Origin: Bryum argenteum
Taxonomy: Eukaryota > Streptophyta > Bryopsida > Bryales > Bryaceae
Direction of reading: 5' to 3'
Assembly (NCBI GenBank): GCA_037043015.1
Contig: CM073329.1
Coordinates: forward strand, 3,860,648-3,924,647
Length of the DNA: 64,000 nt
The first letter of the stretch is position 1; each line of letters starts with the position of its first letter. The position numbers and the translations under genes were made by a program. Shown piece after piece: positions 1 through 64,000 of this stretch. A model generated the notes under the pieces. That model saw nothing but the letters and a program-made list of their open reading frames with translations. It did not search any database and was not told where the DNA came from.

Positions 1-1
1 G

Positions 2-2362
2 CCCCTGTATGTTCCACGACAGATCGCCGAGTGGAAGAAATACCCCGATGCGGAATGGCTCACGCAAGCGGGGCTGTTTCGCTACGCCAGCCACCTCCGC
101 GAAAACATCGATCTCGGGCGATGTCGCGCATTCATCGCCTCAATGCGGGAGAGGCAATTGGCGGATCCCAGCAACCGGGACGTGGCCGGGGTCGTGGAGG
201 GGGTCCTCATCCAATACTCCCCGAGGTACCTGTATCAGTTTTTTGGGTGGGATGGCACGGGGGTCACGAGCTGGGCACCACACAGCAGCAGCTTTCCGCA
301 GCCCGACACCACGATTTACACCCACGGGTACCCAGCCCAGGGGGACGGCAAGTTCGATGTCTACGAAATTACTCGTAGCAATCCCAATTTGCCCGATCCA
401 TGGTTCGGCAGGATCCGCGGGATCCTTAGTCAAGTGTTTTTCTGGAACGACTGCAACGCAGTCCACCCAAATCAGCTCGCATTGTGCGTCATGGCGGGCC
501 GGGGAGAAAAGATCAACTGGGGTAAACTCGTGGACGGGAACGCTGTGAGTCAAATCCAAGGACATGTGCACAGCGATGCGTACGAGAGCCCCATAGCCCC
601 ATTTTTGACGCAGTTCATTGGCCATTTTTTGGATTACCACAGGGCAAACCATCACCCGTGGACCCTGGGCGCCTTCTTAGATGTGCAGCGGGAAATTGCC
701 GAGGCTGCAATACCAAGTACCACACCACCACACAGAGGCAAACGTCCACGTACCGAGGAAGCCGAGGTAGCGGAAGCAGGCCCTGTGGAGGTAGCCAGCA
801 CATCCACGGTCACGCAGTTCGGCCCTCGGGCCACAGCTTTTAAAGTCCAGAAACGCACCATGGAGACATGCATGGAGGACATACTTAATTTCCTCCACGC
901 CACTGAGCAGCAGCAGCAGACGGCCACGGCCAAATACAAGGAGTGGGAGGCCCGACACAAGCGCCACACCGCCCAGCTCGTTCAGACCACACAGGCCGCG
1001 GCACACAAAACCCTGGCGGATTACAAGCTGGAAGCACAGCTCCACATTGAGCAACTCCAAGGACAGGTAACATCCCTGCGAAATCAACTCAATACGAGGG
1101 ATTTGGAGCTACAAGCTGCCACGGAAAGGGCCAAGTCTTTCGAAGACCAGGGTGCCAGAGACCGCGAACGGATTGAGCGGCTGGATCGTCAAACAACTGA
1201 ACTCGTGGCGCAGTGTAAGACACTGACCGAGGAATTGGCACTCAAAGCCACGGCCCCGGCACCCAGCCCCATGGACGTGGAATCGATACAGCGGCACCGC
1301 CAGGAGGTGGACGATGCCAGAGAAAATTTTGAGGCCAACAAACTGGCGTGGACGAATCATGCGGCCCAAGTGATAGCCACCACGGCCTACCACCTACTGC
1401 GATCCACGCCTCCCACGTTCGAGGAACCCCCGGCATCATTTATCGATCAATGCACCAGCGAGGCACTAATCACGTTGGACCTTGAGAGCTCCGACAACAA
1501 TTGGGGCAGCCAAGGAGAGCCATTCCTCGGCGAAGAAGAGGAGGACAGGCACCCCCAGGAGGAGCCGGAGTTGACGCAACTCCGGACACACACGCACGAG
1601 GAGGATTATGATGCACAGGAGGAGGACACCCCCGCATAGCAAACCCACACACATGCACAAAACAGGGACATGGACGCGGACTCCGGGGAAGGAATGTACG
1701 ACTTCCCAACACAGATAGGTGAGGAGCGAGTGGACATACCCGAGGGATTTACAGATCACGAGCAGACCCCACACCAGTCCCCGCGGCCACATACCACGGC
1801 AAGCTCCCCGCCGTACCATCTCCCAGTCCTGTCCCCCCCATCACAATACGAGTCCCCGGTCAGACAAAACGCTGATGGGACTTACCCGTGGCCAAGACGG
1901 GCCGAGTCACCCATGTCTCCCTCGAACCCCCTGCCAGTGTTCTCCCCATTGCGAACAAGGCCTTCCCCTCAGTCCGTGGCCCGGCACAGACAGGTCCTCC
2001 TCCAACAGGAGGAACGCGAAGGATGGAACATCGAGGACGCGGACGAGGGTGGGGATGAGGCCTCGGAATCAATGCACTTCGTATTGAAGTACTTCCACGA
2101 GCACCCCGATCTCGCGGCCCACTACACCGACCCCGAGGCGCAAGGACGCCAATGTCCGGCATGTAACAGGACATTAGGAGGCACAGTGTTTGATGTGTAC
2201 ACTCATGCCCTCAATTTCCGTGGCAATCACATTCTAATGCACCGAGCCGTGGCCGAGGCGCTGAGACGAATCCACAATGATGACGAACCTCCTCGTAGCG
2301 GTCGACAGCTTCCCCGAGAGCAGGCCAGGCCGAACAGGAGGCCCGCCCCCTCGCGCCGATAA
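2..2362 (+). pseudogene. ORF3 of gypsy copy A (env-position, coiled-coil protein), interrupted by one stop
   Basis: The frame is open from the window edge (frame 2) to a TAG at 1637-1639 and continues in the same frame from a Met codon at 1670 to the TAA at 2362. Copy B reads through the equivalent point without a stop, so the TAG, together with an inserted stretch here, is a lesion of copy A. The protein has an N-terminal conserved globular part (RQIAEWKKYPD to about nt 700). A long glutamine- and glutamate-rich coiled coil follows (about nt 880-1350, KSFEDQGARDRERIERLDRQ). Next come a Pro/Ser-rich linker and a C-terminal segment with CPAC followed by two spaced histidines (about nt 2155-2230). 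I see no transmembrane segment or signal peptide. The function is unknown. Its position after integrase is the slot used by env-like ORFs in some plant gypsy elements. Confidence 0.8.
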
Positions 2363-2393
2363 ACACAGCAATTCGGGGAAGAATTACACTATG

Positions 2394-2408
2394 CGAGGGA
2401 GGGCAAAA
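2394..2408 (+). other. Polypurine tract of gypsy copy A
   Basis: A purine-rich run, GCGAGGGAGGGC followed by AAAA, immediately precedes the TG of the 3' LTR at 2409. This is the standard place for the plus-strand primer of an LTR retrotransposon. Copy B has the equivalent tract GAAAAAGAGGGC. Confidence 0.65.
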
Positions 2409-3199
2409 TGTTACCCGCCACGGCACCGCGGGTATCATTACCGAAGACCAGTGGCCACGGGGAAGACCAAGACTTAACAGCCACGGGGCTCGAGGCCGAG
2501 GCAGTGATCAGAGGACCACGAGGATCGAGAACAGGGTCACAGGGAGTTAAGGCCGAAACACAGCGCAGAGGAATTAGGTTTATTATAAATAGAGAAGGAA
2601 TTACACAGAGAGGCAGCTTTGTATCACACGGATTCTAGAGATAGCCGCACGAGCACATTTGCTGCGACTTGTTGTAGCCAATTCGGCATTTCATGGATCA
2701 ATGTAATACGGACTCAAGTCCAATTCCTACTCCCCCTGTCTGCTTCTAAACCTCTCAGTCTTGCTTCTGCTGTGCTCTACCTAACTGCGATACTCACCGT
2801 GGCGCCGTGGACAGTCCGTCTTGGTTGTGTACCCCCTGTGAAACGCAGACCAGTCGTGGGAGACCTCCTCGTTCAGCCCCGTCGCTCCTCGGAAGATAGC
2901 CGCCTCACCAATAAGGACCTTGGCCGTGGAGACAGAGCCGGAAGCACACAGCAAGGTCGTAACCCTGAACTGTGATCAGCTCTCCATACACTCACGGGAC
3001 CTTTTACCACGAAAGCCCCGCCGACGACACTAATCCATCTGTTGATTACGAGTTAACCAGTCAACGGCCTTGGAACCCTACCCTGCCCCGGGCAAATCGT
3101 GGTAACCGGCCACATACCCGGTTCTCCTCACGCCCCTTATCACCCTCCACCCCTCTTCCCTGGGCCTCAGGCATCTCCATACCATGACCCCGGCTAACA
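2409..3199 (+). repeat. 3' LTR of gypsy copy A (791 bp)
   Basis: The LTR begins TGTTACCCGCC and ends CCCCGGCTAACA, so it has TG...CA ends shared with copy B. Its first 200 bases or so (U3) are clearly alignable with the copy B LTR. A TATA box, TATAAATA, lies at 2584-2591 in the same position. Beyond the TATA box the two LTRs diverge strongly until the last dozen bases. Confidence 0.88.
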
Positions 3200-3204
3200 C
3201 AAGT

Positions 3205-3411
3205 ATCCTTTTGTTCTTATGCCAAGTTGTATAAATAGAGGCCATTGTGCTTGCCCACTAATACAATTACAAGGTCCCGTTTTGATTTGCACACAAATTG
3301 GTACAAGAGATACTATGCCACCTGCCCACCAATATGATAACAAGGGTCCCTCTTTTATTCATAGACAAATTGTTACAAAAAGATAGCATCTTGCTCCCTT
3401 TAGATGTAATG
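3205..3411. repeat. Left remnant of the host repeat array
   Basis: This stretch has no gene. It contains two copies of a motif of the form GGTACAAGAGATACTATGCC / GTTACAAAAAGATAGCATC, preceded by 'ACAAGGTCCC' and 'ACAAGGGTCC' phrases. The same motif recurs at about 44848, 44941, 45653 and 45735 on the right side of the LINE. It is therefore probably the left part of the array into which the LINE inserted. Confidence 0.5.
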
Positions 3412-3424
3412 TGATTACTTACAA
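3412..3424. repeat. Target-site duplication of the LINE, left copy
   Basis: TGATTACTTACAA, identical to 44088-44100. A 13-bp perfect duplication bounding an element that ends in a short TA tail is typical of target-primed reverse transcription. Confidence 0.8.
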
Positions 3425-4588
3425 TGAAGCTGAGCAACTTCGTAGCTTCACGGTGACCTGCGATTCGTGTTGGAGATGCGCAAGTGAATGTTGCGGCGAA
3501 GTGTTGGCGCCAAGGGAAGCAACAGCAGGCTGGGCTGCAGCGCATCTGAAGTCGCAGGAGCTCTCTCCCGAAATTCTAGGATCTGAGTCCCGCAACTCCA
3601 GAAACTCACACTAGTCACTAGTGCTGAAAGCCAATCACAGATCGTTAGCCGTAGTCGCAGAGAAGTCGATGTAGATCGAAAACCAACAGTGTCGGAAACC
3701 TGCCATCACGGTTAGCAGTAGACACATTCGAAGTCGTAGCAGATCGAAACCCGCCAGTGCCGATAACAAGCCAGCAGATAGGTAATCGTAGCAGCACGAA
3801 CAGAGCGTTAGATACAGAAGCATTTGAATTTTGAAGTCGATGTAGATCGAACTACACCTGTGCCGAAAGCCAGCCAACATTCTTAGTCGCAGACACAATC
3901 GATATAGTGGCAGATCGAAAACCGCCAGTGCCGTCAGCCAGCAGATCTGCAGTCGTAGCAACATTTGTAGTCGATGCAGAGTGCAGCCGCAACAACACCT
4001 CACATTAGCGCTTCATCCCTCACCTGAAATATAGAATCGGTTAGCACCCCTCGATAGAAACTATCTTCCTGCACCCCCGAATTCCACTCAACCCCCTGCC
4101 CACGAAAGAACAGCAAGCAATTGGGGACGATAGAGCAACAGGGAGCGTGCAAATCTCACCTGCACCGAAGCAGCCGCCAGCAGCACCGACCCCGGGGCCT
4201 CAAACTCACCAGTCAGCAGAGGACGCAGCAGCAACTCCAAGCTGTAGTGCCTCCGATGGCACACAAAGCCGCCTCCAGAACACCAGGTACGCAAATCACC
4301 TTCCTTCATTCTTCTCGTTGTTTGTCCGTTCTCAGCACCACACCAACATCATGCAACCCACCTCACGCCCATGAGACGAATGCTCTTGGGAGGGCCCCTG
4401 CTGATTTTGGTGATGGAAGTAGAAACCACTACCAACAACAGATTTGCTCACAATGCACAATCACTCAATCACGAAAGATACATAAGCAGGCTAACCTAAC
4501 AGATACAAAAAATTGCAAATTCAAACTATGTGAATCTTACCTCTACCATATGCAACACTCAAACTTGCCATGTACAGACCAATTGCAG
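3425..4588 (+). promoter_or_regulatory. LINE 5' UTR with imperfect tandem repeats
   Basis: No convincing protein starts in this stretch, although an open frame in phase with ORF1 extends back to 4121. Between about 3640 and 3990 the phrases GTCGATGTAGATCGAA, GCAGATCGAAAACCGCCAGTGCCG and GTCGTAGCA recur. Copies of GTCGATG start at 3665, 3836 and 3970, which gives periods of 171 and 134. Repeats of this kind in a LINE leader often carry the internal promoter, but that role is inferred only from position. Confidence 0.55.
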
Positions 4589-6263
4589 ATGGCAGCCTCC
4601 AGCTCCACACCAATGATGAACTCGCCCACAGTCACGCCACACGAGGAAATGGACATAGACGACAATGGACACAACAACAAACGCACCACCAGCAGTGACT
4701 CCTCCATCAAACAGAAGAAAGCACGAGGCAGCCAACAAATCCTCTGCATGCCACCTGCTCCGGACATTTGGCTCGGCTTCCAAACCCTGGAGACGCTCGC
4801 TTATGAGACAAGTATGCCTCTCATACCTCCTAAATCTATTGTTGATCTCATAGCTGCAGGTTGTCAAGAAGCAGAAGCAACGGAAATGCTCACAGCCAAG
4901 CATTCATTCCCGAGAGTAGCCCAGAAACTATGGCCTGTTACTAGGCCTGACAAAATAGAAGGACAGCATTACAATGTGACACAAATCCCCTTCGATGTAG
5001 AAACCGACGCAATCACAGGCCTTGCCCTAGATTACCACATCCTTGTCCACTTCGAGAAACCTAGAACCCCATTCACCCAAGACCAGATGATGAAAAAATT
5101 CCTCCATCGATTACAGTACATGAACATTGAGTTAGGGACAGACATTGCAGAACCCATAGCTATCCTCTGCCACGGCCCCAAAACAGACAGAACATGGTCA
5201 GGTATGGCCAAACTACACCTCAAACACCCGACAGCTGACGGATACGATCTCCTCCGGGGCACCAGACCGTTCATTCTCACATTAGACGATGGAAACCCTT
5301 ACCTCGCAAAAATTGCCAAAAGTTGGGACCCGTTAGCAACAAGCTCTCTCCTATCTATCAAACTTGCCAGCGAAAACCTCAGAGAATTAGATGCCCACAC
5401 CCTATTCCAAGCAATAGTTACAGACAGTTTCAAACGTGGCCAAGAATTCGAAATCACGCAAGTCTCGAAGAAAGTGGGAGATACCTTTGCTTTTCTCACA
5501 ACGACCTCCCCAGAGCAAGCAGACAAACTAAAACGTAGCAAAATACCCATCCTAGGAGAACTCGTGCAAGTCCCAGTCTCCAGCGGCGAACACCTCTCCA
5601 AAGACGAAGTCGCCAAACGAAACTGCCTCGTCCTCATCGCCAAGAACTTGAGCCTCACCAAATCAGCAGAAGAAATCAAGGCAATCCTACAGGAGCACTT
5701 CGGACCCAAGAATATCACGTCCATCTTCTTTCCAAGACTCAAGGGCACCAGCACACACAGTGGAATAGCTAACGTGGAATGCCTCAATGCAGCAGTATAC
5801 AAGCAGCACGTCAAGAAGTCAGCAAAGATCCTCAACAAATATGTTCAGTTCTTACCACACCCGAACAGCTTGGACGGCACAGCAAGGCCCGGAGACGATC
5901 TGCTAAAGAAGTATGGCTTCCTCGATGTCCACACAGCTCTCGCGGAGACTGCAAAACGCCCCTGCCGCTCCTCGCCACGACATCTCCCCGACACAACTCA
6001 CCACCATCGTCGAAACAGCAGTAGCTAAAGGTACTGCCGACCTGCGCAAAGAGATAAGACAAGAAATGGCGAGCCTCAAAGCCGAAATTAGCGCAGAAGC
6101 ACACCAGTACGCAGACACACTCCACAACGAACTCCATCAGGCGCTCACGAATCTAGAGCAGATTCTCGGGCAAAGCATGAAGGTGGTCCAGGGTATCACT
6201 GCCGGCACAGCAACGCGGCCAGCACTACCAGCGCCATCTACCCCAAGCTCGCAGCCAAACTAG
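4589..6263 (+). pseudogene. LINE ORF1 protein, RRM-like plus coiled coil, frameshifted
   Basis: The start at 4589 (MAASSSTPMM) is chosen because homology-like ordered sequence begins after an acidic, low-complexity N-terminus. Upstream Met codons in the same frame exist from 4121. The middle of the protein carries a segment of RRM type (NCLVLIAKNLSLTKSAEE to VQFLPHPNS, about nt 5620-5870), as in many LINE nucleic-acid-binding ORF1 proteins. I see no CCHC knuckle. Near 5950 the sensible frame moves from frame 2 to frame 3. The new frame encodes an Ala/Glu/Gln-rich helix suited to a coiled coil (TIVETAVAKG to LEQILGQSM) and stops at 6263. The frame change is most simply a single-base indel in this copy. 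Confidence 0.75.
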
Positions 6264-6301
6264 CTACGCTCAACAGCCCCATCGTAAGCCTGCAAACCCC
6301 A

Positions 6302-9199
6302 ATGCGACACAAGCTATCACTCTCTCTCGCATGCAGGAATACCGAGCAAACAGAAGCGCAAAAGAACGAAGGAAACGAAGGGCGTGAAGGAGCCAAGGAA
6401 TCGCAGGACAAAGTGCAGCCAAAAGCCCGCGAACTCCCTGACGTTCCCTCTCCCCCTCGATGGCCTAGGACACTGACAGCTGCCATCATGCAGCACTCAC
6501 CATCATCATTACTCCTTGGATTATCTCATCATATCGTATCAATGCTACATCACTCATTCAGTATGGCCAATTACCCCAGTTTAGAGCATTTTAGGTGCTC
6601 ACACAAAAAAATATATAAATATCGGTGTTTTATTTACTATATATATTATTACTGCATGGACAGATACCATATAAGACTCTGTAGATCTCTATACAAAAGA
6701 ATATATGGATTTTATTATTGTTATTACTATCGCTGTTTTTCTTTATTCTCCAATTGTATGTACAAAAAACATCTACATAACAAACACAAAACAAAATTTA
6801 ATCCAAAAAAATATACAAAACATATTCTTAGCATTACAAACGGGCACTTCATTTCAACAACACAAAAACAACAAAACAAACACACTAACTCTAAACAACA
6901 AAACCCAAACAAAGAATACATAGATGACCACAGAAATAAGAACCCCAAAATCTATCTATTAAATAACACAAATACAATGCCTATACGCAAAACTTTTACA
7001 CGGATGAACATAAGAAAAAAAGACACACATAACCAACACAAAAGCCACTTTAAAACATACCTCTTAGGTTTTCACACAACTAACCGTCAAAAACCCAAAA
7101 AAATAGATTCCTCCTATAAAACCAATACAACTAAAACACTCTCCAGCCCTATAAAGGAGATAACAACCAAGCACCTAAACAAACCCTACCAAAGAAACTA
7201 TAAAAACCATAAACCTCTACCAAAAATCGGCGTAAATACAATGCATGCACGTAATTTCCATAACAAAATGGCCACACAAAACTACAAACACTACTCACCA
7301 CATAACATAAATAACACAAACTGTTCTTACGCACAAACCAAACATCACAAACTCTCCGCCAAAACCCTAAATACACTCAAAATACATCACATTAAAACAC
7401 ACCCGACAAACAAAACAAAGATAATCAAAACAAACAGTATACACACAATAATCATTGTACAAATAAATAGAATCCATAGCTATATACTTATATACCTAAA
7501 AGCACTCAACAAGACATTGTACACACACCAATCTATAGTATATAGTTCCTATATGTATACACAACCAAGACACATATCAGAATTGCCCAAAACATACAAC
7601 AACACCCCTAGCACCAGAGTGACCAAAACACAGGGAACCCAACGAGCTCGGCTTCCCGGCCTCGCCAATACACAAACACATCAAAAATTAACCAAAAATC
7701 ATGACAACTTCAGAATTACCACAAAATCCGACCAATCACGCACGTACACACAAAATCAACCCAACACTCTCTTTACAAACAAAATACGACAACCACAAAA
7801 AGATAACATGCACACCCCCACAAACCTAAAAACCCACACACAATTATACCCAACAAAATCAAAAAACAAAACATACAAAGGCTATACCATACCAAACTAC
7901 CTCTTTCTACTCCTATGTGGAGATATTGAGTCCAACCCAGGACCAATGCCCAATGTCCTACATCTACATCCTGCACTACATAGAAGACATAGTAGGACCT
8001 ATTTTATACCTAGTACAATAGTACTCTACCCCGAATACAAACACCTAGCCACAACATTCTCACCCACCATAAAAACCACCTACCCTCAACACCAAAACAG
8101 TTGCAACCTATACCCACATCTCACAAGCTATATCCACAACCATCCACATTTTCCCCCTCCGAATATGCTCTACGCTCTCATAACCACCATAGGACCACAA
8201 ATAAACCTCTGTGAACAAACAATAACAACAAACCCTAATCCATACTGGACAACAACTCTACTAAACCAACTATCACGTCTCCCCAACGATCCTGCGAGAC
8301 ACCTAACTACTCCACACCCCTACACACAATTCCAACAAACCAACCAACACCTTATCACACCAACAAAATCCATCCACAAAGAACTTTATAAACACATCCT
8401 GAATCCAAACACCAACACCTCCATCCAAACACTTAAAACAACATTTCCATACTTACCCGAAACACTGTTAATTGAAGCTACAAGATGCAAAGAACACCTC
8501 CCAAAATACTCACACCCGCCCCCATTGCCACCAACCCACCCTATCACCCCTCAACCTCAACATACTACCCAATTAAACACAACAATATCCACATGGAACG
8601 CAAGCTCTCTAAACACGGCTCTCCCGAACCTTTACAAAATCGCACTAAATCTCCCGGCAATCATTACAGTACAAGAAACAAAACTCACCGCCAACAAATC
8701 TACAAAATATATCCAACGCATGTTACCACAATATAAACTAATTTTCAATAACACACATGCACTCACCCGATGCATCCAACAACGAATACCATACACCCCC
8801 GCACGAGGCGGCCTCCTCACTCTCATACACCAAAACTACGCTTTCCCGGGAAACATTACAAAAATCCCCACCCCAGCCAACATCTCACCGTACCTACAAA
8901 TTATTCACATAACAAACAAACCCCTCACCCCTTGGCTACTCATCCATTTATACATGCCTTCTCACCCAACAGACATAAGTCTAATCCCCATAATCCAACA
9001 AACAATCACCACCCACATACAAACATACCCCAACCATACCCATATTTTATGCGGAGACTTTAATAGAGACATTGCCTTAAACGGAAGACAGACCGCGCAC
9101 AACACCACACAACCACAAGACGAAGACCACCAATGGCGTACATACACGGATAACCTTAATCTCACATATATTCCCACAAACAGCCCATTCTCGAGACAA
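6302..9199 (+). CDS. LINE ORF2, 5' segment: leader, 2A peptide, APE endonuclease N-terminal part
   Basis: This is one open frame of more than 960 codons up to the CACTA insertion at 9200. The true start is uncertain (Met codons at 6302, 6488, 6542 and later). Residues 1 to about 530 are low complexity, rich in Lys, Asn, Thr, His and Tyr, with no recognised domain. A 2A peptide follows (7898-7945). From about nt 8580 an APE-type endonuclease is clear. It shows a TWNASSL start, then QETKL with the metal-binding Glu, a GGLL strand and LCGDFNRD with the catalytic Asp. The domain is cut after SRQ (9191-9199) and resumes at 37838 with GGYNYTETSLIDGYY and the SDHSPV motif. The endonuclease nicks the target to prime reverse transcription. 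Confidence 0.85.
7898..7945 (+). other. 2A ribosome-skipping peptide in LINE ORF2
   Basis: The codons read YLFLLLCGDIESNPGP, with Met next. The D-(V/I)-E-x-N-P-G-P signature is complete and is preceded by the usual Leu-rich helix and G. In known 2A peptides the ribosome fails to form the Gly-Pro bond (here between 7940-7942 and 7943-7945) and continues, giving two proteins. Here this would release the leader from an endonuclease-RT protein starting at Pro. 2A sequences are known in APE-type LINEs of trypanosomes and several invertebrates. Activity here is inferred from the motif. Confidence 0.85.
9197..9199. repeat. CACTA target-site duplication, left copy (CAA)
   Basis: CAA precedes CACTACAAG at 9200 and is repeated directly after the right terminus (37835-37837). 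Three-base duplications are diagnostic of CACTA/EnSpm transposons. Removing the element and one CAA rejoins the LINE frame exactly (SRQ-GGYNY). Confidence 0.92.
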
Positions 9200-9360
9200 C
9201 ACTACAAGAAAAATGGTGTATAAATGACTAAAAATTGACAACCAAATGTCCTGAATGATAGAGTGGGCAATTTTTTTTGGAATTCCTGTCAATTTGAATA
9301 AATTTTGAATTTTTGTTAATTTTTTGTTAAGGGTTTGACAAGCAAAACGCAAACTGTACA
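9200..9360. repeat. CACTA left terminal inverted repeat and subterminal motifs
   Basis: CACTACAAG opens the element. TTGACAACC lies at 9235-9243, and TGACAA variants continue to about 9345 (GTCAATTTG, TTTGACAAG). The mirror region at 37690-37834 holds the same motifs. Confidence 0.85.
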
Positions 9361-12065
9361 CGTGGAGATGTTCATAAGGTATTATCGCCGGTCTTTTTCT
9401 TCTTTCACCTTTTACTGCTCCTGCCTTGACGTTGATTAGTGATTACCGATCATTAATGTACAAGTGAGAATTCACTTAATCTTTACTGGAATTTTACTGT
9501 TTTGGGGACGTAACTTAAATTTCTGGTTTTCTACTTTAAGGGGGATTTGGATAAGGGTTATTGGCTAAATTTGGCTAGCACGTAATACTTTCTGCCTTTG
9601 CAGCCCCCATTTCAGTTAAAATTATCTATCCTTCATCGTAGACGTCGCATCTATAAACTTTCCTGCACCACGTCAGGATGATAATGGAAATGCAAATTTC
9701 TAGGGCAGGTAAAGGCAGTGCTTCGTAGCAGCTAGTAGAGGATGAAAAAGTGCCATTCCATTCCCCTCCCATCCCTGAAATTATCAATTGATACCCTCCC
9801 AAAGTCATTTTTTAAGAAATTGATTACAGAAATGAGGCCTGCAGATCCAAGTTACTGCAAGCGCATGCTGCTTGGTAATTTTATCCCATTAAATTAAAAA
9901 CTAGTGGGCTCCTTTACCCCTGCCCCAAGAACCGCTTATCCTCGCCTTCCGCGGCTGGTAAAGCTGTTACTGTGAAACATCCAACACATATGCAGCCTCT
10001 ATTGGAAATTCTAAAATAACATTCTAAAAGCATTGCTTTTGACACAGTAATTTTGCTTAAGAAATTTACTTAATTTAATAAGTACCTGTGAGAGGGCCCA
10101 GTACATTTGAATATGTAAAATACAGTATCGTATCATGGAATGTACTCTATCTGTTACCGTATTTGTACATTCCTTTTGCTCTGCACAGAACATACCGCTC
10201 TCTCCCTTAATAAGTACTGCACCCCTTCATACGTTTCATAACCTGCAATTCAACATACAATATCAGTGCTAATTCAACATACAACATTAGTGGCAATTTG
10301 TTACTGCATGTGAGGCATGGATGTGATGGAATGATAGACAAGATACTAATTTCGAACAGCCCACATACAAACCATGCTCCTGAGGTAATTGAGATATACC
10401 TCTCCTCGCAAACCGATTTGAAAATATGAACCAATTGTTCAAAGAACGCGGGTTCAGCTGCTCTTGGTCAACAAATGGATAGAAACATAATCCATGTTTC
10501 TCGTACCTCAAGTTCAATTTGAAGATAATAGCAGCTACATAGAAAACGTTTATCCATACACCTGCATGATTGAAGAGCACAAGAGTATATACTTTATAAC
10601 CCAGAGATATATGCAATACTACCTTAAAACATATTCGCTACCACAGTCTAAATCTATATAGAAACAAGACGCCAGTCGAAGAGGATAGAGTGCTGACTCG
10701 GTTGTGTCTGTAATGTTTATTGACATTAAGATGTATTCACACGACCACACTGAAGTGAACGAATCGCACGCTACTCTAGCATAATCAGATGAAGAACGCC
10801 CTCCGGGTGTTAGAAGATGTTACTGCTTCTTCTGCCATCAGACTTCCGACCGCTTTTTTTCTCTCAAACCGATATTCCTATGTCCGGTGCCACGTTTGCT
10901 GTTGGTCTCGTTCCTTAGTGCAGGTAGGACACTCATAAGCACGACCTGATAGACAAAACGTCTAAAATTTAGAACACATTGAAAAACTGTATTGTGCTGA
11001 CTTTTCCCACTCAATTCTTGAAGTATTTGATATGATACGCGCAATAACAAAGACTTATCCAGAACAAGCAAATTGACGAAGACAAACGTGAACAAATATT
11101 AAGACATACTTGATTGATTGATATTATTCGAATGTGGCTCGTAATTTCAATCACCACAATCCAGCCTTAATACCACCATGCAATTCTATTTTTGAAATCC
11201 TTGAGTTCTTTAGAAGGTAACGGTGATAACTTGATAATTCGGTTCTATTACGAGACAAACTAATTGGTATCGATGTAACGTATTTATTTGCCACGTTATG
11301 CTTTGCTAATTTATCGGCTACTACGTTAGTAGCATTGATTTATACAAAATTTCTCTTGATTTACCTTCGTACCTCCTTGAGATCGCTATAGCCAAAGCAA
11401 TGCATTCCGTGTCCAACTCAGAATGTGAAGAAGACGCAACTCCGTCCATGATTGAAGCTACCACTGAGAAACCTTACTGTTAGGTGTAATAGAAATTCAA
11501 TGTACCTGTAATGAAGAGTTTCGCAAGCGACGTTGTTCTGAAAAAACATTTCATAGGACTGAAGCAGATGACATCAAATTAACGTTTCCCCATCACATCA
11601 CTAAACTGAGTGTCAGAAACTGCTGTAAAAAATATTACACACCACATACTAGGTCAAATAAGCCTGTGAGATCGAAAGAAGGACCAAGGGCAGCTTACTT
11701 TTTAACTTCCTTATACTTCCCCTCTTCGAAGTTCATGACCCTTGGTATATCAGTAAATACAGAAATCCGCATATGCATAGATCTTTGTCGGGCGGTCACT
11801 GCAACACTCCGTTTCTGTAAAACCTTCCGCTAGTAAGAATTGCTTAAACTCCTCAGAGTGCGTGAACGCATTAAAGGACAAAAAGGTTCACGACTCTGAC
11901 CATGTAACCTCTGATGGGAGTGGTTTAGTCCATGATCGAAGAACCTCCTCAGAAATGCGAGGGAGCTACCTCTCAATCCTGCGACAGAAGTACCGGAGTA
12001 TTTCAGATACAGTTTTCATGTATCTCTAATCGGCCTTCTTCGTGATTCCTTCAAGCTTAGAATGT
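9361..12065. other. CACTA left arm, no confident gene
   Basis: This is A/T-rich sequence downstream of the transposase gene. On the minus strand, around 11980-11700, a degenerate reading (EEVLRSWTKPLPSEVTW, then TFLSFNAFTHSEEF) follows an acceptor-like TCTGTCGCAG. It may be a decayed final exon of the transposase, but it contains stops. The rest (9361-11690) shows no coding or repeat structure that I can support. Confidence 0.4.
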
Positions 12066-13381
12066 TTAGAATAAGCCTCTCACCTCCTCATTATCTGATT
12101 CGCGCGAAGAGCTGGACGTATCTTCTGCCGAAGTGCTTTCAAGATGTTGTGCTTCTTCCTCCTCGCTACTGTCCTCGCTGCTGTGAATCGATTCCTCCTC
12201 CCGAGGTCTGCGCCTGACATTTCTATTATCTCCTAAGTCGTTTTTGGCTGCCCTTCTACGAAGTTGGCCCCCGTTTCCCTCGTTTTCTTCATGAAAACTG
12301 TCTGCTGCCGATTCCTCACTGTTCTCAATGCTTTGATCAGACTCCCTAGCCTGCTGTGTGTTTGGAACGACTCGCCCACCACAGCCGCCGCCATGCCGCC
12401 CCCTTCTGCCACCACGGTTTCTACCACCGCCTCCACGACCTTGTCGTCTCACTATGTTTCTTTGATTCACTGGCTCAAGGTAAACATCAATGCCGGTTGC
12501 TGCTGGTGGTAGCTCCTCCTCCCCAACTTCCCGTTCTGGCCGTAACCCCTCAAAGTCCTCATCTTGCCCCATGTGAAACAACTCTGTATCGTCTTCACCC
12601 ATTGTGTTTGGTAATATCCGTTTCCCTCGCACTTCTTTTCGCAAGATCACTCTCCAACCGGGGGACTCTCTTGCGTTTGAATAGAACACCTGCTCACAGT
12701 GAATGGGAAACGCAAAACTATCTCTACAAACTGTACGGTATCTTCTTTCGTAATTTGCTAATGTGAAGCCCCACTTATCTCGTTTTATAGTTGCATTCTC
12801 TCCCCCTATAAATTGCCTTCACAAAGTCGCATACTAATACCACTAAGCAATGGCGTTTATAGTTAAGCTCTAATATTTCCTCTATGTGTCCTACATACTC
12901 TACGTCTGCTTGAACTTGGTTAGCATCACGGATGTTATTCCTGCACACTTATCTAAATGTTGCCGCAACTCCACCATTGCATGTTCGCAAGGGCCTCTCG
13001 GAGCTTAGCACTCGGAAATGGTTCCCATATGCATACATAGACTTAAACGCAGCCGCTACATGCAAAGGTCCCATTCTTTGTGTCTACTATCATCTGCTCT
13101 ACAACGACACCCTCTCGTTGGTCATGGCGTACCTCTTCTAGAACCCATTCTGAGAAGGTTGGTAATGACTGAAGCTCCCTAGGGAACGCAAAACTTGTTC
13201 TCCTTCCCCTTCGCCGAATCATTCGCGCTGTCTTGCTCTCTTTCATTTTCCCTCTCAATTCTCCGATCCTCGTACCTCCTACACAAAACAAGGAAGAATT
13301 CAGCCACCGAATCGGTAAAAATTGAATACCTGTCAGATTTATTATCCAAATGGTATTCAGCCCTACGGCAATATCCTTCAT
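12066..13381 (-). pseudogene. Transposase C-terminal exon(s): DUF4216-type domain, RGG box and acidic tail
   Basis: On the minus strand, frames joined across small shifts read LPTFSEWVLEEV, YAYGNHFRVLS, GGVAATFR, YVGHIEEILELNY and then VFYSNARESPGWRVILRKE. This is the order seen in the DUF4216 region that follows the TNP2 core. Frame changes lie near 13050 and 12785. Downstream (12066-12620) the protein becomes Arg/Gly-rich (QGRGGGGRNRGGRRGRHGGG), then strongly acidic and Ser-rich (SSEDSSEEEEAQ). A GAG|GTGAG donor near 12085 suggests that the final TAA-proximal codons are intronic and that another exon followed. Confidence 0.65.
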
Positions 13382-14103
13382 ACACCTTTCAAATTTGTAA
13401 TTATCTTATCTATTACAAGAGCAATTACGAACGACACTTCATTCACGCGGGCCCCTTACAAAGGAACTGATTTTCAATCTACCTATCTATCTTACAAGAG
13501 CGATTAGTTTATCAATCATGCTTATACCCAACTTTAACCGGCGTATGTGAAGACTCTAACTATTTGAATCATGAACATGGATACGTTGTTGCTAGAAAAT
13601 TGCATTCTAGGCTGTCCTATCACTATGAAAATCCGAGTCCAAATGATATTTTCAAGAACCTGCTTTATACTGATCAGGAAGTTATGCTTCACGCAGCCCT
13701 ATACAACCCATGTTACAATTCAAACATGCATTTCTGAAAAATAACTAAAAAATAGAAATTGCGTCGATTCACCCACCGCAGTATCATACACATTGGCTTC
13801 TGTAGTTAGGAGATAAAGGTTTTGGCTCCGGTGTTTACAGCAGAAACGTCAGTTTCAGGAATCTCAAGTAGGCCTAGACAAATGGCAAAAAATGAATCGG
13901 CAAATAACATCGAGTTCTGCTGGATTTCTACGCAGTTCAGCTTGCCGCATTTGCTGCAAATGCGAGCATAGAGCCGGAACTGATAGTTATAGTGTCAATG
14001 ACGAGGCAATCATAGATACTACAAAGGGACATGAAGAGTCCAACATAAAATGGCGATTGGTTTACTACGTGGTTAAACATAGACCCTCATACATACCACT
14101 TTG

Positions 14104-14325
14104 ACAGGACATCCCCCACGCTGGGACTTACCAAGCGTGGGGTTTACCCCGGCATGCAAGGGCGAGGGTACAACAACCCCGTGATTTTGAATTGTTGATT
14201 ACTACAATACCACCCCCTAGACTTATATGGGGTCTGTGATTCCAAATTTCATCACTAAAAAATTAAACAAGGGCCGCATGACCTTCAGTTTGAGAGCAGG
14301 GGTAAATGGGCCGCAAGCCTTATAC
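14104..14325. repeat. Partial MITE-like copy inside a transposase intron
   Basis: GACAGGACATCCCCCACGCTG at the left end is followed by GGGACTTACCAAGCGTGGGG. Shared phrases then run to GGGCCGCA and AGCAGGGGTAAATGGG. This matches the left end and interior of the 55607-55877 element, but the right inverted repeat is missing here. Confidence 0.65.
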
Positions 14326-14466
14326 ACTCTATCCAATGAGCAGATTCGGTTCTGATATCAAACCATGAAAACGAACATTCACGCTAAAGCCAGCGACTCT
14401 ATCCAATGAGCAGATTCGGGTTTTGATATCAAACCACGAAAACGAACATTCACGCTAAAGCCAGCA
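14326..14466. repeat. 70-bp tandem duplication
   Basis: Two near-identical units of about 70 bp lie head to tail. Each starts ACTCTATCCAATGAGCAGAT and ends CACGCTAAAGCCAGC (14326-14395 and 14396-14466). They lie in an intron of the CACTA transposase gene. Confidence 0.9.
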
Positions 14467-14811
14467 ACCCCGGCTTCTACCGCTATACGCAGGTAAATTG
14501 AACATGTGGCTAAGAATTTGGCTGATAAACAAGGAAGCACTGCTGTAATGTCTACCTTGCTAGTTGATGGAGACAACCATGGCTCATGGGCTGGCTTCAC
14601 CCTTCCTACATGGATGTACTACATAGGGCCCCTCACCTGAAATTATTATGGAGAATATTACAAATACTTGTTGTTTGACCCCTTGAAGGCCTACAGTGTT
14701 GATCAAAGGCGGCAAATGCCATCTTTGACAAACAACAACAGTTACAGGTTCGAAGGATATTACAATGATTTTGGTAAACATTAGGATATAGTATCGCGTA
14801 ACTACTAAAAG

Positions 14812-14927
14812 GGAAAATTCTTTGTTGAGATAGACAAAGACAAAACAAATAAAATATTACCTCTACAAGGGAAACTAAAATTCTTTGTTGAGATAGACAA
14901 AGACAAAACAAATAAAATATTACCTCC
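14812..14927. repeat. Tandem duplication carrying a copied splice donor
   Basis: The block AAATTCTTTGTTGAGATAG through AAATATTACCTC occurs twice, at about 14814-14863 and 14878-14926. On the minus strand each copy begins with GAGGTAATATT, the donor site at the end of the DUF4218 exon. The intron therefore holds a spare donor. Confidence 0.8.
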
Positions 14928-15820
14928 TGTAAGGCTCCATGTGCTCGGTGTTGTTTAGCACAAACTCGTGTATCAACTTCAAAAAGCCTGAAGTCATGAC
15001 ACGGTCTCTTCGTGCACCCTCCAGTATCTCATCGTACATTGCCGGTTCCTCCTTGTCATCCCATGCACGCTTTGTTGTTGGAGTATACTGCAACAGATAC
15101 TCATTCAAAAATCCCACAGATTCTTCTCTAAGGTAACCATTAGCCATACTCCCCTCAGGTTTCGCCTTATTTTTGACGAATCCTTTTAATCCTTTCATGT
15201 ATCTCTCAAAGGGATACATCCATCGTGTGTGGACTGGACCGCAAATGAACAACTCCTCTACTAAGTGAATAGGGAGATGCATCATTATCACGAACACAGA
15301 CGGTGGCAATTCTTTTTCTAAAGAGCATATGGTTTCAGCTACTTCTTCTAGCATTGTTGCCTTTTGATTTACATCTACAACTTTTGCACAAAGGTTTCTA
15401 AATAATCATTTGACGCCAGCACACAGATCCAACAACCCTATGATTTCCTACATTCCTCAAACACAAAGGAATCACTTGTTGGAGTAATATGTGGAAATCA
15501 TGAGTTTTTAACCCCCTTAACTTCCCGTCTGAAATTCGTGAGCTTAGGGGTCCGACATAACCCGAGGGGAATTTTAGTTTCCTTAAGGTGGTGAGGAAAA
15601 TGGAACGCTCATCTTTTTATTGAGAACATAAGGTGCGTCCGGCTTAAAATGGCTTCGTCCATCCGGGTTCCGTTGCAGGTGAAGGTGTGGCCTGATGCCT
15701 CTGACCCGCATGTCCTCCCTTGATTTATTATCATCTTTCTCGCCAAACAATATCTTCAATAAATTTTCGCAAATATTTTTTTCGCAGTGCATTGTGTCCA
15801 ATGTGTGCCTTGTTGGAAGT
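14920..15820 (-). pseudogene. Transposase exon block: DMDV-like region and DUF4218
   Basis: On the minus strand this reads MDTMHCEKNICENLLKILFG at about 15801. After a frame change it reads LRKLKFPSGYVGPLS and LRGLKTHDFHILLQQVIPLC. It then enters a long open stretch (15354-14920) with LPIHLVEELFICGPVHTRW, then YPFERYMKGLKGFVKNKA and EGSMANGYLREE. These are the conserved signatures of the DUF4218 domain that follows TNP2 in plant CACTA transposases. The frame changes between 15360 and 15600 show decay. The 3' end uses the GAGGTAATA donor described at 14920. Confidence 0.75.
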
Positions 15821-17346
15821 TCCTACAATGAAAAAGATAAAAATTAGCATCCTTAGAAGTTCCAGAACTACCTCTTCATTCGAAGGATTAATAAAAACTA
15901 TATGCATGTGTCATCATCATCTAGACAAAGATACAGAATAGCTTTAAACATAAAGCACGACTATAATTCCCTGGTTCACAAAAAGCACGACTATAATTCA
16001 AAGATACAGAATAGCTTTAAACAGAAATATCAAAATTCGAAAGGCTTTAAGCATAAAAGAAAATGCGTACGGAAGCACGACTATAATTCCCTGTTTCACA
16101 AAAAGCAAAGACATGAAAGGGCTAATAACAAAACTTAATAACTGTCAAGCTACTAATGAAGAACTCTTTACATTCTAAGCTTTCTACATGATACTCAGAG
16201 CCACCGCTTTTGTTATAAACTTATGCATAAGTAGCTCAACCAGAACGAATTTAAAATATAAAACCTTTCAAAAATAAAAATCATAACAATAAACCATACA
16301 GAATTGAGAAATTCTGAAATAGAGAAAGCTATTAGAAAGCTCTCAGAAATTTGACATGCACTGAACATCTCGAAATAAATATGAACCCTGTTAGGGAGGA
16401 CAAAACAGCGTGAAATCCCCACCAAAATTCAGAATGAGATAAACAGTGCAAACCATAAAAAGAATAAGTAGACTGTCCTGTAAGCACCAATTTTAGCGAC
16501 CTTGCCTATATTTAGCAGTAGTAAAATCAAAATGCAAACATGATCACATTCGAAATAGGTTTTAACGAGGATTGAAAAATTTGCAACATGTATTTTGCAT
16601 TCATGAATTTTATACAGAAGTTCAAACTGCTAAGTAAGATTTGACCCAAATGCGCACTCTACAAATGAGGTACATCTGTCCTTTCACAATCAATAGAATT
16701 TGGAGAGGGCGCTTTTGGGTCGGGGGCGCTTTTTGGACAGTCTAACAGGGAACATCATTTTTGGAAGCAAACGGTGGATTTATTCCATAGAAGGGAATAA
16801 CTCAAAATTTCTCATTGAGCACTAAACTAAGTTTTTACCTCTACAAGCAATTACTTAGCCTAGGTAATACGGTGGCGGATATAAATTTCCACAAATATAG
16901 GTAAACCGAAGTACAGCACCTCTTTACAGTTGTGAATAAAACTTTAAACTCCTATACTGGAACTACTCCGATACGACAACCCACATAGTGTAATTTGAAG
17001 TTACTACAACCAATGGAGATTTAAAGGTGAAGCTTTCTATCGAAATATAAAATTGCCATCCAAAAGTAATGAATCATGGGGAAATTGCCATATTTTGATG
17101 TTGCGAATTTTAGTAGTAACATAAGATGTCATAATTTTAGAGTAAGCAAGTAGCCGTTATTGTTTTATTTCTCCCATTCTATTCGTTATCTTATATAGCG
17201 CAGATCCCAAAAGTCCCAGACGATGTCATAAATTCGTGAATTTTCTGATCATTTCGTGATTGTCGTTACCATCATGGACTCACGGCATATCAGATGGGTA
17301 CTTCTACGAGAAAACAGAAATTTGAGCTCTAAGGTCCTACAAAGAT
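15820..17346. other. Transposase intron, A/T-rich with short internal repeats
   Basis: There is no gene here. Between about 15935 and 16105 the phrase AAGCACGACTATAATTC occurs three times, together with GATACAGAATAGCTTTAAAC twice. Near 16710 GGGCGCTTTT is repeated (GGGCGCTTTTGGGTCGGGGG, then CGCTTTTTGG). The remainder has no structure that I can support. Confidence 0.5.
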
Positions 17347-18160
17347 TCAGGTATGCTTAAACAAATCTCTTACCTCCCAATAAGGAAGTTGAAAAAGAAT
17401 ACTTATTCTTTTAACTCCAGTTTTTTTAACTGGGTCATGTGCTGAATTTGGGCGGCCTCCGAGTTGTAGAAAACTCTCCCTCCACGCCCCTCGCAATCTG
17501 ACTGTTAAACCGGATTGTCTGCCGGGTGAGGGTTCGTGGTTGGGTAGCCCATTGAATGCGGCACGAGCTACCCTCCAGTGGTGGTCCTCTTTCAGCCACC
17601 TTCGATTGCCTAGGAAAACCGTCTTGTGCGCCTCCCTTGAGTGCTCTGCAAATGTGCCCTCCCCACATACAGGACATCCCGCATACCCTTTCCCAGTTTG
17701 TCCAGATATTAGAGTATACGCAGGAAAATCATGTATCGTCCAAATTAACATGCCCCGCATTCTAAAGCTTCTCTTTGGGACCGGTGTGGTTCGACATGTC
17801 TATGGCACTCACACCCACCCAAAGCTTCTTCAACTCACGAACAAGAGGTTCTAAAAACACGTCTATTGTATTTTCGGATGGAGAGTTAGGCCCCGGTATG
17901 ATCATACTTAAACTAATAAAGAATCTCTTAGTTAGCAAGTATGGTGGAAGATTGTAGAACACAATCATAACCGGCCAAACAGAATGCTTTGAGGATTGCA
18001 GACTATGGGGATTCACACCATCTAAAGCTAGCCCCATTCTTACGTTTCTTGATTGCCCACTAAAGCTAGGGAATTTTTGTTGAATAAAACTCCACTGTTC
18101 ACTATCAACAACCGATCTCATTTTGCTATCCTGTGATGAATTTAAACTATGCCAACGCAT
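17347..18160 (-). pseudogene. Transposase TNP2 core segment
   Basis: Two adjoining minus-strand open stretches (18160-17762 and 17760-17347) read continuously in family order. They contain RMGLALDGVNPHSLQSSKHS, WPVMIVFYNLPPYL, MIIPGPNSPSENTIDVFLEP and LVRELKKLWVGV, then MRGMLIWTIHDFPAYTLISG, a GCPVCGEGTF Cys pair and NRRWLKEDHHWR. These are hallmark strings of the TNP2 transposase family of CACTA elements. A one-codon frame junction near 17761 suggests a small indel. This region carries the catalytic core. Confidence 0.85.
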
Positions 18161-18173
18161 ATGCTTCGCTATT

Positions 18174-18873
18174 TCAGGCGTGGAACATCCTTCGCAACCT
18201 TCTAATTAAGGAGAAATAACGAAGTACACGAATTGGCACAGTTCTCGAACCGGGAATATACCTAGACTTATGGCAAACTGGACATTCCTCTAAGTCTGAC
18301 TTTTCCATCCAATACAGAGTACGGCCACACTCACAACAATGAATGGTCTCATGAGATAATCCTAGCTTCATTAGCATAGTTTTCATCTCATAAGACGATT
18401 TAGGACATGTGTTGTCCTTAGGCAATACATCGTATTTGAGGAACGTCAAAATTTCATCTAAGCAATGGTGGCTGAACGAAAACAGTGTGCACAAGGACAT
18501 AAGTACGATGCTAAACTGTAACCTGGTGGTTTCAGAACCTGGATACAGTGGCTCCATAGCCTCTTGGAGTAGCGCTTCAACGACTGGTGTAACATCAGGC
18601 TCTTCTTCCTCAGATGACATGTCTTCAAAATCGAGCATGTCGTCCTCCACCTCTCTGAATTGCCCGTGAATCTCATCCGCTCTCGCGAAGTAATTCTCCG
18701 CCATCTCCTCAAGGTTGATGTCTGTGTTTGGAGGGGCAGGCTCAAAAGCTGCGTAATCTTGTGCATCCAGGAAGACGTCCTCTTCTATGTTGTTATTCGC
18801 TGGTATTTGGGGATGACCGTCGAGTTCTCCTTCTTCCCCTTGGGTATTATTATGCTGGTGGGGGTTTCTCTGC
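18174..18873 (-). pseudogene. Transposase exon with acidic N-terminus and zinc-ribbon
   Basis: The exon begins after the acceptor TTGTCTTGCAG. It encodes an Asp/Glu-rich stretch, a helical region, and a Cys cluster ETIHCCECGRTLYWMEKSD ... CPVCHKSRY followed by PIRVLRYFSLIRRLRRMF. The C-x2-C / C-x2-C ribbon and the LRYF-L-RL motif are standard immediately upstream of the TNP2 core. Copy B begins only 52 bp upstream, within the preceding intron. Confidence 0.85.
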
Positions 18874-18919
18874 AAGACAATGTAAAATATCAGGTATTTT
18901 AGATTTATAGGTGAACACT

Positions 18920-18924
18920 AGGTG
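18920..18924. repeat. Target-site duplication of gypsy copy B, left (AGGTG)
   Basis: AGGTG directly abuts the TGTTAG of the LTR and is repeated at 28799-28803 after the other LTR. A 5-bp duplication is standard for Ty3/gypsy integration. Confidence 0.95.
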
Positions 18925-19708
18925 TGTTAGCCGGGGTCTTCGATGGAGGTGTCCGAGGTGTAAGGAACGGGACTGTATGGGTCAGCAAATGGGTAAAGAC
19001 CGGGGCTCGGGGTTTAAATCACAGTTAGCCCCGGGTCCGGGTAGGTCGTTTGACTCGAGACCGTAATCACTCAGTGATTAGGCCGGGTAAGTCAATCCAG
19101 TGAGCTCGGGGTAGTACTCTGTCGGCCCGAGTCCCAGGGTTATGGTGCCTTGCGGGTTTCTCTCCTGTGTGCGACTCCACGGCCGCGGCGTGTGTGTGTG
19201 TGTGTGTTCGCTGCAGTGTAGGTCCGTCGACGGGGAGAACATCCACGAGGAGAGGGCCTTTTCAACCACGTAGCGTGCACTGAGACACAACAATCCCAAC
19301 CCAGATTTCCACGGTGCCACGGCGATTGCAAGATGTAGACCACAGGAGTTTAGAAATAGGGAAGGAGGGAGAGAGGGATAAGCACAAGGTTAGAAGTAGG
19401 GGAACTGGACTGAGTCCTGTTTGCATTGAATTGTGAACGCCCAAGGTACAAAGATCGCAAGCATGCGTTGTGACTATCACGACATTCGTGCACTACAGAG
19501 ACTGGCTAATGTGTAAATCCTCCTCTATTTATAATAAAACCTAATTCTTGCGTTGTTCTTCGGCCTTAACTCCCTGCGCCCCTGCTCTCGATCCTCGTGG
19601 TCCTCTGGTCACTGCCTCGGCCTCGAGCCCCGTGGTTGTTTAATTCCTGGTCTTCCCCCGGGGTGTTGGTCTTCGGTAATGATACCCGTGGCACCGAGGC
19701 GGGTAACA
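18925..19708 (-). repeat. 3' LTR of gypsy copy B (784 bp)
   Basis: Identical to the right LTR except for three substitutions (about 19099, 19112 and 19688). A TATA box lies at 19526-19533 on the minus strand (TATAAATA), followed by the presumed transcription start. A (TG)n run (about 19190-19207) lies in U5. Confidence 0.95.
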
Positions 19709-19712
19709 TTTT

Positions 19713-19724
19713 GCCCTCTTTTTC
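19713..19724 (-). other. Polypurine tract of gypsy copy B
   Basis: On the minus strand GAAAAAGAGGGC, followed by AAAA, abuts the TG of the 3' LTR. This is the expected plus-strand primer position. Confidence 0.75.
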
Positions 19725-19753
19725 AGAGTGCAATTCGTCCCCGAATTGCTGTG

Positions 19754-22130
19754 TCAACGCCGCGAGGGGGCGGGCCTCCGATTCGGTCGGGCTTGCTCTC
19801 GAGGAAGCTGGCGACCGCTGCGAGGGGGTTCGTCCCCATTGTAAATCCGCCGAAGTGCCTCGGCCACGGCCCGATGCACCAGCACATGGTTGCCACGGAA
19901 GTTGAGTGTGTGGGTGTACACATCGAACACCGTGCCTCCTAACGTCCGGTTACAGGCCGGACATTGTCGCCCCTGTGCTTCGGGGTCTGCGTAATGTGCC
20001 GCTAGGTCGGGGTGTTCGTGGAAGTACTTCAATACGAAGTGCATCGACTCTGTGGCCTCGTCTCCATCCTCGTCCGCATTCTCGATATTCCATCCCTCGT
20101 GCTCCTCCTGTTGGAGGATGACTTGCCTGTGTCGAGCCAAGGACTGAGGAGAAGGCCGTGTGCGCAACGGGGAAAACACCGGCAGAGGATTTGAGGGTGT
20201 CATGGGGGACTCGGCCCTTTTTGGCCAGGGGTAAGTGCCATCCGCATTTTGTCTGACCGGGGACTCGTATTGTGTCGGGGGGGACAGAATGGGGAGGTGA
20301 TACTGCGGGGAGCTTACCGAGGCATGCGGTCGTGGTGATTGGTGTGGTGTTTGCTCGTGGTCGGTAAACCCCTCGGGTATTTCTACTCTCTCCTCCCCTA
20401 TTTGTGTTGAGAATTGGTACATTCCTTCCCCGGAGTCAGCTTCCATATCCCTGTCCTCGGTTTGTGCGCGGGTGTCCTCCTCCTGTGCGTCGTAATCCTC
20501 CGTGGGGGTGTGTTTTCGGAATTGTGTCAACTCCGGCTCATCCTGCATGTGTGTTTCCTCCTCATCTTCCCCGAGGAAGGGCTCCCCCTGGCTGCCCCAG
20601 TTGTTGTCGGAGATCTCCAGATCCAGGGTGATGAGTGCATCGCTCGTGCACTGATCCAGGAACGAGGCCGGGGGTTCTTCGAGCGTGGGGGGTGTGGCTC
20701 GCAGCAGTTGGTAGGCTGCTGTGGCTATCACCCGGGCCGCATGGTTTGTCCATGCCATTTTGTTTGCCTCAAAATTTTCGCGGGCACTGTCCACCTCCTG
20801 GCGCTGTCGTTGTATCACTTCCACGTCCAAGGTGCTGGGTGGCGGGGCCGTGGACTTGAGAGCCAGTTCCTCGGTGAGTGCTTTACACTGTGCCACGAGT
20901 TCGGTGGTTTGTCGGTCGAGCCGCTCAATCCTCTCACGGTCCCTGGCACTCTGGTCTTCGAAGGACTTGGATCTTTCCGTGGCGGCCTGTAACTCCAAGT
21001 CCCTCGTGTTGAGCTGATTTTGCAGGGTTGTTACCTGCCCCTGCAGCTGCTCCGTGCGAAGCTGAGCCTCCAGCTTGTACGCCTCCAAGGTTTTGTGTGC
21101 CGCGGCCTGGGTGGTCTGCACAAGTTGGGCGGTGTGTCGCTTGTGTCGAGTCTCCCATTCCCTGTATTTAGCCGTGGCGGTCTGCTGCTGTTGCTCTGTG
21201 ACGTGGAGAAAACTGAGGATGTCTTCCATGCAGGTCTCCATGGTTCGCTTCTGTGCTTCGAATGCCGTGGTGCGGGGACCGAACTGTGTGGCTGTGGAGG
21301 TGCTGGCCACCTCCATGGGACCCCCTTCAATGACCTCGGCCTCCTCGGTGCGTGGCCTCTTGCCTCTGTGGGGTGGCGTGATGCTTGGTTTTGTGGCCTC
21401 CGCTAACTCCCGTTGTATCTCCAGGAAGGTGCCCATGGCCCACGGATGGTGATTAGCTCTGTGATAGTCTAAAAAGTGGCCGATGAATTGCGTGAGGAAC
21501 GGGGCTATGGGGCTTTCGTATGTATCGCTGTGTACGTGCCCCTGAATTTGGCTCACCGCGTTGCCATCCACGAGCTTGCCCCAGTTGATTTTCTCTCCCC
21601 GGCCCGCCATGACACACAGTGCGATTTGATTCGGGTGTACTGCGTTGCAATCGTTCCTGAAAAATATTTGGCTGAGTATACCCCGAATCCTGCCAAACCA
21701 AGGGTCGGGCATGTTGGGGTTGCTGCGTGTAATCTCATAGACATCGAACTTGCCATCCCCCCCGCGCCGGGTACCCGTGGGTGTAAACCGTGGTGTCCGG
21801 TTGTGGCAGACTGCTGCTGTGCTGCGACCAGCTTGTCACCCCTGTGCCGTCCCATCCAAAAAATTGGTAGAGGTACCTCGGGGAGTATTGTACGAGGACC
21901 CCTTCCACGACCCCGGCCACGTCCCGGTTGCTGGGATCCTCCAACTGTCTTTCCCGCATCGAGGAAATGAACGCGCGGCAGCGACTGAGGTCAATGTTTT
22001 CGCGGAGGTTATTGGCGTAGCGCAACAACCCTGCCTGGGAGAGCCACTCCATGTCCGGGTACTTCTTCCACTCCGCAATCTGCCTGGGGATGTACAAGGG
22101 TTTGCGATCCCGGGGAGCACCGCGCGCCAT
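19754..22130 (-). CDS. Gypsy copy B ORF3, coiled-coil and Cys/His-motif protein (frame break at a homopolymer)
   Basis: It starts at MARGAPRDRKPLYIPRQIAE (22130) and ends RRPAPSRR at 19754. Copy A encodes the same protein, strongly conserved. The first part (about 130 residues) is globular and includes LYQFFGWDGTGVTSW. A run of seven C on the plus strand (21757-21763) shifts the frame relative to copy A, and the sequence continues with NPDPWFGRIRG-type homology to the end. The middle is a long coiled coil (TEQQQQTATAKYREWE through DRERIERLDRQTTELV), then a Pro-rich linker. The C-terminus has ESMHFVLKYFHEHPDLAAHY and C-x2-C-x13-H-x7-H, a possible single zinc-binding motif. No membrane segments were seen, so it does not look like an envelope protein. 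Function unknown. Confidence 0.8.
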
Positions 22131-23482
22131 AGCTGCTGCGACCTGCAACGGGGTTCGGACACTAGAAAGAACAGAGGTGCAAAGGGGCGAGGTGTGTGAG
22201 ATCGCCGCGCCGCAACAAAACTTGAGCTGTGGCGAAGGAGGTGAGAGAATGAGGTTGAGCCCCGGGGATCCCCTCGGTATGTAAGCTCGCACTGACTGCT
22301 GAGAGAGAGGAGTGGAAATGATGGAGTTGGCCGTGGCGGCGGCTCCTTTTAAAAGATACAGTGATGATGCCTCGGGGGTCGATTTTGGTGATGATGCCTC
22401 GGGCGGATCCAGGGGGGTAATTATGGCATTGATTGGCCACTCCCCGAGACTGTGACCCCCTGGGTTTTTGCCATGGGCAACATGGATGTGGCTGATGTAT
22501 GCGCATGGTATGGGCATTATCATGGCCGAGGCGGGGGGGGCTCCTTGTGCGGCTAGGGCCCATGGATTGTCCACGTGGTTTCCTGCCGAGGCTTCCCTGT
22601 GCTCTTGTTTTTTGGTGTCTGCGTTTGTGTGCTTGTGTACGTCCCCCCGAGTTTCTGCCTGGTGTCCCCTGATGCCATGGTGATTCGTTCCCTCGGCTTG
22701 TGTGTCCATGGTGTCTGCGGAAGATGTTTTTTCGTTTGCGGGATCCTTGGTGTGTGCATCTCCGTCACGTGCCTCGGCTGCCAATGTGGTGTGTATATCT
22801 TGTAAACTAAGAGCTGTCGTAAGTTGTGGTGTTAGAGTATGGTATTGCTTTAGTTTTGCAGCGTTGACTATCGTGGCGTGGGGATCATAATTTGTGTTGT
22901 TGACAAGGAGGACGGTATTGTTGGGCAGGGCTAATTGTACTGTATATGGGCCGTGCCATATAGACTCAAATTTAGATTTTTTGAGTTTAGGATCGCGTGG
23001 GCACCAGAGGACCTGGTCACCTTTCTGAAACAATCGCGGGGGCTGCGTGCCTTGGAAGTGACGGATGGCCAAGGCTTGCTTGTGCAGGATGTGCGATGTG
23101 GCCAATGCCCGCAGTTCCTCAAGGTGGTGAAGATCTCCGATGCGGGCTGCGAGCACCCTGTGAGGAGTGTAATCCCTTGGCTGTAATGTCTGGAATGTCG
23201 GCACAATGTATTCCGTGGGTAATAAAGGTTGGGTGCCATAAACCATTTCAAACGGGCTAGCGTTTGTGGCGGTTTTAATGGCTACTCGGTATGCCCAGAG
23301 TGCAGCTGGTAGGCAATCGTCCCAATCGGTTTGGTTAGCATGGACGAATCTTTTCAGCATATTGATCAATGTTTTATTCGTGGATTCGGCTTGTCCATTT
23401 CCCTGGGGGTAATAGACAGTGCTGGTTCGATGCTTGATAACATGGTTGTCGAGGAGGTCTTGGATGACAGTGTTCACAAAAT
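22131..23482 (-). pseudogene. Gypsy copy B integrase C-terminal part and linker, out of frame with gag-pol
   Basis: Homology resumes immediately after the break with [14 protein letters not shown] and the catalytic Glu motif YYPQGNGQAESTNK. It continues through ALWAYRVAIKTATN and the GPY module (FESIWHGPYTVQLAL). A linker of about 220 residues, rich in Asp, Thr, Ala and His, then runs without any stop into the Met of ORF3 at 22130, in the same frame. The D-D-E triad would be complete if the one-base gap near 23485 were absent. The lesion is therefore recent or could be a sequencing/assembly error. Confidence 0.85.
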
Positions 23483-26400
23483 GGTACCCTGATCTGATAC
23501 TATTTCCAGGGGGCATCCAAACCTCGTGATTATATTTTCGTAGATAAACGAGGCCGTGACTACTGCGGTGTTAGTGCGCAATGGTTTGGCCTCGACCCAT
23601 TTCGTGGTATAGTCCGTGGCCACCAGGATATACTTGTACCCTTGGCGTGTGGTGGGTTTTATCGGACCCACGAAGTCTAATCCCCACCTTTGGAATGGTC
23701 CCAATGGTGGTATGGCTTTCATGGGTACTCGACCTTGGTGCTGAAAGTTTGTCGTGGATATTTGGCAGGCGTGGCAGTTCTTGACATAGGTAATGACGTC
23801 CTTGTGCAACGTCGGCCACCAGTATTTTGCGGAGAGAATCTTTTTTACCGTGGTGTCGGGGCCTTGGTGGCCCCCCGCGGGTCCATCGTGGAGGTGCGCT
23901 ATGATCTGCTGCTGCTGGTGAGCGGGTACGCACAACCGGATTTCCTGATCCGGCCCACGTTTGTACAGCTTTGCTTGGACCACGGTATAAGGCAATGTTG
24001 TTTGCACAAAGCTAATCTTGCGAGTCCCTGTTATGCCCACGGGGGTGTGGCCCGTGGTGAGGTATCGGATGATATCAGTCCTCCAATCTGCCTCGTGTTC
24101 CTCGGGGTCCGTGGCTATTTGAGTAGCCTGCACATATGCCTCATTGAAAGAATCATCGATTCCCTCCGCGGCAGTGTTGGTATCCCTGGACAGATAGTCG
24201 GCCATGATGTGCCTCTTCCCCGGGACGTAGACCACTTCGAAGTCGTATTCGAGTAATATCATGATCCACCGAGCTACCCTCCCCGTGACCAAGGTTTGAT
24301 TCACGAGGTAGGACAGGCTGTGGTGGTCGACCATGAAACTAAATTTCTTCCCGAGGAGGTAATGTCTAAATTTTTTAACAGCGTAGATCATTGCGAGGGC
24401 CTCACGTTCCGTGGTGGAGTAATTCCTCTCGGCTTGGTTGAGTAATCGGCTAGCGTAGGCCACGGGTTGATCGTGTTTGCCATTTATGTTCTGTGCTAAC
24501 ATCACCCCCACGGCAATGTTGGATGCATCGGTGTGGACGTGGAACGGTTTAGACCAGTCTGGAGCAATGAGAATGGGTGCGTTTGAATAGGCCTTTTTTA
24601 TCTTTTCCAGGGCTGCTTGGGCCTCCGGCGTCCAGTCCCGGGGGTACGTGTACTTGGCATGGTTCAGTGCGGTGATTGGTGCAGTAATGTGTGCCAATTT
24701 TTCGATGTAGATTCGGTTGAACTGTGCTAAGCCCAGGAGCCGTTGGACACCCTTTTGGTTTAGTGGAGGTGTCATGTCCAGGATATCCTTGATTTTCGCG
24801 GGGTCGGGGAGTTTGCCGTGCTTGCAAACGATGTAACCCAAGATGACCCCGGCGAAGTATAGGAACATGCACTTGTCCGCGTTGAGACTCACCCCGTTAG
24901 TTCTGCAGGCGTGGAAAATTTGCCTGAGGTGTGAGACGTGGTCCTTCATTTTGCCGTAGACGGTTCCATCGTCCAGATAGATTCTGAAAAATTGTTTGAG
25001 ATACGGCCTGAAAATTAATTCCATGACGCGCTGGAATGTCATGGGTGCGTTTTTGGCCCCAAATGGCATGCGTTCAAATTGGTATGGCCCCCATTCCGTG
25101 GAAAAAGCTGTCTTTCCTTTATCCTGCTCAGCCATGGCTACTTGGTAATACCCCGAGAAGCAATCGAGGAACGAGTACATCTCATGTCCGGCAACCTCAT
25201 CGATGATCTCCTCCATGTATGGTAACGGGTAGTGATCCTTTTTTGTTGCTGCGTTGAGTTTTCGGAAATCCACGCAGATACGCAACGTGCCGTTTTTCTT
25301 GGGGATAATCACCATGGGGGAGAGCCAAGGTGCTGCATCCACGGGGGAAATGAACTTGGCGTGGAGAAGTTTGTCCAATTCCGCTTTGACCCGAGCGGCG
25401 TAGTTTGGGTTCATTCTGTATCGCCTTTGCTGTACTGGGGTTGCTCCGGGGACGAGGTCAATGGTATGTTCAGCCAGGGCATTGGGAATACCCTTCAGGT
25501 CCTCGTGGTTCCAGGCGAATATGTCTTTGTACTCGTGAAACAGGGCGATGGCCGCCTGCTTGATGGCTGGGGGCGCGTCGGTGTTGATTTTGATATATTT
25601 GGGCTCTTCTGATGTTCCGAGGTTTACTAGCTGCACCCGTTCCTTGGCCCCGTGCGTCCATCCCGTGATGGTCTCATGACACAATGCTTCTTTTGCCGGG
25701 ACAGCATTTACCACCACGTCCCCGGCTATCTCTTGAGTGAAATGTTCGGGGATGTCTAATTTCTCTTCCTGTACTAAACTAGCTAAATGGATTTCGGCCA
25801 CGGGTATTAAGCTGGGGTGGACGTGGAGTACTAGGGCTTCCTGATCGTTCGTAAATTCTGTCGGCCAATCAGTCCCGGTAGAGGTCCGGATCTGACTGAT
25901 CTTAGCACGAGTCAAACAACTATCCACGGGTATCACCACGGTTCTCCCGTGGCGTTGAATGTGGATCTGGTTTTTGGTCCAGTCGTGTATGGCCTGCATG
26001 TCTCGTAACCAAGGTCTTCCTAAAATTACCGGAAAACCGCTGTTTTGAGGCATCTCGATTATTACGAACGTTGCTGGTGTTGATACCCCATGTATCGTAA
26101 TCCCCACCATGGTGAGAATTCCCAAGGGTGTGACGGGGGCGTCGTTAGCCATGCGTAAAATAAACCGGGCACTCCGGGGTTGTGGTAGTCCTAATGCTCG
26201 TCGGACGTGGTTGCTCATTACATTCACGCCGGATCCCCCATCGACGAGGACGTTGGTCAGTGTCTGTCCCCCTAATTGTACGTGGATTACTGCCGCGTCG
26301 GGGTCGATTGTGGCGGCGTTAACTTCCACGAACGTGGGGTCGGGTTTGGTTTCTGTTATCACAGCCCGTTGCAAATATTGTTGTAACTCCGGGCTGATTT

Positions 26401-27922
26401 GTACAAGCTTTGCCAAGGTGATGGTGACGTTGGTCGTGTCTAGAACTTGCTGCAGGGTGCGGTCCGTGGCACACCTTTGATCTGTAGGCGCGGTTTCCAG
26501 GTCCTTCTGGAGATTCGTCCTCATGTTATGTAGTCGTTCCCAGTGATGTTCCGGAAATGGCTTCCGGTGCTCTATCACGTGGTTGGCGGGGATCGCTTTT
26601 GACCGGGTAGTCACTGCGGCGGCCGAAATCATGGACACATTTGTTTCGGGACCGTGGACCTTAGTCAATGTTACTCCTCCTCTCCTAGGGGCCGTGGGAT
26701 TAGTGTTTGGATGTCCCTGGGCGCCAGTGTTTCTACCTTGGGTCCACTTCTGCTTGAATACTGGACACTGACTGCGCCGATGGTCTAAACCTCCGCATTC
26801 CCAGCACGCGTCAGAACGTCCCGGTTGGAATGCATCCACGTTAACTTCCTCGGGGTATACCGAGGCCGTGGTGTTCCTAGGTCGCCTGTGATCCTGGGGC
26901 GGGGTGGCATTGGCCGAGTACCAACACCTCCCAGGGTGTGTCTTTCCGCACGTCTCACATAACGGTGGTGCCATCCGAGCATCTTGCCGTGCCGAGGGTA
27001 AGGGTAGTATGGGTGTTTGTGTCTGCTTCAGCGCCATAAGTTCCCGGCTGATGTCATTTGCCGCTGAGAGGATGTCCGGTAGTGTTTTGACTCCACGGAT
27101 AACAATACCCTGCTGGATCCATGGAAGTAAGCCTTTTTTGAACCATTCACACATGTATTCCTCCTCGGGCCGTTGACTAAGTTTGTCGGCCAATTGTTTA
27201 AATCTATCATAAAACTTATCCACCGGCTCGTTCGTGGATTGTGTAATCGATCCCAACGCTCGGAGGACTTCCGAACTTGTTTTGAGTTTTCGGAACTTAT
27301 GCAAAAAACTACGCTCCATATCCTCCCAACTGGCATTGCTGTGTTCGGTTTCGAAGTCAATGTACCAGTTAATATGATTCCCTTGGAGCGTGGTACCAAA
27401 AATATTCTGTAAATCCGTGGCATGAAAAATGCCGTTCGTACGGGCTATCACCTTAAACCTCCGAATGTGCCAATCCGGGTCCCCAGACTCGTCAAACACG
27501 GGGTAAGGTATCTTGGGTAACTTGGCCAGGGTGTCAAGACTTCCGGGGTGGTGTGACACAGGAGGTATCCCTGCGGATAACGCTACTGGTGCCGGTGGAG
27601 GCATTCCCGACGTGCTTGCACTGGCCGCGGCATTGTTCTCTCTGAGTATTGTTGCAGACCTTGCTGCTTCGGCTGGTTCTTCCACACTCCTGGGCGTGGA
27701 AGCAATGACCTCGGGAGCTACATTGCCTTGGAGGTCCTGGTACTTGAGGCTGAGTAGTTCCAGTTTGGCATTCGTAGCCTCGTTTTGAGCAGCTAGATCC
27801 GTCATCTGTTGCTTCATCCATTGTAGCAGCTCTCTGGTCTCATCTTCTTGTTGCACGATTTCTTCCATATCTGCAACCACATTTTCCACGGCTCTTTCCG
27901 CGGCATTTCTTCTTGGGGGCAT
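23474..27922 (-). CDS. Gypsy copy B gag-pol polyprotein (to integrase catalytic core)
   Basis: This is a 1482-codon frame from [10 protein letters not shown]. Approximate residues are: an N-terminal coiled coil 15-65; retrotransposon gag 130-290; a first Cys/His knuckle [12 protein letters not shown] at 322-333 and a CCHC knuckle C373-C376-H381-C386; an aspartic protease motif LVDGGSG at 559-565; reverse transcriptase about 860-1040 with FRIYLDD (catalytic DD at 984-985); RNase H from HTDAS at 1130 with TEREALA; the integrase HHCC zinc domain (H1343, H1352, C1383, C1386); and the first catalytic Asp residues D1416 (GLDFVG) and D1477 (SDQG). The frame stops two codons after SDQGT because of an apparent one-base deletion near 23485. 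The rest of integrase continues in another frame. Confidence 0.93.
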
Positions 27923-27994
27923 CTTTTCTTCCCTTCAGGCTCGTGGCCGGGTATCTCTTCTCTTTTCTCTCTTTTTCTTACCTCAGCACTCCAT

Positions 27995-28011
27995 CCCCAG
28001 CATGGTCGCCA
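27995..28011 (-). other. Primer-binding site of gypsy copy B
   Basis: On the minus strand TTT and then TGGCGACCATGCTGGGG follow the 5' LTR. It begins TGG, as needed to pair with a tRNA CCA end. It resembles the TGGCGCCGTTGCCGGGG site of Athila/Tat-type plant elements but with several mismatches. The primer tRNA is not assigned with confidence. Confidence 0.55.
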
Positions 28012-28014
28012 AAA

Positions 28015-28798
28015 TGTTAGCCGGGGTCTTCGATGGAGGTGTCCGAGGTGTAAGGAACGGGACTGTATGGGTCAGCAAATGGGTAAAGACCGGGGCTCGG
28101 GGTTTAAATCACAGTTAGCCCCGGGTCCGGGTAGGTCGTTTGACTCGAGACCGTAATCACTCAGTGATTAGGCCGGGTAAGTCAATCCGGTGAGCTCGGG
28201 GCAGTACTCTGTCGGCCCGAGTCCCAGGGTTATGGTGCCTTGCGGGTTTCTCTCCTGTGTGCGACTCCACGGCCGCGGCGTGTGTGTGTGTGTGTGTTCG
28301 CTGCAGTGTAGGTCCGTCGACGGGGAGAACATCCACGAGGAGAGGGCCTTTTCAACCACGTAGCGTGCACTGAGACACAACAATCCCAACCCAGATTTCC
28401 ACGGTGCCACGGCGATTGCAAGATGTAGACCACAGGAGTTTAGAAATAGGGAAGGAGGGAGAGAGGGATAAGCACAAGGTTAGAAGTAGGGGAACTGGAC
28501 TGAGTCCTGTTTGCATTGAATTGTGAACGCCCAAGGTACAAAGATCGCAAGCATGCGTTGTGACTATCACGACATTCGTGCACTACAGAGACTGGCTAAT
28601 GTGTAAATCCTCCTCTATTTATAATAAAACCTAATTCTTGCGTTGTTCTTCGGCCTTAACTCCCTGCGCCCCTGCTCTCGATCCTCGTGGTCCTCTGGTC
28701 ACTGCCTCGGCCTCGAGCCCCGTGGTTGTTTAATTCCTGGTCTTCCCCCGGGGTGTTGGTCTTCGGTAATGATACCCTTGGCACCGAGGCGGGTAACA
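28015..28798 (-). repeat. 5' LTR of gypsy copy B (784 bp)
   Basis: This is the promoter-bearing LTR for the minus-strand element, with TATAAATA at 28616-28623 on the minus strand. The three differences from the partner LTR lie at about 28189, 28202 and 28778. Confidence 0.95.
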
Positions 28799-28803
28799 AG
28801 GTG
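28799..28803. repeat. Target-site duplication of gypsy copy B, right (AGGTG)
   Basis: Matches 18920-18924 exactly. Confidence 0.95.
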
Positions 28804-28917
28804 CACTGTCAATAAATCAAATGTTTGGAAAGAAATCTTCCACAGTACATAAGAAATAGAAAACCGATTATAGTATTAAAAAGTCCTGTATTTGTAATGA
28901 TGTGATGTTTTTCCTTA

Positions 28918-29301
28918 TTAAATCTCATTTTCCTTCGTCACGGTCCTAACCCAGTAACTTTGCTCAACAACATTGTTTATATGCTTCATTACGGGACCCC
29001 ATATCTTATTATATGAATCAGAGTGTGATTTGCAGAAGTGTCCTAAAGCAAAAGAACTTACAAGAAGTGGTTCAATGAGCTGGGTGTCCCGCCCATACTT
29101 CCGGTGGTGTGTTTCCACTGTTTGTACAGTTTGGGACTTAAATCCGTGGCATGTTTCGCATCCACAAGGGTATCTTCGTATACCTTGACGGGCGGCTAAC
29201 GCCCTTTCAATGTGGTAAGCCTCCCCTAAGGGTGTAGGCCTCATTGTGTTTCGAGTTGTACTGATACCCTTTTTTTGAAAGGAATTCCTGGACACAAACA
29301 T
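28918..29301 (-). pseudogene. Transposase N-terminal (transposase-associated) exon
   Basis: The minus-strand open frame encodes RRYPCGCETCHGF, VETHHRKYGRDTQLIEPLL and FALGHFCKSHSDSYNKIW. This resembles the Cys/His-rich transposase-associated domain found at the N-terminus of plant CACTA transposases (CPC..C, then H..YG). It lies directly on the far side of the gypsy insertion from the zinc-ribbon exon and has the same orientation, so I treat it as an earlier exon of the same gene. The start codon and the donor are not certain. Confidence 0.65.
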
Positions 29302-32300
29302 AGCAAGAATTTCTCTTTTAAAACAATTAGTTCGATGGAACTAACACACGAAAACATAGAGTTCAAAGTAGCAAAATTTTAACTTACAATTTTCATTGAC
29401 AGAACCGAACATGAAGTCGGCAGGCAGTACTGTTGGAGTTCAGAAGTTATTCTTCTCTTATTACAATTCCAAAGTCACTAGCTAGTAAGCTAACTAGACG
29501 TGATGCTTAACAAACCTCTCCAAGAACCCATTCATTGCATTTATTAGAACCCATTTATAATTTTAGTACCCATCAATCACCATCCAAAATTTAACTACCA
29601 TTGAATTATGATCAATCAAATCACAAACACATGATCACTGTATGTTTGCCTTCGACATTGGTCGGAAGGTTTTACATAATATTTAAGTCGTAGTGGTAGT
29701 GCCAGAATACCTTTTTTGTTTACTGTAAACTTTGTTTGTCGTCCTGCATCCAACGATGGCCTCCCCTGAACTGTCTTTGCCTAAATGTGGAGGCACCTAC
29801 CACATTCAACATAGTTAGTACGAAACTCATGTGGTTACTACTTTGTGAATTCTAAATTTAAACAATGCAATCATACAATGCAATTCACTGTAATTCCAAG
29901 AATACTAATATTGGGTATACTTACATGAATTGATAGTTTAGTTAGCTATAATGCCATAAGCATTCTTTGTTATCACAAATGTTGCAGGTTCTTCGATTAT
30001 GCCTGCACAACGTATCGAAAGATGTCAATCTCTTTCACAATTTCAGCCATCATGTTAATATATGCGCATGTTGTGCACTTGGGTTTAGTACACTAAACGT
30101 TTTCTAATCTGTAAGAGGGTGCACAAGAATTTACTTCAGGATTCTTCCAGTTGAATTCATCGTTGGCTGAAACCTTTGTGTACGTGATATCTGATTCAAT
30201 TGTTCTGTATTCTAGGTCTCAATTGGCACTTTTCGGAAAGGTATGGAAGATGGACTGTTAGTCGCTTTGTGAAGGCTAACACCGAGCGTACCTACAAACT
30301 TCTCCCCCAACTCCCATGTATGGTTTAAAACTTTTGTATCTGTTGATGTGAAGGTTGAAGTTATGCAAATGCGTACAGGAGGGTTTATTTGGTTTGTTCT
30401 TATGCGTAGAGTTATGCGAAACAGAGATCGGAATCAGTGCAGTGCACGCACCTTCTTGTTTGCTGCGTGGTACCCGAAAAACCTTGAACCTTTCAATTTC
30501 TTCTACATCGACTTAGTGTTTCACACGTTCCCCCTCGTCAATCCCGAACACGGAAGCTTGAAAACTCCGGTTCCTACCTCACCGCACTCTTTCCCGAAAG
30601 ACATACGAGAATGAATGGACTTTGAGATAACAAAAATTCTGACTTATACAATGTCAATTTACGCAAGGTCCGGGTGTTCTACAGCACCGATATTTCCAGG
30701 GTACAAGATATGCAATAAGCTATTCACTTTCACCACGTCAAAGTTTTCTTTTGTTTACATCAAACTAGCTTCCTTACAGGACAAAGGTGCACAACCGCAT
30801 GATAACAGCGGGGCTGTAGTACAAAATAAGGAGGTGCGGGGATAATCTAGCAAGACTAGGAGTTCAAACACAGTATGTCTTCCATCAAAACTAAAAATTT
30901 CATTGACCTGAAATTTCAGAAGCAGGTGCTATGTGAATACCTCTGGTCGGTAGACACCACTTTCGCAAATATTTTTGAAGTTCACCTCTTCTTACTGGTG
31001 CTGCTTGCGTTGTGGTCAAGGATCAGCAAGTAGAAATACGTTTGGAAACCTTGGAAGCCTGCGACAGAGCAACAAAATGGAGCCTCAACGGCAACAGTCG
31101 TCGGGAAAAAACAAAAATGTCAAAAGCGATACTTCTATTCCTCAGAGGCTGCGTAGTGGAGTGTTTTTCCCAAGGTTAGTGACTTACCCAAAGAGTGCTG
31201 TCATGCTCCCATAGGAACGCTTACTTACTCACCGATAACATCGTCACTCTCGCGATATCCTTGCCTCAAATTGTGTGAATCCATTGCTGAGTTGGCAAAT
31301 CCAGAGATGAAATTATGAGCCACCTGAGTTGTCTGCATGATCTCCTAAATTAGCTGATGCTCGTTGTACCGGAATCCTGCACCACTCTCACATGCAGCGA
31401 GGCTAGTTACTGCGGGACGGAGCAAATCAGAGCTGCAATTAACGCTACGAAATGTCGGAGGAGAAAGTAAAACTGAGAAGAGGTCATTCCCCTTCCATGC
31501 CCTGAAAATTAGGGCTAGATGGATGAAAAAGTGCCCATGCAGCCAAGGCACGGACTTCCACGTCTGTCACTTTTTCCCACCGCCGCTGTCAACTTTTCCC
31601 CACTCCCTTGCATTGTGTCAATTATCTTTCACCTGAGCCTTTGTTTGTGAGGAATGTCTGATTTTTAGCTTCACTCTGTGTGGTGCTGGGGATTTCTCAA
31701 GATGGATAGCGTAGTCTTCTACTGTGATCTGGAGAGAGGAGGAGCGTCGCCACCGTAGTTCAGTCTTGCATATTTAGCCCTTGCGAAAACTTCGATTAGC
31801 TCGTTATGTTTTCTTAAGTCGGGAAGATGGGCCGCCATATTCTTAACCAAGTGTGCATGGGGTCGTTGCAAAGATCGAGCCCGACGACCCGTATTTGAAG
31901 CTTCTTTGCCAGGTCCGGGGCCCCGAGGAGGGTGCATTGCGAGTGCGGAGGACCCTTTGGAAGCCTGATTGCATGCGGCGGTGAAAAGAACGTGATTTGC
32001 GGCGAAGGAGAGTGCAGTGCTCGACGCAACATCATTAGCCCGAAGGAGTGGAACTCAAGTCGAGGAGGGAAGCGAAGGCAACGACGGGTCGAGGCGCATG
32101 TAACTTCATCTCGCAGAGTTCAACTAAAAGCAAACTTGAGGCAAGTACCCAAAAATCCACATCGTCCATTTTAAAGGTTCATCGCACAATGGTTTGCTCA
32201 AAGTTTCGGTGTAATACAAAGCAGAGGGGTGGTCGCACGCTCCGACGACATTGTCCTTGAAACTTGATTCTTTGCACTACAATGAGGTTTCAAGAATTAA

Positions 32301-33530
32301 AGAATAGTAGTGATATGTCCGATTCTCGCTATGAGGTCTTACTTGTCGCATGAATCAGTTTGGTATAACATGAATCTAGGTAGATTGATGACCCGCAAGC
32401 AAAGCTTTCCCTTAACCTGGTTTTCCACATCCAACGTTTTTGCAAAATCGCTAATTTAGAAGCTGATGTCCCGTACTAAAAATGAATCCACGGATAGCAA
32501 TTCATAGATGTATGCTCTCTGAACCCTTAGTCGAAAACAAAACTAGATTCATCATGTACCCAAAGTGTTTTTCCTACGGTAGACACTGTTCATATGCATC
32601 GGGGTAGTGACTTGAAACAAAGATAACCCCAGGAAATGCGATCCTCAGACCTGATTTATCTTCTGCCGTTCTCGTGTGTAACAGAAATGTCAATTTAACA
32701 CATACATCTTCTACCAGAATTCTGATACTGAGGAAGACTCTGACAGTCAGGAGGCCACAAAATCCAACATCACCACTACAACCTTCTGGTCGTCAACAAA
32801 CCAGAAGTCTTAGGCAAGGTACCTACTGTGAAGAGTAGTGGTACACCCTGTAGCGCTGTGAATGCATGTACAGCTCGAAGCGCCTTTTGTACAGCCCGAA
32901 TACGTAGCAACAAACAAGAACTCATAAAAGGCTCTAACTTACATAGCTACAGAAACAGCCACGGAACTGCACTGCAGTTGTTTAGGTGTTTTTTTTTAAT
33001 GCCAATGTGTGTGCGGCTTGGACTGTGTTGTTTTCGTTGTATTAGGTCAGGAGATCTCTATAGGGAACTTCAAACCGAAATGGTATCTTAAATAGTGGTA
33101 GGTTGTAACAATGTGTCGTCACAGGGTCTTCATGGATATCCCTATTTCGAGTACAGTACCTGAGGATGGTGACTACTGAACATAGCTTTCCTTGAGAAAC
33201 CGGTGTATATTTGTAAATCCTCCCTTCATACGAATTCAGTTCTTCTTGTTACTAAATGGTTTAACTGTATAGCTATCCTTGACACCATGGTGTATGTTTG
33301 AAATTATACTCTTTTTGTAAAAGAATTGGTTGATCAGTTTTGCGCCCACAGTGTACCGTAAGATATGTATGATTTACTTAACGAGCGAGGTGCTACTGGA
33401 ATGTCTGCGGTGGGCACTTAGAATATTGGGTGTGAAGGAAAAATAATGGTAAGGGGAAAATGTAACAGTGAGTTAACGACTGGGATGCTGGCTTTCAGCA
33501 ACGTATTACAGTCTAACTTCAAAAATAGAA
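29302..33530. other. CACTA interior between the two transposase genes, no confident gene
   Basis: Mostly A/T-rich sequence. It presumably holds the divergent promoters of the TNP2-like (minus) and tnpA-like (plus) genes. A GC-richer island at about 31710-32260 has minus-strand readings (LAKKLQIRVVGLDLCNDP in one frame, NMAAHLPDLRKHNELIEVFA in another) that look like a decayed coding fragment, possibly captured host sequence. I do not recognise it. Confidence 0.35.
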
Positions 33531-33594
33531 GGATCGAATTTCGTGACTTAGGATCGAATTTCGTGACTTAGGATCGAATTTCGTGACTTAGGAT
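33531..33594. repeat. 20-bp tandem repeat, 3.2 copies
   Basis: GGATCGAATTTCGTGACTTA is repeated three times exactly, plus GGAT. It lies about 220 bp upstream of the tnpA-like start codon, so it could be part of the promoter or a transposase-binding array. Confidence 0.95.
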
Positions 33595-33810
33595 TCAGTC
33601 ATACGTAGACGCATGGATAATGAGGCGGTAAATAGAGAACAGGGTGTCTGATTTTGTAAGCAAGGTATCGTTCTCGTTTCGTTCTGAAATACACAGCTCT
33701 GCTGTAATACATCACATGCTATTCACATTGACTTTGGAATGTAAATGTATTCTATTGTATTCATATATGAATTGCATGAATATTGGGTCTATGGTATTGT
33801 TTCAGAGAAA

Positions 33811-36800
33811 ATGGGTCGAACTACAGTTGCAGAGCGAGGGAGCGAAAGATTTGTGCAGTGGAATAATGCGTTGACGGAGGACTTGGACATAACGAATCTT
33901 GTTGGCCCGAGGTCTACCATTTTCGGGAAGAAGAACACTCCCACGCGAATTTCGAATTCTCCATCTGTTGAAGGAGAGACAAGAGTCATGAAGTCGTCTC
34001 AGATTCCTAGAACAACACTGAAGACACCTCCACCGCCTCATTTCAGACTGCCCCGCAACATCGCAGAAACGAGATCCTCCTGGGAAACTGAGGATGAGGC
34101 ACAAGACGAGCATTTCACAACAGCTCCAGGTCGTATGGAAGAACCACAAGGTGACTGTCAACTCCGAGAATCACTCACATCCCATCATATATTGTAAAAA
34201 TGTTGTTTTATTATAAACTAGAGTGTGAATCTGTGGTTAAACGTTGAAATTAACCGTTACTGAAAAGGGAAATTCCAAACATTGTCATATTAATTAGTGA
34301 TATTGAAAAAGTTGCAAAAATTAATTGATTTTTGTAAAAATCTCAAAGGGTATACAGTAACTTTACCGTGATCGTTGATTCCAATCTCCATTCCGAAATA
34401 TTATTAGGGGGGGGGTTCCATATCATATTATAACTGACATATCCAGTTGTAGTCACAAACCGAACACTATTCAGGACATCTCCAGGTGGGAGACCCGTGC
34501 AGCGGAAAGGAGGAAGTGGAAGACAATACGGAAGCAAAGAGGGTTGCACAGTACTCAGCTCGGGAGGAGGTCTGAAACAAGTACGATCGAACAGGCCAGC
34601 AGCAGAATACATTCATCTTCAGAATATGGAAGCCAACACAAGCACAGAACGAGGAAAACATCGTGATGGCATGCGTCGGTACTCCTCCAACTTCGAAAAG
34701 CATACCAAAAACTTGGGGTCTCTGACGATTCCGTCTGCATCAACCGCTAACAGGAGATCGCCAAGTCCCACGCCGACAGAAGAACACAATGAGGTTGTTC
34801 TGTAAAGTGTTCTACATGATTTGAGAGTCTAGTTAATCTATTTTAGACTACATCAAATCACTTTTGATGAATGAAATTGGAATCTAATAATATGGTTATC
34901 ATGATTATATTATTGTATATTATTGTATTTACGTTTCACATATTGGGGCTTACAGATGTTGTCATAAAAAATATCGCTTATGTTGCAGATACATCAATCG
35001 CAACCTGAGGGGGATACAGACAATCGAGTGCAGCGCTCAACTACAAGAACGGAACTGCAACAAAGGACTTATACATTTTACAACTCAGATGCTGAGAGGA
35101 CTGGAAGTAGCGATGCGAGTACAGACGAGTATGTAGAAGAAATAGAAGACGTAGGGGAACAAGGCGATGCAGATGCAGAGGATATGGATCCTGACGATGT
35201 CAACGGTGAAACTGAAGCTGAGAGACGGAAGGCATCACGATACGCCAAGAAGGCAAGGGAGAGAGAGGGAGATAGACGTCGACGTGAAGGTAAACCAAGA
35301 AACTTTCTATTGGTTGATGAATACACAGGAAAGCCTTATGGTACAGGTGTCAGCGTTTGGCGAAAGGAAGTGATGCTTCTTTTTAGGAAGCTTGACCCAG
35401 CAATATCACTGATCAACAAACAACCTCAAGACGCGGTGAAGGAAATCACTGAGTGGATCCAAAAGACTTGGGAGTCTGATGCACTTCGTCCGCTATGAGG
35501 TAGTGAAGCAAGTTATCGCCCGTGGTGTTTCATTGAGACGTGCAGAGATATGGAGGAAGATTCGCAACAACGAATTGAAACCCGAGGATGTGACTGATAA
35601 AGCGTGGAAGTCGTTGAAGAAGGAGTTGCGTAATCCAGCAACGAAACGCAAGTCAGCAATGTGCAGCAAGGCAAACTCATGCCGCATCAACTTCGGCCGC
35701 ACAGGTTGTATTGCAATCATATGTGCACTAAAATATGAAAGTCTTTTGAAATGAAGCAACTAAATTTTATTGGGGCATTTTCATTCTTCTTTTGGACATG
35801 TTTTAAAATTCTTTTGTATTTCGTAGTCACTAATAATAGATTGATTTATTGTGCACAGGTCCAACTGGAGAAGTTGGGATTAGAGAAAGACTTCGAAGGC
35901 GGTATCGTAGATCGCCAGAGCCAGAGGAAATTGATGCAGAGATGGCCCGTGATAAGGGCTACGGGGGTCGAGCGAAGCCCAATACTCGGCAAGATTTAGT
36001 CATACGTGAATCAAACAATAGATCCCCACTATCTGCGGAAATGGCCGCAGTAGGTGAAAGTTGCGGTACTGAGTATATGGAAGACACGGAGGAAATGGAG
36101 AATATTCCCACAGATGTTGGAGCAACTGCAGAAGAACCCGGCGACATAGCGTGTAATCCTTTTGTTCAGCAGCTGATGGATCGGTTGGCCGCTTTGGAGA
36201 ACTCGTTGAGAAGCAAATCAGCGGAAGTAGGGGCTCATACAGGGAATAAAACTTCAGATCTAGTAAGCCTCGGTGATGTGACTGTACTGGAGCCAAATGA
36301 AGGCATTGCAAGGGTTCAGGTAAGGCTGCGATTAAGACAGCAATCAGCCGAATAAGACAGCAATAAAAGTATATAGTTTGTCTTCAACAATAAATAATTA
36401 GGCATAGGGTGATTGGTGTTTCAATTCTATGCAGAGGGCCTCCAATATTCCAAGAACAATCACGTTTTTTGTAAAATTGCTTGTCCTGACTTTAATTCGC
36501 CCATGCTGAACAGGTTCAAGAAGGTGAAGATGAACGGACGGAGGACCTCGTAGAGGCGGTACAAGTGTGTTCCACACAGGTGAGCGGTGAACAAAGTGAA
36601 CCTTCGCTCGTGAATGTATTATTTATATTGTTTGCAGGAGATTGTCCATTCTAATATCATTACATTTATTTAAATTTGTTGGTCAGGGGCTTGGCATGGA
36701 GGACAGCAAAGGCCCTGAAATCCCCACGCAATTGTCGGAGCCTAATACGGTAACACGCATCTATTTCTCACAGGGATATCTAAGTCCATTTGAACATACT

Positions 36801-36985
36801 TTTGCATCTGTCCTCTGAATTCATTTATTTCATGCATACAAAATTCTAAACTACGGTACTCACGAACATAAGAATGAGTGGTTCTTGTTCATTTGCAGGG
36901 TGAGGAGGTGGACGGAGTAGACAAGAGCATAGCGGATATGAAGAAATCAAGGGGCTTGAGGAAGAAGGTTAATCGCAAGGTGTAG
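33811..36985 (+). pseudogene. CACTA tnpA-like (plant transposase, En/Spm type) gene with one frameshift
   Basis: GT-AG exons predicted: 33811-34150, 34486-34793, 34989-35704, 35859-36319, 36514-36579, 36687-36749, 36899-36985. Phases agree at every junction except that exon 3 is one base too long. There the frame changes near 35477 (...QKTWESDA, then FVRYEVVKQVIARG). The N-terminal third is basic and Ser/Pro-rich, followed by an acidic region (EDMDPDDVNGETEAERRK). The block NPATKRKSAMCSKANSCRIN joined to GRTGPTGEVGIRERLRRRYR and EIDAEMARDKGYG resembles the En/Spm plant-transposase (tnpA-side) domain, where K-x-NR-x-K precedes an HT-G-S-type motif. A coiled-coil-like segment follows (FVQQLMDRLAALENSLRSK). 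In the family this protein binds subterminal repeats. The frameshift makes this copy doubtful. Confidence 0.65.
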
Positions 36986-37689
36986 CGCATAAGTTTTGAA
37001 ATGCGCACATAAGTATTGAAATGCGGAAACATATGTCCAGTGAGTAGGAATTGCATGTTACATAGCTAGGCAGATCGATAGTGTCATATAGATAGTATCC
37101 ATATAATATGATTATACAAAAGCCAGCAATGGGTGCACCGTGCAGAGATTTAAACAGAAAGTAGCATGTACGAATGTTGTACGAATGCCATATCCAGGCT
37201 ATGTACTGGTCACAATTTCAATTTTGCAAATATATTTACAGCCATCATATACCCTGCTTCTATTCTGATTGGTCACGGTATATGCCACGTTGAAAGCAAA
37301 TTCCTAATTTAGTTCCAGTAACTACCCGGTATGTGGCTGCACCAATCAAATAGCAACATATTAGCCTTATTTAGATCCAGTTCATGGCTTCACCAATCAC
37401 GCCAAAACAAATATTTCAAGGTAAATCTATATTAAGGTGTTAAAAGGGTAAGAAGTGACCTAGAATAGAACCACCATTTACTCGGGTGAATTAACTAAAT
37501 TTACTGAAAATGAATGCATGGTAGAAAGGAAATAATTTCACTTTGCATTACAGTAAATGCCCAATGGTAATTATAATCCCCCCCCTCCCTTTGTGAAAAA
37601 TGAAAAGGAAGTAACTTCAATAATTCACCATGGGATAATAGTAAAAGTAAATTAAAGTACACCTTGGCAAGGAAGTAAGAAAATGCAAT
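36986..37689. other. CACTA right arm, no gene
   Basis: A/T-rich sequence downstream of the tnpA-like stop codon. I see nothing coding. Near 37190-37400 the phrase CACCAATCA / GATTGGTCAC and 'TGGCTGCACCAATCAAATAG' / 'TGGCTTCACCAATCACGCC' recur, which may be weak subterminal repeats. Confidence 0.4.
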
Positions 37690-37834
37690 CCTATGTGGCA
37701 AAATGTCCCAATTGACAACCATAGTGACACAAATTTGTCAAATAAGTGACCGAATCAAGGTACCATAACCTACAAGGCATTTAACAGAATTTTGTCAACT
37801 TTTTGTCAAAAATGACACCATTCCCCTTGTAGTG
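37690..37834. repeat. CACTA right terminal inverted repeat and subterminal motifs
   Basis: It ends CCTTGTAGTG, the inverse of CACTACAAGG. TTGACAACC (37712-37720), TTTGTCAAA, TTGTCAAC and TTTTGTCAAAAATGAC are repeated, mirroring the left end. Confidence 0.88.
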
Positions 37835-37837
37835 CAA
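37835..37837. repeat. CACTA target-site duplication, right copy (CAA)
   Basis: CAA follows the right terminus, matching 9197-9199. The LINE frame resumes at 37838 with GGT GGC TAT. Confidence 0.92.
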
Positions 37838-40360
37838 GGTGGCTATAACTACACCGAAACCAGTCTTATCGATGGCTATTACACCAACACCACCAACAAT
37901 CGCATCTTCACATCTACAACCAACCACACTCTAGAACTGAATTCCGACCACTCCCCCGTATCCCTCCACATTCCCCAACAAACACTTATAGCTAGGCCAC
38001 CACAAATAATAACCCCAAAACCCCCACGCATTCTGAATGCCATCCCCCAAACCAATTTAAACACATTTACCACCACATATTTTGAACACAACACAATCCC
38101 CATCAACGAACTCACAACAACTCTACAAAACGAACACCTCACTCCCACAGAATGGGCCACCGCCTGCGCACAATTAGACCATCTCATCCACAACATCACA
38201 AAAACACTGCTAACCACATGCTCCGCACCTCCCATCCCAGCACTCACCACACAAACCAGCCGACAAGGAGGTTTCCTCCCGCGAAAATCACAAAGAGACT
38301 GGAAAAAACATCTTTCCACATACCACCTAACCCGCAAAACAATATACATCGCTAACAACAATGATAATTGGCGAACACACCCAATATTACAAGCCATACA
38401 ACAACACACACATACAAATATGCCTTCACCCCCTGAAAGCGATGACAATAAACACGAATGGCTTAACGCATTAGCAGATATAGCTAAAAATGCAAACAAA
38501 AAAGCACGGGCCATTACCACAAAACATACACGTCAATCTATCAAAAAAGCCATCACCAAATACAGACAGCTTTATAACACAAGTCCTAAGAAAATAAACA
38601 ATCGAGTTTTTAAAAATCTAGAAACACCGCCACTAGATTGCATTACCACACGCAACAACGAAATCCTTACTAGCCCAGAAGATATAGCTCAAGAAATCTT
38701 TCTACAACAAACAATTACTAACCGCCCAACCATCCCAACATGTTACTATCAACCAGACCACCCGCTACCATGTACATGTGCAGTCCGACAATACCCATGG
38801 CACGAATTAGACGGATTTACACTTGAAAAAAGAGGCACCCCTGAGATCCCCCTTCACACATACTTTACCCGCGAAACCTTCGACATTTGCCTAAAAAACC
38901 TTTCACGAAACAAAGCTCCTGGCCCAGATAAAATCCCTAATACCATCCTCAAAAATATGCCAGATTCCTTTCAAACGCTTTTATACCTCTTCTTTTCCCA
39001 CTGCTATAAGCAAAAACAAATACCCGCATTATGGAAAACAAGTCTCACTATCCTGCTATACAAGAAAGGAAACCCCTCACTTCTACCTAACCACAGACCA
39101 ATCGCGCTGGCCAACACAATATATAAACTATTTACAAGTACTCTTACATATATTCTCTCCGCCTATGGAGAACAACATCAAATCCTCCATGATAGTCAAG
39201 AAGGCTTCCGCGCTGAAAGAAGTACCTCACGGCAAATCCAGCTTATCACAGCTGCATTAGAAGACGCTAGAATCACAAATCAAGACATCTATATCATGTA
39301 CATAGATTTCAAGAATGCCTTTGGGTCCCTCGACCATGCTAGACTACTAGCAATAATAAAAGACCTTGGATACCCCGAAGATGCTGTCACACTAATCGGT
39401 AACATCTACTCTCACTCCACAACCATCTATACCGGAGAATACTTTGGCCAAACTAAACCAATTCCAATTCAAAGAGGCACCATACAAGGAGACACATTAA
39501 GCCCATACCTCTTTATCATATTTTTAGAACCCCTCCTCAGATGGATACAAAGAGGTCACCACGGATACAAATTTAACACATCATGCACAACTATTAACTC
39601 CGCTGCGTATGCTGACGACCTAGCCATAATCACTTCTACCCTTCCAGCACTACAGACACAAATGAACAAAATCGAAAAATACAGTGAATGGACAGGACTG
39701 GAAGTCGGCACACTTAAATGTGCAGTCACAGGATGCCCAAACAAATCCAAACTCTCACCCGCAGACTTCAAAAACCTGCTCCTAACACAAAACATCAACT
39801 ACAGAAATGAACCACTACCCACGCTACACCAAAACGAAGCATACCCCTATCTAGGCATACAAATAGTACCAACACTCAAATGGAAACTACAAACACACCT
39901 CACCACTAAAAAACTCACAGAACAATGCCAAAAACTCTCCAACTGCCCAGCTACAATCAAGCAAAAAATTAGCATGATAGATACAGTCATACGAGCAGGC
40001 ATCGCGTATAGCTTCTACGCAGTACCCTACTCATTACCAATGATTAAAAAACTTGACAAGAAAATTACCAGCATCCAAAAAACTATATGTGGCCTACCGA
40101 AATGTACCGCAAACATTATAGCACAATTACCACACATAGACTTTGGTCTCGAAGCCTTCTCCCTAAAAAATGCCTATCTCAAATGCATAGGGGACCAACT
40201 AATAAATGCGCTCAATGACAAAGGCAAACTAGGCCCAATCTACCAAGGTCTTATCCAAAGACATCCTTGCAAAATTTGGTGGATCCAAAGAAATTCCTTA
40301 ATAAAATTCAATGATGTATCCACTCCCCAATCACAAGGACACTCTTTATACTCAAAGAAG
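37838..40360 (+). CDS. LINE ORF2, middle segment: endonuclease end and reverse transcriptase
   Basis: Continuing the frame of 6302-9199, this starts with the end of the APE endonuclease (SLIDGYYTN and the active-site SDHSPV). A helical linker follows. The reverse transcriptase then has all expected motifs: NKAPGPDKIPN, LPNHRPIALANTIYK, SQEGFRAERST, YIDFKNAFGSLDH (first catalytic Asp), QRGTIQGDTLSPYLF, AAYADDLAI (catalytic Asp pair) and WTGLEVGTLKC. The catalytic residues are intact. After about 40360 the frame changes (GSTYKVHIGQLPTRRHFE is in the next frame) and changes again near 40455. The protein is thus interrupted before its RNase H half. Confidence 0.92.
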
Positions 40361-40461
40361 GGCGGGATCCACCTACAAAGTACACATTGGACAACTTCCA
40401 ACTCGACGCCACTTTGAACTAGAAACACAATGGATGTCTCAAGCAACAAACAACCCCGCCT

Positions 40462-43400
40462 CACCTTGACCCCAAACTATCCATCAAACTCCTACATAAA
40501 TTACTAAAACACAAAATATACAAAATAAAACACCTCACATTACCAAACGGAACCACCCTCATGTCGCCTATAGATTTTAGAAAATATTATAGGAACCCTA
40601 CAAAATTAGAAAGAAGCGCCCTAAACCTCGCCCAACAACTCTTCTGTCAGAAAAACTGCACTCCTATCTGTTCGCACCCATGCAACACACACCCACCAAC
40701 CCATCTTCTCATCAATAAATATATTTCACAGAACCATGAAATACCCCCCACCCCCTCCACATCCCCACCCCTAACACACCCAAACCTCACACCAATGACG
40801 CCAACAAGACCCCCACCCAAAGAAATCATCAAAGACCCGATTACGTTCCCCATACACCACATCTCTGCCCATAAACTAACCACCAAAAAAGACAAATACA
40901 ACATAACACACTCCTCTAATATATACATATGTCATTGGGAAATCCATAACCACCCTGCATACCACACATGGTTATCCCCTAGAATACTATTCCCCAGAAA
41001 CCTCCCAACAGTCATAAGACACAATCTCAACTTATTATTTGACTATTACACACACCAACAACACACATTATATAAACACATCATTAGTACATGTTTTACA
41101 CCACCTCAATTAAAAGACACCCGTTTCATCCCACCACCTACACACATACCTCTACTAAATATCCACCTCCAAGATTGTAACCCAGATAAAGATATCCTCA
41201 CAAACTCACACACCATAAAAGTCGTGAATGAAAAAACGCATCTATATGACAAAACAGGACATTTCCTCATCACCATCCCCACCTCTAGGCTTACATGGCT
41301 ATGGATGCAATACCACGCATGTCTTAACAACAACCTCGGACTTACCCCACCCACCCAATCATTTGAAACTGAAATCATTATGCTATACAAAAGATACAAA
41401 CACACTCTTTCCAAGAGTAATCCCAAAACAACAAACCATCACATGCTCCCCACTGCTTTAATTGACACACTTATCGAAACATTCCAAATTACACACACCT
41501 ACCTCTCCTCCCCAGTCACATGCCCAATACAAATCAAAAAATACTACTCCATCTTCCCCCGAGATAGAATATTTGGCTCCAATGGTTTAGCTTTCCAATA
41601 TAAATGGCAAGGTATTGGCTACGCCCATCCCCACGACGAAGAAACTGCACAACAAACCATACATTGGGCTAGATTAGCCGCACAAAAAAACCCAAATGCC
41701 ACAACCATCGTTGTCATGACTGACAAACAATGGTTCCACAACCCAACCCCATATCCCACTGAGTTCCCAGACACACACGTTTTACTACACTTTGCTGCCG
41801 ACACAATAACATACGAAGAACCCACCATACCCGCTAATCACACTAAACCCCGCACCGAACCCAACACGCTCTCAATCCTTTGCATTCACCATAAACGTCA
41901 TACCATCACCACTATAGAAGACATACACAACCTCTCAACCACAATTAGTAATCTCTCTATTACACAATACCAGATTCAAGAAATTCCCCCTACTCCTGAA
42001 AACACCATAGTCAACAAAAACAAAAATTGGTCTAAAACATTAGATCCTCCAATCCATACACCTACTTTGTCAAACACACCACCATTACCGCAATACAACT
42101 CACTCCACCCCATCAAATTCCCGCCACAATATAGTTACTACACAGACGGCTCGTTTATACCCCCCCAAGAAATAGCGCCGGGCCAATGGAGACCCGAAAC
42201 AGCTGGCTATGGTATCTACAACCCGACCAAAACAGAGATACAAATCTCCAAAAGATTACCAGGCCTCCAAACAATATTTAGAGCGGAGCTAATCGCCATA
42301 TATAAAACACTCAAAATTATTACAACAAAATATAACAACGAGCCGGCATATATCTTTACTGACTGCATAAATTGCCTATACGTACTACAAACACAACTTA
42401 CACACCCTACGTTACAAAATAATCATCCAGACCAAAATACTCTCATTGCAATCACCAACCTGCTAAAACTACGTACACAACCCACTACATTCCACAAAAT
42501 ACAAGCCCACGTCAACATCGCTGGAAATGAGAAAGCAGACAAACTGGCGAAAACAGGAAACAATAAAACCTACAAATTTGCCAGTAAACCCCATGAATTC
42601 GCACATACCACCCCGTTTTTCTTCCAAAAAGATATATGGCCTGGACCACAGCATAGGCCCGATAAAGGCCCAGTGAGATGTCTTGCCACATACCTCACCA
42701 AATACGACCGTGACAATAATCTCACCCTCCTCGCTCAGAACTTCCCTAACATAAATAAATGGACCTCAAACCCAAACATTCACGCTGAATCCTCAAATGC
42801 CTTCTGGAATAACCCAAATATCACGGATTCCCAAATAACTAGTATACTAAAATTTCGCACAGGACAATACATGGGACATGCACGCAAACAACTATTCTTT
42901 GGATGCACTAGGTTCCCGTCAAACACATGTCCTATCTGCAACTCCACAGATGCAGACACATGGTTACATGTACTACTCAAATGCCCCCAACCAAACATAC
43001 ACGCACTTAGAGTTACCAGACATAATCTCGCAGCTAAATCCATCAAACAACTCATCCTCTCTAATACCAAATCAAGATGCTACACACTTATAAATGCAGG
43101 AAAACAACTAATTGAACCACCTGATAACACAGTACCGAGCTGGCTCCTTCCTTGCACCTGCAACACACGCCGATGCCAATGCAATGCAAGATTTAAACCA
43201 GATATACTCTGCGCAATAGGCTTGCCACACCAAGGCACACCCCCACAACACCCCAATGACAACGTTATCATCCAATACATTGAATTCACATACTGTAACG
43301 ACAGATTCCCGCAAGAAACCATCACAAATAAAACCAACAAGTACCAATCTCTACTAGACTCAATAGCCGCTCGCGGATGGAAAGTTAACCCGCTCATAGT

Positions 43401-43596
43401 CATAACTGCAGGCGCTAGAGGCACCACTCACATACCGTCCATGACTGCTCTAGAAACTACATTTAAACTCACCAAACAACCAATCTATACCACATTCAAA
43501 TCAATCAACACCATAGCCATACAATACGCCGCCCTAATCCTCCTACACAAAAGGAAGCTAGAGAACCACCAACCTCTCCCTGCCAACCCAACATAA
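40462..43596 (+). pseudogene. LINE ORF2, 3' segment: middle region, RNase H and Cys-rich C-terminus
   Basis: This frame is separated from the RT part by two frame changes (about 40350-40374 and 40440-40462) and then stays open to the TAA at 43596. Its first 500 residues are mostly unknown. They include a Cys-rich patch (CQKNCTPICSHPC) and, at about 41550-41760, a segment FGSNGLAFQYKWQG ... AHPHDEE ... IVVMTDKQW that resembles small adenine-methyltransferase folds. RNase H follows (about 42130-42560) with YYTDGSF, IFRAELIAIYK, IFTDCINCL and AHVNIAGNEKADKLA, so the D-E-D-D residues are present. Further on lies a CPIC...H...C knuckle (about 42926-42990) and a Cys-rich CTCNTRRCQC. The RNase H would remove the RNA strand after cDNA synthesis. 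Confidence 0.85.
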
Positions 43597-44087
43597 GAAG
43601 AAGAAAAAGAGGGGCGGGGGTAGTGGTACAAACCACTGTTGTTCGCAGCGCACTGCTTGTCTCAGATTAAAGGATAGGGGCCAGATGATTGATAATACTT
43701 TCCTGCCATACAAACTCACAGTCACCCCAAGCCATACGTACTGCTCCAACGAGCCCGACAGGGTTCGAACCCGGACCAACACAACTACAAATGTCCCACA
43801 TATCAATCACCTTAGGACTGCATGGCTTGGTGACCACGAAACCACTCAAATCCCACTTAAAACACCAATGTTTCCGCCACACAACACATACAAACTACCC
43901 TAGGTAGGTTAACTCTAGTTTAGCCTAGCTTCTGCCTTAAGTGGTGTTTAGTGTCTATTCCCGAGAGGGGTGAGTAGTTTTGTTCCTTTACCTCTTTGTC
44001 CTGTGGCCATCGAGGTAATAACATTACGAACAGACACTGTATTCACGCCAATCTTCAAACGAAGGTTGGAGTTCTTATATATATATA
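43597..44087 (+). other. LINE 3' UTR with hairpin and TA tail
   Basis: After the stop codon, arms at 43721-43743 (GTCACCCCAAGCCATACG...) and 43817-43834 (ACTGCATGGCTTGGTGAC) can pair with small bulges and enclose about 75 bases. The loop contains the perfect 12-bp palindrome GGGTTCGAACCC (43761-43772). The element ends GTTCTTATATATATATA before the target duplication, a short microsatellite-like tail instead of poly(A). LINE reverse transcriptases of several clades recognise a 3' stem-loop. Such a role is inferred here. Confidence 0.65.
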
Positions 44088-44100
44088 TGATTACTTACAA
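44088..44100. repeat. Target-site duplication of the LINE, right copy
   Basis: TGATTACTTACAA, identical to 3412-3424. Confidence 0.8.
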
Positions 44101-45905
44101 ACTTTCACATTTCAAAAGAAATTGGAAACAACGAGTTCCTTTCTTTGCCACAAAACAATACATCTTTACACAACCATATCCATAAACACTTCAACAAAAC
44201 AAAACTAAACACAAGAGATTGTTTTTATTCTCCATCGAGTTACAATGATTAAAATAATAAGTTTTACAAATAATTTTTATGTAAATTGGTTTGAAGTGCC
44301 TTGTTTTTAGCCTAAAAGTGGAAAGATAACCTTTTTAGAAGGGTGTACAAACTATGTGAATCTCAATTCATTTAGGAGTAAAGCCCCCTTCATTTTAATT
44401 CACATCAATAAATAAGCCAATGATTTAATATGTAATTACTCCAACTAGTCTGATCCTTACGTAGAATAAAAATTGATACAACATACTATTTTTACGATTC
44501 AATACAAAATCTCTTATCTTTTGTACATTTGAAGTCAAAGTCTTGAGATTACATGTAAATCTCTCAACACATATGAACATCTCGACCTTCAGATTTATTC
44601 ATGCACACTGAAGTAGAGATGTTTGTCATCTGACTCTCTGTGAACATTATTGGTCACTACGAGTGGAACAACAAGGTCCAACAAGATTCCATGATGCTTT
44701 TTCCAACATAGATAACAGGAACGTCACCTTTTTATGCACCTTACATGCTATCTCAAAGATACTTGTCATCAGTGGGCCTATTATTTTCCTAATATAATGA
44801 CATGTGACTATAATGACAAGCCCACGGTTGTGATCCACGCGGAGATTGTTACAAAATAATACCATGCTATCAACTATCTTCTCACTTCAATGACATGTAA
44901 CTATAATGACAAGTCCCTCATGTTGAGATCCACACGTGGATTGGTACAAAATGTTATCATGCTACCCGCTGAATAGGGAAAAACCAAAAATAAATAAATT
45001 TCTAAACACTATTATACATTTTGAAAGAACAACTTTCAATTCTCAAACACTACATTACTTTACTTACATTGATAAAAAAGGCTTTAGCAAAAGAAAAGTT
45101 TCTAGTCTAAAAGTACAAAGGTAATCTCTTTAAAAGGGTGTACATACTAAGTATGTGAAGCTCAATATATTTAGGAGTGAAGCCCTCCTTCATTTTAAGT
45201 CATATCAATTAGTAGGCCAATAAATTAATATATAACAATCCAACTAGGCTGATCCTTACATTGAATAAAAATTGATACCACATACTATATTTACGATTCA
45301 ATACAAAAACTCTTACCTTCTCTACAATTCAAGTCTAAAACTTGAGATCAAAATTAAATCTCTCAACATATATGAACCTCTCTCAACATATATATGAACA
45401 TCTCAACCTTCATATATTTTCAAGCACAGTGAAATAGAGATGTTTGTCACCTGTCTCCCTGTTAACATTATTGGTGACCACCAGTGGAGCAACAAGGTGC
45501 CAATAAGATACCATGATGCTTTTCCCAACATGTATAACGATATGCCACCCTGCGCACTATGTCAATTGAAATATGTTTGCCATCAATTCACCTACCCATC
45601 ATAATGACATGTGTCCAAACTGAGAAGCCCTCCGTTGTGATCCACACGCAAAATGTTACAAAATGATACCGTGCAAACTTGCCAATTATCTTCTCACTAT
45701 AACGACATGAAACCATATGACAAGCCCCCGTTGTGTACAAAATGACATCATGCTACCCCCTGAAGAGGGAAAACCAAAAAATAAACAAATTTCTATACAC
45801 TATCATACATTTTAAAAATAATAAGAAGTTTTATTTTTTAAACATTACATTACTTTACTTCCATTGATAAAAATAAAAAGGCTTTAGCAAAAAAAAGGCT
45901 TTTAA
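44101..45905. repeat. Array of about 800-bp tandem repeats with embedded short motifs
   Basis: Two full units and the start of a third align with offsets of about 791-807. Matching landmarks are GGGTGTACA (44341 / 45136), TGATCCTTAC (44451 / 45250), TGATCCACGC / TGATCCACAC (44831 / 45638), the GAATAGGGAA / GAAGAGGGAA block (44971 / 45762) and ACATTACTTTACTT (about 45047 / 45844). Inside each unit a shorter motif, GTTACAAAATGATACCATGC with variants, recurs with TGACAAG phrases. There is no coding potential. The LINE sits at the left edge of this array and similar sequence lies beyond the LINE at 3205-3411. The array ends directly before the GC-rich leader of the TRAF-like gene. Confidence 0.75.
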
Positions 45906-46484
45906 CACAAGAGATTAATTTCCTCCATGGCGGAGGCGGAGCTGCCCGAGAGAGCGGGCAGTCGGAGGGGGCCAGTGGAAGCGCGGCCGGACGGGCGGGC
46001 AGGCAGCGGCCCGCGTTGGTTATGGGAGCTTTCAAGTTTCAACCGATGCTCTCGAAGGAAAGGAACGACGACTACCATTGTGTTGTTTTGTGAGGAGCAG
46101 TCCCCCGTTGTTTTTTTTTTTGTTTGTTTTTTTTCCTCGCGGAGCTCTTCGTTGTTGCAGCAGTAGCTGCAGCCCCCCTTGCCTTGCCCCTGCTCCCTTC
46201 CCCTTCCCCTTCCTGTGCCCCTGCTCCCGAGGGCGCTCTGTCTCTTTCGCCTTATTACTGCGCTTCCAGTTTGCTTGCGGCTCCTGTGAGTGCGTGCTTG
46301 CTTGTAGGGTTTGCAGGGATTGGCAATTGCTGCTATTAGGGCACGGAATGACGGGCGGTGGCGACGACACAGAGTCGGAGTGAGGAGGTTTGCGGGTATG
46401 TTGGAAGCGAGATTAGGGTTGGAAGAAGAGTGAAGAGTGTTTGTGTGAGTGTAAGAGTGTTCAGCGCGTGTAGGAGAACGAGCG
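45906..46484 (+). promoter_or_regulatory. Promoter / 5' leader region of the TRAF-like gene
   Basis: Base composition switches abruptly at about 45925 from A/T-rich repeat to GC-rich sequence, with long T and C runs (46100-46240). No TATA box was pinned down. A plus-strand ATG at 45927 opens a 79-codon frame that ends before the main start. If the transcript begins upstream of it, this would be an upstream ORF. Confidence 0.4.
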
Positions 46485-49400
46485 ATGGCATGCCATTCTA
46501 GAGGAGAGTCAATGGGAGGAGCGTCGGCGGAAGCCGCCGTGTCTTCGAAGCTGTCGTATCCGATGTCGGATCCGGCTACGGAGTGGCGCTCGCGGGAGCA
46601 GCATGAGCCTTCGCCGCCCTCCACTTCCCCGGCCTACTGGGACACTGATGAGGACGACGATTCCAATTCATCCTCCATGACGGGTATTCACCAAACTGCC
46701 TGCCCTAAGTTTTGCTTACTGACATTAGGCAGGAGGCGCGGGAACAGCATAGGGTTGATTTAAGAGACGGATCTCAGTGCTTTTGATGGCTGTTTCCGAT
46801 TAAGCGCTTGGAGCATCAACATGATTGTTCGGCATTGAACATCACGGCGTTCAATATTGCTAAAAGTGCACGTCGCAAGAGGGTCTGAAATTATTCACAA
46901 ATTTGAACTTCAGTCATATTCTGATGAAGCGATCAACGCCATGGGATGTGCTGTATGTTTAGGGTCGGCCGTTATTAAAGTTTTTACTTTTTCTTGGTCG
47001 GAGGCTGCTGTGATATTCAACTTCTGATTGTGCTTGGGTTAGTTTCCGTAAGTAGCCATTTCGGACTACGTTTTTTGTTTCAAGTCTTTTGCAGTGCAAC
47101 TTGGCTACTTTCATGGACCGGTCTTATTTCGCTTTGGGGAAGATATTCTCGTCGATCGTTAGATTCTTGGTTGTAGATTTTGAGTCTGGCGCTCAGTTCG
47201 ATCGTGCTAAATTTTTATTGAAGCTACGGTAATTTAGTCTCTTAGATGGAACCCTTGGACGTAGAGGGTGTCTTTTCAGTTTGTTTTCAGGTTAGGCTTG
47301 AAACTGCAAGTTAAGCATTTCTCATCTTTGTGACGTCATTCTGCTTTTCATGATTTGCACTGAGTTTTTCTGCACTCTGCGAATTCAGGACCGAAACCCA
47401 CAGATCTGTATGGCAAGTTCACCTGGAAGATAGAGAACTTTTCAGAGATCAGCAAGCGGGAGCTACGCAGCAATGTCTTCGAAGTTGGTGGCTACAAGTG
47501 GTGAGGTTCTTATTGCTTCGGTTTGAGAACTTGTTACTGGACTTTTTCTTGCGAAATCTGCGAGATCATAAGGGATACTTTTATGTCCTCCGAATAATTC
47601 TTTTACGCCGTCGTCAGAGGCTTTATTGCAACTATGGTCGTCCTTTTGCGGACCAAAGTTCCAAATACTGGAGTATCAACATTGAAGTTGGATAATCATA
47701 GTGGCTTCAGTATAGTAACAGGACCAAGTACGTGAACAGAACGGTGGCTATTTGAGCATCCGCTTTGTATTGGATCCAGTTCCCGGTTCTACGGATGATA
47801 TCGTCGTTTTTGATCTAGTCAATCTTTTCATAGATTGGCTTGCCGTATTGTTGTTCCGAGTCATGGCTAGGATGTAGTTGCAGGTGATGTGTTACGTCTC
47901 CCTTGGTCATAATTTGTGGTTACTTGGTTTTAGCCGTGAAAGCTATTGAATAGAAGTAGTTATCTCATAGGGGCTTCTTTTGGGCGTTTTGTCGCAGGTA
48001 CATCCTGGTCTATCCTCAGGGCTGCGATGTATGTAATCATCTCTCCTTGTTTCTCTGTGTTGCGGACTACGACAAGCTTTTACCTGGTATGGTTCCGTAT
48101 TTAAAGTATGTAAGAAAATGTGTTTTAGGTCGTTTATTGCAAATCTCGGATCATGAAGTGGTAGTTTCTTTCAGTATTTTTGTGCTCCTTGATTGTGCTA
48201 CAACACTCTAAAATCTGCTCTCCATACAGGATGGAGTCACTTTGCGCAGTTCACAATTGCTGTTGTCAACAAGGACCCCAAGAAATCAAAATACTCCGGT
48301 AACGTATACGAATACTGATCGGGTTTTTTCGCGAGCGATTGTTGTTTCAAGTTTGGGTCCTATCTACTGTTGAATATTAGCCTCTGAAGTGTTTATGCCG
48401 TTGCGTGGATGTCTCCCGCTTTAGATCTATAACTGTTACTATTGAGGCTCTTCAGATCCTCGAACATTATGTGCGGATTCATAATTTTGTCATGGTTGGT
48501 TGAAGTTAAGGAGCTAAGTCTTACCTCTGTTGTAGTACAACCCGTAACGCACACCCTACTGTGCGGAAAAAAAACTGTTGAATTTCAAATTGTGCACTCT
48601 AGCTCCTTTGGTTGTCGCTCTATTCATCAGAAAAATTAACACAAGGTAGAGATAGGCTTGTCTTGAGAGTTTAAGTTAGTTGGGTTTAGGGTTTCATATA
48701 CCTTCCAGCTTCATAACAGGAATTCTGCAGCAATTTTTTTTTGCTTCTCTTCGCAACTTTCCGTCTTTCTGACAGGCTTGGGGCTTCCTCGTTCAACAGT
48801 GGCTTTGTGTTATAAAGGTTATAACTTATAACTTACTTAATATTTATTTGTTACCATAATATTAAGTACATCTCTGTGCATCTTTCTTTTCTCCTCTACA
48901 TCTGCATCCTGTTACTGAGTGGTAGTACATCTTATGTTATAGATCACTCTTGTTAGTGTCAAGCTATTTACAAGTGAGCACATTCTTGGCAGCTTCTGAT
49001 AATCTTCTCCTTTTGATCAAATGCACTTGTCAAATGTGGTAACTTTGGTATCAGGATTTTCTTAAAATTTGTAAAGGGAAGGGGTCTCTCTATTCTATCT
49101 TGATAATGGTTTCTGAGTCTGCTTTTTCATTGTGGAGGAGTACAGATACTTTGCACCGATTTTGTAAGAAGGAACACGATTGGGGTTGGAAGAAGTTTAT
49201 GGAGCTTTCCAAAGTACTGGATGGGTTCACAGTTGCTGACACTCTCGTCATAAAGGCGCAAGTACAGGTTATCAGGTAGTTGTCTTGAAAATATACTTTG
49301 CTCCAAAATTTAAAGGCATCACTAAGCACGAATAGAATGCATCAAGTGTGCACCAGCGACAACATCATATAAGCAAAAGAAGAAGCAAATCGGCTATAAG

Positions 49401-52400
49401 ACATTACGAAAGCATAGTGTATTGGCGCCGTTGGAACTGTACATGTTGAAGATTGATTTTTTCAGTGTAGCACCATGAACGTACTATTGATACTCGTAAT
49501 GTCATGTTTCAAGCTTACTAAGGTTGTTAGGAAGTGAATGAAATCTAACACTTCCATTTTTATGCAGAGAGAACCCCCACCGTCCATTTCGGTGCTTAGA
49601 TTGCCAGTATCGAAGAGAGCTTGTTCGAGTATACCTGACTAACGTTGAAGGGATATGCCGCCGTTTTGTCGATGAGAAGAAAGAAAAGCTGGGGAAGCTC
49701 ATGGAGAACACGGCACAATGGAGCAGGTATCTGGGTTTATTTTCAGGAGACTCCTGTCTTTAGTTTCTTATCAAATACAATGGACCAGTTTACTTCGGTG
49801 AATATCTTAATTGAATGATCAAGCAAGGCGTTTCCAGTACTTGGTTCTGCCTTTGGATAGACCCCGAAGTTAATCACATTTTCTAAACTTGGCTGGTGAT
49901 GCAGTTTCCAAGTTTTTTGGTCAGCTGTAGATGAAGGCACTCGTCGTCGTCTTGCACGAGAGAAGACGGATGTGATTTTGAAAGCTGTGGTGAAGCGTTT
50001 TTTTAATGAGAAGGAGGTGACATCAACGTTGGTCATGGATGCGCTTTACAGTGGATGCAAAGCACTGGATTATCGGAGCCGTAATAAGAAGGGTAAACAC
50101 AATGGTGTGGACATGGAAGAAACCATCAACCCCATAGTCTGGGTCGACAAAGATGCTTTCGTTCTCGCGGGTGATGTATTGCTCCTGCTTGAGCGGGTGG
50201 TGTCTGAAACCTTACCACCATACAAGGACGACAAGGGACCACAAAATAGGACCAAGGTTTCTGCCCTGCTTTGCTTAGATGTTATAAGCTATGCTGGATC
50301 GAATGATATTGTTCTGAGATCATGGGCTTGTCTCGGAGTACACACTCTTGCTTATACAAGTATCACAGTTGCAGGATGGGAGCTCTGGCGATGATTTCGG
50401 TAAAGATTCAGTGGAGCGTGACGAACGGCGATTAACTGAACTTGGCAGACGAACTGTTGAAATGTTTGTACTAGCTCATCTGTACACGTATGTGTCATTC
50501 AAACTTCTTGCTCTTGAGGAAAGTTCATAGTGGTCTTTCGAATCTCAGATTTCCAATTTTGTGGTTCGATCTGTCCTCTCCTATTCATGAATACTTCAAG
50601 CGTAATGCGTTAATAATGACTAAGAGATTACAGTGGGTTCTTGCATTTTTCGGTACGGAGTAATTAGATTCCATACCTGAATTAAGTTGGCAAAGTGTAA
50701 GGCGTCCCTTCCTTTTGACATTCTTGTGAACTGAGCTGCCAATATGGGATACTCATGATTGTCTCCAGATGCACCAAGTTCATCAGATTGTTATATATCT
50801 GACATGCTTCGCTGCTTGAATGTGGTTTTGGTGTAATGCAGTAATCGTGTAGAGGTCGCTTACAAGGAAGCTGTTGCTTTGAAAAGACAAGAAGAGCTCA
50901 TTCGTGAAGAAGAGGCTGCTGGGGTTGCTGAAACTGAGAAGCAAGCTAAAAAGGAAGCAGCTGAAAAGGAGAAGCGTTCAAAGAAGAAGCAGGTCGGTTA
51001 TTTCGATGTACTTCTTATGATGGTGTTTCTGACTTTCTTCATTCTTTTTGCAGGAATTATACTTTTTTCGCGTCATTTATTCCATCATAGAGTTCACCGT
51101 TCCTACACCCTTATTGATTAGATCCTTCATTCATCATAGCTTGATGTTCAACTGATACAAGGTTTATTCTCTAGGCAAAGCAAAGGAGGAAAGACCGCAA
51201 GGACAAAGATAAAGAAGCTGAAGAAAAACGTGTGCGCGTTGAACAAGAGAATCATCAACGTCAGATTCAGTCTTCCAGGTCTAAAGAACGGCTGTCGAAG
51301 GATCGGGAGATTACATCATTGATTCCAGCAGACGCTGGAGATGACGAAGATGAGTTCAGTGGACTAGATGCTATAGATGATGTTGTAGGTACTTTGGGGC
51401 CCGCTACCGAGGATGGTGATGTCGATCGCACCAGCTGGGAAAGAGAAGTATCTTACGGTCAGAATGGCATGGAAGCTGCTGGTTTTAGTGGAGCACTCGA
51501 GGACGGTTTGATTCGTAATGGGAGGGCTGGAAGAAAGAATCAGGCATCTGCTTTGGACGATAGTTCTTCCACATGCTCATCTGACTCTCTTCCCTCGGCG
51601 AGGCCGTCGATGAACGGAGCATATAGTATGCGAGCAAGCTTGCCTGACCAGAATCACGCAGTTGTCAGCAGGTGCGTTCACCTCCGCTTCTTCCTATCAC
51701 ATGTTCCCTCGTGTACTTGACTAAATTCTGTCAAATATCAAGGATTAATTCCTACAATCAGCCAGTTGATCTGTTCAAGTGCATTCTCATTTCCTTCAGT
51801 TATATAATTGCAATCGTGTCTGCATACTTCAGAGCAAGGAGTAGAGGAGACAGCGATGGCTATGAACACGACGGACGTCTCTTAGAAGCCGAAGGCACCA
51901 TCCTGCGTGCAACCGGGCTGGATCCTAGTGGTGCTGGTGAAGCCAGCAGTAGTTGCAGTACAGCCGGATTAGATAACGAGACCGTGATTCTTTCTCTTAG
52001 GGAGCGAGTTCGATGGCTTGAACAACGTCTTTGTGAGAAGGTGTGTGAGCATTTACTCTGCTTTATACGGAAGTCACTGTATCTGTGGAGTGTCCAAACC
52101 TCGAGTGCTTGATTTTGAGCTCTCAGCCAGCTTTATTTATAACAACCTGGTCAACGGTATTCTCTGCAGGATGAGGAAGTGGTAATGTTGCAAGAGCAAG
52201 TTAGCCTTTTACAACATCAAATGGGACTAGACCGACCCGCTCATGGTTCGACAGAAGAAGCTTCTAGTGGATCCAGGCACGGGGCACAGGGTGCTTCGAG
52301 TTCCTTACCAGCTGATGAAAGCGGGAGTGGCTTTTCTACTTCTGGAGTTGATACCAGCCAATTCAGATCAACCAAAGGCATGGCAGGTACAACTAATGCT

Positions 52401-54113
52401 CCTGGTAATCACCCAAGTGCATCTAATGGCAATGGCACACCAGCAGCAGGTGGCGCGAGTAGCAATGGTGATGTTAATAGGAAGTGGCATCTCGCCAATG
52501 CAGGTGACAAAACTAGCAGCAGTAGCCATGCAGTGAAGGTGGAAGTCAAAGCACCAGTTCCAATCAAAACTCGCAGCATGGACGGGTCTAGACCGCCTCG
52601 GATCATTCCCGCAGCACCTGGATCTCTAGCTACTGGGATAGATGAAACAAGCTCAAGCTATTCAGCCACTTTATCAGCAACCTCACCAGGAATTACTCGT
52701 CCTACAAGTGCACCTGGCTTGGTAGCTTCTCAACGTCCAGGAAACCACTTCGGCCCTATTTTGCACGCTCAACCGCCGTTATCACGCTCTTTGAGTGCTG
52801 CAGGCCGTTTAGTTTTGGGAGCTGAATCCCCTTTTAGAGTACACAGCAACGGACATATTGACGCAAGTCCTCCAGTTTCGCCCTCATACAGAAATGCTGC
52901 TGCAGGGAGAATCAAAAGCTCTGGAGGTCTAGCCTCATATGCAGTTCCAAGTTCCGCAAATATCCATAGTGGAGGTTCGGGTATGACCACTTCAAGCGCA
53001 TACATGACTCCTTCCCCATCCCACGGAGGTGCTCCCTCAGCTTTCTCATCTGCACCCACGGCCTCAGCGGCGTCTCCTCCTTCGACACCGTCCAAGATGC
53101 CAGCAGGGCCTGCCCAGGTAGCCAAAACCGAGATCTCACCTTCATCTACACCAGGGTCGTTGCAACCTGCAGTAGTTTCACAAGGTCTTCCGGAGGTTCT
53201 CTCCACCCAAGAGAACAGTCAGATTGCTGCAGGTGGGCGAAGATCGCCGGTTGGCATTACTTTCGGCACGGTGACTCCGGAGGTCCTCCATCAGCAGCAG
53301 GATACAGAGGAACCAGAGCATCTGCACCGACAGCAGAAAGGTGGAGAACAGGCACAATCGCAGTTTCCGACATTAGCACCTCATCAGCAAGAATCCCTGG
53401 AGAGTCAAAAGCAGCAGCAGCAGCAGCAGCAGCAAGACAACTTGGTGTTTCAGGATGGTCTTTCGAGGCATCTCTCTCATGGCCAACAAGCTTATCAGAG
53501 ATCTGTCCATTCTAGCCTGTTACATGAGAATGGAGTGCTGGAAGCAGGACGGCATAACATGATGTCCTTGATGGAATCTGTGAATAATGGAGGAGCTATG
53601 GGGGAAGAATTCCCTCACCTGGACATTATCAATGATTTGTTGGAGGATGATCAGGGATGCTTTGGGTTGGCATTGAATACAATGGCGCAGCAAGCAGGAT
53701 CTGTCCCATTCTCCAACAACCGACATCTTAGTATGGCAATGCCCAAGCATAACCAGTACGGCCAGCTGCATTCGGACAGTAGCAACGAACCAAGTGATCG
53801 AGGGAGGACCTCAGATGACGACCGGCTGCACATGCACGAAGGAAATCATGGCAACATGAGAGACAACCGACGGATGGCTGTAGCCTTCTCGCACCAATCA
53901 TTGGGAAGACTACAGAGCCAGCATAGCAGCCACCTCGATAGTATCTATTGGCCCATCACCAGCGCAGGAATACCAGCCGCAAGCAACGCAAGAAACGGCT
54001 TAGACACTCACATGGGTTATCCTCTAGTGCAAAGCCATCACGTACAGGACTGCTCAGGATTCTCCTTGGGGCATAATGGTTATTCTGTATATGCTCCTGC
54101 TCAGCAGCCGTAG
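46485..54113 (+). CDS. MUSE13/14: MATH/TRAF-like domain protein, MUSE13/MUSE14 family
   Basis: Twelve GT-AG exons: 46485-46683, 47389-47500, 47998-48086, 48230-48298, 49146-49275, 49568-49726, 49905-50256, 50375-50487, 50842-50992, 51175-51671, 51833-52040, 52170-54113. They sum to 4023 nt, an unbroken frame of 1340 residues. The MATH domain spans about residues 70-200: LYGKFTWKIENFSEIS, FEVGGYKWYILVYPQG, LSLFLCVADYDKLLPGWSHF, HDWGWKKFMELSKV. Next come NPHRPFRCLDCQYRRELVRVYL, a conserved FVDEKKEKLGKLME region and a Lys/Glu coiled coil (about 410-500). A low-complexity Ser-rich C-terminal half has eight Gln near residue 1110. Arabidopsis MUSE13/14 (TRAF1b/a) are adaptors that link NLR immune receptors to SCF(CPR1) for degradation and also act in autophagy. 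The same role here is inferred. The protein is longer than the roughly 1050-residue Arabidopsis members. Confidence 0.9.
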
Positions 54114-54790
54114 CTCGTAGGTGCTACCTTCCTGTCACTGTCATCTCAACTGCTTATTTTTCCTTGGAAAGAAAACTTGATGACTCCTGGACCTTTTGAA
54201 ATGCATTTCCCTTGGAATTGGGTTCTTTTATTTCTCTAATCTTATTTCTCGCTTTATCTTTATCGAGCTCTAACTTAGCACTTCTGAGGAATCAATGACT
54301 TTCTACCTTGCAGACATCATGTACGACTCTGCTCCAGGTCTGTTCATTACCCTACTCTGTCCATCTATTCTTATTTGAAGCAAGCTAGCCTTCTGTCATG
54401 GCACACGCTGCAAATCCTGGTTGGAATCCGATCTTAGTTGTTAGGGTCCTAGACGCAGGCCTGTATTCTATGGTCCTGGGTCTATCCCTTGAATGTCTGT
54501 GTATAATGATTCGGCATCTACCAATGTCTTGTAAGTGCTACAGGACAGCGACTTGTGATGCAGAATTTTGCAGCCGTTTCGAATTGTTGTACACAAGAGC
54601 ATGCCAAAACTCAACAACAGCAACATCAACACCAGATCATTTGGAGATGAGCCCATATGAAGTTGAAGTGGGCCTTAACTCAATCCCTAAGTGGACCATG
54701 GGATTGGCCTTGAAATGTAAGGGCGGTGTCATGTGGGGGGCAGACATCTTAGCCTGCTGCCTCTGATTGGCAGTATTAACCTGCCGCATA
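54114..54790 (+). other. 3' flank / probable 3' UTR of the TRAF-like gene
   Basis: T-rich sequence follows the stop codon. An open frame at 54398-54766 has no recognisable similarity and is probably chance. No clear polyadenylation signal was fixed. Confidence 0.4.
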
Positions 54791-54814
54791 CCACACTAGT
54801 TGCAGGCTGTAGAG

Positions 54815-54875
54815 GGCAACCGGATCAGGGTGTTCGTGAAAGTACTGGAGAATAAACTGCATCGACTCTGGCCTC
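54815..54875 (-). pseudogene. Relic fragment of gypsy ORF3
   Basis: On the minus strand ESMQFILQYFHEHPDPVALY matches ESMHFVLKYFHEHPDLAAHY from ORF3 of copies A and B. The plus strand GGGTGTTCGTGAAAGTACT is visibly the same DNA as 20010-20030. It is a short, old remnant with no LTR seen nearby. Confidence 0.7.
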
Positions 54876-54889
54876 GCAATCTCTTTCAA

Positions 54890-55515
54890 ACAAAAAAAAC
54901 CATTCACGATACGAACATCATGAGTCAATCTAAACCTCCAATGACCACTAATTCAATCTGTGATTTGCGAACGTCGTGATGCATCGCTTCGTTTAGCTTC
55001 TTCAACTTTTTGCTAGAAACCTACTAGTCATTGAAGAAAAAATTGGAAAATTGTGATCTTGTAGTACTAATATCTTGTTCCTTAACTCGAAATATTTTCA
55101 AAGTTATTTTCATAAAGTCTACAACTGAAGGCATTTCATCACAAGTTTGCGAACTAGTTACCATGCTTCAAGGTTCAGTTGTTTTTCGTTCAAGACCTAA
55201 TCTGTTTAAAAAATGTCAAGAATTTCAAAGGTACTGTCCAAAAATTCGTAAAAGAGCTCTAGAAACATCCGCAGCTGAAAGCGGTTGCCAATCGAAAGCG
55301 GTTGCATTCATCTTCTTAGAGCAAAATGGAAGCAGACATGTTTGAGTGAGCACAAAGTTACTGCTGTGTTTTGTCTGAAGTAGCAATCATACATTGTCTG
55401 CGCACATGCTACTGCATCTATTCGTAGATATCCGGTAAATAGGGGATGCTGTGAATGCCTGTAAAGTGTAGCGGGAAGTGAGGCGCAAGTCTCTCCGTGA
55501 CGAGAAAGGACGGCC
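54890..55515. other. Intergenic, nothing recognised
   Basis: The stretch contains a 104-codon plus-strand frame (55031-55345) of unlikely composition for a gene and no repeat structure that I can support. Confidence 0.4.
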
Positions 55516-55587
55516 GCTGGATCGCTGTACATCTTCCCCGCTGGATCGCCGTACATCTTCCCCGCTGGATCGCCGTACATCGTCCCC
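55516..55587. repeat. 24-bp tandem repeat, three copies
   Basis: GCTGGATCGCCGTACATCTT followed by CCCC occurs three times head to tail with two substitutions (55516-55539, 55540-55563, 55564-55587). The period is a multiple of three, so the minus strand reads a repeated GKMYGDPA in an open frame. No gene is supported there. Confidence 0.95.
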
Positions 55588-55606
55588 ACATATGGCTCCA
55601 AATCTG

Positions 55607-55877
55607 CGATTTGGCAGGATATCCCCCACGCTGGGACTTACCAGGCGTGGGGTCTTGGATGAATCTTGTCCGGGCCCGCAAGGGTGAGGGGTAAAAGCCC
55701 CCTATTTTTTTGTTGTTGATTGGAAAAATGAGACTCCTTGAACTAATGTGGAGTCTCTGATTCCAAATATAAACTCAGAAAAAATAAAATAGGGCCGCAG
55801 GCTCTTTTTTTTAAAAGTAGGGAAAGAAGGCTCGAGGCATGGTAAGGTCCCAGCTTGGGGGATGTCCTGTCCACGCC
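55607..55877. mobile_element. MITE (about 271 bp), possibly Mutator-like
   Basis: The left end carries GGCAGGATATCCCCCACGCT and GGGACTTACC. The right end, inverted, carries GGACAGGACATCCCCCAAGC and TGGGACCTTACC. The candidate 9-bp target duplication CCAAATCTG occurs at 55598-55606 and 55878-55886, the length expected for Mutator-like elements. It has no coding capacity. A partial relative lies inside the CACTA element at 14104-14325. Confidence 0.75.
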
Positions 55878-55886
55878 CCAAATCTG

Positions 55887-56265
55887 TGCATCTCGAAAAA
55901 GCGTGTGCTCGCTTTTCCTCCTCAAGGAAAAACCTGCAAGTTTTTAATTCTACCTCTTCCAGTTATGGCGGCACGACGATGCAGCACTTGATTTGTCTGC
56001 GCGGCTACAGACTGCGCCGCTCTCCTTAGGCCGAACCCCGCGGGATGAATGAACAGAACCAGGTTTGCTGGATTGAGCTCTAGATGTCATCTCGTAGATG
56101 TAAATTGCTGTTAGACTGCCATCATTGTCATTTCAGCTTTTACCTATCTACTCTTGAATTTTCAACAGTGGTTGTTAGCAGTCAAACTACAAATTAGGTT
56201 CAAATTTTACTTAAATCTACATTGCGAGGTAGATTTGAGAGAACCTACTTGACAATATAAATGGG
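55887..56265. other. Intergenic, nothing recognised
   Basis: No coding frame or repeat that I can support. Confidence 0.4.
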
Positions 56266-56269
56266 AGAG

Positions 56270-56740
56270 AGGAATACTTCGTTGATTAAGTTAATTCTTC
56301 ACAAGCGGCATCTCTTCGTGTTGACAATCAGGCGAGTGTTCCTGCTCACGCGTGATGTGGCTCAGAAATCAGCTAGGTTTTCTCCTTTTCAGTCTCTTGG
56401 TAGGCTGAGCCTTTACAATGTCCTATTTCATATTTGCAGGTGCAGAGCTGTTCATTGTGTCGAGGTCTGTCTTTGAAATACGGGTGCGTTTCTTTCAATT
56501 CGGTGATGTTGTTCGTTCGTTGAAGTGCTCACTTTGCTATCCTTGCAGATAATGCTGAAGGTCGGCCACCTCCCTCTCTTGCTCAACAGCATACAGACAT
56601 GTATCATTTTCTCCTGTTTGAATTGGAGCTATGCCAGCTACATATGGTCATGAACTTACGTGACTTCGCAGCTCTCAAGTTCAGCAGTCACAGAGTGGGA
56701 AATGATTATGCAAGTCTTCTCCAAAAACTTCTCTTATAAC
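56270..56740 (+). pseudogene. Decayed partial copy related to the gene at 61523-64000
   Basis: The stretch from GTGTTGACAATCAGGC (about 56319) to the exon beginning TTGCAG|ATAATGCTGAAGG (about 56548) parallels 62033-62400. It shares TCTTGGTAGGCTGA, GTCTTTGAAATACGGGTG, TTTCTTTCAATT and GGTGATGTTGTTCGT, and the acceptor with the exon opening DN(A/P)EGRPP. The homologue of exon 2 has lost its frame, while part of exon 3 (DNAEGRPPPSLAQQHTDMYH) remains open. It has the same orientation as the intact-looking gene, so it is a dispersed partial duplicate about 5.7 kb away. Confidence 0.7.
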
Positions 56741-57359
56741 TGTCTTTCCAGGGCGGAGTGAATGAAGATTTTACAGCACTTTCCTAACATGAAGCTCGAG
56801 CCGCAAGTGGATTGTTCATACCGTACTTCGACCTCAGGTTCAACACCTAGGTGTCGAATAACTTGAATTTTTCAAGGTTTAGTGCTTACAACACTTCCTA
56901 ACATTATGTTTTTTCAGATTTTGACAATAGACAATTGATGATTCTTGTATCTCAGAACTTTGGGCAATAATGGGTTTCCCAATTATTTCTGCCGATCCTG
57001 AGGTTAGCGCAGGATACATCTGGCGGTATTTCTCACCTTTTTCGGCGCAGTGGATAATGGGCCAATTCGTGGCCGATGAGGAGAACACTTTGTGCATTCT
57101 ATTCACTTGTACGGTTGTACGCCTCCCTCCTTGCTCATCGCAAGTCCTCGGCAAATCTCATGCTTGACCATGGTGTACGGTAGATATACTGCATCTAGTA
57201 TGAATACGACCGTCCAGAGAGATTGCCGACGCGTGTGTCAGAAGCAATCCTTCTTGAAAATTTGTTGGCGAAGGTACACTGGAACCAGCTAGAGTTCAAT
57301 AGCTTTTGAGCACTGTTACAAGCTCAGGGCAAGAAGAGCCATGACCGAGAATTGAGACG
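56741..57359. other. Upstream region of the carbon-nitrogen hydrolase gene
   Basis: Nothing coding is supported. It presumably contains the promoter of the gene starting at 57360. No defined promoter elements were recognised. Confidence 0.35.
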
Positions 57360-58325
57360 ATGAGTGCAAGGCGAGTGATAGCTGCAGCGCAGACAGTTCC
57401 GATCAGCGGGGACGTGCACGCCAACATAAAGCAACATGTGGCGATGATGCAGGCAGCCGCCAGGCATGGAGTGCAACTGCTGGTGTTTCCGGAGCTGTCC
57501 TTGACAGGTTATGAACCATCACTGGCTCGAAAGCTGGCCGTGCAAGCGGACGACACCCTGCTGCAACCGCTTCGAGACCAAGCGGCGCTCAGTGGCATGA
57601 CGGCCGTCGTGGGCATGCCGCTCACGCTACCTGGTCGCCCGGGCTGTGTCTTCATCGGTGCTCTGGTGCTCGAGCCGAATGGTGGCGTCTGTGTGTACAC
57701 GAAGCAGCACCTGGCTCCGAGCGAAACCTCCGTGTTTGAGGTCGGCATGGGTGGCGCACCCGCACAGGTCTCTTCTTTCACCGCCACTGCCGTCCCATCA
57801 ACCCAATTCCAACATCCTTGTTATTCTTCTCTAGAAGCTCGTAGTGGGGTTTAAAATTCAAGGATTACTGCATTAGTTGATGCAGTTTATGCCTCCATCT
57901 TCGCACTCTTCACGGTCCTTGAATGAATGAATTGTTCTATGAACTAAAATCTGTGGCTGGAGCAGGTGGGTGATCAGCAAGTGGCAGTGGCAATATGCTA
58001 CGATACGGCGCACGCCAGCCACCCTGCTGCAGCTGCGGATGCTGGAGCCTCGATTTACGCCGCTGGGATTTGGAGCACCCCGGACGAGGCAGAGATGATC
58101 AAATGTCGATTTGAAGGGCACGCATCGCGGCATCATCTGACCATCGTGGTGGCCAACTATGGCGGTCCCACGAATGGCTCCGCTTCGGGTGGAGGAAGTG
58201 CAATCTGGTCTGCAGATGGTAAACTTGTTGTCAAGGCTCTCGAGAGCGGAGTCGCTCTTGTCGTTGCCACCGACGACGGTCACCGGTGGTCCGGAAATCT
58301 GATACTCGACATCCCTCTCTCTTGA
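57360..58325 (+). CDS. Carbon-nitrogen hydrolase (nitrilase superfamily), two exons
   Basis: Exons 57360-57767 and 57966-58325 (GCACAG|GTCTCT donor, GGAGCAG acceptor) join in phase to 255 residues, the usual length of a single nitrilase domain. The N-terminus VIAAAQTVPISGDVHANI is typical, which supports the ATG at 57360. The catalytic triad is intact: Glu45 in LVFPELSLTGYEP, Lys115 in VYTKQHLAP and Cys147 in VAICYDTAHASHP. The family hydrolyses nitriles or amides. The substrate here cannot be told, and omega-amidase or carbamoylase types are not excluded. The wording (ELSLTGYEP, SAIWSADGKLV, ANYGGPTNGS) is closest in style to bacterial family members. The exons are much richer in G+C than the surroundings. 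Transfer from bacteria with later intron gain is a possibility. Confidence 0.88.
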
Positions 58326-59002
58326 GTTTAGTTATGGTGAAACCACCTATAAGCGGGTACCTACCTAAAGGCGTGCACCCAAGATTCTTTCTTTCATGAA
58401 GATCTAAGTTAGACCTCCCTTGCATGTACCTCATGCAAACAGAATTAGGGTGCCCGCCTTTAGGCTACTGCTTCTGAAAATTGTATTTAATTATGTGTGA
58501 TTTTGTAAAAACCACAAAAATAGGGAAAGTGAGACTTTTCCTATTCCTCATCCCTGAAAAATAGTAACCCATTCATTTCTCTTTCCAAGTATATAGATTC
58601 CCTCAATTTCCCTTAAGTGCACGACAATAGGTGGTTTTACCATAGTGCCCTTGCAAGTTCGTGTTGAAGTAGCTACATCCACATCATATTTATTGACTAA
58701 AAAAACCCCAGAGACATTTAGATGTTTAGATGTTTAAACCCTTTAACCTAGGAGAGTCCAATCAACCATTTTATGATCGGTTCCAAATTTGAGGAGTTGG
58801 TAGCAGACTGAAAAGAGAAATTTTTTATGGTTTTTTAAAAATTTTCTTTTAGGATCTTGGTAAGTTGGAAACCACATCCAGTTCAGGGAACCTAGTTTGG
58901 ATTCATAGAATGTTCACAATGAGTCTTTAGACACAAATAAAGCAAAGGTTTCCTTAGTGTTTGGATGCTTGCTAATCTACAGATATGATGGTGTTCCTCT
59001 TA
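58326..59002. other. Intergenic, nothing recognised
   Basis: A/T-rich DNA. The phrase GGTGGTTTTACCATAGTGC (58630) inversely resembles GGTGAAACCACCT (58334), a weak dispersed palindrome. No gene is supported. Confidence 0.35.
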
Positions 59003-60417
59003 GGGCCGGTTTACACTACGGTGTAGAAGTCCACCGGTCAAGAAAAAAAGGGCGTTTCTCCATTGTGATTGGTCGAAAATGCCATTTTTCACCGGTGGGT
59101 GTTTACACTTGGTGAAGAAATCAAAGGTGGTGAACTTTTGTCATGGATGAAAAAATGACATGGTCGTTTAGGTGGCGGTACTTTTTGTTCAAGAGCTTTT
59201 TCGGAACACTGATTTCTTGTCCGGCCTCAAGAGGCTGGTCAAGAAATCACTGTCCCGGAAAAGGTCTCGACAATAAAAAAATCATTTTCAAAACAAAATC
59301 TTGGCCATAGATCTCATATCTGACTTTCAAAAACCTAAGGTTAAGCTATCAAGATTTGAACCTTGTATCTCATGACTACCAACCATGCCCCAAGGTGGCC
59401 ATCCATGTTTGGAGATACATGTATGGCCCTCCATGATTCCCAACCCACTTGGGATCGTATATATACACTTCCTACTCTAGCTCCACATGCTGTAGTAAAA
59501 TTTTCAAAGCCATTTTGAAGGCTTAGAGCTCATTTTCTTGGCATTTTATCATCTTTTCGTTCACTTGAGCAAGTGAAATACTAAATTTGATATTTATAAG
59601 GTGTTGATATATAGGTTCGACTTTAATCGCAAATAATAGTGACGATTCAAGGATTTTCATGTACGGCCAAGGCATGTCGAAAGAAATTTGAGATAGTTTT
59701 CAAGCATTAAAAGGAGGACAAACTTGATAACTTGATTACTTGAAATGACCACCATGAATGTAAGTTTTATGATTTGATTGATCATTGGTGGCATCAAGTC
59801 GGTTTCGTTATGAAACATATGAGTGGACAACACTAGTGTAGGAGGACAATAAAATCTAACAAATGCTAATGAAGATGAAATTCAACCGGTCACTACCATT
59901 CAATCCGCATTATCAAGTGCCTCAAAAAAGAAAAAATTCAAAACCGAGCTCTGCATTACTATTTTTGAATGACATTGAATATAATAGACCATGGCATGTT
60001 TCTATACTATTTGAAGTAAAAATGAACCATCAAATTTATTAGTCTACGGCAGAAGTCGATAATAAAATTATTTTGAAATTTACTCAATTTGCCATACATA
60101 TGCATATTTATTTTTATAAAAAGAAAATTTTGTTGATGTATTTTTATACAATGTGAGTGTAGAGAATTATGATTATTTATCACAAAAAATCTTCACCATT
60201 AGGTGAGCTTCTCTTCACCGGTGGACTTCTCCGGTGGACATCACCGCTAAACTTCTCCTCTAGGTGCTTAGACTACAATCGGTCAAGATCCCTTAAGAAA
60301 TTTTTTATTGCATTTAATTCTTCTCCGGCACATCCATCATTTGCCTCATATAACCATGTCTTGACCAAGCATACATGACCGACTGGAGGCCTTCTCCACC
60401 CTAGTGTAAACCGGCCC
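59003..60417. mobile_element. Non-autonomous terminal-inverted-repeat element (about 1.4 kb)
   Basis: The left end GGGCCGGTTTACACTACGGT is mirrored at the right end by TAGTGTAAACCGGCCC (60402-60417). Further in, GTGTAGAAGTCCACCGGTC on the left corresponds to the inverse of GACTGGAGGCCTTCTCCACC on the right. Additional ACCGGTGGAC / CACCGGTGG motifs lie near both ends. No transposase is encoded. The target duplication is not clear: flanks TTCCTCTTA and TTTCTCTAC are similar but not identical. It could be hAT- or Harbinger-derived. Confidence 0.7.
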
Positions 60418-61073
60418 TTTCTCTACATAATATACAATATGTGATTTCAATCAATCACATCAGATTTTCAATTACTAATAATAGAAACTATATCATCTAA
60501 TGTTCTTCAAGGTTTACTCTCTTTGATTCATTGTAAAATCACTAGTTTCTACTTTGAAAAATTTAAGTGTAGTAATCTAATCTAAGCATTAGTGTCTTCA
60601 TATTAACTTTTGAGCTTTCATAAGAGTCACAATCATTTCATAATATGTAACACATTTAAGATAATCTCCAATCTCTTTAGGCCTTTACATGTGAATGTGA
60701 TCTTCTTAATAACATCAATACACAAGAGCTGTTACTTGGTGCAATAGACGTTAATTGCGAACCCTAATAGTGAATGTCATATGTCACCATAGTGTTACAG
60801 CACTGATTGTCAAACCATAACACAAAATGTGAGAGCATGCAAGTGGAAGAATATATTGAAAGTGGTGCAATTGATAACTTGAAGGGACATTGATTGCAAT
60901 GGCAGCCCAAAGTGAACACTAATCTCAAGAGAATTGAAAAATAGTGTTCTTTACCAAAAGTTACGCATTACACTAATCTTCACATATCATTAATTAGCAA
61001 CTCTTGTGTAACAGAACAACTGTGGTCAATCAAAAGTACCCCTAGACTGACATTTAACCCAAATATGAATTTG

Positions 61074-61076
<3 letters not shown>
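60418..61076. other. Intergenic, nothing recognised
   Basis: A/T-rich, no open frames or repeats that I can support. Confidence 0.4.

Positions 61077-61111
<35 letters not shown>
61077..61111. repeat. (TA)17 microsatellite
   Basis: A perfect TA dinucleotide run about 410 bp upstream of the start codon of the last gene. Confidence 0.98.
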
Positions 61112-61113
<2 letters not shown>

Positions 61114-61522
61114 TTTTATTGAAGCAATCAATGTATTATCGATTGAAAGAAATACATCTGTTCCATAGAAGAATCTCTGGATGGATGAAGAATCGACTGC
61201 AGTTCAGTTGGTGTAACCTCTGTGGACAGAAAAGGAGAAGAGAAAAGGATGAAAAAGTAATTTTGAATGTGTGGTTCTTATTCATTCTCTTGAAGCACTA
61301 CATTGGTATGTCCGAATGCTTGCTTGCTGCAAAAGCTCGCTCTCTTGCGGTTGTCTGCACTCTCCAGCAGACAATGCCGATTGAAATGGCCATGGCGCAA
61401 TTCGCGATCTTCATTTTCAGATGCATTTTTGTTCAAATTCAACTCAGTACATCGAAGTATTTGTTGCGATCGTTAGAAGCGAGGGAGTTTTTGGTGTATC
61501 GCCATAGCCAGCCATCGGCAGT

Positions 61523-64000
61523 ATGGCAAGGGATAAGGACCGGAACCAGAAATCTGTGCGGTACGACGATGGGCGCAATAAGGACCTCAGGTTGCACTTT
61601 ACCTTCGACCCCGAGGACTCTACAAGCCCAGAGTTTTTTCGGTGGATTCTTAAGTGCTATGAGTCTAAGGCGCGTGGTAGTCCCGAATGCGATGGTCTGA
61701 AAAGGTTGAAGCGACCGGAGTTACGGGGCGTCTTAGAGGGAATTCTACCTCTGAAAGCCCTGCCTGCGCATTTCGATGATATGCCGAGAGAGGTCAGGAT
61801 GGCAGAACTGTCCAGGCTTGCGTCGGATCAAGCGAAGGATCTTACGACAAGGCTTGCGGAGCAAGCGAAGAATTCTACGTCAATGTGTAAAGGGAACCAG
61901 GTACAGTATGTTGGATTGAGTTTCAAAGTTTACCTCGTGGGTTGTGAATTAGGTCAAGATCTAAATTAGGTCAAGGTTTACAAGGGTTTCTCTTCATTGT
62001 CTTCTTAATTAATAACAAGCCACATTTCTTGGTGTTGACAATCAGGCAATTGTTGCTCCGGACGAGCAGCAGGCGACCGTTGCTCCGGAGAAGCAGGCGA
62101 CCGACAATCAGACGACAGTTCCTCTTGACAGGGGATGTGGTTCAGAAAATCTGTTAGGTATTCTCATTTTCATTCTCTTGGTAGGCTGATTCTCTACAGT
62201 TTGCTAATTCATAGATGCTCATTTTCGCAAGTGCAGTTCTGTTCATAGTGTAGAAGTTTGTCTTTGAAATACGGGTGAATTTCTTTCAATTTGATGGTTC
62301 CTGTCAATTTGGTGATGTTGTTCGTACGTTGTAGTGCTCATCTGGTTATCCTTGCAGATAATCCTGAAGGTCGCCCACCTACCATTCCTGTTCAAGAACG
62401 CATCAACATGGTTTTTAGCGAACTTCAAATCCGGGCTCTCAACCATTTTTACATCTGGTTGGAGTTAGAGGGTCTGAAGGCGAATCTCACGGATTGCTTT
62501 AACGGTACGCATGCATCACTTGACGTTTGTAGAGATGGGGGACGTCATATCCTTTCCTGAATTGTTGTCGTTGGTAGGGTCTCGACTTGCATTGAAGTTC
62601 TACATTGTCAACATTTTGCGTAGGTTTGTAATCGAAAGATCAAACGTAATTGTTGCATGAATTTTTGTAAAGATTCAGCTTGATGTTATCCTGATATACA
62701 ATGCTGTTGTTCACTGGCAAGTCCGTGACCCAGCTGCTTAATTTGTGCTTCCGTATGTTTTTACAGCTCTACTACAAATGGAAAAAATGGAGTTTCACTC
62801 GGGCAGCAGTCCTGTACCATCGCCTGACGGCACCCAGGCCGAGGTTAGCGAACGCTCACTAAGCATGTTCAAGATGCATTCAAGTTCTTGCATGCCTTTA
62901 CACAGTCTGTGCCACACATCAAACCTTCTCTTACATGCATACGTGTGTGTTGTTTGCGGTGGCTTTTGTAGGGTCGTGGGAAGGATGTGGTGGGTGCTAC
63001 GAAGGAAGGTGATACGGACGGGCCTCGAGATCTGGATACATCTTTAGAATCCGTTCCGAGGTTGACTGGTCGGAAAAGAGCAAATGAAAAAGATACTCAG
63101 TCGCCACTGAACAGTGAAGACGAGGATACTGAGCGACAACAGCCGATGAAAAAGCCAATAGTGGTTAGTACTTGTCGCTATTCTACAGTTCTCGTTATGC
63201 TTCTGAGAGGTTCAATTGCGTAGTGTTGTGTATTGATGTGTTCCGACGTTGCACTCACTTTTCTTGCATTTTGGTGTGCAGAATTACCCCATGCCGTCGT
63301 CTCCCTTGGGTAACCAACTTGAAGGGAGCAATATACACGGTGATGGGGAGAATGTTCGGTCGCTCGATTTTTCACAGTCTCTTATTGAATTTGCTGAGTT
63401 GAGTTGGAAGGATGAAGGGCAGCAACATGATCATGGATCACCTGCTCACGAGGTTAGTTTATGTTGCTAACTTACTATATCTTCTTTCAGATAGACGTAT
63501 GTGCTCCTGAATTGCATGTCCTTCACATACATAGATTTAAATCGTGCTCTTTTAACGTCTAGGATTGAATCACCCCTTCGGTCCGAGTATATACAACAGT
63601 TTCACGGTACTCGGGCCGAGGTCAGTGAACATTAGCTAAGCATGTGTTAAGATGCACGAAGTTCCTGTATCTCCTTATGCAATGTGTATTATATTATTGT
63701 AATCTCCTGTTGTCTGAGTATGATTGCAATCTCATGTGTGTGATTTGTGGTTGCTTTTCCAGCTCAAGTCCGATGCAAGTTATCCTCAGACAAATGAGAT
63801 TTGCGATGGTACAAATGAAACACCTATGGAGGACGGCAATACGGATGTGTCTGCATCTTTAGAAGTCGTCCCGCCGTCTACTGGTCGGATCAGAGCGGAC
63901 ATTGATATCTACGAGCAGCTCTCTCCCCTACACGAGTTTGCACCTTATGAACGTTACAACGGTGAGAAGGATTTTGAGGACCCTAATCACGCTTTCGACG
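61523..64000 (+). CDS. Multi-exon gene of unknown function, 3' end outside the window
   Basis: Predicted exons: 61523-61900, 62046-62157, 62358-62504, 62767-62843, 62972-63163, 63282-63452, and 63763 to the edge. All boundaries are GT-AG and phases agree throughout. The N-terminus (MARDKDRNQKSVRYDDGRNK, then LRLHFTFDPEDSTSPEFFRW, LKALPAHFDDMPREVRMAEL) looks globular. Then comes a Gln/Ala-rich segment and a helical region (MVFSELQIRALNHFYIWLEL). Acidic, polar modules follow in which GDTDGPRDLDTSLESVPRLT (exon 5) is echoed by GNTDVSASLEVVPPSTGR (exon 7). I do not recognise any domain. A start further upstream is possible, since an overlapping frame runs from 61065. A decayed relative lies at 56270-56740. 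It could be a lineage-specific host gene or transposon-derived. Confidence 0.65.

Follow-up and report, generated by a model that had tools for sequence, protein, structure and literature searches.

The window, by which we mean the whole stretch of 64,000 nucleotides of Bryum argenteum DNA analyzed here, harbors a LINE retrotransposon with two open reading frames (ORF1 and ORF2) on the forward strand, the second of which is split by a CACTA (En/Spm) element (Table 1). The apparent end of ORF2 at position 9223 is not real, because the CACTA insertion interrupts the reading frame at 9200 and ORF2 resumes on the far side of it, at 37838-43596. The ends of the inserted element read CACTACAAG and CTTGTAGTG, and the insertion is accompanied by a 3-bp duplication (CAA). 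An endonuclease of the exo_endo_phos fold and a reverse transcriptase (RT) are encoded in a single ORF with ORF1 upstream, which places the element among the APE-type LINEs. The host genome bears the marks of a green plant, broadly understood: the LEAFY SAM domain has five matches in the assembly (best 1.1e-28) against none in 14 control genomes, LEAFY not being known outside the streptophytes; four units of TTTAGGG match 1221 times against 0 for the control, the places listed being interstitial; and the CACTA element carries DUF4218.

Table 1. Features of the LINE and of the elements nested in it (positions of the window).
Feature	Position	Strand	Remarks
LINE ORF1, in two frames here (4121-5908, 5913-6263)	4121..6263	+	Homologous ORF1 in other loci
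ORF2 leader (547 residues), first ATG past the ORF1 stop through G of NPG	6302..7942	+	Open frame
GC-rich 22-nt element, 1 mismatch here	7645..7666	+	Recurs in LINE leaders
2A/StopGo peptide YLFLLLCGDIESNPGP	7898..7945	+	Core 7922-7945
Predicted break in YLFLLLCGDIESNPGP	Between G (7940-7942) and P (7943-7945)	+	StopGo rule NPG-P
PAD (post-2A domain), begins MPNxLxxHPxxHxRR	7946..8584	+	Conserved in copies
APE-type endonuclease, N-terminal part, interrupted	8585..9199	+	Exo_endo_phos weak; 95% identity to L042
CACTA (En/Spm) element splitting ORF2	9200..37834	.	28,635 bases; TSD CAA 9197-9199, 37835-37837
DUF4218 ORF within the CACTA element	14920-15354		
Ty3/gypsy element nested in the CACTA element	23474-27922		
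ORF2 resumed: endonuclease end, linker, RT	37838..40417	+	RVT_1 39071-39862, 1e-28
ORF2 C-terminal part: PCIF1-like, RNase H	40561..43596	+	PCIF1-like 41350-41724; RNase H 42130-42558

For comparison we used ten-kilobase stretches around 20 sites of the 2A core described below (the L-numbered loci), which show a LINE with ORF1 and ORF2. ORF1 lies upstream of the 2A in 15 of the 16 other loci examined, L033 being the one from which it is absent; it gave no Pfam match above the cut-off, and its RRM-like and coiled-coil character was judged by eye. The Exo_endo_phos match in the window (E 0.0004) is below the Pfam cut-off, and the stretch concerned is 95% identical to the endonuclease of L042, while the window matches to PCIF1_WW and RNase H reach 1.7e-10 and 4.7e-13, respectively. 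The open ORF2 of L042 (2335 residues) matches RVT_1 at 1.5e-28 and PCIF1_WW at 9.7e-11, with Exo_endo_phos below the cut-off, and that of L031 (2286 residues, also open) matches RVT_1 at 4.6e-28, with PCIF1_WW (6.4e-6) and Exo_endo_phos both below the Pfam cut-off. The nearest solved RTs, in a ranking of matches and not a tree, are of the R2 type (2.3e-27), ahead of L1 ORF2p (4.2e-15). The L1 clade is the usual LINE clade in plants.

The C-terminal PCIF1-like domain (PCIF1_WW, PF12237) was matched in all eight relatives aligned and is listed for 22 of the best 120 of 166 proteins retrieved with the RT, several of which also carry RVT_1 and RNase H; among those same 120 it is found on none of the named Haematococcus or Pleodorina proteins. 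Its profile had no match in the PDB, and hence the assignment rests on Pfam. The catalytic motif of the PCIF1 methyltransferase is NPPF. A motif of this type was not seen in the domain, where the place that we take to correspond to it, set by eye, reads HPHN, HPHD or HPYN in the alignment, and no claim of an active methyltransferase is made. One LINE-like protein, P0023, has a Pfam list that includes PCIF1_WW, RVT_1 and a C5 DNA methyltransferase (PF00145).

Within ORF2, positions 7898-7945 read YLFLLLCGDIESNPGP; the next codon is ATG, and Met-Pro-Asn follows in frame. The first-pass annotation had proposed that a complete 2A signature precedes a methionine here, and the translation of the window bears this out: the core is DIESNPGP, which conforms to the 2A class pattern (D/G/C/N)(V/I)ExNPGP, and the window has a single match to the core pattern GAYNTNGARNNNAAYCCNGGNCC (7922-7944), against 0 expected from 100 shuffles. 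The residues FLLLCG ahead of the core fit, by eye, the described L-rich class of StopGo sequences, which PMC12846837 characterizes by an upstream stretch rich in L, a final (A/S/C)G, D at position 12 and S at position 15. The 2A lies within a longer ORF, in frame and with protein parts on either side. Its frame is open from 6092 to 9223 and has its first ATG at 6302, which gives 547 residues up to the G of NPG, in good agreement with the leader of about 500 residues that had been predicted. The 2A was also said to lie upstream of the endonuclease, and so it does, but not directly before it, as a post-2A domain of about 210 residues (PAD), with no Pfam family match, lies between the two.

A degenerate form of the core has 168 matches in the whole assembly (258.8 Mb), against 1 for the reversed pattern used as control; the positions of the first 100 of the 168 were listed. 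In order to have copies not picked by the motif, the genome was searched with PAD only, 150 of 339 candidates being scored, which makes the number of copies a lower bound. Of these matches, 132 align from PAD residue 10 or earlier and 112 were examined for the core, the other 20 being left unread (3 of the 20 are known not to match the core exactly). The core is intact in 91 of the 112 copies, decayed but recognizable in 18 and lacking in 3. For the portion of the genome covered by the list of core positions, a core directly adjoins PAD in 65 of 80 copies, by a pattern in which the second residue may be L, M or F as well, and the 47 further PAD copies, window included, comprise 26 with an intact core, 18 with a changed but recognizable one (DVKPNPGP and DIESNLGP, for example) and 3 without. 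Among the 44 recognizable cores of this latter group, to which no motif filter was applied, 37 retain G and 41 the last P, and all four glycine and all four proline codons are in use, indicating that the peptide has been kept and the DNA has not. The 21 non-intact copies of the 112 would fit the decay of old insertions, with CpG-type changes of E to K and stop codons. The sites behind the codon-position counts within the core were selected with a pattern that forbids most amino-acid changes; the counts show synonymous variety and not constraint, the unfiltered copies being the fair test.

The best 120 of 211 hits of a profile search and the best 120 of 166 hits of an RT search together comprise 234 different proteins, of which 86 match PAD and 49 have at least eight residues upstream of it. 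In these 49 relatives the core is canonical in 33, bears Q or H in place of E in 10 (Q at position 14 in 5 of the 49), is otherwise changed in 5 and is lacking in 1. The motif is thus conserved across divergent copies, in the genome as in the database, and so passes the sequence-based refutation test that the first-pass annotation had set. In an alignment of 45 relatives with at least 16 upstream residues each, one of them shifted two residues by hand, D, N and the last P are conserved in 100%, G in 98%, the middle P in 96% and E in 80%, and the core pattern of the relatives has x free, V/I and E/Q/H tolerated and N-P-G-P nearly fixed. Further upstream, position -12 is L in 91% of the sequences and position -9 is G in 43 of the 45, but a measure of our own speaks against a uniformly L-rich context, as only 23 of 45 have at least three hydrophobic residues among the six before the core. 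StopGo sequences with H at position 14 are described as more than 95% active, and those with Q as partly active, in PMC12846837. Among the 86 PAD proteins, 12 begin precisely with the Met that follows NPGP, 2 begin inside PAD and 23 miss the PAD start; the 12 may reflect a start choice of the gene caller and are not counted as support.

Named relatives among the best 120 of 166 RT hits include the green algae Haematococcus lacustris and Pleodorina starrii. The sequence GD[VI]E[PA]NPGP is present in 3 of 21 Haematococcus proteins (P0043, P0081 and P0087, all from H. lacustris), and the other 18, some of them partial, have no core. In P0043 the 2A directly precedes a Josephin (deubiquitinase) domain identified by Pfam, and in P0087 it precedes the same sequence; the Pleodorina protein has a Josephin domain and no 2A core.

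Some copies in the genome contain the 2A and PAD more than once. Two cores lie in one open frame in L046 (288 codons apart) and in L048 (242 codons apart), and two in-phase cores lie in broken frames in L049 and L050, at distances of 510 and 477 codons. Among the core matches listed, pairs are spaced by 723-727 bases at four places, by 846-864 at two, by 1530-1536 at two and by 1431 at one, and a single open frame of 2489 residues (G000:C5:2174294-2179252) carries three PAD copies, with two intact cores and one DIEPNTGP. The upstream units repeat PAD, often in shortened or decayed form, and in L046, L049 and L050 they are the 5' parts of family-A elements joined to family-B elements. We read the serial units as the product of a 5' module exchange made tolerable by the 2A. 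In the database, relatives P0131, P0149 and P0200 have two sites each, Q and H variants counted, separated by 44-159 residues.

The leader evolves in a manner different from that of PAD. Between the window and L042, differences at codon positions 1, 2 and 3 number 67, 68 and 75 over 378 leader codons, versus 12, 7 and 30 over the 210 codons of PAD, and the change of pattern sets in upstream of about codon -60. No marked third-position excess is seen in the leader in any of the 17 pairs listed, which share members and are not independent. Given the equal change at all three codon positions, the leader drifts about as fast as the third positions of PAD; in the pairs tested, it changes as if its amino acids did not matter. 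Its reading frame was assessed over 400 leader codons at 37 sites, picked by their intact core, where 422 stops fall in the 2A frame, versus 914 and 759 in the other two frames. The 2A frame is free of stops at 8 of the 37 sites, against none of the 74 other-frame readings, and over the 400 codons of these eight sites each of the other frames contains 12-62 stops. Open runs of at least 200 codons occur at 22 of 37 sites when the 2A frame is read, compared with 1 of 74 other-frame readings, which supports the leader postulated ahead of the enzyme as a frame kept open upstream of the 2A. At 29 of the 37 sites at least one stop in the 2A frame falls within the 400 leader codons, and most copies therefore look dead. 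In composition, A and C abound in the leader and T and G are scarce. A stop simulation for the window versus L042 gave 7.0 expected stops with a minimum of 2 in 300 trials, the minimum being 0 in 14 of 17 pairs, and counts as weak evidence because its pairs were required to have open leaders. Open leaders of 427-903 residues occur also in the relatives P0128, P0133, P0149, P0152 and P0193, the longest (903) in P0193.

A part of the leader is conserved at the nucleotide level, as judged from a 22-nt element (AGCTCGGCCTCCCGGCCTCGCC) that has 122 matches in the genome at no more than one mismatch, against 0 for the control. Ninety of the 100 listed places are on the same strand as, and near, a listed PAD or 2A, and 10 have no listed neighbor; 84 of the 90 are situated 186-1303 bases upstream (35 at 244-340 and 20 at 562-631) and 6 downstream of the nearest site. 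In 28 distinct copies with up to three mismatches, all 22 positions are at least 89% conserved, third codon positions included. The phase of the element is such that it reads RARPPGLA, or nearly so, in 17 of 17 copies with an open frame. Several relatives, compared as protein sequences only, have SA[YS]RPRHK near residue -99, consistent with a reading of these bases in a different frame. Known RNA families gave no match in positions 3000-9199 of the window up to an E of 5. Folding of the element is modest, with z between -0.7 and -2.2 in five copies, and a hairpin is not claimed.

The junction of ORF1 and ORF2 was examined in 11 copies, with the ORF1 ends of L031, L036, L044 and L047 set by extending the frame past the last matching stretch. 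L044 (ATGAATAA) and L047 (ATGATTAG) have an AUG that overlaps the ORF1 stop and belongs to the 2A frame; in L036 the overlapping AUG is in another frame. In the window and L037, 38 bases separate the ORF1 stop from the next AUG, which is in the 2A frame and open, and in L031, L034, L038, L042, L048 and L049 no AUG close to the ORF1 stop leads into an uninterrupted frame up to the 2A. Of the 11 copies, 7 have a 2A frame that begins downstream of the ORF1 stop; in the window, L037, L044 and L047 it begins before that stop.

On these grounds we consider it probable, at roughly 80%, that the peptide is a functional StopGo sequence in ORF2 of a green-lineage APE-type LINE, where it would free the enzyme from a disposable translated leader. 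Ribosomes would reinitiate at the ORF1 stop codon or shortly past it and so enter ORF2, read the long leader, fail to join the G and the P of NPG-P and release the leader, and translation would then go on as a separate protein beginning Pro-Met-Pro-Asn and comprising PAD, the endonuclease, the RT, the PCIF1-like domain and RNase H. Reinitiation near the ORF1 stop would imply that the leader is largely inter-ORF sequence, which has to be read without necessarily yielding a useful protein. Whatever the starting point of translation, the 2A would fix where the catalytic protein begins, and 5' ends could be swapped or stacked in frame. We infer skipping activity and its efficiency, the reinitiation route and the benefit of leader disposal from the sequences compared here. 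Less favorable to this reading are the 21 of 112 copies whose core is not intact, the leader stops at 29 of 37 sites that had themselves been picked by an intact core, the hydrophobic context seen in only 23 of 45 relatives, the uneven arrangement of ORF1 stop and ORF2 AUG among copies, the overlap of ORF1 and the 2A frame in four of them and the nucleotide-level conservation of the 22-nt element. The parts of the first-pass annotation that sequence can address, namely a 2A in a plant LINE with a leader ahead of an endonuclease-RT protein, hold; its proposal that skipping controls the amount or location of the catalytic part is not borne out, the evidence pointing rather to leader disposal. 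It is also conceivable, with odds that we put just short of even, that the leader is selected only to stay open since the 2A disposes of it, and that the 2A acts as a 'late N-terminus', whereby translation may start anywhere upstream and 5' ends may be exchanged or stacked between families, the serial 2A-PAD units being a record of such exchanges.

Alternatively, skipping might be partial, with the uncleaved fusion targeted elsewhere (membrane, nucleus or particle) and the cleaved form acting as free enzyme, a dual targeting as in the sea-urchin NLRs, for which PMC4981915 offers a precedent. Hydrophobic starts in the leaders of L044 and L047 and in the AUG frame of L036 are in line with this, as is the Q at position 14 in five of the 49 relatives, reported as partly active in PMC12846837, but the leaders of the window, L037 and L031 have no hydrophobic start and no amino-acid constraint is seen on the leader in the pairs tested, which makes such targeting rather improbable. 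Ribosomes might also enter the 2A frame by frameshifting from ORF1, the 2A then freeing the enzyme from an ORF1-leader fusion. This was kept as a rival because the final part of ORF1 and the 2A frame share about 170, 500, 120 and 40 bases in the window, L037, L044 and L047, respectively; the relative frame of ORF1, however, is 2 in the former pair and 1 in the latter, and all four copies have an AUG at or just past the ORF1 stop, so that we deem a frameshift unlikely.

That the leader is never translated, with ORF2 starting near the 2A and the open frame a by-product of composition, would accord with the abundance of A and C, the scarcity of T and G and the unconstrained amino acids in the pairs tested. 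Against it stand the eight stop-free sites, with their 12-62 stops per 400 codons in each other frame, and the leaders of 427-903 residues that are open in five database relatives, and we regard an untranslated leader as quite unlikely. A structural role for the peptide without skipping, for instance as a hydrophobic strand of PAD, could explain why it adjoins a domain that is itself conserved, but seems very improbable given that the pattern kept is specifically the StopGo core, with N-P-G-P nearly fixed, and that the same core precedes an unrelated Josephin domain in P0043 (by Pfam) and P0087 (by shared sequence). Chance or an assembly artefact can be practically dismissed, with no match expected in the window, 168 matches versus 1 in the genome and the motif present in database proteins.

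The occurrence of a 2A in a LINE is, as a kind, known: work by Heras in 2006 and Odon in 2013 reportedly described 2A sequences in APE-type LINEs of trypanosomes (L1Tc) and of multicellular animals. The present element is likewise an APE-type LINE with an in-frame 2A, and differs from those of trypanosomes and animals in belonging to the green lineage, in having PAD between the 2A and the endonuclease and a leader of hundreds of codons, and in its serial 2A-PAD units and C-terminal PCIF1-like and RNase H domains. In L1Tc the 2A lies near the N-terminus. The green-algal LINE proteins from Haematococcus lacustris and Pleodorina starrii have RTs 31-46% identical, and the 2A of P0043 and P0087 precedes a Josephin domain, whereas that of the present LINE precedes PAD. 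RNA-virus 2A sequences (FMDV and others) have the same core, D[VI]ExNPGP, and, by eye, the same L-rich upstream class with D at position 12 and S at position 15, whereas here the sequence resides in a retrotransposon of a plant genome. Picornaviruses also have several NPGP sites in one frame, some 50-150 residues apart according to PMC11512398, compared with 242-510 codons here. The 2A signal sequences of sea-urchin NLRs are also non-viral, and PMC4981915 reports a sea-urchin 2A to be active in plant cells, those of N. benthamiana; as described there, they belong to a host gene with a signal peptide, in contrast to the present 2A, which sits in a mobile element and follows a leader free of constraint.

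No natural use by plant viruses was found in a 2026 survey that covers nearly 10,000 viral StopGo sites and describes the mechanism as rare in cells (PMC12846837). A search of the full-text literature other than Odon 2013 and Rao 2025 (Cell Rep 44:115822) found no report of a natural 2A in plants or green algae, which agrees, over that same literature, with the initial remark that no standard description exists for land plants. As far as we have seen, the plant and green-algal setting, the combination with PAD and the C-terminal domains, a leader that is open yet unconstrained, and the serial units are new.

The natural Q and H variants of the relatives form part of an evolved plant set of 2A sequences for expression tools. 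The LINE leaders, in turn, make testable the question of whether selection can keep a coding frame open and yet leave its amino acids free to drift. Finally, the 168 matches to the core in a plant genome, and its conservation beside a LINE enzyme, suggest that plant ribosomes encounter natural StopGo sites.
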